The notes under the pieces were generated by a model. That model was not told the DNA's origin. It ran no database searches and saw only the letters and a list, made by a program, of their open reading frames with translations. A program made the position numbers and the translations under genes. DNA of 64,000 nucleotides from Auricularia sp. M13 (lineage: Eukaryota; Basidiomycota; Agaricomycetes; Auriculariales; Auriculariaceae), in NCBI GenBank assembly GCA_037042915.1, contig CM073193.1, forward strand, positions 1,550,001-1,614,000, written 5' to 3'. Positions 1-64,000 of this stretch are shown one piece after another; positions within the stretch are counted from its first letter, which is position 1; every line of letters starts with the position of its first letter.

Positions 1-2612
1 TCAGAATTGAATTTGCACTTGTTGAAAAACCTGTTGAAGCAATCCCCAGCTGGTGATTCCAATTGACGCCCGTGTTCGAGCTTGTAGACGGCTTCCGCTG
101 CGTCTCTTGGCAGCGCAAAAAAAGCAGCAGCGCGTACACCGAATAACGGGGGTCACGCACTCACCCTCCGGACTCGATTTTGAGCTTCGAGTGTCCTCCC
201 TCAAGCACCTGTTGCCGCTGACACGTGCAAATGCGGACTTAGCGGCGGATTTTGCAGATCCCTCTCGATTTCAACAAGAAAAACAGCTCCTCGAGCTGTT
301 TTTCTTGTTGAAGACTTTTGCCAAGCAAAAGTCGCTCGGGTCATCAAAATGCATCAAAAATGGCCGGATATGGTTTGGATTGCCCTCTTGGCCTTTTTCA
401 ACAAAACCGTTTCAACAGAATTGAGTTGGGCTACTACCTGCCATGAGAATGAGTGAAAAGCGAATCAAATGTAAGGATTCGCGTACGTATGTAGTGATTG
501 GGAACGACGAATGCCTAAGAACATATGTCAGATGTCTACGAATGGGCAGAGCGTGATGGCACAGATCCGGAGCAGACAGCAATGAGCAAAGCAATCAGAG
601 CCCAACAGACACTAAATTAAGCACGAAAAAGCCCAGTGCAGCGGAGAGCCCAAAGAGCCAGAAGTCAACGCAGACAGAAGAGAATCAGACCAAGCAGAGG
701 ACTCAGGCAGGACCGCGAGCAACTCCAAGCAGAACGACGAACGGGGAGCTGTGCCATACAACTGGCTTTCAGCTTGGCTGTTGCAGAGGATCTTGCAGGT
801 CTTCAGGCTTTGAGGACCAATCGCGCCTCGTCGCTCGCGCGGTACGCGTTCGGGGGGAGGGAAAGAGAGCAAGTGAATTTAAAGTCAGCGAAAGTCGAAC
901 CATATCCTCCAGTCGCACAGTGAGCAATTTGCTGATGGCTACGGGCCGATGGCAACCATCCGGACACGGCAGACTGAGTGGCGCGGCGCAGAGCAGCCAG
1001 AGCAATCAAAAGCGTGCCAGAGCCAAGGGGGGGCAGCCGGCAAAATCCGGTACATCACGTTACTATGGATGGGTCCTCCGAGCTTGCGCTGCAGAGGTTG
1101 CCGACCCCGGACTCCGGCGGAGCTCGAGGCCGGTCCGGTGCGCTGTAGACCCAGTGGACTACGTGTTTGCATGTTGAGATTGACTGAGAGCTGTAATCCA
1201 ACACTTCATGAAGTTTTGAGGCTCCCTGTGTGCAGCAAATGTGCAGCAACCAAGCAGTAACTTGACAATAACACTTGCTGGCTCCGACGGCACTGATCGG
1301 ATCTAGCAAAACCGGAACACGCGGAAGTATATCCGCGGACCACGGAAGCATATCCGCGGATATAGTATGGATACCCTCAGCCTCTGCAGCTTGCAGAGGT
1401 TACCGACCCCATGCCGTCATTTTGCTTCCGGCCCCCCCTTGGCCAGAGCCGCAGTACAGTCATGGCCCAGTCCTTGTCGCGCTTCTCCGCCAGTGGCACC
1501 CCCTGCCCGCAAATCACTTCCCCTTCTAAATTTTTTGTCACAGGGCCATAACAGTATGTTTCGGCCAGCATATAAAAATTTATTAGAGGTTTAGCGAAAA
1601 TGGATGGGATGTGGTGAATATTTCGGTGACGCATGTGCAAAATGCCGTCCCCCACTCCTTGTCTCGGTCCGCGTTTTGCCTCCGGTTCTCATCACTGCTC
1701 TGTCGCCTGCGCTTGCAGCGCCGCCACAACCCTTTCCGTCGTCAATATAACATATTGTGTGTACTTTACAAGGCTAATATGGCTGTTTGGAGCGCAAATG
1801 CGAGGTTCTATCATTCAATATTGGTGTCCTCTTGACATCTATTGCCATCCTCTTCCGAGGAGCCACCTGCTCGGCCTGGGGCCTTTTCCTTCTCTTTGGA
1901 CGAAGCTTTCAGTAAATTTGAGCATTCCCCTTGCATTCCGACTTCAAGAGAAAAGAAATGACCTGCAGCAATAAATCCAAAGTCAAGTTGTGGTGGCAAG
2001 CAACTTCATCAGAACAGATGAACCATTCACACGAGATCCGGAGACCCTGTCCATCTGAATAAATTTGGGGCAATGCAATATCATACTATATTGTACTCTG
2101 GAGAGGGAAAAGGGTCAGCCCCGAGCTGAGGGAGGTCCATTATGTGCAGAGAAAGGGTGAAGGTTCCGACAAACTGCTGGATTTGGTACTTTAACTCAAA
2201 ATTCCGCACCACCCACTGCACAAGAGATGATGAGACTTCGTATCAGTATACTATGCATATGTGTAGTAATTATCATATTTTCTTCAGAGTTTTCAAGGCA
2301 GCCCCTCGGTCAGAAATCGCTTCCGAGACAAGGAGTGGGTCCGCGACAAGGACCGGGTCATGACTGTATCTGGCTTCGGAGTGCTCTGGAGCATCAATTC
2401 AGTTCTCTGATGCGCTACGGTGCGTTGAATCGTGATATGGAGCGCTCTCGGGCGCTACAGAGCAGCCAGCTGCTCTGGAGTGCTCTTGTAGCAGTGGCTG
2501 GTGCTCTGCAGCAATTGGGTTTTTACAGAAGTGTGTCGCAATCATCCTCTGGCAAAATCCATCAAGTCATACTGTCTCTCTCTCGTCTCACATCGGATAC
2601 AGCTCTCTCATC
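1..2612. other. Non-coding stretch, no convincing gene
   Basis: I see no reading frame with plausible splice structure or protein-like composition here. Two 18-bp direct repeats differing at one base (CGGAAGYATATCCGCGGA) lie at 1322-1339 and 1343-1360, 21 bp apart. Between about 2375 and 2500 the motif GAGYGCTCT recurs three times. No terminal repeats or RNA gene were recognised. Confidence 0.5.
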
Positions 2613-3093
2613 ATGCCCGCAAGCTCCAACGTCAACTTCTATAATCTTCGCCAGGGTACCAAGACTGGGCCGCAGTACGTGACCGCATTCGAGCGGGCGT
2701 ACAACGCCGCACAGCCGCCACCGTCCTACGATGATGCGAAGGCGCGGCTTTTTTACGGCGCAAATGAGAAGGTGCAGAAGGCCGTCCTGAAGAAGATGGG
2801 GTTCGACGACGGCGCGGAGCTCGTCAACTGGGGCTCGCTCGCGGATATCAAGGACGCGATCAAGACCATAGCGAATCCCGCTTACCGCCCGTGAGCATTA
2901 CTTTCCGCCCTCTTATTTCGTCGTCTCAGGCCGACTGATACGTCGTTAATTCACTAGACCGCAACCTGCACCTGCTACGCAACCTGCAGCCGCGTCGCAG
3001 CCGTACTACTATTATCCAGTCGCTGGTGGTAGCTTGTTCCATGGTACAACCGGCCCTGTGGGAACGATAAACCCCGGATGGTGGCCGCAGTGA
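2613..3093 (+). CDS. Small protein of unknown function, two exons
   Basis: Exons are 2613-2890 and 2958-3093. The 67-bp intron has a GTGAGC donor and a CACTAG acceptor, and the spliced frame is open for 137 residues. The first 90 residues look globular and mixed helical; the last 45 are rich in Pro, Ala, Gln and Tyr, with a run of four tyrosines near residue 110. There is no signal peptide or membrane segment. The start is the first ATG after a CT-rich leader, as is common in basidiomycete genes. I do not recognise the family. The splice fit and codon pattern favour a real host gene. It ends about 530 bp before the LTR insertion. Confidence 0.65.
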
Positions 3094-3402
3094 ATCTCAC
3101 GCTCGTGGATCTCGGCTTAAAGTTTCCCTGTTGTGTGTATCACGCCATTCATCTCTGTCTCCGTGTACTCATTCTCATATAATGCCTGTCCTTCGCCAAC
3201 TACTGTACCACGCCGTGACACTGCTGCGAGACCTTGCAATTTAGCGCTTTCTGAATCAGCCTAGTACTGCTCTGGGATTAGCTGCCGGGAACGGACGGCC
3301 AAAAACTCATAAAGCTGTTGGTACTGTATTATGCATAAGGACTATGCATATAAATCCTCTCTAATCATAGCTCTCAGTAGCCGATTTCCTGCTTGGATCC
3401 TT

Positions 3403-3622
3403 TTATTTTTGCCCCCACTGTCCCCATCCTGCGTTTGTCTTAATTTCCGGGATAGAGGATCTAAGCTTCCAGGATAACCACAGAACATTTTCCCCCGAAG
3501 CATCGATTATGATCACCTCCATCGAGTTCAGCAGCCTAAGTCTCATAACAGCGTTCAGACAAAGCAGGGGAGAATCATTCTCGTCAGACTGCACGCTCCT
3601 CTGCGGGAAAAAGCTCATGTTC
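3403..3622 (-). pseudogene. Possible end of a host reading frame cut by the LTR element
   Basis: On the minus strand a frame is open from the LTR junction down to a stop at 3403. On the other side of the 25-kb insertion (28,786-28,981, minus strand) the frame in the same register is also open up to the junction, counting the 5-bp duplication once. Together that is about 139 codons of host frame without a stop. No domain is recognisable on either side and chance openness is possible. The neighbouring kinase gene seems to end at 29,125, so this may be a separate gene or untranslated sequence. Confidence 0.3.
3618..3622. repeat. Target-site duplication TGTTC, left copy
   Basis: The 5 bp immediately left of the 5' LTR are TGTTC. 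The same 5 bp follow the 3' LTR at 28,786-28,790. A 5-bp duplication is the normal mark of Ty3/Gypsy integration and shows that both ends belong to one insertion event. Confidence 0.95.
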
Positions 3623-4055
3623 TGTCATGCGCGCGAGCGCTGACTCGCCCCACCGCGCCAGTTTCTGTCCGCGTCCGAGCTCGTCCCGCTGCGGCAGACA
3701 AGTTACTCGCCTTTTCTTTTAATTCACCTTAACATACATTGCCCCACATTGTAATTCGCCCTTAGTTCTGGAAATAGCACCTGAGATGTTCCTGGAAGTC
3801 ATTCACCGACTCACTCCAGTCCAGGAACCGATACTGACTTACAAGTGACTTAGAAGTGATTCAGGAATGACTTAGATAGTGCATGACTCAGAGGATTCTC
3901 AGATGTACTTAAGGAACTCAGGAGCGAGCCATTGTAGGGCAGCTCTTTTGTAATCGGAGACTTTGAGCAACTCACGACTCGAGCTTCTGCTCAACCGAAA
4001 GCATCAGACTCTTTTCCGCAAGCTACTAGCCTAACCAGCTCTTCCGTAGCTTACA
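3623..4055 (+). repeat. 5' LTR of the Gypsy element
   Basis: This 433-bp repeat starts TGTCATGC and ends CTTACA. It matches the copy at 28,353-28,785 at every position I compared. It should hold the promoter and polyadenylation signal of the element. I did not recognise a tRNA-complementary primer site just inside it. Confidence 0.97.
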
Positions 4056-4114
4056 ACTTTTTGAGTTTCTGTTACACCTCTAATTACTAAATAAACTAAT
4101 ACACATCGGACATC

Positions 4115-7020
4115 ATGAGCACTTCTGGGATAGGCCATCCAAAGAAGCAGACTCATTTTGCCCAAGAAGTTCCCCTTCGTCAAGGAGAAATCACCCCGAC
4201 CGTAACCCGGCGGGGAACCGTACGCGAGTTCAGCAGACCGGTATCCCGGGCGTCCGCGATCCCCGAAGAACCTGAGGAGGTAAGTCAAACACTTCCGGGA
4301 GCGTGGGCGGACGAAGAGCCCGACCTACTGACTCGGCTTGCGCGAGCGGATACGGGTTACGTACCCACTCCGTCCGCGCAGGTTCACAGAACCCCGTCGG
4401 CAGTCCCCTCTCGTCTGGAGAAGGACGCCGAGGGGTATTATGTGACCAAGACACCCCTTCAGTGGAAGGAGGAGTCGCGGTCCCAGTATCTACCCCCCTC
4501 GCGCGAGCGAGAGGAGAGCGGGCACGGCTCGCTTAGTAGATCCCGCACATTCCGAGCGGAGGGCGTGAGTTACGATACGACTCATCAGCCTCAGTCCCGG
4601 ATGCGCAGCCCGGAGGGAAGTCCTTATCGGACTCCTTATCATCCAGGATATATGGAAGAGCGCCTGCCGAGCAGGCCTCCGTACTCACCGTTGTTCAGTC
4701 CTAGCTTGGGAAGACGCTTCCCCAAATCGCCCGATACGGCGATAATCGAGCAGTTCGGACAGATCAAGAACGTGCTGCAGTCGACGCCGCAGAACGCGCG
4801 CTCCTGGAGGAGTCGCGAGGCTTCATCACAAAGCGGCCTGCCACCTGTCATCGAGGATGGCAGTGGCGGGGTTGCCTCAGTTCCCCCGTCCGCGGGACGC
4901 GGACGAGCGGGAACGTTGGAGAGTGCGCGCAGCACGCAGCAGGGCAGCCAGGCACCTCGAGTGCCTCCCAGAGCGACAGTAGTAACTGTCACTGACTCAC
5001 AGGACCGCGTCAGCCGTCGCGGCATCGCGCTTGACGGATCCGCGATCCTGGAGTCAGTGAAAGGGCCTGTGCCTGCAGACCAGGGGGCAATGCAGCCAGA
5101 TCCGATTAGAGCTCCTAGCACTGCTGCTCATCTGACAGCTCCCAATCCGGAGAACAAGCCGTCCACGGTCTACTATAGCCCAGGCCGAGAGTACACGCGT
5201 ACGGTCCGGTCGGACGAGAATGTGTCACGAATTGACCAGTGGCGCCAGGAAGTGGCCTCGCAGTCGGACAGCTCGGCAGTGCGAATCCCAGAGACCTATG
5301 ATGTGCCTGATGACCGCAAGCAGGGGTATGTCGTGTTCGACCCCCATTACAACAAGCTGTTCAATGGCTGGGGTCGACCAGTGGAAAGCACGAAAATCGG
5401 GCCCAGGAGAACGCAAACGCGCTATTTTACAGCGCAGCCAGAGTCGCGCCCAGGGACCCCGTCGCTCCTGCAGCGACCAGCAGAGCTAGTACCCAGCCTG
5501 GTGTCCGTGCACCGAGAATCGAGCCCACATGCCAGACCCGACGCACAGCGCGCGCGTGATCAGCCTTCGCCGGCCTCCACAGTCCGTGCCGGTCCGACTG
5601 GACCAGCGCCCGAACGCGCTGAGGCAGGCGCAGGTGATCAGACGGCCGTACTGAGCTCCCACGGCCGGCGCGAAGAGGAAAGAGCAAGGTGCGCGACAAG
5701 CACCGCCACAAGCCGCGCAAAACCGATGCGGCGGGATCTACGCGTGATGACCGGGATAGGAAAGCACCCAAGAAGACTCAGGGTCGGTTGCAGAGGCAAG
5801 ATCTGGTGATCCCCAGACCCAGGGATCCCGCTCCGCCGCGAAATCGCAAAGACCGAGCTGTGTCTGCTCCGCCGCCCGGAGGATTGCTCTCCCAGCGACT
5901 GGGCAATGCGCACTACCACCAACTGGAGGAGAGTAGCGATGAGCCAAGCTCAAACGACTCGAGTAGCAGTAGCTCCAGCTCGTCCGGGTCATCCCCAGAT
6001 GACTCGAGCAGCTCCTCATCCGATGAATCGAGCGGGTCTGATTCAAGCACCTCGAGCTCATCAAGTCGATCGAGCTCCAGTGATTCAGGCCACCGCTCGG
6101 ACAGTTCCAGTCGAGCCCGGCGGAAACGGCAGCGTCGCAAGAAGAAGAGACGCGCCAGGAGAAAGGAACGCAAGCAGAAGATTCTGCGAGACTTGAAGAT
6201 TCCTATGCCGTCGTATAACGGTGTAGATGACTATGACGCCTATGAAGCGTTCATCAGCAAATGGGACTTGTATGCGCGCGCTTATGATCTCAAGGGCGAC
6301 GCGGTGGAAATGTTTCAACACGCATTAAAGGGAAAGGCAAGCCTATGGTACAATAGCCATGTCTCCCTTCAGATCAGCGGTTGGACCATTCGCAAGATAT
6401 ACCAAGAGTTGTATGAGTATTGCTTCCCGGCTGGTTTCCGCGAGGACCTGCGCGAGAAACTTATGTCGGCAGCTCAGAAGGGACGCCCAGTGAAAGATTA
6501 CGCTAAGGATCTCGAGAATCTCGCCATCAGATACTCGGATATTGATGCGGCCACTGTCAAGCGAATCTTCTGGGACGGCGTTGATGATTACATTAAGTTA
6601 TACTGGATGGACAAAGGTCTCAGCCAAGAATACACCTCGTTGGACAATCTGGTATATTATGCGTACCGGGTTGAGCGCAGGGAGCAAGAGCGGCGGCGAT
6701 TGGAGCGCCGGCGCGCGACCCTGAACAGAAGCCATCGCCCGGCGCATGGAGTCAAGCCCTGGAATGGTCACGGTGAAAACGGACGTGAGAGAACTGCGGA
6801 TGGACAAAGGAGAAGCAATGCTCACGTTACGCAATCAGCATCTGTGGCTGCATCGATGCCCGCGGGGGTGGGGTTGAAGTCGTGACGCGATCGTACTGTG
6901 GAAAATATCAGTGCCTTGCCCGTGGGAGTGCGTCTCACCAGAAAGCAAATGGCGGAGCACCGCGCGCAGAAGCGCTGCTACACTTGCCATGAGGAGGGAC
7001 ATGACTCGCGAAATTGCCCG
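4115..7020 (+). mobile_element. Gypsy gag region
   Basis: This fossil region of the Gypsy element starts with a long Pro/Ser/Arg-rich segment. A serine-rich low-complexity stretch (about 5.93-6.10 kb) and a basic stretch follow. Then comes a retrotransposon gag-like helical core (about 6.19-6.70 kb). A CCHC zinc knuckle of the form CYTCHEEGHDSRNC lies at about 6976-7018. The region is not intact as a single frame. Confidence 0.85.
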
Positions 7021-7149
7021 AAAGGAAACTCCCACAAACGCACCGGAATTCGCGCTGCGGCGATCGTGCCTGCTGAGAACGCTCCCACACAGCCAGCGAA
7101 ACCCAGGACTCTTAAGCCGAGAGTCCGACGCCCTGTGAAGGCGTTGCCT

Positions 7150-8650
7150 TCTGCCGCTGTCCGCGTCATGAGCACTTCATTCCGCAAGGATGAACTCACC
7201 AATTTCGTCCGAGTCGCCGTCCACCTCGCTGCGCCAGAGGCGCGTGGCATCGAAATCCGTCGCGCCCAGCTCAGAGCCGCGCTCGTTAACTGGCACGACC
7301 CCAACACCGCATACAACTGCGGATTCCTCAAGCCGGAGCATCGTTTCCACATCCTCACCGCGGGAGACGGCGACGCACCTGACATCATGCCCGAGTACCT
7401 CGTCGCCTTCGACGAGGTCCGCAAGGCCGAGCTGGTCTTCCCGCTCTCAGCTTTCGGGCCGCTGGGCGTGGACGTGGGCCGTGTCGTCGCTCACCATCTC
7501 GGGATCGCTGAGAGTGAGCTGGGCCGCATCTTCAGCATCGGAGGACGCGCGCCGCCGCTCGTAGAGCGCATCCTTGGCGCTCTCACCCGCATCGGAGACA
7601 CCTGGGCAGTTGTCAACACTGTCTTTGACCTCGTCAATGCGGGAGGAGACGAGACGGACCGTTGGCTTTTGCAGACCGACGGAGCCGAGTTCTGGGCGCG
7701 CGACCAGCTGTACGGCGCCTGCTACAAGCTATCCCAGGCTGAAGTCACAGCCGGGCTGACGCTCGCTGAGGTGCTCCAACGCACCCAGCTTTCGCCTCGG
7801 CCTGGAGCACTGGTACGCGGGTCGTCTCGCGTCAGCCTCCCGGACACTGACAAGGCCTTCAGCAAGTCCGCGAGCTCACCCGTTGCTCCAGCTTCGCCGC
7901 TGACGCGCAACGCGACTGGCAGGCTCCGTTCGAACCCAGCGCGGCCGCCGTCACACGTCGTGGCGAGTGGGTTGACTACCTCGAGAAACGCCGCTTCCGA
8001 CTCTTCTCTCGCGACGCCTCGTACCGCCCGGTCAGCCCAGACCCTCAACCGGTCAGCGAGCGTGACATCTGGAAAGAGTACGCACCGGATGCCAGCTATG
8101 AGCGCCTTCGCCACTTCGCCTCCGACTCGGAGAGTGGCGAATCCATCGAAGTTGGGAGCGCCAGTGAGAGGGCCGCGCTCATGGAAGACGTCTCAGGGAA
8201 TTACGGGCCTGCCGATCCCATCCCTGATCGCCCGCACGCGCCGCCGCCACCATCTGAAGGCGACGAGGACCGCGAGTCGGTCGTCACGTATAGCAACATG
8301 CCGGCGTTGCTCCCTCCGTCGTCACCGAGTTCGCTGTCGGCGATGTCGTTTGTCGAGGTCCCAGACGAGGTGCCCGTTCGCCCGGACCTGGCGCCGTCCG
8401 AACAGGCGAGCAGCCTATTCAGCGCCGCGTCCCTCGAGTCTTCCAGCGCGTCCGACAGCAGCGCCAGCTACGGAGACGACGGCATTATCATCGCCCTGCC
8501 ACGCGCGCGCGGACGAGAGCCGCGTCTCCGGCGTCAGCGGGCATATCTTGACCTGCGCCGCGGCGCGCGTGTCGTCAGCGCCGCAGAATTCATCGGCCGT
8601 CAGCTCGGACTCGAGACCAGCAGTGACGAAGAGTGAGCGTACCGTGAACC
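7150..8650 (+). mobile_element. Unassigned segment between gag and protease of the Gypsy element
   Basis: About 1.5 kb separates the zinc knuckle from the protease, where most Gypsy elements have a short linker. Its first half encodes a globular-looking stretch rich in Leu, Val, Arg and Ala; the second half is Ser/Pro-rich and ends acidic. I recognise no domain. It may be an accessory reading frame of this lineage or captured sequence. Confidence 0.5.
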
Positions 8651-11600
8651 GTTTGCCGAAAGGAGGGATGCGAGTTAAGAAGGACGAGCGTTTGTTCCCT
8701 ATGCCCGTAACGGTTTTCGTGTTCATTAATGGTCAACGATGCAATGCGCTAATAGACTCGGGTTCGCTCACGGATTTCATGTCTACGACGTTGGCGGACC
8801 AACTGAAAGTTAAATGCAAGCCCAAAGCTCAGCCATTAGATCTGCAGCTTGCCATTGTCGGTTCCCGATCTAAAGTAAACGTGGAGTGTGAGACGCGGTT
8901 CCGCTATCAGGAGATCGACGAGAAGCGTACCTGGGATGTAGCAAATGTCGATTCGTACGACATTGTCCTCGGTACACCATTCATCTGGCAGCACTCAGTG
9001 CTCATCGGACTTAACCCTACTCGGGTACTCATAGGCAGCGTACCTTCTCGGCCACTGGAGGGAAAAACGATGCTGGTGCTGCAGTCGGCCGCGACGCGCA
9101 TAGAGACCCGGCGAATTGATGACTTCCGCGCGCGAGTGTTTGCAGCGGCAGCCGATTTGTTCCAAGAAGCCGCAAACACACCGTTGCCGCCCCTGCGCGC
9201 GTTAAATCATGAAATACCACTGAAGGACGAGAATATGATCTATCCGTACCGACCCTCTCGATGCCCAGAAGCTCTTCGGCCCCTCTGGATTAAGAAGAAG
9301 CTTGACTATTTGAACACCGGGAGATGGCGCTATTCCGCGGGCGGCACGTGCTGTCCGTTGCTTATTATTCCCAAGACAAAGACGCCCGACGGCCAGATCA
9401 AGATACGTACCGTCATAGACACTCGCAGGCGGAATGAGAACACCATAAAAGTGGCGGCCCCGTTGCCGGATATCGAAGAAATCCTGCGCAACGTAGTTAA
9501 ACATCAGTTCCGCAGCCTAATCGACGGCAAGGATGCGTATGAGCAAATCCGCGTGAAACCTGAGCATGTACCCCGCACCATGTTCAATACACCGGACGGG
9601 ACCCTCGAGAGCCTGGTAATGCAGATCGGCGACTGCAACGCGCCGGCGACCTATCAGACGCTAATGAACCATATTTTCGCGGCCTATATTGGAGTCTTTA
9701 TGGATGTATATCTGGATGATATCATTGTGTATTCAGACACGGCTGAAGAGCATGAAAAACACTTACTACAGGTGTTTGAAGTGCTTAGGAAAGAGAAGTT
9801 CTTCCTAAACCCCAGTAAGATGCAGCTGTACGCCGACGAGCTGATCATCCTCGGCCACGTCATCGACCGTGATGGGATCAAAATGGATCCCAACAAAGTC
9901 GACAAGGTGGTCGCCTGGCCGGCGCCGACCTCGAAGGGCATGCTGATGTCGTTCATTGGGGCAGTTGGCTTTCTGGCCAACGACTGCCAGGGCATCCGCG
10001 TGCCGATGGGGACTTTGTCCTCGCTCGTCGGGTCGACCCAGCCGTTTGTCTGGAAAGATACGCACCAGCGCGCGTTCGAGCTGGTCAAGGAGATAGTGCA
10101 AAAGCACCGGGATCGGCGCCGGCATGCAATAGACTATTCAGGGTCCGCCGGTCCGATTAATCTCATTACCGATGCGTCCCTGACGGGAGCAAGCGGGTAC
10201 CTTAGCCAGGGGTCCGACGTCCAAACCGCGGGTAATCACTTTTTGGAGCGCAAAGCTGAACAGTGCGCAGCAAAATTACCCGGTACATGAAAGAGAGCTC
10301 TTGGCCATCGTAGAATCCTTGAAGCGCTTCCGACCCATGCTTCATGGGGCCAAGTTCCGCATTTGTACCGATCATAAGGCCCTCATTCACTTTATGAAGC
10401 AGAAAGAGCTCTCACAGCGGCAGATGCGGTGGTTGCATGTTCTAAACGAGTTTGACTTTACGATTGAGTACATTCCTGGCGTGGATAACATTCTCGCGGA
10501 CGGCCTTTCTCGTATATACCAGGAAGATGAGCCTGGCACCGTCCGCACTCCGGGAGAATTCATTACTGAGGCCGACGACTCCTCGCCAGAAGAGGAGGAG
10601 ACGGAAGTTCCGATCTCCGCACCGGTGTTTGTAGGTCGGGCAGTTTTACTATCTGCACTGCAACCGCGCCACTCTCTCGGGAGTGAACCCGAGGACCTAG
10701 CCAGGGCACCCAGGCGATCGGCGCGGCTCCGAGGAGAGAAAGGGCCGCCAGTAAAAGACATCCGGCTACGCTCAGGCCCGAAGAAGCAACTCTCCACCAC
10801 GCCACCGCCCGCATCTGAACCCGGCAGTGATACCGAACCAGTTAGCGAAGTAGAATCTCTGACGGAAGAAGAATCCCTCTCGACTGGAAAACTTGCAGAA
10901 ACTACGGCTACTAGCACGATGCCGGACTGCAATGACATCAGATCTACGGGTTTAGCGGCCATCATTTCGCAGCAGAAGCCCGGCATCGACATCAAAGCGA
11001 CGGTACAAGGGCAGTACGCTCTTGATAAATTCTTTGCCAAGGTACTCGCTAGCCCGGGCCAGTTCAAAAACTTTGAGGTGTCCGGGCCGGAGGGCGAGGA
11101 GCTAGTTTTCACCGTGCAGGGATCGCCACCCAGGCGGCTGTTGTGCATCCCCGACGTAGCAGCGAATGGCACCAACCTCAAAGAAGTCCTCATAGAGCAA
11201 GCTCACAGCATTCTTGCTCATCTGGGTACTTTCAAGACGCTCACTTACCTGCGAGAAGAAGTGTGGTGGAAAGGAATGGTGGTCGATGTTAAAGACTACA
11301 TTGACTCTTGCCACACTTGCCGGACTACCAAAGACAACACTCAGTCCCCTTGGGCCTGCTTCAAACGTTGCCTGTACCAACTCGGCCGTGGGAAATGATT
11401 GGGATCGACTTTATCGGGCCTCTGCCTACTTCTCAAGCTCGTCACGGCCGCTATGACCGAATCTGCACCATCATCGACCACTTCTCAGCCATGGTACACT
11501 TGGTCCCAGCGAACGTCGTACACAGCCATAGACATGGCCGAGCTACTGTTTCACTCGGTCTATCGCCTGCACGGCATGCCCGAGTCCATCGTCAGTGACC

Positions 11601-11889
11601 GAGATGTTTTATTTACTAGCCCATTCTGGCGGAAGTTGCATGAATTGACCGGAACTAAATTGCGCATGTCAACGGCATACCATCCACAGACCGATGGCAT
11701 GACAGAACGCGCGAACCGCACCATCGGTCAGATGGTAAGGCAATGTATCGGCGAAACCCAGAAAGACTGGGCAGGGAAATTGCCAGCAATTGAGTTTGCC
11801 TTGAACTCAGCAACATCCACTACGACCGGGTTCAGCCCTTTCTTTATGAATTATGGCTATAACCCGAACGCGGTCACGTGGGACAAACC
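8650..11889 (+). mobile_element. Gypsy protease, RT, RNase H and integrase region
   Basis: The aspartic protease motif IDSGSLTDF lies near 8.75 kb. The reverse transcriptase covers about 9.4-9.9 kb and includes the catalytic box VYLDDIIVY near 9.71 kb. RNase H follows at about 10.15-10.52 kb. An integrase HHCC zinc-binding domain lies at about 11.21-11.32 kb, and its catalytic core at about 11.39-11.88 kb. The KDZ transposon interrupts the integrase after this point. The region is broken. Confidence 0.9.
11882..11889. repeat. Target-site duplication GACAAACC, left copy
   Basis: GACAAACC occurs here and again at 26,646-26,653, directly outside the two ends of the KDZ element. An 8-bp duplication is what Zisupton/KDZ transposons are known to make. 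Confidence 0.85.
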
Positions 11890-11953
11890 CACCATAGGCT
11901 GCCCCAAATGGGGTCTCTTAGATGTAATGTCACGGTTTAAGAGATGGGTCTAA
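11890..11953 (+). repeat. KDZ left terminal inverted repeat
   Basis: Imperfect inverted repeat with the right end at 26,581-26,645. Best blocks are AGGCTGCCCC at 11,896-11,905, TTAGATGTA at 11,918-11,926 and GATGGGTCTAA at 11,943-11,953. Each pairs with a block on the right at the same offset within 1 bp. Confidence 0.8.
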
Positions 11954-12012
11954 GAGGGCGATTTGGCTGAGGGGCACCTAGGCTCCCCTCCGACCCTTTT
12001 TTCCTCGTCCAT

Positions 12013-12111
12013 AGGTGCACCTTTTCAATTCAGCAGGTGCACCTTTTCGTGTCATCAGGTGCACCTTTCTACGCTCGCAGGTGCACCTTTACAAGTCCGA
12101 CAGGTGCACCT
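12013..12111. promoter_or_regulatory. Left phased array of five AGGTGCACCT decamers
   Basis: Perfect copies of the palindrome-like decamer start at 12,013, 12,035, 12,057, 12,079 and 12,102, so the spacing is 22, 22, 22 and 23 bp, about two helical turns. The array begins 123 bp from the element end. Subterminal repeats of this kind usually bind the transposase; that is inference here. Confidence 0.85.
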
Positions 12112-12348
12112 TGCACGTGAACTTTGGCAAATCCTGCACGTGCCCCTTCGCAAGTTGTCACGTGCACTTAGGGACACTTTTCACCGCTGCCCAAGCTGTC
12201 AATGTCTGCTCAAGCAGCGTCAAACCTACAGGGTCGTGTATCTGTGCGTGTCGGTCGCGCTTGATGCACTGTTGGAAATCGTGACATATTTACTCCATAG
12301 GTAACTATTCAACGAGCGCCTCGCAACGCTGGCTCATTATCTTGCTGC

Positions 12349-12572
12349 AGGTGCGCCTAATCTCACGCTAGGTGCACCCAGCATTGAAGAATGTTTTCCT
12401 CGCGACTTAGGTGCACCTAACCCGTGCTGCTCGCGCGCCGCCCCATAAATGATGCTACCTAGGTGCGCCTAATTACATTCTAGGTGCACCTAGCATTGAA
12501 GATTGTTTTCCGCGCGACTTAGGTGCACCTAACCCGTGCTGCCCGCGCACCGCCGTGCCGCCCCATAAATTG
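12349..12572. repeat. Tandem duplication with decamers and CCCCATAAAT boxes
   Basis: Two tandem units start at 12,349 and 12,461 (112 bp apart). Each holds three decamer variants, the shared phrase AGCATTGAAGA, and a CCCCATAAAT box (12,441-12,450 and 12,561-12,570). The second unit has about 8 extra bp before its box. That second box lies 66 bp before the ATG of the next gene and could act as its TATA element. Confidence 0.8.
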
Positions 12573-12635
12573 AGCCAGCAGCGACAACCTCCCTATCGGC
12601 CTTACACCATCACATCCCCCAGCCCACAACCCGCT

Positions 12636-12904
12636 ATGCCCTGGGAACCGACTTGCACTCAGGACCGCGAGATTTTCCAGGAGCTTGGCAACGAATGGGC
12701 ATCCTGGAATCATAAGAAAGACGGCGGTGCGTACCTTCACTCGATATTGCCTGCCTCGCGATTTCTCAAACCACGTTTCATGATTCAGAGTCGGCTGAGC
12801 AGTACCTTGCGCGCGGCCGAGCTGCCGTACAGGCCTATCTCGATGGGCTTGACAAGTTACCCGTACTCAACCCACCGCCTGCTATCCCGCTGCCTGCGCC
12901 ATAG
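12636..12904 (+). CDS. Small KDZ cargo protein, two exons
   Basis: Exon 1 (12,636-12,726) and exon 2 (12,789-12,904) join across a 62-bp GTGCGT...TTCAG intron to give about 68 residues. The start is the ATG downstream of the second CCCCATAAAT box and the tandem decamer repeats. The N-terminal part is acidic and helical (DREIFQELGNEW region). The C-terminus is Pro-rich. I recognise no domain. Position next to the left end and behind a decamer-rich promoter suggests an accessory gene of the transposon. An unspliced longer frame is open too, so the intron is a judgement. Confidence 0.5.
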
Positions 12905-13359
12905 ACTTCGGGCCAGGACGGAGGACATGTCGCACGGGCAGCTGCACCACTTCGCTCGCGAGCTCGATGCCTGGAGGGAATGGCACCAAAGCTTTCAACC
13001 GCTCGGCGCCGTATAATTCTACCCCTCGCGTGGATTGCACTACCTAGTGTAACATCGGCCGTTGCAGTGCCTACATGTCATCATGACTACCGAGTTAATA
13101 TACAAGTGTTCGAGCAAATGGAATCGTCGAAATCGAGTTGTCAGGCGCACCAAATCCTCCATAAGTTGCACTAGCTGCCCGTTCCGATGAGTTAGCAGCA
13201 CCTGAAATCCAGAACCTGCGACAATAAGGTCAGATTTAGGTGCGCCTTGCGCTGGAGACTCGGATCTCACTGAGAGTGCCGCGACAGCGGATGATGCTCC
13301 CCCCTCTGGTACAGGGCCTTGTACGAGGAAATATCTAAATAATTCAGATACCATTAGAT

Positions 13360-16300
13360 TAAAAACTCGCGTCCTCGTCCTCGTCCACAATGACTATACT
13401 GTGAATGTTGTCCCAATTCTGTGGACCCTTGCTCACCACCTCCTCAATCCTCAGAGCACGAACCTGCTGGGCCATCGCATTCCGCCAGTCGCCCATCTCG
13501 CGTTCCGTCTGGATGCTTGGTTCGTCAGACTGCATCAAGCTGACGGCGTCAGCTGCGACGAAAGGGCCGCAGTCATAGCCGTTCGTCTGCCTGACCCCGC
13601 GCTACGTGAAATTTTAGCATGTTATACTGCCTCCATACAGAATGTACTTACCAGTTCACCTATCCATGAGAATGATGATGCATCAAGACCGCTCTCATAA
13701 AACTCTTCGCAGAATTTCAGTAATAAGCGCGTCCGTGCCTCGAGCTGCACGGCGTAACCGCGCACACATGCGAAACTGTCATAGAAGTGGATGGATCGCG
13801 TCGCCCAGCGAACCTCAATTAGTGTCCAGTGGGCTGGTGACTGCACATGCGCGACGATGAGCCACTTCTTCGCAACAGATGGATGAACCAACTTGAATAT
13901 CATCAGTAATTTACGGTTGGCACTGAACACCACGAACGCACCGTCTGCAGTGTCGCGAATATTGCCCTCTTGTTAGAAGCGATACCTTCTGCATTGTTGT
14001 CTCTGACGCAGCTTTCGTAGCAGGCAACGTCCCACAGGGTGCACGAGTGAACGACGCTGATCGAGGAGACGCCAAGAATTTGCAGGCGGTGCTGCAAGAA
14101 CGTGGCCAGTCCATCGCCACTCAGCCATCCGCGCCGTGTGCCCATCGGGTTGAGGTCCTCGTCGGTGCAGGTAAACTGGCCAGCTCGGTAGACGATCCGC
14201 ACAGACGGATTTTTCCTAGACGTCGTATCGTCCTTCTTGCTGTTCGAGTTGACCTGCGGTTCACCTTGACGCGCTTCCGGGAATAGCGTCATCTCGGCGA
14301 ATCCATCCTTGCCGACTATCGGTCGTATTGGGGATGCCACCTGCAGGATACAACCATGAGGTCCATCGTTTGCTGGCAACAAATGAACGTACCGTATTTT
14401 GATCGCCCAACACATCGTCTTCCATCTCTATACACGGGTCTCCTGCGCCCTCTTCGGTGCCCAGCATATCAAAGAACTCGGCGACAGGATCGTCTTCTTC
14501 CGCCAGCTCAGTGTATGCGTCGGACGCGTCGTCCGAGTCAACGTCTGACCTGTGGTCGGCAGAGCTCTGGCCAACGTCGTCCAGCGCGTCCAGCGCGTCG
14601 ACGCTGAACCCTTCGTGTTCTGCTGTAAAGCCAGTGGATAGCCCGCAGCCAGCGCTCTTGCCCTCTTCAAACCGCCCGAGTAGCGCTGCCGCACGAAGGT
14701 TCTTGGTCCAGATGTCGCCCAACGCGATATGCGTCTCAAGTCGACGCCGCCCTGCCTCACGGACGCTCTCGTGCTCTATCCGGGAATCAAGCTTCAGCCA
14801 ATGCGAGCGCCGGGACATACTCACGAGTACGATCGGAAATCAGAGCCTGCAGGCTATCCACCTGTCTCTGATACCACAGGCCCAGCGCACGAGCCTCCGC
14901 TTCGACCCGCTCAACCTCCTCTGAGCAACGACGCTTCTCCAACAGGGCAAGAATGCCGCGCTTGACATTATCGTCCGTCTGCCAGCGTGGGAGGTCGCCT
15001 TCGTTCTGAGGGCCCAAGCCTGGGTCCTCCTGCCAGATATCGTCGTCGACCTCGAGCTTGAAGATTTTCCGGGCGTCCAACTTCCGTGGGAGAGGCACGC
15101 GAGCACTGGGCTTCTGTCCTTGTCGCGCCAACTTGGTCATGTCGTCCACCAGTTCGTTGAACTTTGCGATTTGCCCGGAAAGCGTGCGCTCATGGCGCTG
15201 AACCAACTCTTTGGTCTGCGAATGTTCTTTGGCCTCTGCGACGCGCGTCAGCTCTCTGTGAATCTTGCGCTAACCGCACGCACGAAGAATCTGCTGGCGG
15301 TAAGCACGCTCCAGTTTACGGCGCTCGAACTTATGGTTGACAATGCCTTGCCTAATTTTTTCGCGCAGGGCACGAGCGTTCACGCGCGCGCAGAGGTAAG
15401 CATTCCCCTTCATCGACTCCAGCCGCCGGCACTGTTCCGTTCCCAGCGTCGCGTTGAGCGTAACGATGCGCGCCTTCGTGGTCTCCATTGTTGCCTGAGC
15501 CGCGTCGATTCGTGCTGATACCTCGGTCGTTTGGCGTGCGGTCATATGTTGCGCCTTTCGCAATTTCGCGCGGTCGTCCTTAAGCTGTTGCTTGATGTCA
15601 CCGAGCAAGCCCATCGCCAGCAGTATCTCATCGATGACGCGGTCGCCAGCCTTCTGCGATTGCCCTGTCATAGGGTTAGTCCGCCTGTCGCAACGAATAG
15701 TGCTGTACATACGGGGTGTCTTCTTCGCAAGGTACGACTGGACCTGATGGTCCCATTCCTTGCCCAATTCGTCGTCAGTCAGGCCAGAACCCGCGATGAG
15801 GGCTTCGGCTTCCCGAGCTCGGCGCAGGGCGTCCCGATAGCGCCGTTTCAGCCACAAGCCGAACTTCCATTGGCTGAGCGAGTCCAGCGCTGTTGCCTGT
15901 TGATCCAGCACAAACAGGCGCCTGTGAAACTACGGGAATGGTTACTCATCGCAGGCTGGCTTGTACTTCGAAAACGACGCACCCCTGAGACGCGAAGGCA
16001 CGCAATCAAATGCCGGATTGCACTCCAAAACCGCTCGCACCCTTCGCCGTCGCTGAGACCAAACGCGTTGCGCTTGCGCGGATGAAAGACGATCTGGCAG
16101 GCCCATTGGTGCCCGTATGCATGGAACACGGATACACCAAACGTAAGCCGCCCAGCCAGCTCCTCAAGGAGACCCCACTATGGACTGTCAGCTATAGCGC
16201 GCGAGAACACGAAAAGTGCAGGCGAACCTTTTCAATGCTGCGCGCAAGCTGGCAGCCAATGTCATAAAGAACGCCGAGATGCCAGCTGCGTGGCAGTTCC

Positions 16301-18122
16301 CTGCCGAACTTGCGTATCAGGGCGAGGGCAAAATGTTGACGTTCACCGGGGGTGTTCATATTGGCAACCCAGAGGACCCGGTCGTGGCGGCAGAGAAGAG
16401 CCATTAATCCGGTGTCTGCGTAGTAATTTTTCGACGCCTTTGTGACGGACTCTTGCGCAGCGATAAATGAGTGCTCGCATTCATCAAGCACTTCGTCGCC
16501 AACGCCGGCCACAAGACTTGAAGTCAATTTCCTGGGCTTGCGCTTTCGCCTTTCGGCGAGCTCTTGCTCCATTTCGTCCACCTCCTGCTGCGAGATAAAG
16601 CGACCGCCCGCAAACGTGAGCTCCGGGTCGATTTGCTCCGTTCGACGCCGCTTCTGAGCGAAATTAGCATCTAAACAGACAATGCTATCGGCCCTGCAGC
16701 GTTGAGTTGATCAGACCCATTGTATGCAGTGGTTCAATAGATACGCACGGCGAGTGTTGCAAATTTGGTTGTTGACCGCCGAAGCAAAGTGGGCAGATGC
16801 GTTGTAGCCGTAACGACGGCTGGTCTAGGTCTGCGCTGGCTTCCCCTACATCCTCGGTCCGCTGTTCGTCGCCTACGATGTCACCAGCCTCGTCGATGTC
16901 CATCAGCTAGCCGGACGGAACGTTGTTCAGAGCAAACACGCGCGCGCGCTGAATGCACGCACCATATCGGCCGGAAAACCCTCGTTGTCTGGGTTCTGGG
17001 GTTCATCAATAACTCGTGTTATTTCCGGGGTGCGGACTGAGAGCATGAACAATCAGCAGTAGACCCAAACCGACGGCAGTACACAAACCTGGCTGTGGGA
17101 GAGCCGCTGTGACAAGGGCTTCCGCACGGTTATCAAGAGCCTGATACCAGGTCAACGCTGAGCTCAGCCGCTTGCGCAAGTGTCCCTGCGGGTCATTCAG
17201 TCAGAGCTCGCGATTCCCGCCCGTACGCACAGTAACTTTCGAAACTCGGGCCTTCCGCGACCAAAATACTTCCAAAGTATCGGCCCACGCGGTGAAGTTG
17301 GGTGCAACGTGTAGGGAATGGATGGATATGAAATCGAGGAGCGCCGTGCTAAAGGCGATTGATGGGCATTTCGGGGCCGATGGGAAATATCCACGAGCAA
17401 GCAGACGCTCCGCCGCCGATGTGCACTGACAGATGTCCAGATAGGACTCGTGACATCCTGCAAATGGCATGAGCTCCCATAATCCAAGCGCCACGAACGT
17501 CATGCGTACCATCCCAATCCGCGAGCGTTATATTGATGTGTCGCGAATGAACGCAGACACATAAGTTGTCAGAGACAGGCTCGACCGGGGCTGCACTGTG
17601 CTTGTGGTGCAGATAGACGTAGTGCAGGCGTGGAACCGAGATTATGTCTTGCCAGCGCTGGTGTTGTGCCAGTCGACGCCGGCGGTGCCGAGATACTGTC
17701 GGCAACATCGCTTCGGTGGAGCCCAGCGCAAAGGGATCGTCTTCGTGGCCAGGAGCATTGACTAGCGCCAGCATCTCCGAGGTCAAGCCGTGAATACTCT
17801 TGTCGGTCGTTGCGAATAGATTCTGTATCGCTGTCCGACCGTCTGCCACAGCCTTGGAGATATTCGTCTGCGTGAACTTCCGTTGGCCCGGCAGCGTCAG
17901 AACTGGGGCGTCGTAAAGCTTGTGTGCAATCTTGGGCTCGCGGGGCAGGCGACGTCGTTTGGCCTTCGTGCCAACTGGTACGAACACAAGCGGGCCAGGA
18001 CTGGACGAGCCAGCTCCCATGCCGTCCAACGCGCTGCCATCCAGTGCTGCTGAAGCGCGGGCAGCTGCGGCCTTATCGCGCTTGCTGCGCTTGGTGACGC
18101 CGGCGCGGGGACGAATGGGCAT
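13360..18122 (-). CDS. KDZ transposase fused to a Ulp1-like (C48) cysteine protease
   Basis: The gene starts at ATG 18,122 and reads through about 13 exons to a stop at 13,360-13,362, roughly 1,380 residues; every junction I traced is GT-AG and in frame. Exon 1 is 17,510-18,122, with a 52-bp first intron. Order of parts: basic N-terminus; the CxC cysteine cluster of KDZ proteins (about 17.55-17.25 kb, including CHESYLDICQC and the phrase HSLHVAPNFTAW); a CPLC motif; then the catalytic core. Its probable D-D-E residues are CLDANF (Asp codon 16,669-16,671), DIGCQL (16,261-16,263) and EGCERFWS (16,034-16,036). The C-terminal third is a Ulp1-type protease with His (13,829-13,831), Asp (13,778-13,780), and Gln and Cys in QTNGYDCGP (13,587 and 13,569). 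Nothing looks broken. The protease may process SUMO-like conjugates; this is inferred from the family. Confidence 0.9.
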
Positions 18123-18943
18123 TCAAGCGGCGGTAAAAGCAGTGAAGCTTGGGAGACGGACTGGACTTTCGGAGTGTCAATCCCCGTCCAGCGCGCAACG
18201 ATGCTCCAAAGCAAACAAGTATGAGCGTTCTCTCGGCTGGCACTGCGTATAGTATCAAAATCTACGCTTATATGTCAGAATTTATTTCGCCTGCACAGTG
18301 TAACATGAGCAGGAACTGGTGCTCCCGCGAACAGTCCCAGAGACACCCACCCTCTGATAATTCATCAACGAGACATTTGTGAAGGAGAGATCTCCTCGAA
18401 TGTCTAGGCATATTGCTTCTCAAAAAATCCAATTGCATTTCCACTACCAGGCGGCGCTCCATGACCGCACTTGCAATCCCACAGTAGAGTCCGGTTTCTG
18501 TCCCGAACAGATCGCAAAACGCATACTGCCCGAAAGAATCAATTATAAATTATGGGTTCTCTCGGGATTGACAGCTTAGGGTCCTCTTCTGAGTACCAGG
18601 TGGAGCCTGACGTATATAATCAAACCGTCTCGTTCATAGAGGATGTGATTCTGGAGGATGCGGCAGAATTACTGTCCCGAACAAATCACTCGCGGCAGAT
18701 ACCAACTGGAGATCGTATTTATAATTTTATGAATCATGCAAATGACCTTTAATCTGCATCCAATACCACACGAAAATGTGTCTGATACCTAGCCATACCC
18801 CCAGCACGATATATTGAGGTTGTGTGCGGTTTAGCTGGGAAACGGGTTTGGTCGGCATTGCAATTCGACTCGCCCTTTGCTCCGAACGTTCATCTTATCA
18901 TTTCAAAGTTTGCTTTACACGTTTACACACCTACAACGGGGGC
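18123..18943. other. Gap between the transposase and the basic cargo gene
   Basis: This divergent intergenic region is the only one in the element where I see no AGGTGCACCT-type decamers. A 66-codon frame at 18,552-18,752 (plus strand) starts with ATG but has no supporting context. I would not call it a gene. Confidence 0.5.
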
Positions 18944-19681
18944 ATGGCGCGCCCCTGCAAATACAAGACCGAAGAAGAGCGTCGTGCGGCAAGGAATCGC
19001 TCGAAAAAAGAGTATTACGAACGGTGCGTACGTAGCTCAGCATGCACGAGCGCTGCTAATGAGCCGAATCCTACGTAGCAATGCTGCACGCGAGCGCGCT
19101 CGTGCACTAGAACGTCAGCGCGCCAGGGTAGAGCGCGCGCGAAGCGCACGTGCAACCAAGCCTGCGCCAGAAATGATGGACCTTGGGGATATCCTTCCTG
19201 CGACGGTTCAGGTACGCCACACTTGATCCTGCGCTCCGTCGCCAGTGCTAATGTATGCTATAAGTTACTAGGCCTTCCCATCGTCATCGACTGTAAGGTC
19301 GACCTCTCAGCGCTGGCCACACCACTTCAAGCAGACCTGAGCGCGTGGCGTCGAGGAAGCGACGAGGAGGCCGCCTGGGAGGAATTGACTCTGCGCCTTA
19401 TTGCTTCAGCAGACCGTCGTCGTCAGCTCAAGACCGTCATCAGCGACATCAACTCAAGGCGCCTGATAGCAGAGCAGGTCCTCAGCTACGCAGAGGAAGC
19501 TCACGTTGAGGCTTGGAAGCGGCGCGAGAAGCGCAACACGCGCATACTCGACAAGATTTGTCACAAGGCCACTCGCGCCGTGACTGGGCTGACGGAATTG
19601 CTGATGCAGTCTACTGAGGGCAGTCGCGGGCTGTTAAGGAAGTCATACGAGACGAAGGAACTTATGTGGCAGACTACGTAG
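18944..19681 (+). CDS. KDZ cargo protein with basic bZIP-like N-terminus
   Basis: Exon 1 is 18,944-19,023 and exon 2 is 19,079-19,211, joined by a 55-bp intron. The frame continues to a stop at 19,679-19,681 after a second intron whose acceptor I could not fix. Residues 9-50 are extremely basic and helical (EERRAARNRSKKEYYER, then a run of Arg/Ala/Glu), resembling a bZIP basic region. A predicted coiled or helical segment follows in the last exon. It could bind DNA, perhaps the element's own repeats, but no leucine heptads are clear. It is transcribed away from the transposase gene. Confidence 0.55.
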
Positions 19682-19800
19682 TTATGTAGAACAGCAATTT
19701 CATTTGATCATGTATTCTGAATGGCTGGGCAACATTCAAGTTCGAACGCGCCGTCTGATGTCTTTGCAACCAATACCTGCAGCAGCCAACTGCATCTAGC

Positions 19801-20678
19801 CTACAAAAGCTCGAGTAGCTCACGCTCCAAGTCCCGCATATTGATTGGGCGGCCGCGGAGAAAGTCGTGGGCAGGATGATGAGGTGCGCGCGACGTCGCT
19901 TCGGTGGGGGACTCGAGCGCAGGCATGCCACGCGCGTCTTCGAATGACGCATGGGGAGACATTTCTTCGGTGGGCGATTCGAGTGGCGGCATGTCGTCGT
20001 CGTTTTCTGAAGGTGCGCCGAGGTTGATTCCCCACCAGTCGCCCGTGTCGTCGACGTTGCGCGTGCTGGCGTCAAAGCGCTGTACCCAGTAGGCCGCCAT
20101 GACGCGCTCGATCGCTCGGACCTGCTCCTCGTGCGCAATGCTGACGAGGCGCTGGGTGACGGGTGCAAGCCGGACTGGGCGGGTCGACTGCCAGCGCGGC
20201 AGAGCGTCGCGGATGCGCAAGTACTCCTGCATATGGCGCTCGACATCGGCATCGGACATCACATGCCAGTGTACTGCGGTTACGTAGGACCCGTCGTGCT
20301 CTCTGCAGAGGCGGCATGGGTTGCCGCGAGAGCACTCGGCAGGTGGAAGGCCGTGGCGAACTCGGCTGGCCGCACAGTCGCGCTGCAGGATAATGAACTC
20401 GAGATACGCTTGCATAGAGTCCAAGTAATCCGGGAACTCGTCGTCCGCTGGGAGCTCGCGATCGCTGTCGGTGTCGCTGCCAGCACTAGTACCAGTAGGA
20501 TTGTCGGACGCCGCTTGCTGGTAGGCGGTGAGCCACTCTGTGAATCGCATGCGCAGTTCATCGTCGGGAAGGGGGATGGTATCCGGAGTAACTTCAGCGT
20601 TCCTGTGAAAGAAAAGTCAAATCTTGAAGCACGGGATGAACGGGCACAAGATGCTTACTGTCGGATGAGAGCAGGCAT
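19801..20678 (-). CDS. Acidic KDZ cargo protein of unknown function, two exons
   Basis: Exon 1 is only 20 nt (20,659-20,678, MPALIR plus two bases). A 56-bp intron follows, then exon 2 (19,801-20,602), giving 273 residues. The N-terminal half is helical; a small Cys cluster (CSRGNPCRLCREH) lies near residue 110. Two near-identical acidic phrases (PPLESPTEE and PALESPTEA) repeat near the C-terminus. No catalytic motif is seen. It shares a divergent intergenic region, filled with decamers, with the 984-residue cargo gene, so the two may be co-regulated. Confidence 0.65.
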
Positions 20679-20793
20679 CTGAGGAGACGGGAAATGGCCA
20701 GACGAGCGTGGACAGAGACAAGTCAATCTGCATGTATGCATAAGTATAGCCGTCGTGGGCCCACCAAAGCTCCTATGTCGGCTCATGGAGACT

Positions 20794-20972
20794 AGGCGCA
20801 CCTGTACCCCTCAGCCCGAGCGCGCAGGCGCACCTATGCTCATACGCCACCGCAAATAAATTCACATGGTAGGCTATGATGGCATCGCAGGCCCACCTAT
20901 GCTCCTATCCCCCCGAGACTAGGTGCACCTGAGTACCCCGGCCGAGGGGTACAGGCGCACCTAGGCGCACCT
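20794..20972. promoter_or_regulatory. Decamer cluster in a divergent promoter
   Basis: Variants of AGGYGCACCT start at 20,794, 20,826, 20,889, 20,921, 20,953 and 20,963. Most gaps are 32 bp or about twice that, close to three helical turns. The cluster lies between the start of the minus-strand gene at 20,678 and the plus-strand gene at 21,326. A further copy lies at 21,268-21,277, 9 bp after a TATAAA at 21,254-21,259. Confidence 0.75.
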
Positions 20973-21325
20973 GTGCAATTTACAGCCTGGCCAAGAAAAT
21001 TTAGTAAGATGAAAACACTATTATTTTGAGTGTTTGCAGAAGGAAAAAACGAACCATAATATGGGTTCTAGTGACTGCAAGATGCCCTTGGGTAAAATGT
21101 ACGGTTCACGGGTGGTGGAAGCGGCGGCGAATGCCGCGTCCGTCTGTCTTCCGCAAACCCGCTCGACGGCAGCCACGATCGCGCATGGATGACGTCCAGC
21201 GCTCCTAACTACGATGGCCGCAAGACTAGGGCGGGGAACGTCTGCGTTCCAGCTATAAAGGTCTCAAAGGCGCACCTAGGGCAGGTCAGAGCCCTTTTTC
21301 TATTTCGACCTCGTGCGCGTTCTCG

Positions 21326-24300
21326 ATGACCCCAATGTCCACGGCCCCTGAAGGCGACGTGGAGGCTGCTTCACTGCCTGCCGCTGCTCCATTGCCGGAT
21401 GCGACATTGACTGCGCTGTCATCTCAAGATGCTCCACCGCCAGTTCAGAACGTCGACGACGCGGGCGCAGGCAACATCGTCCAGGTATGCCATCCGCGAG
21501 CCTAGTCTTCGGCATATGCAGTTGCTTATCCGTTTTCAGATGCCCGTGCTCTCCCAGTGGCAAAAGGCGGCCGAGACTCGCAAACTCAACAGGTTGAAGC
21601 GCGCGCAGGAACTGCAGACACAGGCAAACGCCTTGGTATGTATCAGCCGTCGCTCTCCGCTGCAACCATTGGCTTATGCTAGTAGGAGGCATCGAGCAAC
21701 CCTGACGCCAATGTCGGCGGGCGCACGAAGCGAATTCGCAAGCCGCGAGGATCCTCTGGTCTTGGCCCGCCGTCAGCGCCCGCCGCACTCGCCGGCCCCG
21801 TCACCCCAGCGCCCATTGCACCCGCTGGTCCCGTCGCTCCAGCGCCCGCGGCACCCGTTGGTCTCGTCGCCCCAGCGCCTGCCGCACCAATCGGCCCCGT
21901 CGCTCCAGCGCCCACCGCACCTGCTGGTCCCGTCGCTCCAGCGCCCGCGGCACCCATCGCTCCAGTGCCCGCGGCACCCGTCGCTCCAGTGCCCGCGGCA
22001 CCCGCTGGCCCCGCTGGTCCCGTCAAGCCGAGTCACACCGCACCCACCTGTACCGTCGTGTCAGCGCGCGCCGTCCCCGTTGTTACCGTGAAGTCAGCGC
22101 CCGCCGCACACGCCGGGCCTGTCGCGTCCGCTGGTTCCGTCGCTCCCGCTGGTTCAACGCCGCAGCGCAATGCCAATCCGCCGACGCAGCCGCCTCCTGT
22201 CTCGCGCGCGCCTGTCCAGCCGGAAGGTGTCGGTGCAACTCCCGGGCGCGGCAAGAAATACAAACCTGGTCCTCTCAGTGCCGTAGACGATGCGCGCTTC
22301 TGCGCGTGGATGAAGGAAGCAGAAAATTTCGTGAAGAATTTCTCCGAGGAGACGGGCAAGTCGGCGCGATACCTCTGGAACCGGATGGCCATGACGGTCA
22401 AGGAAGTCCGCGAGGTATCCCTGTGGAACCTGTGGACCCATCGCTGGGCGTTGGAGAACAGTCGCAACGTCGCTGCTGGTGAGTCTTCGTACTGTCTGCC
22501 TCATACAGCTTGCTAACTTGCGTGTCAGGTGAAACGCAGGCCGAGTTTCTGAAGCGCCGGTCGGTCGAGTACCATATCAAGACCGATCCCATGTCCGATG
22601 ACGAGAAGGAGGCGTACAAGGAGGAGCTCAACCGGTGGTCCGAGCGGTATGACAAGGAGGTCGCCGATGGTATTGTCGACAAGGGCGAATTATACAAGGT
22701 CATGAACCGCGCTTGCGAGCAGTTCGAGGAGCTGGTGCGTGGGTAGCATCGGGTGGTGATTTATCGTTAATTATTCTCCAGGGGCACCCGCTGTACACTC
22801 ATTACAACATCGCCGCGTTCGGCTTCATCATCTGCCTCGATTCCACCGACGCCGGCGGGGTTGCGTCCAATGGATGTTGGGCGAACGTCGACATCATCAA
22901 GAACTTTCTTACGCAGCGCAAGGTTCACGTTCGCAGCCTTGGAAACGATATCTGCAATCTTCTCGGGTGAGTCGTTCAGCGCCCGTTCTGCGCAGTTGTT
23001 GACATGTTCTTTCAGGGTGAAGCGTCTCCATGAAGCAGAGACGAAGGACTGGAGCCCTCAAGCGTTCGACGAGTGGACTCACGTCGACCAAGCCAAGAAG
23101 CGCGACAAGTTGAAGGAAGCTTTCAATCATTTACAATGTACGTGCTGAGTCCACAAGTCCAGTCCTGAATTAACAAAGTCGTAGACATTCTTATGGGCAG
23201 CAAGTCTCCAAACCACACGGAGTACGTCAAGCTCGAGCAACGCACCTTTGAGAGCTTGAAGCGCATGGTCAACTGGCCCCCTGGCGTAGCACTTCCAAGC
23301 GTCGGTCGAGACAAGTACCTGACAGACCAGATGCGCACGCTGGTCGAAGCAATGTTTCGCGCATTTCATGCCTTGGACCATCCGGACGACCCAGGCTCAT
23401 CCGATGAGTCCTTGCTCAGATTCGAGGATATTCAGGAAGGTATGCAATGGTTTTTGGCCGCGTACATGAACCTTGTTTAACATGTCTCTGCAGATGAGCT
23501 CAAACTCCAGCATTCTATTGGGGACCGCGACGATTGGCTCCAGGTTGCGATATGGACGGCGTCCGATGGTACGGTCCTTCTACGCGTCGAGGATTTCGTC
23601 GGGGCGAAGAAGGGCAAGGTTATCGCTACGCTGCGCGAGGACGCCAGGAAGAAGGCGAAGGAAGCTGCCAAGCTCGAGGTCGCGAAGTTGACGCCTGACC
23701 CAGCCACCGTTCGGTCGAAGAAGGGCGCGAAGAAGTATGTTGAGATCGACGACGAGGACGAACAGGCGGGGTCAGGCGATGACTCCGGCGCTGAGCCCGA
23801 CGCGAAGGACGTACGCATGTCGTCTGGCGGCCACGCAAAGCCGAAGCGAGTGGACAAGACTGACGACCAGCCACGCGACCATTCTGCCACGGACACAAAG
23901 AAGAAGAAGCGCAAGAAGGCGTCCGCCGCGGTCGAGGAGGATGAGGATGGCCTCGCCGAGATCGCGAAGAAGCGCGACTCGTCGTTGCGCGGCGATGCGA
24001 AACGACGCAAGACGCAAGGCACGGAGACCGCGGCAAAGCGGACGCGCGGTTCAAGGACATCATCTACGTCGAAGACTGGCAAAGCTGGACGCCAGGTTGG
24101 CGGGGGTGACGATGCTGCCGTGCACGCGCGCGCGGGGGATCAGGTTAGTTGGGCCTGAACAGTTCCACTAAAGTGTATTGACACGATCTGTTAGGCTCAA
24201 CTCAAGGACAACGTGCAGTCACCGCAGCAGAACGGCATCACCGCGTCTACCTCGATACTCGACGCGATGCAGGGTGTCGTCGAAACGGGCACTGCGGACT

Positions 24301-24683
24301 GGTCTTTGCTCGCCCCAATTGCTGGCGGCTTGTCGCTCGGTGATACCCAGCTCTACGGCACGCAAGGACAATTCTCGTTCATGGGAGGGCAGCAACTCCA
24401 CCCGCCTTTCACTGGCGGGCAGTTCGAAGCGCGTCAGCCACCACCATTTGCCACTGGTCAGTCGCAGCCATTCGCACCCGGTTCACAACACGTCGACATG
24501 TCGCAGTTCGTCGGGCAATTCCCCATGCAGCAGTTCCTCGGCCCAGACTTGCCGCAGTTCACCAGCATTCAGCAGTTTCCTATCGTCGGCGCGCAGCAGT
24601 TTTCCGGTGTCGACCTTTCGGGTGGTCAGCAAGGATTGGGCCGTCGGCAGAGCTCGGAAGGTCATGAGTCGGGCGGACAGTAG
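21326..24683 (+). CDS. 984-residue KDZ cargo protein, Pro/Ala repeats and basic tail
   Basis: Nine exons join in frame: 21,326-21,484, 21,540-21,635, 21,686-22,478, 22,529-22,734, 22,782-22,966, 23,016-23,137, 23,185-23,439, 23,494-24,143 and 24,195-24,683. The introns are 47-55 bp. A low-complexity block of Ala/Pro/Val repeats (units like GPVAPAPAAP) covers about residues 115-215. A helical region (about residues 280-600, with DDARFCAWMKEAENFVKNF near its start) looks globular and conserved in style but matches no family I know. A Lys/Arg-rich acidic-basic segment (about 620-820) resembles nuclear localisation signals. The C-terminus is Gln/Gly/Pro-rich. The profile suggests a nuclear, perhaps chromatin or transcription-related, protein. 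TATAAA lies 67 bp before the ATG. No break was seen. Confidence 0.75.
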
Positions 24684-24915
24684 TGTTGGCAGCTAGTGCA
24701 CACGACTTGAACACTTATTCACACCGTTGTAACTTGGTGCACACGCTAGTTTTGCGAATTATTTTCTTGTGAACATTTGCCTAAGGAAGCGCGGTACATG
24801 ACAAAATTACTCGTAATAGTTCTGTTTCCACACGCACGCGCGCAAGGGCGAGATAATGAGTAGTGTTCATCTAAGGCGGATATGAACACACAGCACAATA
24901 AGATGCTAATGATAC

Positions 24916-25125
24916 TTACCAAGCGTCTGGGGTGGAGGAAATGGCGCGGTTCGTGTCGATCACGTCCTCAACGTCATTGGAACGTCGTCTGCGAAATGTG
25001 CGTTGATTCCAGCGTGCCTGCCACAGGATGTACGCTCTGGTGAGCCGCATGCGTGTCGAAGTATTTATGCGTAAGGCGGCGAATGCACGCTCAAGTTGCT
25101 CGGTGGAAGGCATAGCGGGCGTCAT
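24916..25125 (-). CDS. Small basic KDZ cargo protein (69 residues)
   Basis: A single-exon frame begins with ATG at 25,125 and stops at 24,916-24,918. It is Arg-rich and helical, with RTFRRRRSNDVEDV near residue 45. It sits divergently opposite the gene at 25,723, sharing the large decamer array between them, which is the same arrangement as the other cargo pair. There is no recognisable domain, and its short length leaves real doubt. Confidence 0.45.
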   Translation of the reverse strand: MTPAMPSTEQLERAFAALRINTSTRMRLTRAYILWQARWNQRTFRRRRSNDVEDVIDTNRAISSTPDAW

Positions 25126-25211
25126 GCTGGGAGAGAAGGAAGAACGGCAGCTGCCAAACCTGTTGGCCCCCGCGGTCGGTTGCGCGTCATAGGTGACTTA
25201 TGACGGCAACT

Positions 25212-25640
25212 AGGCGCACCTGTGAGCTCATCGGGCATGTTCTAGGCGCACCTAGGATAGCGACGGAAGGTGAGTAGGTGCACCTACAACAGCGATCAAG
25301 CCGGAGTAGGTGCGCCTGAGAGAGGTGGTTAGGTGCGCCTACAAGCTCATGGGGTGTGGCCTAGGCGCACCTACGGTGATTGTTGACGGTGAGGAGGTGC
25401 ACCTGCGGCAGCAATGGAGTGGGAGTAGGTGCACCTTGGAGTGGTGGTTAGGTGCACCTAGGGGAGAATAAGAGTTCGGCAGGCGCACCTGAGAGTAAAC
25501 CTGAGAGGGGCTAGGTGCACCTATAGCCGCGATGCAGCGGGAGTAGGCGCACCTGCGAGTAGTGGTCAGGTGCGCCTAGGTGAGACTATGAGTGGAGTAG
25601 GCGCACCTGAAAGTGAAAGTGCGAGGGGCTAGGCGCACCT
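25212..25640. promoter_or_regulatory. Right decamer array with 118-bp higher-order period
   Basis: Fifteen decamer variants start at 25,212, 25,243, 25,276, 25,308, 25,331, 25,363, 25,395, 25,427, 25,450, 25,481, 25,513, 25,545, 25,568, 25,599 and 25,631. Gaps follow a repeating 32, 23, 32, 32 pattern, so groups of four recur every 118-119 bp. The block lies between two divergent cargo genes. Confidence 0.85.
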
Positions 25641-25722
25641 ACGGGTTATCACCTGCGGTACAGAACTTAGACACGTGGGTGAGGGGCATGCTAGAGCACG
25701 TACCTTGCACTCTCTTTCTCTC

Positions 25723-26106
25723 ATGAGCGCTTCCAAGACGACTCAGACAGATACCGGCGTCGCTTCTCGCAAACGTCGCGCGGAAAGTCCTCTCCCCGAA
25801 CTGCCGTCATCAGCTCGCACGCAGCCGGGCCACAAGCGCGCGCGAGCAAGCGCTGCACGCACCTCGAAGGGGACGGCAATGCCCGCAACAGACGAGTGGA
25901 CCGTGCTGCAGGGAAAGCTGGACGACGTGCTGAGTGGGAGAGCGGACAAGAGATTGGAAGACTGGGAGAAGGGATGGCGTGAGAGTTGCGAGGCTTTGGA
26001 CAAGCAGAAGAGTTTCAAGTTGGACGAGAAGACGCTGTTGAAGGATGTGGGAGCCTTGCTCAAACGCTGTGCGCATCTGGAGCATAGGTTGGGCATTCGC
26101 GACTAA
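25723..26106 (+). CDS. Small KDZ cargo protein, helical (127 residues)
   Basis: A single-exon frame from the ATG at 25,723 to a stop at 26,104-26,106. The first 55 residues are Ser/Thr/Arg-rich and look disordered. The last 65 are charged and helical with probable coiled-coil character (LEDWEKGWRESCEAL, then LLKDVGALLKRC). It lies downstream of the large decamer array. The composition argues for a real small protein, perhaps a subunit of a complex with another cargo product; that is inference. No family is recognised. Confidence 0.6.
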   Translation: MSASKTTQTDTGVASRKRRAESPLPELPSSARTQPGHKRARASAARTSKGTAMPATDEWTVLQGKLDDVLSGRADKRLEDWEKGWRESCEALDKQKSFKLDEKTLLKDVGALLKRCAHLEHRLGIRD

Positions 26107-26377
26107 AGGTGTGTCGTGGGCCAATGATGAGATGATTAACTCATGTCCTGCAGCCGAAACATCCCACTTCGAGCAGAGTACTGCAGGCATCCTTGTAACA
26201 TTATCATATGTACCACGACGTGCTTGATTGCGCGCAAGACATTGAACATTTGGCCTGAAATGAATGACAAAAGAGCTGATGAGATAAATGAGCTGAATGA
26301 GTGGCTTAAATCGACGTGAAGAGTTTTGAAAGCAAGGGGAGGATAGAGAAGAGCTCACCTCCCTCGGCGTAGGAAAA

Positions 26378-26520
26378 AGGTGCGCCTAGGGACGGCACGT
26401 GCATGTGCCGCAGTGCACATGGTGGGATAGAGGTGCACCTGGTGGGAAAGAGGTGCACCTGGTGAGACAGAGGTGCACCCGATGAGGAAAAGGTGCACCT
26501 GGTGGTGAGAAGGTGCACCT
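26378..26520. promoter_or_regulatory. Right phased array of AGGTGCACCT decamers
   Basis: Five decamers start at 26,431, 26,451, 26,471 (AGGTGCACCC), 26,491 and 26,511, exactly 20 bp apart. An outlying variant lies at 26,378. The last copy ends 125 bp from the element end, mirroring the left array. Confidence 0.85.
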
Positions 26521-26580
26521 GTGGTCATCACGAAATGGAGGAGTAGGGCCGCCTAGGGGAGCCTGCACCCAGAAGGTCAG

Positions 26581-26645
26581 TTAGACCTATCCTGTCAAAG
26601 GAGAGGATACATCTTACTGGTGTATGATCGGGACAGCCTGGCCTG
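26581..26645 (-). repeat. KDZ right terminal inverted repeat
   Basis: The reverse complement begins CAGGCCAGGCTGTCCC and pairs with the left end beginning CACCATAGGCTGCCCC. TAAGATGTA (26,608-26,616) and GATAGGTCTAA (26,581-26,591) match left-end blocks at the same offsets. Confidence 0.8.
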
Positions 26646-26653
26646 GACAAACC
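26646..26653. repeat. Target-site duplication GACAAACC, right copy
   Basis: This is the right partner of 11,882-11,889 and marks the outer edge of the KDZ element inside the Gypsy integrase region. Confidence 0.85.
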
Positions 26654-27200
26654 ACCGGCTTATCCCGGCGTGCAACGCTTCGCAGAAGCAATGCGCGAAA
26701 CCATCATGGCGGCCCACGACGCAATCATTTCAGCACGAGTCGATCAGACTATTCAGGCTAATAGGCATCGTAGACCCGCCGAATTCGCGGTCGGAGACAA
26801 GGTTTACCTCAGTACAAAGAATCTCACGCTTCCCAAGCAGCTACGGCGTAAGTTCGTACCCAAATACATCGGGCCCTTTGCTGTGCAGAAAGTAGTGGTA
26901 CCTGGGGCAACTTATGAGCTCGATTTACCCCGAGAGATGACCAGGCGTAAGATTCATCCCGCGTTTCATGCGGAATTGCTGCGGCCTTGGATCGAAAATG
27001 ACGATTCCCGGTTTCCTTCTCGTTCCTGGCAAGCGGTGACAACAGTGCCTCTTGATCACAGCCCCCGGCGACTTGAAGAAATTGTCGGCTTCAAGAAACT
27101 CGGTGACTCACATGTGTTCTATGCAAAATGGTCAGACAAACACATCTCCGAGGAGTCTCTTGCAGCGGTGCAAAGCGAACCGGCGTTTGCAGATTACTGC
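26654..27200 (+). mobile_element. Gypsy integrase C-terminus and chromodomain
   Basis: This is the part of the Gypsy polyprotein beyond the KDZ insertion. A GPF-type integrase C-terminal domain (VPKYIGPFAV near 26.86 kb) precedes a chromodomain at about 27.06-27.18 kb (EEIVGFKKLGDSHVFYAKWS). A chromodomain places the element among chromoviruses, which use it to target chromatin. Confidence 0.85.
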
Positions 27201-27399
27201 GATTTGATGGGCTACGACCCGCACCGCAAATTCGGAGCCGCACGGTCTCCCGCCGACGGCGAAAGCAGTGTCCGAACTGCGCTTGTAAGAGTTACGCGTC
27301 CCGATACAGCAGCCGGGAGCGTACGTCTCCCCTTGAGGAGTATTGCTATAAAGTCGGGCTTCTTCTGGCGCATTTCGTTAGGTTCACCAGCCCGCAGCA

Positions 27400-28316
27400 C
27401 ACCACCCAGCATGGTCTACAACCGCCCGCCCACGTTTGACGATCTCGCGTTCATCGTCTGCTGCTCATGGGCTGACGGCATTCGCCGCGCTATGACACGT
27501 CGCGCCGATTTTCCGGGCCATGCTCCTCCTTCCTACGATGAATTCCACGCCTATAACCCCCACGCGGTGTCCGCCGCTCAGGGTAACGCCGCCATCGACC
27601 AGGACTTTGTCCGCCGCACTCAGGCAGCGGAGCGCGTCAAAATGCGCGAGGAGGCGCATGCCGCCGAATTGCAGCACGTCCGCGACAATGACAAGCTTAA
27701 CATCCCCGTTGCCGCGCTCAAGATCATCTTGGACCACGACGCGACGGTGGCGCGCTTGCACACCACTCAAGTTCAAGCTACGGCCCGTTCCGCCCAGACG
27801 GTTGCCCCACGCGACTGGTACTTTCGTCGCACTGGCGGCGTCGGGCGTCGCGGTATGCGACTTATACTGCTGCTCATGCTCGTTTTCTCACGGCTCGCAG
27901 GCGGCAGTCGGCGCAATTATGCGCGCCCGCGCCGTTCGCCCCCGCACTTCACTCACAGCGCGACTTACGGTCCGGCTGCGCGCGAGGTCGACGTTCCCAT
28001 GCGCGAATCCACGCCCGCTGCGGTGGCCGTTTCAGCCTTCGCGGCTCCCGCCTTCGCTCAGGCGTTCCGCGGATTCGACTTCAACCCAACGCTCAACGGC
28101 GCGGCGTCAGGATCGACCACGGTAGCGGCCTCGACCACCGCGCAGGAGGCGAACGCCGCGCAGGAGGACTGGGGCCAGGACGGAGACGAGGCGGAAGACT
28201 ACGACATGCTGGGTGACGGCGTGACCGCCGCAAACTCCCTGGAGCAGGGGATCGCGGGCCTCGGCATCACCTCATCGGCCGCTTCAAACAGCGGTGAAGG
28301 TGAAGCCACGACGTAG
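27400..28316 (+). mobile_element. Unassigned segment after the Gypsy chromodomain
   Basis: About 0.9 kb of coding-like sequence follows the chromodomain. It is Ala-rich with an acidic C-terminus and one short hydrophobic run. No domain was recognised. Like the extra segment between gag and protease, it makes this element longer than a typical chromovirus. Confidence 0.45.
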
Positions 28317-28352
28317 GCTAAATCGTCCAGCGCTGCTGGCCGGGAGGGCGTG

Positions 28353-28785
28353 TGTCATGCGCGCGAGCGCTGACTCGCCCCACCGCGCCAGTTTCTGTCC
28401 GCGTCCGAGCTCGTCCCGCTGCGGCAGACAAGTTACTCGCCTTTTCTTTTAATTCACCTTAACATACATTGCCCCACATTGTAATTCGCCCTTAGTTCTG
28501 GAAATAGCACCTGAGATGTTCCTGGAAGTCATTCACCGACTCACTCCAGTCCAGGAACCGATACTGACTTACAAGTGACTTAGAAGTGATTCAGGAATGA
28601 CTTAGATAGTGCATGACTCAGAGGATTCTCAGATGTACTTAAGGAACTCAGGAGCGAGCCATTGTAGGGCAGCTCTTTTGTAATCGGAGACTTTGAGCAA
28701 CTCACGACTCGAGCTTCTGCTCAACCGAAAGCATCAGACTCTTTTCCGCAAGCTACTAGCCTAACCAGCTCTTCCGTAGCTTACA
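28353..28785 (+). repeat. 3' LTR of the Gypsy element
   Basis: This 433-bp repeat is identical to the 5' LTR. A short purine-rich stretch (GGGAGGG, about 28,342-28,348) just before it may be the polypurine tract. It is followed by the duplication TGTTC at 28,786-28,790. Confidence 0.97.
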
Positions 28786-28790
28786 TGTTC
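28786..28790. repeat. Target-site duplication TGTTC, right copy
   Basis: Pairs with 3,618-3,622. Confidence 0.95.
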
Positions 28791-29124
28791 ATGCTCAGAG
28801 GGATACGTCCGTTGTCGCCGTCGGCGATCCCAATACCGCCTTTGTAGAACTCCGTTGCCGTCGACAGGACATAGTAACGTCGTAATCCCACGCGGCGCAA
28901 GAAGGCTGCTAATAGCTTCGCGGCACGGCCAGTCGTATCCGGTGCGTGCGAGTGAAATGGGGGGTAGATCTGGCACGGCAATTGAGGTGTGCCGCGTTGC
29001 TTCCACCCGATCTAGGGCGTCAGACCATGAGTTTCGTACAGCGCTGGGAAGCGTTTGTGTTCTACAGCGCGCAATAAGATCAGAATATATTTCAAGGCCA
29101 TCGACGCCGGAGAGCGTACCAGCG

Positions 29125-30285
29125 TCAGAGTCGGGAAGGATAGAGCTGACGTACACGTTCAGTAAGCAGTCCTTCCATGCGTAGAGTGACCTGCGGCATC
29201 CGCGGGCGAGTTTGCGGATATTGGTCCCAACATTGGCACACAAGCTGCCACAAACCATCCGTGAAGTCGCTACGTTTGATTTCCGCACGGTCAGGCCGAC
29301 GTCCCTCATACAACGCGACCACAGCGGCGACATAGTTCTGAGCCTTTGCAAATGGTTGTTTGCCGCTGAACGCGTGAAAAATGAGCATGCCGAACGCGAA
29401 AACGTCGGTCGCCCATGAGCGGCGCGCGCCATCGTGCAGCTCCGGCGCCTCGTAAACAACCCTCCCGATACGAAAGTCGGTGGAATCTCCACGCCAGAGG
29501 GAGGAGCTGTTGCCTTCCGGCACAATACGGCTCAGTCCAAAGTCGCTGAGGAGGGCGGTTTCGATGTGGCTAATGAGCACATTGTCCTATGGGATGCATT
29601 CAGCACATCCGGTTTTTCGGCGCATAATTTGTGCGTACTACATGGAGATCCCCGTGAATGATGACGTCGCCGACGTTGGTATGAAGATAACTCAATGCGG
29701 ACGCAACTTGAGCAAGCTGAGTTTGTCAGTCTAGGGACCAATGAACCGTGGAAATAAGCGCGCACGAGGCCGAGTCTGTCCGCATCCGGTTTCTTGACAA
29801 GGTACGAGCTCAACGGTCCATTATCGGCCCAGGGACTGACAATGCAGATGGATCCCTCTAGATAGCTAATACCCAGAAATGGGAGTATGTGGGGATGATT
29901 GATCATTGTCAGGACTCGCGCCTCCTTCGCCACCATAGCTTCCTAGTAGATCAAGAAATGAAAATCAGTTGTACGGCATAGGAATGCGAGCAAGGGCGTA
30001 CCAGATCTTCTCGCTCGGTATCGTTGAACCGCAAGCGCTTTACTGCGACTAATCCATATTTCGGCAACAGCGTCCTAAAAACGTCGCTGAATCCCCCTCG
30101 CGCTATTGGCGCAGTGACGCAAGCCCCGTTGAGGTCCAAGGAGAATGTTCGGATGGGGGGCGGGGGCTTCGTCCCCCTAGCAAACGTATCAGGTCAGGAC
30201 GCTACTGGACCTGAAAGCACGTACAAACCTACATATTCGGTAGAGTTTGGGATCGGTATAGCGAGTTCATCGTAGGTATGTTGCA
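29125..30285 (-). CDS. TKL-type protein kinase, 5' end unresolved
   Basis: Exons read on the minus strand are 30,285-30,225, 30,176-30,002, 29,942-29,766, 29,716-29,642 and 29,586-29,125, with GT-AG introns of 48-59 bp. The glycine loop is IARGGFSDVF and the lysine motif VAVKRL. The catalytic loop is HGDLHDNVL, in place of the usual HRDLKxxN. DFGLS and the APE segment (YEAPELHD) follow, and the C-lobe ends with WDQYPQTRPRM. All residues expected for phosphotransfer are present. HGDLH kinases are a large expanded TKL group in Agaricomycetes. The first coding exon could not be found upstream of 30,285. The stop at 29,125 lies 335 bp from the Gypsy insertion, so regulation or the 3' end may be affected. 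Confidence 0.8.
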
Positions 30286-31629
30286 CTAGTTGTAGTCGTG
30301 GGCACGAGGAAGACAGCGAGCAGAAGTGCAGGGCCCAAGAACAAATGAAAGGGAAGGGCGAGGGCAACAATCGGACAGGCAAGCCGACTGTTCCCACGTA
30401 TTGCGCGCCCAAAAAGACGCTGATGCGGATCTTAGAGTGGCGGCCCTGCGCCTGCCCGTGAATCTTGGAAACCGGTCTGGAAGGGGTCTAGGCAGCAAAT
30501 CGTGCAGGCGCAAGCGGTGGGCTGTCGGAACGCATGCGGGTGCCACCTGAAAGTTACTTAACTGGAAGTTGTGAAGTCGCCGGCCCGATTTCATAACCCG
30601 CCATAAAATAACAATGCCAATTGCGTCAAAGCGCCGTCAACTTCTTATCTCGATACATACCGGCCCTACCAATCCTGTGCACCAACGTGGTAAGGCGGCT
30701 GCAAGGCGACACCTCTGAGTTTTGTCATAAACGGCGTGCCGCCAGTCTAGCAAGGTAATACGATAGGAAACCTCTCTATGCTGAATGATGCGGATACAGT
30801 ACAAGATGATCAAATGCTACTCTGAGAACTCGTACAATAAACTGATAGCTATCGAGCATTCCCGGACGACCGGCTCGTGCGGCCTGGCCTTGACGCACCT
30901 GGCGTTATTCCCGAAGTCCCCTAGTCTCCTTTGCATCCTCTGTTGGAAGATAGTCGTTCCAATTAGAGTCTGCATCATAACGCGTGGGTCTGATTGCAAG
31001 TCCCCAATTCGGCTGCCACCGTGATCTCGGCTGCGACCGACAATTGCTGATAATTCAAAAGAATTACTTCCACCAGGTGTACCAGTCTAATATGCTTGTA
31101 GGATGTACCTTATTTACATTTTGTGAATTTGTGAGCGAGTTTATAGGGGTTCAGGATGCGGTGACAGTCTCCCACAGGTCGTTGTGCGATCGGGGGACTT
31201 ATCCGGCGCTTAATCCAGATGCCACCGGGATGTTCAGTCTGAGACCGAGCAGGCGATAATACGGAAGATTTCCCTCTGAGAACGGATATAATAGTCTCTT
31301 TATTTATTTACAAGCGTTCAAAACAGCTGTTATGAGGATTCAACGCGTCTCTCAGGACGCGTCGAGATCACGTGCATCACGGCCAACACCGAATTGGACA
31401 CTTCCAATCACTCCATTGTCATATCATCTAGACTAGAAGTCCCCGGGTTTCGATCCTTCCCCAGCTAAGCCTCTAGCTTCCGGAATCTCGACCCTTCATT
31501 GGGAACACCGCCAAATATCTGTCCTCAATCTCTGGACCGACACTGCCTCGCATGAGATTCGGCGGTGCCAACAGCGAGCCCAGCGGAACCTATATTCAGA
31601 GTCCGAGGCCTGTGCTCCGTCTTACCACG
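30286..31629. other. Intergenic, probably holding the kinase 5' end
   Basis: The missing first exon and promoter of the minus-strand kinase should lie in the first few hundred bases. Nothing else convincing is seen before the acetyltransferase gene. Confidence 0.4.
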
Positions 31630-32668
31630 ATGGCTACCACGATGAGCTTGAATCATCCCTTGGCCGCACATCACGTTCGTGCCATGGACGCTACCTCCGG
31701 TGCGCGCGCATTCCAAAGCCGGACGGTGCAGGTTGATCGTCGCAATGTCAGAACGAGAACGCCAGCGCGCGATCAACATTCTCCGTACGGCCTTTGCAGA
31801 CAGTAAGCAGCCACATGTACTCCATCTCACCTGATCGGACTTGCACTTTGCAGGCGTGTCTATGCAAGAACTCAGTGACTACTCCCACAACCCCGAACTT
31901 TTGAGGGAATTCTTTGTCATGCTGGTCGACGCGTGCCTTATTGGCGGTTCTGTAACCGTCAGCACAGATGTGGATGGAGAGACGATAGATGGCGTGGCAT
32001 TGTGGTGGGGTCCCGGGAAAGCCATGTTCAGCACGTGAGTGAGTTCCAGCCGCTCTTCCCGATGTGTCGACTTGACTGACGCCTACATCGTTATCAGTGA
32101 AGCAGAACGTGCTATCCTCACGGAATTGAGATTGAATATGAGTGATGAGGTTCAGCGTTGGTGGAAAGAGGATGTGAGTACGTTTCCTGCCATCAATGTG
32201 CTTAGTGACCCTTTGCATTGAGTAACGAAAGCACTGTCTGACGCACGCACCTCAGTTCCTTTCTCAGCAGGGGCATGTTAGCGCCCTCGCAGGCGAAGAG
32301 TCGAAAGTGGGCTGGTATCTTGCAGCTCTCGCCGTGCACCCGGACGCACAGAGCAAAGGGGTGGGATCTGCCCTGGCACGCCAGGGACTCGCAAAAGTGA
32401 GTTAGACGGCTGCCTCAGTCTCTCAAGCTGTTTTCTCTAAAGCCTAATAGGCAACGGGAGACAAGGTACCTGCAGTCGTCGAGTACACAAACCCCAAGAA
32501 CGTGAGGACTACCTCTTGCTACTTCAATCCAATCCAAAGCCTGAACACGTTGTTGCGTAGGCTCAGTTCTACGAGAAGCTAGGCTTCAAGGTGCGCGGCA
32601 TGGCGCCGATGAACGGACCGCACACGTCCTGGAACACATGGGTTTGCGTGCGAGACGCGCCGGCATGA
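31630..32668 (+). CDS. GNAT-family N-acetyltransferase, copy 1
   Basis: Seven exons join in frame to 225 residues: 31,630-31,699, 31,752-31,802, 31,854-32,034, 32,098-32,173, 32,256-32,396, 32,451-32,501 and 32,561-32,668. The acetyl-CoA pyrophosphate-binding loop is in VHPDAQSKGVGSAL (about residue 140). The fold ends with FYEKLGFKVRG, typical of the GNAT C-terminal strand and helix. The substrate is unknown. An earlier in-frame ATG at 31,552 is possible. A close relative lies tail-to-tail at 32,709-33,697 with the same intron positions and two exons of exactly equal length (51 and 141 nt). The 3' ends are only about 40 bp apart. Confidence 0.85.
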
Positions 32669-32708
32669 GGCTAATGTATGAAGAAGTAATCTGCGGGTCG
32701 TACCAGGG

Positions 32709-33697
32709 CTACCGGCGCGCGTCTTCATGAAACCCAATCGGGATCGGTTCGCGATGAAGTGCACACGACCTCCACGACTTGATCAGGTCCTGGATTGGCA
32801 GCGTCCCTTTGACTTCGTACCCATGGCGTTCGTAAAATGCAATCTGAAAGTACAGGTGGTCAGCGGCAGCTCAGCTGAAGAGAGGATTATACCATACATT
32901 TTCTGGCTCGCATTCCAAAACAGCTGGGACTCCATCCATGTCAGCCTGCATCGTTCATTCGGTCAGCTGCTGGATTGAACGCGTCCTCGATTGGCGTACG
33001 AACGCGCTTATTGCCATGCCGCAGGAGTGCGGCACCCAGCCCCTTGCGCTGCTGAGATGCATCGACAGCTAGCAGGCCGAGATACCACCCGGACTTGTGC
33101 ACGTTTCCGCAGAGCTGCTCGCATGCGGCAATCTGGGGAGGGTACTGCATCTTTAGGTCAGTGACCGACAAGGGATGGCCGCAAACGGTCTGTACGCACA
33201 TCCTCCTTCCACCAACGTGCCAGATGCGGCTGGAACTTGCTGAAGACATCATCCCACCCGACTTGCGTTTGTTCCTTGCTATTTTCTCCCGCGTCATGAT
33301 AAGGATGGGTATAAAGACCCACAGACCTTCCGAGCATTTCTTCGCCAGGCCCGAACCACAATGCGACGCCGTATATGGCATTGTCGACAAGAGCGACGTC
33401 TACATTCCCAGAGAGCAGAGTAGCATTGACCCATGAACGATAGACCAGTGGGCTGACGGTAGAATCGTCGCCGGTCATGTCGAGGAGGGCTATGTCTGAA
33501 ACTCGTTCAACGAAGAAGAATCCCACGAGCTATGGACTACGCACCATGAGAGAATGCACTTTTTAAGACCTGGACGACTCTTTGTCGGTCCTCTGCTATG
33601 GGTAGTAGATTAATATCGACATTGCCCGAAGGGGTCGAGCCCGAACTCACTCACATGTGGCGTCTTGTTCCAAAGCGCAGATTCGACAATTATGCAT
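32709..33697 (-). CDS. GNAT-family N-acetyltransferase, copy 2
   Basis: Seven exons on the minus strand give 221 residues: 33,697-33,655, 33,595-33,545, 33,495-33,327, 33,278-33,200, 33,144-33,004, 32,945-32,898 and 32,843-32,709. The acyl-CoA loop is in VDASQQRKGLGAAL; the C-terminal motif is FYERHGYEVKG. The family signature phrases GVALWFGPG and ARWWKED match copy 1 (GVALWWGPG, QRWWKED). The first exon (MHNCRICALEQDAT) is short and less certain, but it restores the shared DATSE phrase at the same intron. It is a diverged duplicate of copy 1 in convergent orientation. Confidence 0.82.
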
Positions 33698-34853
33698 AGG
33701 TTTATCCAAGGTTTATCACCAGGTTGCAAAGGAGTCTATCGGGGCGCATCCGACTCCATTATAAGCAGCATAGTGGCGCCCGTGATCGTCTGCGGTCTTC
33801 CGAGCCCGTTCGCGTTGACTCAGTCTCGGAAGCGCACGCCGCGCATAGATATTTGGTCGGCGCCGCACGAGTACCCCCGAGCCCATCGGGCTGTGCGAAA
33901 AAGCGACCCAGGTATATGCAACGGACAGCGGCAGTCACAGAGGTGTTTTTGCATTCGCGACGACAGCAAGGATTGAAGGTTTACTTCCGAGCTGTTCCCG
34001 TCTTCCGCTCTTCCTCACGCATTGCGATTTTTTCAGTCGACGGATAGCCTCGCCGCCTAGCATCTGTCGCCTCGGACGCAAGAGGTCAGTCAAAATACCT
34101 GTGCTACTTGCCAGAGTGCGGAAAGCGAAGTGGGCAAGCTGCATTGTCGTCATGGAAAATGAATATCTAGTCCCTGGTCCTCGCTGCGCTCACAAGAGAC
34201 TACTTCGCGGCTACTAGTGGTCGAATAATCCTAGACGAAGCTAAGAATCACATATTTACCCCCGCTCCTTGTTCGTTGTCCATCCAAGATACTAGTATCC
34301 GCTCTAACATTCCATTAGGACAGTCTCCGGATTTTCCTCCATGCTGAAAGCGGTTGGATTCACATTCTCTCTCGGGTTGTCATCAATGACGTCAAGTTGA
34401 CCCAGCCAGGTGACCCCGATGCATAATCTTTACGTCGTCCTCACTGTTTCATGGCTGTTCATACTCTGTCTGAATCCATCTCCTTTTCAGATCCTTTGAT
34501 TTTCATATCAGGTCCAGGCCCTTGAGCGGGAGTGCCAAGTAAACTTCGCTCAGAGTCAGGCTAGCCGGCACACAAACCCTTACGACCCCTCAGCTTGTCC
34601 ATTCGGGGGACAATCCCAGATATCAGGGTGCCCCAACCAAGCGCGAAGATATTCCGTAACGCAAAATGGTATACTCAAGGGGTTTTGCACAGGATCCACA
34701 CGGATTCGGATCGGAAAGTGGGGATGGTCGTCGGATATAGTTTTAAACCCTCTGTGGCATCTCCGCGCCTGCTAAAGCGGCGCGGGCGCAGGTGTCTCAT
34801 CCTCTCCGCTCTTGCCTCCCCACGACTACCTCACCATCCTCCTGTCTCTCGAC
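33698..34853. other. Intergenic, no gene seen
   Basis: No spliced frame or known motif was found. It separates the promoters of the minus-strand acetyltransferase and the plus-strand membrane protein. Confidence 0.5.
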
Positions 34854-36171
34854 ATGGCGCAGTATCCCGCCCCCGGAGAGACGTCGCTCACGCTCTACAT
34901 CTCGCACAACAACTTCTTCTCCGTCATATTGGGGTCCATGTTCTATGGCGCGTCAACCATCACCTCTTTGTTCGGCGCTCTGACCGTCCTGAAGGCATCC
35001 ACTTCGTACTCAGCCTTGTTACATTGCACTACCTATGGCGCTCGAATTGGCGGCTCATCAACTGGGGACTCGTCACTTACGTGATTACGATCTTCATATG
35101 CTCTACGCTCTACCTCGCCGGCTCGATCCACTGGCGAATGCGCATGTTCATTGACGACAGGTTCGTCTCCATCCTACATGCATGTCTTACATAGATCCTG
35201 ACACGCTGGTTGTAGAGGATACCCGTGAGTCGCGCATATCGTCGTCGGCGGTCGGATGTCTCACATTTTCCTCACTGCCAGCGGCGGCCCGGCGTTGTTC
35301 TATATCGAGCAGTTCTCTCAGCCCGAAACGATCCTGTCGAACTCTGCGTACATCATTATCAACTTTATGGCAGACGGGCTGCTCGTAAGTTGTGCCAGCC
35401 GCGATAGAAAATTTCATGTCTCACATCCTCCGTCCAGCTGTGGCGCTGCTGGGTGATCTACAACCGCAGCTGGCGCGTCGTATTCATCCCTATGCTCGCC
35501 TTCGCCGCGTCTACGGGTACGTCCTGAGTCCTTTTTTCCACGCCCTCGATGCTCACACGGTCCCCACGCATAGTGTTATCGGTGTTCGTGACCTACACGA
35601 TCGCGCAGCCAGGCACGGTGTTCGCGACGAAGACGGCGATGCGCGTGACGCTGCCGTACTTCGCGCTGAGCATGTCGCTCAACATGCTCCTCACGCTGAT
35701 GATCGCGGCCAAGCTGCTCTCCGCGCGCGCGGAGTTCGCGCGCCACCACGCGCAGGTGTTCACGAGCATCGTGAGCATGCTCGTCGAGAGCGCCGCGCTG
35801 TACGCCGTGTTCAGCATCGCGTTCATCGCGACGTACACGCTCAAGGACGCGCTCTTCAACGTCGTGCTGCACATCCAGGCGCAGATCATGGTACGCGTCT
35901 CTCGCCCTTCCTTCGTCCGTCTGGAGGCTGACGGTGGCAAACTCGCCAGTGCATATCCCCGCTGCTCATCCTGATCCGCGTCGCGCGCGGCCGCGCGGCG
36001 GGCCAGCAGGCGCAGGTCATCGTCTCGCACAACCCCTTGTCGACGCTGCCGGGCCAGTGGAAGACGACGCAGAGCGGGATGATGATGTCGACGCACAACC
36101 CCATGGTCGCCGACCCGCCCACGTCGTCCCGCGGCGCATCGGAAAAGTCGCAACCGCACGAGGACGTATGA
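34854..36171 (+). CDS. Seven-helix membrane protein of a fungal family, with a 9-nt exon
   Basis: Exons 34,854-34,951, 35,014-35,160, 35,216-35,224, 35,282-35,384, 35,438-35,516, 35,574-35,890 and 35,950-36,171 join to 324 residues. Seven hydrophobic segments are visible, from NNFFSVILGSMFYGALVTL near residue 18 to a last one near residue 255. A cytosolic-looking hydrophilic tail of about 60 residues follows. The loop after the second helix reads RGYPGGPALFYIEQFS, a phrase shared by a large group of basidiomycete membrane proteins of unknown function. The 9-nt exon encodes most of RGYP and is needed to keep the frame. No ligand or partner can be inferred. Confidence 0.88.
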
Positions 36172-36569
36172 TTTTCTCTTGCGCAGCCGTCCGACTCCCA
36201 TGATGGACTCTGAATCTGAAAATGATGTTGTACTTCTACTAGCCTTACGAACCTCCTTTTCCTTGGGCACATCGCCGGCGGCTGGCGTCTGCGCGTGTTG
36301 TATCATTGAGTGTAGCCTAGTTTACCTTGACGGCCGATAGACATGAATTCCACGTTCCTTCCCCGAGGCAAAGGTTGTAGAGGAAGAGGACTCTGAGATC
36401 AATACGCCATTGCATCGCGATCCGAAGACGTCGCATTGGATGTTCAGAGGTGATGGCTCGAGCATTTCTCAATCAAGGTGCTGCAAGTAGTAGCATTCAA
36501 TGGCAACCGATAAAGGGTATTCATTGGGCGTGTATGTGTACGGGACCAGCCCAGATCTCTGGACATGAC
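36172..36569. other. Convergent 3' intergenic region
   Basis: Lies between the ends of the plus-strand membrane protein gene and the minus-strand acidic protein gene. Nothing else is visible. Confidence 0.5.
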
Positions 36570-37024
36570 TTAGAATCCAAAGCCGAGTCCGACGAGCTCC
36601 TTGCTCTCAGGCTGCGACTCAGACTCATTCCCCTCCTCGCACGTCTCCTCATCTTCGTAATAACCATCCAACAGCTCAAGATGAGCCGGCTTGGGCGTCT
36701 TGCCACAGTGTATCCACATCGGGCGCGGCTTAGGGGTTCTGTCCCAGTCGTAGTTGCACTTCGGCTGCACCGGTGCGGGTTTGGGGGTGCGCTCGGACGG
36801 GTGCGCGGCGAGGTCGACAGCCCAGCTGTCGGCGCGGAGGGAGACGATGCGCTGCCACGCGGCGTCGGGCATCTCGTCGCGGTTTTGCTTCATCTCGGCG
36901 ACCTCTTCAGGCTGTTCGGGAGAGTCAGCACGAAATGGTAAACGAGAGATGCGAAGTAAAGACGCACGAGAGGCTGGCGGATGAAGTTGGCGCGGATCTC
37001 GGTGGGGGTGAGGTCGAAGTACAT
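36570..37024 (-). CDS. Small acidic protein with TPKP repeats, copy A
   Basis: Exon 1 (37,024-36,968) and exon 2 (36,911-36,570) flank a 56-bp intron and encode 132 residues. The sequence starts MYFDLTPTEIRANFIRQPL and then has three TPKP-type phrases (SERTPKPA, DRTPKPRP, KTPKPAH) interleaved with WIHCG and LELLD. The end is very acidic and closes with KELVGLGFGF. There is no signal peptide or membrane span, so it is probably soluble and intracellular. A TATATATA run lies at 37,138-37,146. A paralogue with the same intron lies 1.6 kb away at 38,667-39,130. Function unknown. Confidence 0.8.
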
Positions 37025-37137
37025 CGTCGATTGGATTGGATGCGGATGAGGACGACTGAGTGCGTGAACTGTGTGCGAGAAAGACGGTTGTGAATGCGAG
37101 AGACTGAGTGACTAAAAGCTTCGCGTCGAGGCGGGCG

Positions 37138-37146
37138 TATATATAT
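37138..37146 (-). promoter_or_regulatory. TATA box of acidic protein copy A
   Basis: An alternating TATATATAT run about 115 bp upstream of the ATG at 37,024. Copy B has a TATATAAA at a similar distance. Confidence 0.6.
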
Positions 37147-37338
37147 GGCTTCATCTCCACCAGACCGCAGACGAATTTCGAAGCAGGCCAGAGCGCGAGC
37201 CGTTCCGCAGCGGGTTCACCGCGATCGACCTCTCCAGTCAAGACCCAAACACAAACACTCACGTTCACACAACTCGCGCCGAGTAAGTATAACCAAATTG
37301 TCCAAGTCCTATGTTCCGCAGAATATGGAGGAGACCAT

Positions 37339-38232
37339 CTAAATAAACAAACGCACGGCAGCAGTGATCAGCAGCACAGGTAGAATCGGAACCGAGAGGG
37401 CGGGGGCAGCGTTGTCAGGGGGCAGGTTCGCCTCGGCGGGCGACGTCGCCTCCTCCTGCGGCACCGTGCCCGTGCCCGCATCCGTGTTCGTGTTTGTGGG
37501 AGTGTCAGCGTCAGTGGTGGAGGGCGCGGGGTCGGCGGTAATCAGCACAGCGTGGTCCACTATTAGCCAAAACAAATCCAGATTTTTAGAAACAGCTGAA
37601 ACGACGAAGGCGACGCACTGTTGGTCTGGCCGAAGTGGCCGACGCGGGCGTCGTTCAGGTTGGTCACGACGACGGTGTGCACGGTGTTCTCGAGCCCGGA
37701 GACGGAGAAGAGCTTGAGCGGGAAGTCGTCGCCCGTCGACGTCTTGTTGTACAGGTCGATGCGCGACGCCTGGAGCCCGGAAACCTCAGCACAGGATGAA
37801 GCGATAGGAGCCGACAGAACAGACCTGTGCGCCGTCGAACGTGATCTGGAGCACGCCGCCGTCCGAGCGCTGGTACGCCCAAAACTCGAATCCGATGCTG
37901 CAAAGGCGTAAGCGAGGCTAGCAGCTACTGGGAGGCTACATCCGATGTTCACTCACAAAGCAACTATGATAACAAAAGCGTAAGGAAATCATTCAGAAAA
38001 TAAAGAACGTGAAAGTGGGCGCACTGGGAGCCTTAATAGTAATAGTGCCAACGTCGGTATTATTGACGTTGAACGCGCCCGACGAGTTGAACGCGCCGGG
38101 CGACGGGAAGACATGCCACGAGTCGTCCGTGGTCGGCGCGAGCGCTACAGCAGCATTGGTCACGCCGAGGGGCACCTGCGCCGCGTAGGCCAGCGAGGCC
38201 GTCGTCGCGAGCAGCGCACAGAGCAGCCGCAT
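37339..38232 (-). CDS. Secreted, probably GPI-anchored surface protein
   Basis: The protein starts with a signal peptide (MRLLCALLATTASLAYA) at 38,232 and ends at 37,339 in a hydrophobic tail (LSVPILPVLLITAAVRLFI). A Thr/Ser/Pro/Ala-rich stretch precedes the tail. This is the usual layout of a GPI-anchored cell-wall protein. The middle is rich in beta-strand residues (IGFEFWAYQRSDGGVLQITF, then RIDLYNKTSTGDDFPLKLF) and resembles jelly-roll surface proteins common in mushrooms. At least three introns are needed; those near 37.80 kb and 37.58 kb are clear. The junction around 37.9-38.0 kb, possibly with a very short exon, is not. It lies between the two acidic paralogues. Confidence 0.65.
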
Positions 38233-38564
38233 GTGGGCAGAAAATGGGTCAGAGCAAGTTGCAAGCGATGTTGCGGGAGAAAGAGAACGACCGGCGTCGG
38301 ATCACGCCGCCCAGTGCATCTCTGCACAGCCCGCCAAGCGCCCGGGCATTCCAGGAATTCTCCCTCAGCCACTTGTATTGTGATCTATTGTGCCTGCACA
38401 GGCTATCTCATTGAATGCGAAAAAATAAAATCATGGGTGAGATCCCTCCTGAGGAATTTCTATTGTGACCGGAACGATCGCCGTCGAACGTTGTCTTCGA
38501 AATCCCCGCGGACTGAGTGCCTCCCGCCAGGCCGTTCTGAAATATAGGGATCAGAGGTTCAGGG

Positions 38565-38572
38565 TATATAAA
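38565..38572 (+). promoter_or_regulatory. TATA box of acidic protein copy B
   Basis: TATATAAA about 95 bp upstream of the ATG at 38,667, followed by a CT- and AC-rich leader. Confidence 0.65.
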
Positions 38573-38666
38573 CTCCTCCAATTCCTGCCTTTCTCACTCA
38601 CTCACTTACCTACACTCACACACAACGAACGTACTCGCCCTCTCACCTGCACCCAATTCATTCACG

Positions 38667-39130
38667 ATGTACTTCGACCTCACCCCCACCGAGATCCGCA
38701 CCAACTTCATCCGCCAGCCTCTCGTAAGTCCTTATCCCCTCCATATTATACGGTGCTGACTCTCGAAAAGCCAGAAGAGGTCGCCGAGATGAAGCAAAAC
38801 CGCGACGAGATGCCCGACGCCGCTTGGGAGCGCATCGTCTCGCTCCGCGCCGACAGCTGGGCTGTCGAGCTCGCCTCGCACCCGTCCGAGCGCACCCCCA
38901 AACCCGCGACGATGCAGCTGAAGTGCCCCGTCATGTATGACTGGGACGCAGACCGGACGCCCAAGCCGCGCCCGACGTGGATACACTGTGGCAGGACGCC
39001 CAAGCCGGCGCATGTGGAGCTTCTTGATGAGTATTACTCAGAGGAAGAAGACGAGGTGTATGAGGAGGACAATGGGGCTGTGGCTCAGACTGAGAGCAAA
39101 GAGCTTGTGGGGCTCGGCTTTGGATTTTAA
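38667..39130 (+). CDS. Small acidic protein with TPKP repeats, copy B
   Basis: Exon 1 (38,667-38,723, exactly 57 nt as in copy A) and exon 2 (38,771-39,130) join across a 47-bp intron to give 138 residues. It is strongly similar to copy A along its length, including MYFDLTPTEIR, the MPDAAW phrase, the three TPKP phrases and the final KELVGLGFGF. The acidic segment before the C-terminus is the most variable part. The pair diverged recently enough for both exon structure and promoter TATA to be kept. Confidence 0.85.
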
Positions 39131-39557
39131 GCCCTGTACAAAATGAATTGGGCCGGTCCCGTAAACATACCCAAAGATATCCTTTGTATTAACCTCCATG
39201 CAATCCCATGACTGTTAATCTTCATCAATGGTGTATCGCCAAAACCTTTCAAAGGAAAGTTTATCTGTATTGGAATCCACTTTTCAGCTTATCCGGTACC
39301 TTAAAAATTAGCCTATCAATTTAATGAGCGTTGAATACACCCAAAGGAAGGCAGTTTTCTTTCGCAAAGCAGTTTACCAATACGACGTTGTTCTGTCGCG
39401 TCGCGTTTCATTCTCCGCCCGCGCCTTTCCCTCCGAGTCGACGCGCCGCGCCGAAAATCTGCTAATCTGCGCAGGGGCCGCTGTCGCCTCGTCCTGGTCG
39501 ACGCCGTCCTTCAGCTTCAGCCGTGTCAATGCTATAACACCAGTCTTCGCGTCCCAG

Positions 39558-42342
39558 ATGCTGCCCACCGCCCGCAGCGCACCGTCCCACTCCGCGCGCC
39601 CGCTAGCCCGCGCGCTCTCCGGACTCAGCAGTAGTTCGTCCTCAGGCGCTGGCGATTCCGCAGAGTTCTTGCAGGGCGAATGGGGTCTTATGTTCGGCGA
39701 GCGGCTGCGCTTGCTGGCTCGCACGCAGACTCAGACCCAAACCCAGCAGACGTCGGGACAGGCGCAGGGGCAGAGTCAACGGACGCCGTTTGCTATGCCT
39801 GCTCCTCGGCCTACAACTAGCGCCCACGTGCCCTCGCAAGTCGCTTTGCATATGCCCATGCAGAGCCCGTATAATCCGCTTTTCTGGCAACATAAAATTT
39901 CGGCCATGCCCGCGACAATTGTATCTTTATCGCAACCCGCTCTGCCTCTTGCGTTACACCCCACCGCTTTCGTCCCTCCCAACTCCAGCTCGTCAGTATT
40001 TGAAGTCCCTGCTCAGCCTCAAACACCCCCAGTGCAGTATAACGGTGAGTTACACCCTGTATTTCTAATCAAGCTCTTATTCTTTGCAGTAGAACCCAGC
40101 GCTGCCCTCAACCGGTCTTCACGCAAACGGAAGCGCGGTATACTCGCCCGTGCGTTTGCTTGCTTAATTGACCGTCTTTGAGTCAAAAGCTGATGTCTAT
40201 CTGTATTAGCATATCCCGCCCCGGTCGTCGTTACGACGAATACTTCGGCCAACGCTACGCGTCCTGGGGTTGACTCGCTTGATCTTCCTGTTGACGCTCC
40301 ATCTCCTGCCCGAGGTACGACTGCTGCTATGGCGTTGAAGACTGCGGACAATCTTCCTACCTCGGTTCATCCTGCGGACTCGGTGTCCAGCTCCAGCGCT
40401 CCGGAGGTGGTCGTGCAGGAGGCTCGCGCGCGACGCAAGGCGAATGCCAACTCCGTAGACGTACCGCGTGCTACTCTGGAATCAAGCGAGCAGCGACGTT
40501 CCCCTCGCACTTCGTCTGTCACTCCAGGTCCACTCGACGTCGTGATGCAGGAGGCACGCGCACGACGAAGAACTGCAGCCAACCCTGTAAAGGTTGAACG
40601 TGCGCTGTCCCGTGCCGTACAGGCCCTGCGCGAACAGCATGCGCTGGTGTTGGACGATGCCCGCGACTTTGATGTGGGGATGGGCTTCGACGCCGTGGAT
40701 TTCCAGCTCGTCGGCTTAGAAGATCTCGCCATATCCCGCACCGTTGCCGTCCAAGCCAATACTGCCCCACGCGTCACCCCGATCCGGCGCGACACCAACC
40801 TAGGCAACAAAGACCCACAGTCGCTCGAAACCTTCCGCGCGAGCTTCACCAAGGACGTCGCGCGGGGCAACGCCCGGCAGGCCGTCCGCCGCATGTCGCG
40901 CCTTCTCTGCAAAAAGTCGTTCCTGCGCCACCCGGACCGCGGCGCGTTCTTCGACGTCGCGGTGCACGCGCTGCTGCAGAAGGGCGAGTACGCGGCGGCG
41001 TGCAACATCCACAAGTGGATGACGGACGAGGGCTTTCTCACGTCGCCTGCTGTGGTCACCGGCCTCGTCTGCGCGCTGAACGACGGTGAGGGTGTGCTGG
41101 AGGCGCTGGACGAAATGCCCGCGCACGTGGACGAGCCGCTGCTCGCGGCGGCGCTCTCCCGGCTGCAGGCGTCGCTGCCTGCTGCACAACTGGAGGAGCT
41201 CGCCGAGCGCCATCGGTACCAACGCGGGCGCGGCGTGACGTGCATCATGATCAACGCGCACGCGCGGGGCGGGGACCTGCCCGCGGCCGCGCGCTGGCTC
41301 GAGCGCTACCGCACGACGGCGAAGCCGGGGCACGCGCTGGAGCCCGCGCCGTACGCGGCGCTGATGGCCGCGCACCTGCGCGCGGGCGACCCGGCCGCGG
41401 CGCTCGGCGTGCTCGCGCTGATGCAGGCGGACGACGTCGCGCCGACGCTCGGCATCTACAACATGCTGCTCGCCGCGCGCGGGGCCCGACGGCGTCGAGC
41501 GCGCGTTCCGCGTCGCCAAGATCATCCCACCCGAGCTCTGGGCGCGCGCGGACGCGTTCACCTTTGCCGCGCTGTGGAAGGCGCACGAGCGCTGGCGCGC
41601 GGCGCTCGTCCTGCGCACCGGCGCGCCGCAGCCGGCGCCGCGCGCGCTGTTCCACGCCATGATGCTGCGTGCCCGTGGCGTCGTCGGCGCGCGCCTTCTG
41701 AACGTCGCGCTGCGCGTGCTGATGCTCCGGGAGGACTACGCGGGCGCGCTGGTGCTGCTCGACGTGCACGGCGCGCCGGACGCGCGCACGCGCCAGGCGG
41801 TGCTCGGCGCGCTGTGGCGCCGCATGCGCGGCGAGGTCGACGCGCAGCGGGCCGCGGAGGAACGCGCGCGGCAGCGCGAGGTCGAGCTGCGCGACCTCGG
41901 CCGTGTGCCGCTGCCCCACCAGCGCGAAGAGGAGCCGGGCCGGGAGCTCGCGCGCTGGACAGACCGCATGCTGGCCGAGCCCGGCGGGCTGCGGCGCCGC
42001 GGGACGTGGCTGCGCGCGTACGTCGCGCGCGGGGAGGGCCTCGCGGACTTCGAGGGCCTGTTCGAGTGGCTGCTCAACCTCGGGCCCGAGATCGAGCGCG
42101 AGCAGGGCGAGGGACGGGACGGGCTGGTTGACGTCCGCCCGCTGCGCGTGCTGCTCCGCCGTGCGGTCCTCGCGAGCAAGGACGTGTCCGTCCTCGCGCC
42201 CATCGAGGTGCAGAACGAGGTCATTCGCGCGGCGCTGGCGAAGGCGCGCGCGCAGATGCTGCCTGTGATGGAGAAGGAGCGGCCGCCGCAGCGCAAGAAC
42301 TGGAAGCGCGAGTCCAAGCTGAAGTCGCCTCGCGAGCGGTAG
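39558..42342 (+). CDS. PPR-repeat protein, probably mitochondrial, with one frameshift
   Basis: The likely start at 39,558 gives an Arg/Ser/Ala-rich N-terminus (MLPTARSAPSHSARPLARAL) fitting a mitochondrial presequence. An upstream in-frame ATG at 39,324 also exists. Introns are 40,045-40,089 and 40,150-40,209. After a low-complexity region, helical repeats of PPR type run from about 40.8 to 42.3 kb (ACNIHKWMTDEGF, ARWLERYRTTAKPG, ALGVLALMQADDVAPT). At 41,481-41,484 a run of four G shifts the frame; with three the reading continues unbroken to the stop at 42,340-42,342. Such proteins usually bind organelle RNA. The lesion may be a sequencing error or a real allele. Confidence 0.75.
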
Positions 42343-42951
42343 TGCGTGTGGATAATGGAAGTATTGTACCTTGGGAATCTAATGGCTGTCATAGATCGCG
42401 CATCGCGCTGCATTGTATTCTATCCTCGCTCACTGCTCATGCAATAGCACCTCGCCTCTCGCTCAAAGGTTGTGAATACTTGGCTATTCTTAGCGTCGCC
42501 ATGTCATGCAAGCCAAAACGAGCCTCCCGATGGGATCATGATTGGGGTGGCTGTTTCCAGCATCCTGTCCGATCTAAACATAGCATCATGAGTGTCGCGT
42601 CTGGCTCATGCCTGGCTCTCATTCTCGACGCGATAGGGTGAGTACAGAGTATTCATACTTCGTTCAAGGCCTGACGTGGACTGTCTACACTCAGATGCCC
42701 GACGAATGCCAACTCCTACTAGTACCTAGTCTTCACAACGCTCGCTGCGCAATGCAGCGCCCTGACACAGACGACCGCGAATCTCGCCCCACAAAACGAC
42801 TGATCCGCCGTTGCCCAGCGACTGCAGGGCAATGCTTATGCTATTTCTGGACCGCACATAAAGACAGGCCGGTTCCTCTGCCGACGTCCTCAACTTTCTT
42901 TGCTACCTTTTTGTTTTGCTTCGTTTCATTCTTCTACTTCGCCTTTGAAGC
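42343..42951. other. Intergenic
   Basis: No gene is seen. The last part, CT-rich, is the probable leader of the next gene. Confidence 0.5.
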
Positions 42952-44346
42952 ATGTTCGGTCTTCTTCTTGCCACCGCGACGCTCGCTGTTGCGCCTGCCC
43001 TCGCCGACCTCGGCAAGCCGTCCCTCTTCGAGCAGGGCCTGCACGATCCGCTCATTGCTTTTGATACTATTGCCGAGGTTTGTGCTCTCCCTTTGCTTTC
43101 TGTGCGCATTCGTCGCTCAGGGATGGACACTAGCCGAGCGCGACGAACCGTCAGTCCTCTGTCCCGGATATTTGCAAGAAATACGCGTCTGGTGCTGGCT
43201 ATGGCTTCAATGGTGCGTGTCTTTGACCTTAATTCCCCGAGCATTTTTCTGAGAATTGTTTGGCTAGGTGATGTGCAATGCGACGTGAACAGCATCGAAG
43301 CGCGTGAGGTCTTCTACGAGGACTGCGACCAGTCCTGGACCCTGTGCCGGTGCGTCTTACGACTTCGCCTATGCACCCGCTCCCGGTGACTGACTGGTGA
43401 TGCTCTGCGCGCAGTTGCCCGGACGCGAACATGGACATGGACGCCATCCAGCACCGTTTCGGACAGGTACCAGTGGGCATCCGCTCTTACGTCGGCGCGG
43501 TGCTCGCAACCAAGGCGGACGGGTGCAGCGCGGTCACCTTTGACGGGAGCTTTGTCCGCATTCACGGCGATTGCGGTATGACGTGCGTATCGATGGTTGT
43601 GAACAAGCAGGGACTAAGTGCTTCTGCAGCGTCTACTTGCACGAGGCCGGACATGCCTTCGATCAAGGCTTCAGTGGCACGCAAGGTTTCAACGACGCGA
43701 TTTCTGCGTCGTCTTGTGTCCCGGACGGCTATGCAAACACGAACGCGGTTGAGGTTCGTACAAATGATTCAGACGGCTGCGCTTGAAAGCGAGACTCATC
43801 TATTGTCTAGGACTGGACTCAAGTCAACGTCCTTTACACGTACACTAAGCAGGTGAGCAAAGCCGTGCGGTTTTATTGCGCAAAAAGCTGATGGTATGCT
43901 TCAGTTTGGTCCTCTTCCAGCGGACCCAGGTTGCCTCCAGCCGCAACTCGACCAGCTCGCGAATGATGCTCGCGTGAACGAGGGACAGGATGCGAAGAAG
44001 TGCCTCGCTGACAAACGTCCGTTCACTACGTATGTCCAAGCTTTGTCCGCAGTGAACTCGATCCTGAGTATTTCATTTCAGCGAGAACACGATGGCACCG
44101 CCGGAACCAGCGTCTACCGAAGCACCTGCCCCGGCGCCGACGTCCACTGAGGCCCCCGCCCCTCCTCCTAGCACAGAGGCTCCTGCGCCTCCCTCGAGCA
44201 CGGAAGCTCCAGTGCCGACCCCGACCCCGACGAAGACCTGCAACTCTGCCAAGTTCCGTTTCCGCAACAAGGTCAAGCGCGCTGCAATCTCCATTGCCCG
44301 CAGGTTTATCGGAAAGAACACCGTTACTGTGCCTTACTCGGAGTAG
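42952..44346 (+). CDS. Con-13-like secreted zincin, multi-exon
   Basis: Reading from ATG 42,952 through about eight exons to the stop at 44,346 gives a secreted protein with signal peptide MFGLLLATATLAVAPALA. The body has paired cysteines and the metalloprotease motif HEAGH inside VYLHEAGHAFDQGFSG. CVPDGYANTNAVEDW follows; these phrases are typical of fungal conidiation-specific protein 13 relatives. The C-terminal tail is a Pro/Ala/Thr repeat (units like STEAPAP) and then a basic end, suggesting an O-glycosylated linker. Zinc binding by the two His is inferred from HExxH. One intron (about 43,577-43,611) would be only 35 bp, so that junction needs support from transcripts. Confidence 0.75.
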
Positions 44347-44693
44347 AAGCTTCGTACTCGATAAGCACGATGTTCAATTACCTTTTGTAAATTATTTTCC
44401 GTTATTGACCTCTTACACGCGATTTCGTCCAGCTGCATAGCTGCATGCTTCCTCAAGTTTCCCGTGAAGCTGGTCTATGTTCTTCAAATATCTCCAGGGT
44501 CCAGCAATGCCGTTGACGTTGCCGAGACGTTGCCTGGAGCTGTCTTCAAACGAACTCCGAAATCTCCGACTGAGAAGGTACTCTTGAAGCGCTCTAGTGG
44601 CGCAAGAAAGCGGAATGTACCGCTTCTTCCTCACTCCGCCAAAGCCACCTCTTGAGCCTCCCACCCACAACACACCCATATTTCAATACCGCC
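44347..44693. other. Intergenic
   Basis: Short gap holding the presumed promoter of the monooxygenase. No separate gene is recognised. Confidence 0.5.
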
Positions 44694-47600
44694 ATGGCCG
44701 AACTGTCCAACGGAGCTCCTCGAGTAGCGGTAGTTGGGCTGGGTATGTTCGTATTCGCTGCGCCGCAGTGTGCGTGGACTCCACATCGGCAAAACGGGAT
44801 CGGAGGTTGGGGCGGTTTGAGAGCTCTAGGGAGCTCGTCGAGCAATCAAACCGTCCCAACCTCTACGAGCTCCACAAACGTTTACCCAAATCCTAGTTTC
44901 TTGGCGAGGAGCCGGAGCAGCCCGAGCTCGGGCTGCTCGCATCACTCGGACGGCTCAAACCATAGCTTTTGCTTGTACAGTACTTCTTTTCTTACTCGAG
45001 ACGCAAAGATGCGAAACACAACGTATATTGCAAATTCTACAGACGAACAACAAGCTACTAGCGGGTTGAGTGATGACGTGCTGGGACCAAGACGGAAAGG
45101 GGGTTGCAGCGGAAACAAAGAAAGGGAGAGTGGGTGAAAAGGGGCAATGGCGGGGAATGGGAGGAGCAAGCAGCGTAGGCGAAGAAACCCAGGCAGGAGC
45201 GTCGACCTATGGAGAACCGTTAGTATACAGGGGCCTGGTGCTGTGAAAAAGTACACGCGGACTCACGGTTTTGGCTGCTTGCGAGCCGCCGCCGCCGACG
45301 GCGACACGGATGGCACTGAAGGCGACACGGACATCACAAGTGAGCGATACACACGCGACGAGGTTGCTGAGTCGGGACTCGGTGCGGCGCCTGCGGCCGA
45401 GCGTGATGCACGCGCCGCGAAGTGCAAGTGTTCGGCACCGGTCACCTGCGAAAAAAATAATCAGCCAGGCTGCGGTACTGGAGAGCAACCTACCTTTGCT
45501 ATCCAGGTAGCTCGTCTTATTTCGCCGCAGGCATACACAGGCTTGACGATCTAGGTATCAGAGGGTTAATATTGAATATCCAGCCACAGAGCAAGCACGG
45601 AGCCCAAGGACCAGGACGTCAGGATGCCAGCAGAGATGCAGAATGGGCAACGAGAGCAGTTGAGCCATCAGGTCAGAAGAGCAAAATCAAGAAATGCAAG
45701 GGCCGCACACGGAAAGCAGGGCAAGGCATGACCAGGGTGTCGACAGCAAGGCAGACAAGGCAGACCAAGATCAGGCCAGTTGGATTAAACAGGGCACACA
45801 GCTTGGCGGGTTTGGAGAGCCTGTGCATCGGCTAGACGTGGGGGAGTGCAGCTTTGCCCATGCCGTGTCGGTGGTACCAGCAGGATGGAACGAACTTGGC
45901 TGGGGGGCGACGAGGGAAAAAAGTGCAAAGTCCACTCGGCCCGTGCCGGACTCCGACGACGCGCGGTTGCTGACTCTGAGTCTGGCACGCGTCGAGGCCT
46001 AAAATGTTCCAAATTTCCGCAAAGGCGAAACAATGGCTCTTCAATAGTTGCAAGTACATGTCCTCGAGAAATGGGGCTATAATTTAATTTTGAATCATTT
46101 ATTTGGCCGCAGAAAGTGTAAATTCTGCCTCACGCAGTAGGCTATGCCATTGACAACCCTTAGCGCCACCATTTCGCAAGAGCTATGTGCTCATTAGCTT
46201 CCAAGAGTGCATTTCTGGGCAAAGCGACATTACATGCCGCAAAGGAGACATAACGGAGAAAGTCATTCTAATGTCATTGCAAGACTTGATCTTTGAGGAA
46301 TTGAAGTAGCTTACATCATCTGACGATGCTCTTTGGCTGCTCTGATCACTCTGAGTGCTCGAAGAAGGGACACAGAGGTGCATTAATCTCGAGACCAGTT
46401 CAACTGATCAAACCTCCCCGAGCGCACGGTTAATCTCTGACCGGTTTTCGCGATGCAGGGATCGTGCCTTATGGCCCCTCGCAGGAGTCCTCGGCCTCGT
46501 AGCCGTCAAGAACATGGTCGAGGAAGGCTTCGATGTCACTGGCTTCGATCGCAATGCTTTTGTCGGTGGACTCTGGCACTACACCGACGATGACCGGACG
46601 TCGGTTCTCCCCTGTGCGTCAAACCGCCAGCGACGATCCCGCGCGCTTCATCTTATTCCATCCATTCTCAGCTACTATCATCAATATTTCTAAGGAACGG
46701 GTGAGATAGTGCTTCTTGTAAGCTCTTCAGTTCAACAGCTGACCGTCTTTTCCGCTCTAGGGATGCTTTACCGACTTCCCATTCCCAGATAGCGCACCAA
46801 GTCATTGCACGGCTGAAGACGTGAAAAACTACCTTGAGGCATATGTGGACCATTTCGGCCTCAGGCCACGACTTCGGCTCAACACGATCGTTAAGCGAGT
46901 CAACCGCGACGCAGAGCAGGACCGATGGGTCCTGAACATCGAGAATGCGGGACACGAGTATTTCGACAAGGTTATTGTTGCTACTGGTATCAACGGCCTC
47001 CCCCATATTCCCCGTCTCAACGGTGCCGAGTCCTTTGGCGGGCAGTGCATTCATTCACGGGCCTTCAAAAGGTGCGGATTCCGTAGTAGCCTCCCTACTA
47101 TCTTCTCTGAAATCCCTGTCAGGCCGTCGGATTTTGCAGACCGCAACGTCTTGGTAGTCGGGCTCGGCAACACCGGCGCTGATACCGCAACGGCCTTAGT
47201 AGGACATGCCGCCAAGATTTATCTATCTCATAGCCACGGTGCTTTAGTTGTGAGTAACCTCTCGCCGCCAAGTCAACCCACAGCCATCAGATGACTTACG
47301 TCGACTGATCATTATGCTGCAGGTACCACGGGTTGTCAAAGGCCGCCCTATGGACCACACGCTGACCGCTCGCATTGTAGCATTTCAGGGATTTATTTCC
47401 CGCTTCTTTCCCCGGCTCGGAGAGAAGCTTACGAATGTCTTTCTTAAGAAGCTGCAGGACAACGCGTTCCGGATTCGACCGGAGTGGAAGCTTTCCCCAG
47501 CGCCTTCGATTAAGCACGCTGTGCCCGTCGTATCCGACAATCTCATCAGCGCGCTCGAATCCGGGGAAGTTCAGTCCGTTGCGGGTCTCTCCCGCGTCAC

Positions 47601-48258
47601 TGGCAGCAACGAAGTCGAACTTGACGATGGCACCCGCCTCATTGTCGACTGCATTATCTGGTGCACAGGCTACAAGACCGACTTCAGCCTCCTCGCACCC
47701 GACGTAGATCCTACGCGTCACACGACGCCACTGTGGGCCGCTTCTCCTGGCTCGCGTGGCAAACCGCTGCCGCGCCTTTTCCGAAACGTCTTCTCACTCG
47801 ACTATCCTGACTCTCTCGCGTTTATGGGCTGCGTTGCCTTCCCGACTGGCGCGTTCCCGCTTTACGATATCGCGTCCATGGTAGTGGCACAAGTGTGGAA
47901 GGGGCGCAGCAGCCTCCCGCCACGCGACGAGATGGAGCGTGCCGTTGACGAGCAACACGAGTGGATTTGCGACATCGCCAAGGACGGCAGCGCGATCCCT
48001 AGCTGGGTCGACCAGCACAAGTGGATGGCGTGGGCTAACCAGGCTGCTGGAACCGGCGTAGATGTGTATCTGGGCTGGGGCTGGCAGGGCTGGAAGTTCT
48101 GGTTTACAGACCGGGCTTTCTGCAAGCTTCTGCTTGGCGGCATCTATACGCCGCACATATTCCGCGTCTTTGACATGGGGAAGCGGAAGGCTTGGGAATG
48201 TGCTCGGGCAGAGATTGAGAAGGTTAATCTTTCGATTAGGGATAAAAAACAGGATTGA
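44694..48258 (+). CDS. Flavin-containing monooxygenase with a 1.74-kb first intron
   Basis: Exon 1 is 44,694-44,742 and ends in the middle of the FAD-binding GxGxxG motif. The next exon begins at 46,485 and completes VAVVGLGVLGL. Further exons lie around 46.49-46.61, 46.66-46.69, 46.80-47.07, 47.12-47.25 and 47.32-48.26 kb. The FMO signature FGGQCIHSRAF and a second dinucleotide motif, VVGLGNTGADTATAL (NADPH), are present, as is the C-terminal ATGY-like segment CTGYKTDFSLL. The enzyme should oxygenate a soft nucleophile on N or S using FAD and NADPH; the substrate is unknown. All other introns are 50-75 bp. The long intron has the structured elements listed separately. Confidence 0.82.
44803..44863. 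repeat. Hairpin-forming inverted repeat inside the FMO intron
   Basis: Arms of 18 bp (44,803-44,820 and 44,846-44,863) pair with 17 of 18 matches, around a 25-bp loop containing GAGCTC twice. A GU pair would cover the mismatch in RNA. Confidence 0.75.
44915..44938. repeat. Perfect 24-bp palindrome inside the FMO intron
   Basis: GAGCAGCCCGAG is followed directly by its reverse complement CTCGGGCTGCTC. It has no loop and lies 51 bp after the hairpin. Confidence 0.9.
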
Positions 48259-48701
48259 TCCACAGTGGGATAATGAGCTGTATGTATCACTAGAGAATTC
48301 GCGAAAAATAGTGTCTGCGCCATGAATGTTTTTCATCGTGTTTGCCTAGCTACGAAGGGGCTCCAGTTAAACACAGAACGATCAAGCAAGGGACGGAAGT
48401 CCTGCATGGTCGAGGGGTATGTGCCCAAGCAGGTAAAACATTTAGTGTAGAAGACCCATCGCCGTACAGAACAAGCGCGCACCTGGGCACGGTCTTGAAT
48501 AAATTCAAGCGAGGGTGGTCAGTGGAAGACGGCTCGCCTGCTTCCGATCAAAATCCGCACCGGTCCGGAATGCCACATCCAAACATGGGTACAATAGCCT
48601 ATTGTACCACCGTGATCTGTTTACACATAAATACAGCTCTGAGCTCGTGCCACATCTTTTCGTCGACCACCGTCTTCCTGCTTGAGGCACTCTGCGCTAC
48701 C
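48259..48701. other. Intergenic or upstream open frame
   Basis: The frame of the following gene is open upstream to about 48,342 but without a convincing start; see that gene. Confidence 0.4.
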
Positions 48702-49664
48702 ATGCCACGCCCATCCAGCGCCCAGCAAGAGAGTGAGCTTGTCGCCTGTGCATCGATAGTACGTACTAATGCGGCGCGCTTTAGACGTAGTAATCCCCCG
48801 CGAGCTCCACCAAATTCTTCAAGGAGAAAAGGAGCATGGTGCCGGATCTGCCTCACCAAAGGACCGCGGGGCTCGCCCGAGCGCGTCTCTACTTGCGAAC
48901 CATTCGGGTACGAGATCTACTACCTAATAACGCGCAATAGACTGTCTCATATCGCCGTAGTTCTTGATAACTCCCAGGACGGAGATTACGTCCCAGGCAA
49001 ACGCGCATCACCTACCCGCAAGCCTCGGGCTTCCACTGGAGGAGCTGGAACTCGTGCGAGGTTGCGCCAGATGGCTTCGCTGACGTGGGACACATTGAGC
49101 GCACTCACGTCCCTTCCGCCATCGCCAACGGCAACTGTTACCACTGTGCCGACCTCAGCGGACACCTCTCAGTATTCCCCACATCTCAACAGCAGCGCAC
49201 TGACTCAGCGCATGTCCATCCAACGTTGGCAGCGAGGAATATCTGGCAGCGGAAAGATTTACCCACTCCTCTCTCCGGCGCCGTCCTTTTACAGCCCGCC
49301 TGGCGCGTTCCCCAGTAACAGTAGGCACTCTCGCCTCGTCGCACACATTTCGCGTGTGCAAAAGCTGTCCTTTGTGGCGGTCGCGGGGGTCGTCGTCCTC
49401 TTTGTGCTCGTTAAAATATGGTTCGGTGCGGCGCCATGGTACAACGAACTCGACATCGCCGCGCGGACCACCGCAGAGCGGATGGAGGCGCTGCATCCCA
49501 TCCTGGATGACAAGCTGGAGTCTTGTTACGTCTATACCTCGGTCATCTTGCACATTCTCATCGACACCCTACGTTGGGCCGTCGCACATTTCATCGGGAT
49601 CGTGTCTTGCGGCACCACCTTATTTGCGGCGTGCGCGGCGGCCACTTGGTACCTCGGGGCTTGA
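48702..49664 (+). CDS. Protein with C-terminal membrane segments, function unknown
   Basis: A long uninterrupted frame ends at 49,664. I prefer the ATG at 48,702 (MPRPSSAQQESEL), giving 320 residues, because upstream sequence looks non-coding; in-frame ATGs near 48,570 are alternatives. The N-terminal 200 residues are basic, Ser/Pro/Thr-rich and look disordered. Two hydrophobic segments (LSFVAVAGVVVLFVLVKIW and IGIVSCGTTLFAACAAATW) lie near the C-terminus, separated by a charged helix of about 60 residues. The tail architecture suggests anchoring in an internal membrane. No family is recognised. Confidence 0.55.
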   Translation: MPRPSSAQQESELVACASIVRTNAARFRRSNPPRAPPNSSRRKGAWCRICLTKGPRGSPERVSTCEPFGYEIYYLITRNRLSHIAVVLDNSQDGDYVPGKRASPTRKPRASTGGAGTRARLRQMASLTWDTLSALTSLPPSPTATVTTVPTSADTSQYSPHLNSSALTQRMSIQRWQRGISGSGKIYPLLSPAPSFYSPPGAFPSNSRHSRLVAHISRVQKLSFVAVAGVVVLFVLVKIWFGAAPWYNELDIAARTTAERMEALHPILDDKLESCYVYTSVILHILIDTLRWAVAHFIGIVSCGTTLFAACAAATWYLGA

Positions 49665-49946
49665 AGCTTGAAGGAACACCTCGAGCCATGTACTGACAGG
49701 TTGGAATCCTGACTCTTGCGGAAATCCACATCATCTTCCTCGCATTCTTTCATTCGAAGTGTGACTGCCCTCGAAATCGCGTGTATTCCTGCCACGGGCG
49801 AGGCACCGTCGCAGTGTACAATTAGTGGACAAGAGCGCTAGGAGACCCGAAAGGAAAGTAAATCCGGAGAGGATACGTGAATGCAAGGTGCAAGGTCTGT
49901 GAAGTCCGAATACATAAGCAGGGGGAATCCATCCGTCAAGCCAGGT
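49665..49946. other. Convergent 3' intergenic region
   Basis: A short gap between the ends of two convergent genes, with nothing notable. Confidence 0.5.
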
Positions 49947-50882
49947 TTACGCCGTGGCACGCTCGACGCAGTACGCCTTGGTGATCTGCAGGTTGTGGCA
50001 CTCGGAGTCGATGTCCGGGTTCCACTTGTACAGCGTGGAGAGCTTGATGCGGAACATGTCGGCGAGCTTGTAGCAGTTGTCGCCCTGCTTGGGGGTGTAC
50101 GTCTTCGTGCAGTCACCCGCGGCGACGGGGGCAGCTGTGGGGGCAGCAGGCGCCGGCTCGTCATCCGAGTCGTCGCAGTCTTCATCGTCCTCCTCACCTT
50201 CAGTGGGCTTCGGGGCGGCAGCGACGTTGGCGGCCGGAGCGGGCTTCGCAGACTTCGTCGGCTTGGGCGCCGGCTCCGCCGACTTCGTGGGCTTGGGTGC
50301 GGGCTTGGGCTCGGGCTTCGGGGCAGAGTCGCCTACAGACTTGGCGGCCTCCTCGAGCAGCTGGCGCGCGTAGTCCAGGTTCTTGGTGTACTGGTTGCCC
50401 GCCTCAGCGCTGTAAACACGCAAACAGCATGTCAGCACCGCCGCAACACTGGAAATGCATCGCCCGAGACAGCGAGAAGAACCAAACACGCACTTCTGGA
50501 CCATCTGCGCGAGCTCGCCCGCGTTGGCCTCGGGGTGCTTCTTCTCGAGCGGGAGGAGGACGTTGACGAACGCCTTGGTCGCGTAGACGGGGTCGTTGAG
50601 CTGCTCGGGGGAGCCCCAGCCCATGGACGGGCGCTGCTGGAAGATGCCGAGCGAGTCCTTGTCGCCGCAGCGCAGGTTGTTGACGAGCGACTCAGTGATC
50701 GCGGCGGCCATGGTCGCAAGCATCGCCTTGTCGTTCGCGCCCATGTCCTTGGCCGTGCGGTACACGGTGTCGCGCACGCTGGGGTCCACCTTGGACGGCA
50801 TCTGGCTGCACCCGCGCTTCTCGAGCACAAGCGGGGACGCGAGTGCCGACGCGGCAAGGAGGAGAGTCGTGAAGGTGCGCAT
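49947..50882 (-). CDS. Secreted lysozyme-like protein with C-terminal LysM domain
   Basis: Two exons (50,882-50,494 and 50,409-49,947) around an 84-bp intron give 283 residues. MRTFTTLLLAASALAS is a signal peptide and LEKR a likely Kex2 site. Residues about 30-130 resemble lysozyme-like peptidoglycan hydrolases of actinobacteria: AAAITESLVNNLRCGDKD, then SLGIFQQRPSMGWGSPEQL with DPVYATKAF; the Glu in ITES is a candidate catalytic residue. A Lys/Pro/Ala linker with PKPTKSA repeats and an acidic stretch follow. The LysM domain (YTPKQGDNCYKLADMFRI to NPDIDSECHNLQ) binds chitin or peptidoglycan. It probably acts outside the cell on bacterial walls or as a chitin-masking effector; both are inference. 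Confidence 0.82.
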   Translation of the reverse strand: MRTFTTLLLAASALASPLVLEKRGCSQMPSKVDPSVRDTVYRTAKDMGANDKAMLATMAAAITESLVNNLRCGDKDSLGIFQQRPSMGWGSPEQLNDPVYATKAFVNVLLPLEKKHPEANAGELAQMVQKCVFGSSRCLGRCISSVAAVLTCCLRVYSAEAGNQYTKNLDYARQLLEEAAKSVGDSAPKPEPKPAPKPTKSAEPAPKPTKSAKPAPAANVAAAPKPTEGEEDDEDCDDSDDEPAPAAPTAAPVAAGDCTKTYTPKQGDNCYKLADMFRIKLSTLYKWNPDIDSECHNLQITKAYCVERATA

Positions 50883-51162
50883 ACTGAGAGTTGCGATGCG
50901 GGAAAGAGAGTGGCGAGGGTGGGTGTTACAGAGAGTGGATGGACTGGGTGGTCCTAGCGAGTGAGCGGACGAGGCGCGAGGGGAAAGAGAAGCAAAAAGC
51001 TGAGTCTGACGCAGCCGACGGCCGCCTTCTTGAACTCGTTCGGCAACTGCGCAGGTGCTTCGGTTGCCTGACGATCATCGGGCGGCCACGCGAACGTCCG
51101 TGAGGCGGTGAAGAAGTCAATTGCTGACCAAAAACAAATCACTCATCGACAAGTTCCGCATC

Positions 51163-52236
51163 ATGGACGGCATCGTCTCAGGCCTTCGTGCCACCGCCGA
51201 AAGCGCTGGAGTGTCCGCGTTTGCCCCCGACTTCATGGACGCGCTCGACGCCGGAATGGCCCAGCTGCGTCAGCAAATCGATGAGACCTTGGATACCGTG
51301 TCCAACCTTCGCGCACGTCTGGACGCTCAGGACACCGAGATCGCCGCTGCACGCCAGAATGCCGCAGACGCCAACGCCATGGCTGCCCGCGCGTTGGAGG
51401 AAGTCCGTCGCCTCGCCGCCTCCAACGGCTCGCGCGACGCCGCGACGGGCGTGTCGATCACGCAGGATCGCACGCGCAGGTTCTCCGCAAACGCGGACCT
51501 CGGTATACTGCGCCCGCCGCCACCGCCGCCGCCGCCGGCTGCTGGTGCCGTCCGTCGCCGCGGCTCACTCAGCGGTTCGGATTCGGAGGACACGCGCACT
51601 CTCAAGGCGCCTCGTGTCACGCGCGACGACGCGGATCAGGACCAGGACGACCGCTGGTACGATCGCGTTGGCGAGAACCCCGCGCGCGAGCCCTCGTTCG
51701 AGGGCTACCACTCCTATGGCTCCCGCCGTGACGCACGCGACGCGGGCCGCTACACCGACGCGGGTGCTAATCGCGACGGCGCCCGCCCAGGCTCGCCCGC
51801 CGATCCCGCGATCTCCAACATCCCGGCGACGTACCGCAGTGCCCGCATGGGAACAGGCGCGAACGTACAGGCTATCAACTGGGGCCGGCGCAACGACCCG
51901 CAGGCCGCCGTCAATCGCGTGGGCCATTGGACGCAGCACATGGACAACACCGGCGCGATCCCCATCCCCACTCACGCCGCTGCTCCGCCGGGCATGGCGG
52001 ATAACTACCGCCTGATCACTTTCCATACCCACGCCGACCTCGTTCTATTCCTCACCGCATGGCAGAACCGCCCTGAGGAACTACGGGCCGTTATCGCTAC
52101 GCCTGTCCCGGAGAATGCGGGGCCGGTGGCGAACCCCTCCGCTGCGCTCGGCCTCCTCCCCCCGGGCACGAACAACACCACCGGTGGTCGTCGTCCCTCC
52201 GGCAACAAGGACTCTTATGGCCGCCGTCGTTTTTAG
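51163..52236 (+). CDS. LINE ORF1 protein
   Basis: From ATG 51,163 to TAG at 52,234-52,236, 357 residues. A coiled-coil-like region spans about residues 25-85 (MAQLRQQIDETLDTVSNLRARLD). A polyproline run of eight lies near residue 120. An acidic-basic segment follows and the C-terminal 100 residues look globular. No CCHC knuckle is present. ORF1 proteins of LINEs bind the element RNA. The stop follows a run of five T, and the next reading frame is open across this point in the -1 register. Confidence 0.75.
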   Translation: MDGIVSGLRATAESAGVSAFAPDFMDALDAGMAQLRQQIDETLDTVSNLRARLDAQDTEIAAARQNAADANAMAARALEEVRRLAASNGSRDAATGVSITQDRTRRFSANADLGILRPPPPPPPPAAGAVRRRGSLSGSDSEDTRTLKAPRVTRDDADQDQDDRWYDRVGENPAREPSFEGYHSYGSRRDARDAGRYTDAGANRDGARPGSPADPAISNIPATYRSARMGTGANVQAINWGRRNDPQAAVNRVGHWTQHMDNTGAIPIPTHAAAPPGMADNYRLITFHTHADLVLFLTAWQNRPEELRAVIATPVPENAGPVANPSAALGLLPPGTNNTTGGRRPSGNKDSYGRRRF

Positions 52237-55200
52237 AGCGGGCGCCCGCTTGGCGTCGCCGCCGCTCTCTCTTTCGTAAACGTTCCCATACCGTGCGCTG
52301 TAAACAGAAGGATCCATCTGTCTCTACTGTGTTCGATGTCGACGACCTTGCCAATACAGGTCTTGTCGTGAAAAGTGTGAACGTGAGAGGCTCTTTGGCT
52401 ACGACTCTTCGACGGGTGCCCGTACAGCAACTCATTCTTTCTTGCCATATACTGCTTCTACAAGAAACTCACCTGCGCCCCGGGGAACACGAACCCCTGC
52501 AGAAGCTACTACCACCGGGCTATTCTATGGTCTCCATACCCAGGCCGGTGAAATCTGATCTCTCCCATGGATTTGGCGGTGTTGCAGCGATCGTGCATGA
52601 CTCCATCCCCGCAGACTGCCGCTTTGATCTATCATCGACAGACGTGATGGTATTGCAACTGCCAACCTTATACATTGTAAATGCTTACTTATACCCTTCA
52701 AATACACGGACCGATACAGCGGAGTGGTCCACAGTTGATCCCTGTCAGAAACTTGAAGAGGTTCTCACTGGGCTCAGTGAACAGCCACTACCAGTCTATC
52801 TTGCTGGTGATCTAAATGCCCGAACTGCAGGCTTGTCTGCGAGTGCAACTCACCCACAACGCCGCTCGAAGGACACGGGTGAACGCAATCCCCGAGGGAA
52901 CTGGCTGCTGCGCGTCGCCGCAGAATGCGACATGGCCATTCTTAACGGGGCATTCGGTGTGGATGCAATGTCCGGGGAATTCACGTCGTACCAAGCAAGG
53001 GGATATACCATTATTGACTATGCATTGCTGTCTGACACACATACTCTGCTTGTGAAGCATTTCTCAGTGGATGCGCAATGCACATACTCTGATCACTCTG
53101 TCATCCATGTCCGATTAGATGTTGAAGTACAACGAAAGTCTCGCCGAGTGCGTGGCACATCTGCGTTCAGCATAGAAGATGTCTTGCAGAATCAAAGCTT
53201 CAGCGACATAGACCGCCAGCTGCATGAGATTCTTACGAAGAACGTCACATGGGAGGACGCATTGCTCGACCTCTATGGCCCGACATTGATTGACGATCCA
53301 AACCCCGTCCGCGTCTACACAGACGGCAGCTGCTTGCGGGCGGGCTCAGACAATGCTGCGGCTGGTATTGGTGTTTATTGGGGCCCACACAGCGCCTCAA
53401 ATATATCGGAACGACTTCCGGGCTCACTGCAGACCAACAACAGGGCAGAACTCTTCGCCATTCAGAGGAGTCTTGAGACTGCCAACCCGATGCGAGCTCT
53501 TCATATATTCTCAGACTCTGAATATGCGATTCGGAGTATCTGCGAGTGGGCCCCTGCGCGGGCAGAACTGGATTGGTCCTGTGTGAATGGAGACGTCCTC
53601 TTCGACATCCACCTACTCATTCGCCGTCGACACGCGCCGATTAAGCTCATTTGGGTGCAGGCACACGGGAAAAATGCACACAACAATGCTGTAGACACTC
53701 TGGCAAAGCAGGGAGCACTGAAGGAGCCGTGTAATGTGTCCAATACACCCAACTTTGCTTCGCATCCCTCGCGACTGCCCATGGGTCCGCCGCTGCCGAT
53801 ACCAAAGATCTCGGCCGACATTCCGATGCGCACAGCCGCAAATACTAACGAGGACTCTATATTCCCGAAGGGGATAGACCTGCACAATGAGCAGTGGTTC
53901 AAGTTACGGGATGGCACTTGGTCTCAGGATCCGCGAAGATGGTTTGACCGAAAGCGTGATACACATCGCCATCGCGCGCATCGAGCGCATATCCGTGAGA
54001 GCAATCTCATGCGTCTCATGGCCGCCAAATCTCCCAGAAAATTCTGGGCTCTGGTCAAAGAATGGTGCACCGGTAAACGGGTGTCCAATCTCGTTGAGGA
54101 CAACAGAATGGCTTCGGCCTTCGGGACTCGCCTTCATGGTCCAGACACACCGCCTGTGCAGTTTGACACTGCCTGGCGAGATAGCGTGGCCAATCTGATG
54201 TCGCAGCTGCCAGAAATGACGTTGGATACAAGTTCGGATGGCATCTGGAGCCGCGCTTTCACAGTCTCTGAAGTCGCACAGGCAAAAACGCTCCTCCTGA
54301 AGCACCTCGACTCAGCGGTGGGCATAGATAATCAGTCCTATGCCGATGTTCTCAAAATTCCCAACAAAGATATTGTTGATCTACTCACTCGGTGCCTGAA
54401 GGAGCGCACCATTCCCTCGGTCTGGCTGACGACGCTCTTGGCAGCTGTACCCAAGGCCAAAGGTCCCTACGACGACCCAGAGAACTTCAGAATGATTGCT
54501 CTGGAATGCTGCCTGCTCAAATTAATGACGCTATTGCTAGATGGCAGACTGAGAGAATATGCTGATCGCGAAGGGCTGCTCCCACCGTCACAGAATGGAT
54601 TCCGTCCGACCTTCCGCACTGAGAATAACCCCTTTGTATTGCGAACTGCCATTGAGAGTGCCAGGGCACTAAAGAAACCGGTATATGCAGCTTTCGTTGA
54701 TCTGCGTAATGCGTTTCCGTCTGTCAATCATGATATCCTGTGGTATAAACTGTGGCGCATGGGGGTATCTGGTCCACTCTTTGACTGGATGCGCAAGTTG
54801 TACAAGAATATGCGCTACAGGCTGAGGCAAGACAATGGTCTCTCTGATGAAATGGAGGCGAAGCTTGGTATTCTCATGGGAGATCCAAGCTCCCCGCTTG
54901 CTTTCCTGCTCTACCTCGCGGACTTCGCAACTCCGCATCACCAGGATGATATTATTCTCAACGGAGTTCGCATAGCACACCTAGAACATGCGGACGACAT
55001 GGTCCTCCTCTCCACATCGCCAGAAGGACTACAGGCGAAATTGAATGCCCTCGCGAGCTGGGCAGCACGAAATCAAATGGAGATCAACACTAGAAAGACG
55101 GTGGTAATGGTATTCCAACGCCTCAATGCCATACCCGCCCCACTGCCTAATCCCTTCACAATTTATGGGGCTCCTCTGGACATTGTGCAGGAAGTGTCAT

Positions 55201-56369
55201 ATGTTGGTATTTGGTTCTCTACAACGTCGGGAAATCTGTGGGATTCCCATTTCAAAAAGTCTGCGCAGAAGGCGCGACGTGCCGCCAACGTTTCATTCTT
55301 CATTGAGTCTCACACCGGACCTCTGCCACCAGTGCAGGGTAGGACGATTTACACCACACAGGTTGACCCACATTTGACCTGGGGCACTGAGGTGACGGGA
55401 TTAGGAACCCTGGCTCAACAGGGTAAGGTTGATGCCGTACAACTGGCGTACCTTCGGCGACTCCTGGGCATGCAAAAGCGCTCCCAGCGCTGTGTCCTAT
55501 TTACGGAGACGGGCCTCTGGCCGCTACGGTTCAGACGCCTGAACTTGCAGCTGCGCTTCCTGCGGTATGCGCTATCCCAGCCCGATTCACACTACGCAAA
55601 TGTAGCTCTCATGAGCCAAATGCAACTTTCGGCTCAGGGTCGGACGTGCTGGTTATCTGAACTGCGCAGACATCTCTATGATGCCGGCGCTGACTTACCT
55701 GCTTCCTTCACAGATGCCACAGTGGAGGACTGCATTTCGCACCTGAGAACGGCGATGATCGAAACTATTGAGTCTGAGGTTCTTGCCTCACCAAAACTCG
55801 ATATCCTTCAACACCGCGGGAAACAGACGGCTGCGCGGAACTCGCCTCCGTCGGTGATGAAGATGAGAAACTATCTAAAAATACAAGACAAGGCTATTAG
55901 AAACGCCATCACTCGCTTGCTTGTGTCCGATCACAGGCTCTCGGTTGAAATCTTGCGCCGTCCTGCAGCCGACAGGAGGTACAACATCCCACGCGAGGCA
56001 CGTTTATGTCGATTCTGTATCAATGCGGTCGAAGACCCCATCCATGCCCTTTTCATTTGCCAGGCCTCAATAGACTTGATCACATGCCGGGAGGAGTTCT
56101 GGACCCGATGCGGTCATACGTTAGAGCAAATGGCTCTTGCGTATCAGACCGCATCCCGGTCTCGCAAACGACTCGCCAGCCCCATAACTTTAGCTGCTCT
56201 TCAGCAAATGCAACCTATGGAGGCTTTGATCCTATTGACCGAGGATGAGGAAACGGCATTGGTATTAGGAACTTTCGCATTACGAGTGTTTGAGATCTAC
56301 GACCTGTCGGAACGCTACATCGCGGAATGGGAGCCTGAATGGGAAGAAGAAAATGCGGGTGAGAACTAG
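52237..56369 (+). CDS. LINE ORF2: AP endonuclease, RNase H, reverse transcriptase
   Basis: An open frame of about 1,370 codons with no ATG before the endonuclease. The order of domains is: APE-type endonuclease (about 52.37-53.12 kb; QETHLRPGE, AGDLNART, SDHSVIHV); RNase H (about 53.31-53.75 kb) with YTDGSC, NRAELFAI, FSDSEYAI and NNAVDTLAKQ giving a full set of acidic residues; then reverse transcriptase (about 54.3-55.2 kb) with AFVDLRNAFPSVNHD and HADDMVLL. A CxxC...HxxxxC zinc motif (CRFCINAVEDPIHALFIC) lies near the end. RNase H before the RT is unusual, since most LINEs that have it carry it after the RT. The frame may be reached by frameshift or reinitiation from ORF1. Confidence 0.9.
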
Positions 56370-56603
56370 AAGTGCACCGCCTGACGACGATGTTCACTTG
56401 AAAACCTCTGCACTCGTGTGGCACCGGGCAACCCCCAGTGACTCTCACACGGGGGTAAGTTGTAAACTGACTCGTAAAAGGGCGACGCACTGGGTGGGTG
56501 GGATGGACAGGTTTCCGGTATGACGCGCCCAGCCGTTGAGACCTTAGCGGGCTGTTCTATGTAGGACCACTTGCCTGAATACTACTACTACTACTACTAC
56601 TAC

Positions 56604-59196
56604 GGCGCGCGTAAATCATCCGCACATTTACGGCCAACGAGACCGCGGTGCATTTCACCGACGATCTCTGTCGGCGCCGTCGCCGCCCGGTACAGGCGCG
56701 ACGGTACAGGCGCGACGACGAGAAAGAGAACGAGGACCAATAGGCTGCATGAGAGCGCAACGGACGACGGCCGGGCGGTAGAACATATATCAGCCGCGCC
56801 TGCTTGCGCTGAGCGCGGCATCCCCTCGCTGCCGTCGCTGCCGTCGCGCGCTCTTGGCAAGAGCACACGGTATAACATCGCCGAGATTGTCGGTGCTACG
56901 ATGATCCATAAGTCAGACCGAGAGCACGAAGCTGCTGGACGACAGACCGGAGCTCACAGACCCCGACTACGGCAAGTCATATGATCCTCGCGAAGGCGCA
57001 GAAGACAGAAGTGTCAGAAGAAACCATGTCTTCGTCGTGGATCTGGGCCAAGTGCATTGATCTCGAGTGCGCACGGTGTGGGGTACAGATACTCAGGTAA
57101 CTGCGACCAGGAAGCGCAGAACTCGAAATGCACTGGGCCGGCGCGTTCGCGGTGATGACTCGTGCAGCTAACGTCGCAACAACAGTAAGGGAGACACATG
57201 CCGATGCCATAAGCAGGTTCAGCCGCGTCTGCCGTTCAAGCCAGTCTGCGAGTGCGACGTCCCGGAGTGTTGTTGCGAGCCCGAGATCACCATACAGTCG
57301 ACCAGCTGGAAGCGACTTCGATGGCCACGCATTTCGGAGGCGGCGCATGAATGATGAAGGGAACCAGCCTCGAACCAGCGCGTAATGACAAGCTCTCGGT
57401 CGTTGGCAGTGACGCAGTGTGATTACTGCGGTCCGTTTGCAAAGGCAGCAGGGCTTCAGATCCAGTTGAACCCAGGTTGCGCGGAGCGCCGACACACATC
57501 CAGGGCCTTAGCTGCTTTGTCCGTCATAGCATAGGTACAGCATCCAGATAACAAACGGCATGCTGAACCTTGCGCGGACATCGGGGGAAACCCGAAAGTC
57601 TGCTATCGGCCTGACGGAACCTTGCGGGGTTTACGGCGTTGACCAACTGTTTGCGTTGCTTGGCCAAGCCGCAATCCATCGCCAGGTGATGGCAATCCTC
57701 TGGCTACCGCACGTCAAGTTGGCGGTTGTTGGCAAGGCCATCGGCACCTCCCTCCAAGCTGATGCTTGAAGGGCACAGACCTTGCTAACCTCTCCTGCCC
57801 CGGGCTGTAGTTTATCTCTGCGAGCTCAGGAAGAACAGAAACCTGACTGTATTAAGCTCAATCGGCGACTCGAGGTGCGATAAGTCATTTAGGTCACTGG
57901 TACAGTGGTCGGTCGCTGGTCGGTTGTGCTCACCGCGTCCGTAGTCGTTTACTTCCGACGTTCCGAACCTTGCTGCTTTTCGCGTCCAAGTCCACAAACC
58001 GGCATACCCCGGCTCTCCAACCTTTCTTGTCCTTCGCCCCCTGCTCTTCGTTGCCTCACCGCAAGTTACAGTGTCAGGTACCATCTCTACGTTATCGAGA
58101 GCGTCCCCGCCGTCTTACTTTGTTACAGTTCTTCACGCGTCAGCGCGGTCCCCGTCGAGCGCGCCTCCAGTTCGTCTTTCCCTCTCCCGTGCTCGCTCAC
58201 AGCTCTCCCAGGCCTGCTGACTGCTCACCGCGCCCACGGTGAGTATCCATCGTGCCGTTATATCTCGTAGTTAACTTACTGCCCACAGGCCCGTCGTTCC
58301 CCCTTGTAGACACGGCACATCGTACAGTACGTCTTTATTTGGTTCCCTTTCACCCTCGTCTTGCTGCTTCCTCCTCGCTGTACATTGTGCCACGCCCACT
58401 AAGCCCAGTGAGTGCTAAGTTCTCACCCGTGCTCGAGGATCACTGCTGACCACTTGCCAGACAAATCGGGTTTCCGTTGCAGCGTCTACAGTGCGTACCG
58501 CGCTCTCGCTTTTAGTCATCATATCGTGCTGTGCCGAGCCGTTAGCTTAATCGCTAGCAACTGTGCAATATAGTCTTTTTTATCCCGCATTTTATTTTCT
58601 ATTCTGTGCTGTCTGTGTGGCACACCCGAGCGGTATACCAAACAAGCCTAGTTAGGCCTGTATCCCCAGTGAAAAGCCGGTCTACCAGAGGCCACCCAGA
58701 TCAACCAAGATCAGGTTGGATGATGGAGATAAGCGGATGATCACGACGTGATCTACCCGCAGCTACTCGCGCCGGCTTGCCACCGCATTGCATAGCTGAC
58801 GGTATATGCCACCTAAGAACAGGGCTCTGTCTCCTGTTGTAGATTGATAATGTTAGCTGCAATTATGTAAAGCTCTTTTCGGTACCAGTTGGCGGTCAAC
58901 AAAGTTTGTGATCAAGACACCGGCCGAACCGACCAGCGTCGCCGTGCTCAACGCACGCCGCTCTCTCTCGCGCGCACGGGTAGGTGAGGGCTGGTGTCAA
59001 AAGGCATTAAAATACGAAGTCTGACACCATGCAAGCCATCGTAGCCTCCTTGCTGGGTACAGCGCCAGTACCGACTGTATCCTAGAGTCCAACGGTACTC
59101 GCACTATCGCGGCACGCAGTACTCTGGCTAAACGTCCGATATATCAGAATTCTATAACTGTGGCAGCTGTACGACTTGCGCTTGGACTAACATCCC
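56604..59196. other. Gene-poor stretch between LINE and Tnp2 element
   Basis: No convincing gene. A 172-codon minus-strand frame at 56,977-57,495 has one hydrophobic segment (LNLLMASACVSLTVVATLAA) but no other support. GGTACAGGCGCGACG is tandemly duplicated near 56,690-56,720. The sequence from about 58.0 to 58.6 kb is CT-rich and resembles a transcribed leader. The left end of the Tnp2 element should lie in this stretch, perhaps at the CACTA at 59,102. Confidence 0.4.
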
Positions 59197-62100
59197 ATGG
59201 GCCGACGAAAGCGGCGTTTCTTTGATGAAACCGTCGACGATACGCCAGCCTGCGGAGATATCAACGCAGACGGAAAGGCCTGGTGCACTTGCGACAAACA
59301 CTGCAGAGGTGGTTCCTGGCAGGTGCGCAGTACTTGGTACTATCACGACAAATTACGCGACAAGGAAACTGGCGAGGGACCGTCCACATCTCACGACGAC
59401 GATGCAATAATCGTAAGCCTCCTATTGATACGACGGAGCACACTCTCACATGATCTCACATCTTATATAGCCTTCCACATCCAATATTATTCCTTCAGAG
59501 CCGCACGGTCGTTCTCAGTCTGCGCGTGCGTCCGAAATTCCGTCTCCTGGCCGCGAGTGGCGCGAAGCGACGCCGGCTGCTTCTGCAACGGAAAACCAAA
59601 TATCTCCATCTCCTCGTCTGCAACAAGACTCTTTTCGTTCTCCATCGCCCGCCCGCTTGAGTCAGCGGCACAGCTCTCAGTCTCTCCCTCCAGGCTCGGG
59701 CTCCGTCGATCCGGGGAGCTTGGCCGATGCAGACCCCCGGGACGACGAGCAAGAGGACAGCGAAGATGCACCTGATCAGCCTGTCCAGCCGGAACCGTCT
59801 TGCATCTCTGACCTGGCTGTAGCGCAGGCTTTCATTGCGCGGCTAAAGAACGCGTCTCTGGACAACGGCGACCTCTCGGAAGAGCAGCTTTACGACCTTC
59901 GTAATCCTTCTGAGGACGACATTGACCTGGATTCTCACGAGAGTCGCATAACACGACATTGCATTCGCATTTTTCTGGCAACACGGAACGGCTCTAACGA
60001 CAGCTACTCGGAGATCATTGCCTCTGCCCGTGAAGCGCATCCAGACGACGCGCATCTGTACCTGTCGCTCGATCAGGTCAAGCGACGGATCGCCAAACTT
60101 AGCGGTGTATTTGCCGTTGAGAAGCACATGTGTCCTGCATCGTGTGTCGCCTTCACCGGACCATTCGAGCACTTCGATCGATGTCCAGAGTGCAACGCTG
60201 CCCGATTTGATAGCAGCGGAAAGCCAGCGCAGACCTTCGATACCATTCTACTTGGCCCGCAGATTCAAGCCCTTCGTCGGCACCCCGATCGCGCTCGTGC
60301 TATGCGCCACTTCATTGAGCGCGTCCGCGCGCTTCTTGTTCTCCACGGGCGCGACGGATTCCTCTCCACTTTCGACGATCTCACCTGCGGCGACGCATTT
60401 CTAGATGCTGTTGAATCTGGAGCACTGGGAGAGACTGATACACTGCTCATGGCATCGATGGACGGTGCTCAGCTTTACCGCAACAAAACTTCGGACTGCT
60501 GGATAATGATGTGGAGCGTCCTCAACTTCGCTAGCAGCCTTCGCTTCAAGCAGGGCTACTTGCTTCCTGGTTCTTTCATACCAGGGAAGCCGAAGAACGT
60601 CGATTCGTTTCTCTTCCCTGGGCTTTACCACGTTGCGGCGATCAACAACGCCGGTGGCCTGCACGTTCTGACGCGGCGCGGCGAGCCACCTACCAGTCCA
60701 TCCTCCGCCTTCTTCTCGCCATTGCGGATGGTGTGGCCGCGGTCCATTACAGCGGACTCACCGCACCACGGTAAATTTGGCTGTCGATTGTTTTGTGAGC
60801 TGCCGGGGCGTCACAAACCCGGCCGTGGCGGTTCGCACTATTACCCCGCACTCCTCAAGCCGGACGGCTATGTCATGGATGGCTGTGACCACGACGACGT
60901 TGACATTACCGCTGGGCGATCACCCGACCCTGAGGCGTACGAACGGAAGCTGGCGTGGTTGCTCGAGTCTCGCACGCAGGCAGAGTACGAGTTCCGCCGC
61001 CGAGAGACGGGCATATCGAAGCCCAGTATCCTCCGTGGACTTGCGGACTGGACGCCGTTCGGTGTGCCGCTCATGTGTCCCGGCGACGCTATGCATGAGA
61101 TCCTCAATCTTGCGGATTTATTCATCACACTGCTGCGCGGAACCATCGACTGCGGGGCGACTGACTCCAAGACTGCTTGGGTATGGGCTGTCCTGAAAGG
61201 CGATATCTGGGAGATACATGGCAAGGATGTCGCTTCGTGCATCCCGTTTTTGCCTGGTTCCTATGGTCGTGGGCCCCGCAACCCCGCGGAGAAGATCAAC
61301 AGCGGGTACAAAGCCTGGGAGCATTTGCTCTACCTGTTCAGTCTGGGTCCTGGCCTGTTTCTGGGAATTCTGCCGATGCCTCTTTTTCGGACGTACTGCA
61401 AGCTAGTCGCCGGCGTTCGCATTCTGTACCAGAAGAGCATTACGCGTGCCCAGCTGGAGCGCGCGAAGAAGCTGCTTCTCGACTTCACTTACGAGTTCGA
61501 ACTGCATTTCTACCAGCGCCGCATCGACCGCATCCACTTTGTGCGGCAGAGCATCCATAACCTGTCTCATTGGGCGCCTGAGACTTTCCGGCTCGGACCC
61601 AGTGCTTGCTATTCGCAGTGGACGATGGAGCGGTTTATTGGACTTGCTACAGCCGACCTTCGTCAGCACTCAACACCGTACAAGAACCTCTCGCGCCGTG
61701 GACTTGAGAAGGCGCAACTCAACGCGCTAAAAGCTATGGTTCCCGCTCTCGATCGCGATGCAGCAAAAGAAGCAAAGTTACCTCGGGGCTCGCAGCCACT
61801 CGAACACAGCTATCTCCTCCTTCGCGCACTGGACACCTGCGAGCGGACCATCAGCATTCCAGAGCATGAAGCTCTGTGCACATATTTGCGCGCGCAGGGT
61901 GCACCCATTAATGCGGACTGGGATCGGAAGATTCGACGCTGGTCGCGCTTGCGCCTGCCGAACGGACAAGTTGCTCGTTCACTATGGAAAGAGCAACTCA
62001 AATCGTGGGATCGCCTCCGACGTGCTCGTGACGTGAAGGTCAGTTGTTTCACACACTTTGTGGAATGGAAAATCATGTTTTTATAGCTCTGGCTCGACGA

Positions 62101-62431
62101 GCGGCTGGAGTTTGCCGAGGTGCGCTACTACTTCGAATTTGAAGTTAACGGCAAAGAAAAGACCCTGGCAATGGTCTCTCTGTGCACGCGACCGGACCAG
62201 GAGCTCCTGGAGCTCTCCTCCTATACGCTCTGGTCATGCAGCCACCAGGGGGATGCCGGACTGCGTGTCATAGAGTATAACACCATCACCGGCGTTGTCG
62301 CAATGCCTCACCATTCCTCACTCATGCACGATGTCTATGGTGATCGTGTTTTTGTTGCAGAGATGCCTGGCTTAGATATAGCTGAGATGGGAGGTTCTGT
62401 AGAGGAGATACTGGATGAGCCTGACGAGTAA
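59197..62431 (+). CDS. Tnp2-type transposase (CACTA-like DNA transposon)
   Basis: Three exons (59,197-59,412, 59,471-62,038, 62,087-62,431) give about 1,042 residues without a break. A basic N-terminus with a Cys/His cluster (CTCDKHCRGGSW) comes first and a Ser/Pro-rich linker follows. The Tnp2 region begins with a zinc-like CPASC...CPECN motif. Candidate catalytic residues are the Asp in SMDGAQLYRNK, the Asp in CPGDAMHEILNL and the Glu in TMERFIGLATADL. The family excises and inserts DNA by cut-and-paste. It is related to basidiomycete Tnp2 proteins often annotated as CACTA or Plavaka relatives; I cannot decide between them without the ends. A companion gene lies 364 bp downstream on the same strand. 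Confidence 0.87.
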
Positions 62432-62794
62432 TGTAATCCTGTTCTGAACTGCAATTTCTCTGATCTGTAGACAAAGACGAGAGTCACAGTCGCACAGGAA
62501 TACCTTTGGGAGCGCGACTGTCCACATAAAGTGAGCGATATTGGTTGCGGCAAGATGCCCCAGGGAATATATGTGCAGCAGTAGAAGTTGCGTCGCAGCA
62601 TCGGATTCAAGTTCACAGAAAGTTCCGGTGAAAATCTCCTCCTTGTCCTCTCAGTAACATTCTATATGAACACTGCGGCAAGGCGAGCAACCGGGGATGC
62701 TGGCATCAACTACCCCCCTTGGGCGTTTCCCTGCGCAATCCGAGTACATTGTCAGGTGCTCGAGAGTCGCGGGCCGTCCTCGCGTGCAGGTTCG
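62432..62794. other. Spacer between Tnp2 gene and companion gene
   Basis: Contains the presumed terminator and promoter. No repeat structure was noticed. Confidence 0.4.
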
Positions 62795-64000
62795 ATGTCC
62801 CGCTCCAGTTTTTCCTCCCCACTCTCTGCCCAACCCATGCAACTCTGGGACTCGGACGAGGCCATCCTTCGCCATGCAAGCAGCTCCTTTCCATGGGATT
62901 CTGGACAGGCTACAGCGTCCGATGTGAGCACAGATTTGTTCAAAACACAACGTTCACCAACACTCCTTCTAGCACCTATCCGACTTTTCGATGAGTGACC
63001 AACCTGGCTGTGGGCACGAGCAGGACCTGGCGCAGGCCCGCATACTCTTCAAAAATCTCGAAACAGAGAATGCTTATTTAAAGTGTGTTCACGTTGTCAG
63101 TGTCATATCATTGTTCCTGCTAACACGCCGGCCCGATGCATAGAAGTAAGCTGGACGACCTGATTGCAGCGCATGTAGCGCTGGTTGAGAAGGTCGGCTC
63201 GGGCTCTGGTACCTCCGCCTCAGGGTATACGACATATCGACAGGAAGATTACGCAGACGTCAAACATTGGAAGCAGAAGTCAGCGTCCAAAACCTCCGTG
63301 GCAAGCATGGCACCAAAAAGCAAAGGAAGATTGGACTACATAGAAGACGAATTTGGGCAACCAGTCGAGCGCAGCGTACGCGAGGCTATAAACCAGTGCA
63401 TGCACGGAGTTTGGCACCAGCTCCTGCGGGAAGGCCGTGCACCAAAGAATTGGGGCGCCGCCGATGACTATGCTCGTGACCTGCTACGCAGGGCACTGTA
63501 CCGCGACTTCTGGTTTCTTGCGCTGTGCGAGCACCATTGGAAAGTAGACGCGTTGGCGACCAACTACTACCCGTCGTGGACACAGACTTATATAACCAAG
63601 CCCGTCAAAACAGAGCAGAGCAACACGCCAGTCCGTAGTCTCAAGCGCGAGCACGAGGATGGCACTATGCAGCCCGCGGCGTCCAGTGCAAACAAGAAGG
63701 CCAAGCAAGTCGCGACTGCTCCTTCGGTCAACAGCTTTGGTGTGTGCGTTTCCTTTGGCCACGCTCGGCCATATTCTCACAGGGTTATCTTCACCTCGCC
63801 ATAACAGGCACCGCGCCGCTATTGGGCGTAGCAGCAGCACCACAGCCTGCACCGCCCACGGCCAACGAAAACCAGCTGAATGGGCAGCTCATTCCCTGTG
63901 ATGCTGCGCCGCCATCGACACTGATACAAGCGGCAACATCAGGCTCAGTACAAGGCAACACGGTGACAAGAGGTGTGTTCAACGCACTTTTCAATTGTCT
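62795..64000 (+). CDS. Companion gene of the Tnp2 element, 3' end outside the window
   Basis: Exons start at ATG 62,795 and continue across introns at about 62,922-62,969, 63,081-63,141 and 63,742-63,809. The frame is then open towards the window end. The N-terminus is Ser-rich; a coiled-coil-like stretch (ARILFKNLETENAYLKSKL) follows. A compact helical domain lies at about 63.37-63.60 kb, with MHGVWHQLLREGRAPKNWG and WKVDALATNYYPSW. After it come a Lys/Arg-rich nuclear signal-like segment (SANKKAKQ) and a Pro/Ala/Gln-rich tail. The position and nuclear features suggest an accessory protein of the transposon, comparable to second genes of plant CACTA elements; this is inference. No named family is recognised. 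Confidence 0.6.

Follow-up and report, generated by a model that had tools for sequence, protein, structure and literature searches.

A KDZ transposon of Auricularia sp. M13 with a recurrent set of accessory genes and palindromic operator arrays

A complete and recently mobile KDZ DNA transposon of 14.76 kb is found at positions 11890..26645 (+ strand) of the window, the 64,000-nucleotide stretch of the Auricularia sp. M13 genome that was analysed. Besides its transposase gene (T), it carries four accessory genes, termed B, C, D and F, whose presence is not accidental; the inherited unit appears to be a module consisting of T, B, C, D, F and arrays of palindromic operators. The 'unknown cargo' of a KDZ element would then become a defined four-gene module with a candidate DNA target. 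The favoured model, with a probability of roughly 0.6, is that of an element-encoded module in which a dimeric reader, for which B is the candidate, acts on lineage-specific operators, pairs the element ends and controls the cargo promoters.

Ends, insertion site and genes of the element

Fungal KDZ elements comprise Kyakuja, Dileera and Zisupton, including TET+ families (PMC12730594), and KDZ1–KDZ3 are found in Cryptococcus (PMC12810828). As far as the consulted parts of these papers describe them, the window element resembles fungal KDZ elements in its KDZ core with a CxC cluster, in duplications of 7–8 bp and in a length of ∼9–11 kb or more. Its termini are CACC...CCTG, with short imperfect terminal inverted repeats that have an AGGCTGYCCC core. 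The CA..TG ends, present in three copies compared, are like those reported for Kyakuja, but Kyakuja is described as having a 7-bp duplication and no terminal inverted repeats (PMC12730594). Zisupton has an 8-bp duplication with terminal inverted repeats; among the copies compared, 8 bp is found in the window element alone, and the related copies C7a and C4c have 7 bp. The left end of the window element is common to C7a, C6a and C4c; the right end of C6a shows no duplication corresponding to its left side.

The sequence GGACAAACC is exact on both flanks. Given the CACC...CCTG termini, the target-site duplication is the 8-bp GACAAACC, at 11882..11889 on the left (11881-11889 in a 9-bp reading) and at 26646..26653 on the right. 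An uninterrupted target site is present elsewhere in the host genome: the joined flanks with a single copy of the repeat are found unbroken at C5:72029-72314, with 286 of 286 bases identical. Termini, exact repeat and empty site bear out the two ends and 8-bp duplication proposed by an earlier, sequence-only reading. The element has inserted into a Ty3/gypsy retrotransposon, whose LTRs are identical (433/433); the empty site and these LTRs support a recent insertion. A search of a phage collection gave no match.

The transposase gene (13362..18122, − strand) has 13 exons and encodes a CxC cluster, a KDZ core and a C-terminal Ulp1/C48 protease. The match to Pfam KDZ (PF18758) has an E-value of 4.2e-59 and 200.3 bits against a cut-off of 26.6. 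CxC1 (35.2 bits) and CxC2 (31.7 bits), in the cluster upstream of the core, and Peptidase_C48 (E=4.4e-6) also exceed their cut-offs, and the KDZ transposase fused to an Ulp1-like protease, as originally read, is thereby upheld. Gene models were homology-guided. A first model of T contained a frame shift, now removed by a 41-bp intron, and an in-frame TAG (15270-15272), now inside a 48-bp GT..AG intron (15283-15236) at which five aligned relatives show a poorly aligned, intron-like stretch. Because these two introns remove both defects, T has no premature stop or frame shift; the predicted reading frame, with the 13 exons first proposed, is without visible damage. The putative D, D and E columns (CxDANF, LYDIxCQ, GEGCERFW) and the His, Asp, Gln and Cys of the Ulp1 domain, already pointed out from the sequence and taken here to be catalytic residues, are invariant in all six aligned copies.

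Gene B (18944..19681, + strand), divergent from T, has three exons and encodes 209–210 aa with a basic N-terminal helix. The likeness of B to bZIP proteins lies in this helix alone; no bZIP match was found in Pfam for six B proteins, or in PDB. Gene C (19801..20678, − strand) encodes 273 aa with a conserved Cys cluster. The product of gene D (21326..24683, + strand) is large, with a conserved KPGPL...WNL domain and a tail that is basic and rich in Q; that of gene F (25723..26106, + strand) has 127 aa. The count of about six cargo genes given previously comes down to these four firm genes plus a weak one, ORF E (24916..25125, − strand, 69 aa). ORF A (12636..12904, + strand, 68 aa, two exons) is unsupported and has no relative anywhere in the host genome. 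None of the seven proteins encoded by the window element matches TET/JBP dioxygenases, which sets the element apart from the TET+ KDZ elements (PMC12730594).

Palindromic arrays and their candidate reader

The palindromic 10-mer AGGYGCRCCT, the palindrome AGGTGCACCT of the window element, is present in 37 copies against 0.42 expected, all of them outside genes; the sequence-only reading had overlooked these arrays. Ten sites form a left subterminal array (12013..12530), with an eleventh at 13238-13247; six are in the divergent promoter of C and D (20794..21277), 15 lie upstream of F (25212..25640), most commonly spaced by 32 bp, and five form a right subterminal array (26378..26520). The T/B promoter of the window copy has none. 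In related lineages, different palindromes occupy the same four intervals. Eight copies together have 249 sites, of which 246 lie outside gene spans; two operators are found between T and B in C4b and one in C7a. The relatives' motifs were picked among their commonest 10-mers, and their enrichment, though not their position, is therefore post hoc.

Pairs of the window motif are found at 16 places in the window element, at seven in C7b, its nearest relative, which has the same motif, and nowhere else in the 52 Mb, all places being listed; a reversed control gave 0. Pairs of two other lineages' motifs number 78 and 99 (50 of the places listed in each case), with controls of 0. Elements do not each have an operator code of their own. 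C6a and C4c have a motif in common despite transposases that are 63% identical, C4a additionally holds four window-type and three C4b-type sites, and a loose C7a pattern matches 25 sites in C4c.

Adjacent operators appear to prefer a distance of about 32 bp and, for some copies, also one of 20–24 bp. The commonest class, 30–34 bp, accounts for 71 of 160 spacings, and each of the seven array-bearing copies has it. Taken together, the 160 spacings give a best period of 10.3 bp, but helical phasing was rejected as a general rule: it rests mostly on the 30–34 bp class, outside of which R=0.26 (p=0.02) and the best period is 13.8.

In the favoured model, a dimeric protein made by the element would bind the operators. 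The best candidate for this protein is B, given its basic helix and its predicted expression from the operator-free promoter common to B and T. Binding may help to pair both ends for the transposase and may control transcription of C, D and F, and the differing operator sequences would limit cross-control between lineages within one genome. Ulp1 family proteases remove SUMO-like marks, and the Ulp1 domain of T may strip such marks off element-bound proteins. Against B as the reader, the protein has no Pfam or PDB family match, and its basic region does not stand out in a covariation comparison with the motif in six B proteins: the C6a and C4c regions, which go with the same motif, are 62% alike, no closer than those of C4a and C7a, which go with different motifs. 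Motif similarity tracks transposase similarity; therefore, the reader could be encoded by any of the element's genes.

The palindromes may instead be binding sites of the transposase itself, via its CxC cluster or N-terminus, with B, C, D and F doing something else. The operator arrays at both ends fit this alternative, and T is the sole gene found at 26/26 loci, albeit by definition of the search. There is also a precedent in the hAT element Hermes, as far as described, where BED domains of the element's own protein read several short sites near the ends (PMC10368747). However, operators are also grouped well away from the ends, at the C/D and F promoters, and relatives show the same four intervals; binding by T is an unlikely explanation, though one to be weighed seriously. 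Hermes differs from the favoured proposal in that its transposase is the reader and its sites are AAGT-like and near the ends (PMC10368747).

A host transcription factor as the binding protein, or an origin of the arrays as structural repeats grown by slippage, in either case with no element-encoded reader, is improbable. Arrays are partly tandem, with units of 118 bp and 112 bp in the window element and a 100-bp period in C6a, but related elements in the same host hold other palindromes in the same intervals, and the window-motif pairs are confined to the window element and C7b.

Comparison with other transposon systems

The element-encoded module may be extended, tentatively and at somewhat less than even odds, to a self-recognition and anti-silencing system. 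B probably, and perhaps D as a co-activator, would read the palindrome, open the C/D and F promoters and mark both ends; reader and operator would co-evolve, leaving lineages largely orthogonal, as an independently evolved counterpart of plant VANC and TNPA. Like the motifs of VANDAL elements in Arabidopsis, the operators are short, clustered in noncoding parts, partly tandem and divergent between related elements of one genome (PMC5735166, PMC10398659). In the available descriptions, in vitro binding is recorded for VANC motifs, which also cause methylation loss, whereas the window motif, known here from sequence alone, is palindromic and also subterminal; VANDAL elements, moreover, have a MULE transposase (PMC5735166, PMC10398659). 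The CACTA element En/Spm likewise has subterminal repeated motifs at both ends which vary between subfamilies, and these are read by an accessory protein, TNPA, that also regulates the element; its transposase is unrelated, and it has CACTA termini and a 3-bp duplication (PMC2613891, in part). The conserved B-C-D-F set and the operator arrays find no mention in the sections compared of two KDZ papers (PMC12730594, PMC12810828). Should the arrays drive anti-silencing, the strategy used by VANC would have evolved a second time, in another kingdom. Five motif types at homologous positions in one genome would open the reader's specificity code to protein and motif swaps.

Recurrence of the accessory genes among KDZ loci

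KDZ elements are abundant in the host, with at least 95 loci in the 52-Mb genome (149 KDZ rows, merged when <3 kb apart), yet the accessory proteins have no convincing relative in Pfam or PDB. Matches to 7TMR-HDED, EAD11, HMG_box_2, PutA_N, DNA_meth_N and others were below Pfam cut-offs or unsupported, and varied between members; a TAL effector chain match (E=0.00058) had no single stretch that passes alone.

Cargo is present at 26 of the 95 loci, namely the window copy and exactly those 25 loci at which nucleotide similarity to the window transposase was detected, for 24 of them in the KDZ exon. These and the following counts are lower bounds, the best 150 of 163 and the best 37 of 38 candidates having been scored, each locus being represented by one D row and the window by its main B row alone. 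Three loci (C11:1735837, C3:3535529 and C4:3013240), whose sole cargo match is part of an adjacent copy, were set aside. All 25 similar loci carry at least one of B–F, on the same side of the transposase; at the remaining 69 loci, which are also without nucleotide similarity to the window transposase, no own cargo was detected. Conversely, 16/17 B loci, 15/17 C loci and 20/21 D loci have a KDZ gene no more than 20 kb away. The sole exceptional D and one exceptional C belong to C7c, a dislocated fragment that has the window's motif, and the true orphans without a nearby KDZ are C at C5:121201 and B at C10:135317. B is divergent from T in 16/16 cases, C is on the strand of T in 15/15, and D is oriented as in the window in 15/20.

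Since the similar loci all carry cargo and B, C and D loci lie near KDZ genes, the cargo recurs at fixed positions, under selection. Codon comparisons, excluding pairs with a frame break in the model (C7a for B; C6a and C4b for D), point to purifying selection on B, C, D and F: fourfold sites are near-saturated, yet codon positions 1 and 2 are conserved. It is plausible, judging from the sequences, that the cargo proteins assist or regulate transposition, as first suggested. That single copies acquired the cargo genes as accidental passengers is very improbable, despite the two orphans and an ORF A without relatives, given a gene order that is constant across as many as 26 loci and selection over near-saturated synonymous distance. 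The sequence-only reading had named copies lacking the cargo, or cargo found as ordinary host genes, as signs of such passengers; the survey, which covered the host genome, contradicts this for B, C, D and F, and for A and E it is still possible. ORF E has one weak relative in the host genome, located in C7b.

Insertion of the KDZ element and its transposase

A Ty3/gypsy element lies at 3623–28785, where gag, RT and Tf2-1-like SH3 are matched and a protease scores below its cut-off. Its LTRs (3623–4055 and 28353–28785) are identical at 433/433 bases, the mark of a very recent retrotransposon insertion. It is split by a second element, the KDZ element, at 11890–26645. Since the KDZ element interrupts a retrotransposon with undiverged LTRs, its own insertion is younger still. 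GGACAAACC is present on both flanks, and with the termini taken as CACC...CCTG the duplication is the 8-bp GACAAACC. The flanks, joined with one repeat copy, are found uninterrupted at C5:72029–72314 (286/286 bases) in the same genome, which was searched as 52 Mb in 14 contigs, the window included. The flank repeats and this intact site confirm the boundaries proposed in the sequence-only reading. A near-identical second DNA copy of the KDZ element was not found in this genome, and the top nucleotide match is 67% over 1.8 kb (37 of 38 candidates scored in both cases).

The transposase gene, T, occupies 18122–13362 on the minus strand. T and its relatives were modelled from homology with a purpose-written spliced-alignment program. 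The spliced model has 13 exons, as the sequence-only reading had proposed, and the fused Ulp1-like protease claimed there is also borne out. CxC1, CxC2, KDZ and Peptidase_C48 all score over their Pfam cut-offs, and the Ulp1 His, Asp, Gln and Cys, as well as the CxDANF, LYDIxCQ and GEGCERFW columns, show no variation among six aligned copies of T. An apparent premature stop at 15270–15272 is rejected, as it falls within a 48-bp intron (15283–15236); five aligned relatives also have an intron-like stretch at this site. Near 13947, what looks like a frame shift is accounted for by a 41-bp intron. The element is a KDZ transposon, and an unusually complete one. KDZ transposons were founded as a group in Iyer et al. 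2014, and Zisupton was reportedly described by Boehne et al. 2012.

Recurrence of the cargo genes

Each cargo protein (A–F) and the KDZ family were searched in the same genome and the results combined. The 149 KDZ matches merge into at least 95 loci (150 of 163 candidates scored), 26 of which carry one or more of B, C, D, E and F on the window-like side of the transposase. Three further loci were left out, as the nearby cargo set belongs to a neighbouring copy. The 26 are the window and precisely the 25 loci with nucleotide similarity to its transposase gene (37 of 38 candidates scored), this similarity falling in the KDZ exon at 24 of the 25. Copies of the transposase lacking cargo, proposed earlier as a sign of accidental passengers, are thus absent among these 25 loci; all have one or more of B–F.

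B, C and D occur together at 10 loci, D only at nine, B and C without D at five, B and D at one, and E and F only at one. One of the five without D, the related copy C4b, has D located further off by tblastn. F was found at three other loci by genome search and, by tblastn, in five of the seven relatives whose loci were examined. B and the transposase are divergently oriented in 16/16 cases, and C is on the transposase strand in 15/15. D has the window orientation in 15/20 and is inverted in five (KDZ loci C1:4986131, C1:8690694, C11:2275553, C4:369238 and C8:1729466); these five possibly represent a second module arrangement.

It had also been asked whether the cargo genes exist elsewhere as ordinary host genes. 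Most do not: 16/17 B, 15/17 C and 20/21 D loci are within 20 kb of a KDZ gene, leaving one, two and one, respectively, away from any. One of the off-KDZ C genes and the sole off-KDZ D are in a fragment, C7c, that bears the window's own operator motif. The true orphans, both more than 20 kb from any KDZ match, are a C gene at C5:121201–121634 and a B gene at C10:135317–135775, which may be remnants or host-adopted genes. The nearest relative is seemingly split in two. The piece at C7:2580000–2606999 (C7b; L044–L046) has T, E and F, its model being interrupted by several stops and frame breaks, and that at C7:2730000–2739999 (C7c; L047), ∼135 kb away in inverse orientation, has C and D. The window's motif is in both pieces.

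At fourfold sites, window and related copies are mostly close to the identity expected from composition; with copy C4a, B is identical at 19% of 32 sites (expected 26%) and D at 30% of 89 (expected 28%). Codon positions 1 and 2 are 50–62% identical (expected 26–28%). The closest pair, C6a and C4c, is less saturated, with fourfold identity of 42% of 26 sites for B (expected 25%) and 48% of 31 for C (expected 31%). Near-chance fourfold sites together with conserved codon positions 1 and 2 show that B, C, D and F are preserved by selection across a distance where silent sites have mostly lost similarity. B has three exons in 6/6 models, exon 1 being 80 bases in five. Within the same genome, no relative of A was found, and E has one weak relative. 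No cargo protein scanned gave a convincing Pfam or PDB match; C, E and F were scanned against Pfam as single proteins, and the PDB comparison covered cargo other than E and F.

Arrays of putative palindromic operators

The putative operator, AGGYGCRCCT, occurs 37 times in the window (0.42 expected), always inside the KDZ element and outside genes. Ten sites lie in the left subterminal region and five in the right; a single site is at 13238, the C–D interval has six, the E–F interval has 15, and the interval between the divergent T and B has none. In related elements the same intervals are filled by other palindromes: AGKCGCGMCT in C4a (35 sites), AGTCRYGACT in C4b (26), TGGCRYGCCA in C6a and C4c (51 and 45), and a TGGGGCCCCA/TGTCGCGACA mixture in C7a (41 sites, a loose pattern with 2.8 expected). 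C7b and C7c have the window's AGGYGCRCCT (11 and three sites). In the eight copies pooled, 246/249 sites fall outside gene spans. Between T and B there are none in the window, C4a, C6a and C4c, 2/26 in C4b and 1/41 in C7a.

The motifs are lineage marks and not one per element, and they overlap in part. C4a also has four window-type and three C4b-type sites, and 12 C4b sites match the C4a pattern as well. The loose pattern of C7a matches 25 sites in C4c, nine in C6a and three in the window fragment. The commonest exact palindromic 10-mer has 7–22 copies in six elements versus at most four in shuffles, three in C4a (with its incompletely symmetric motif), two in fragment C7c and 1–2 in three other window stretches. 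Adjacent operators are most commonly 30–34 bp apart (71/160), a class present in all seven array-bearing copies. The spacings do not establish general helical phasing: once this class is removed, the signal becomes weak and its peak moves to a different period.

Genome-wide, pairs of the window motif 19–35 bp apart give 16 forward and 16 reverse matches at 23 distinct places, 16 in the KDZ element and seven in C7b. TGGCRYGCCA pairs are at 78 places and AGTCRYGACT pairs at 99; reversed control patterns of all three motifs gave none genome-wide. The 50 TGGCRYGCCA places listed, of 78, all fall within three cargo-bearing elements. Among the 50 AGTCRYGACT places listed, of 99, 46 are in or adjoin the C1:4721 and C4:3781 elements, and four (C1:4676164–4677124) adjoin a KDZ locus, C1:4679312, without detected cargo. 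The first three of these four have lengths equal to three places at C4:3761036.

Candidate operator readers and other window features

T and B probably share a promoter, operator-free in the window copy; operators precede C, D and F and occupy both element ends. The layout fits what would be expected of a protein that is expressed from the T/B promoter, binds the palindromes, turns on the later genes and helps bring the ends together, the most likely mode of action. B is the best candidate reader, favoured because its N-terminus carries (G/A)RPxK(Y/F) and a highly basic stretch, a resemblance rather than a profile match. The transposase itself might read the operators, by analogy with Hermes (PMC10368747), or D or C might. 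The data do not choose among these candidates, since motif similarity tracks transposase similarity.

Two Arabidopsis papers (PMC5735166; PMC10398659) describe VANDAL elements in which VANC binds short motifs in noncoding tandem repeats, the motifs differing among VANDAL families; the KDZ arrays, with their putative binding, may be likened to these. The putative subterminal operators similarly recall the subterminal repeats of En/Spm, to which TNPA, also a regulator of that element, binds (PMC2613891). The portions consulted of the fungal KDZ literature (PMC12730594; PMC12810828; PMC7641404) describe no conserved B-C-D-F set and no operator arrays, and neither appears in titles and abstract openings of the papers listed from wider literature searches; some cargo genes may have been mentioned before. 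Within the literature so covered, the conserved module and the lineage-specific operator arrays are new, and they open genes of unknown function to direct biochemical test.

Elsewhere in the window, 52077–56369 (+) is a single 1430-aa frame with matches to EN (101–340), RNase H (410–547) and RT (792–1045) in that order. Non-LTR elements do not usually have RNase H ahead of RT. A pentatricopeptide-repeat match slightly below cut-off at 40194–42131 (+) and a flavin monooxygenase-like frame at 47254–48258 (+) are probably host genes.
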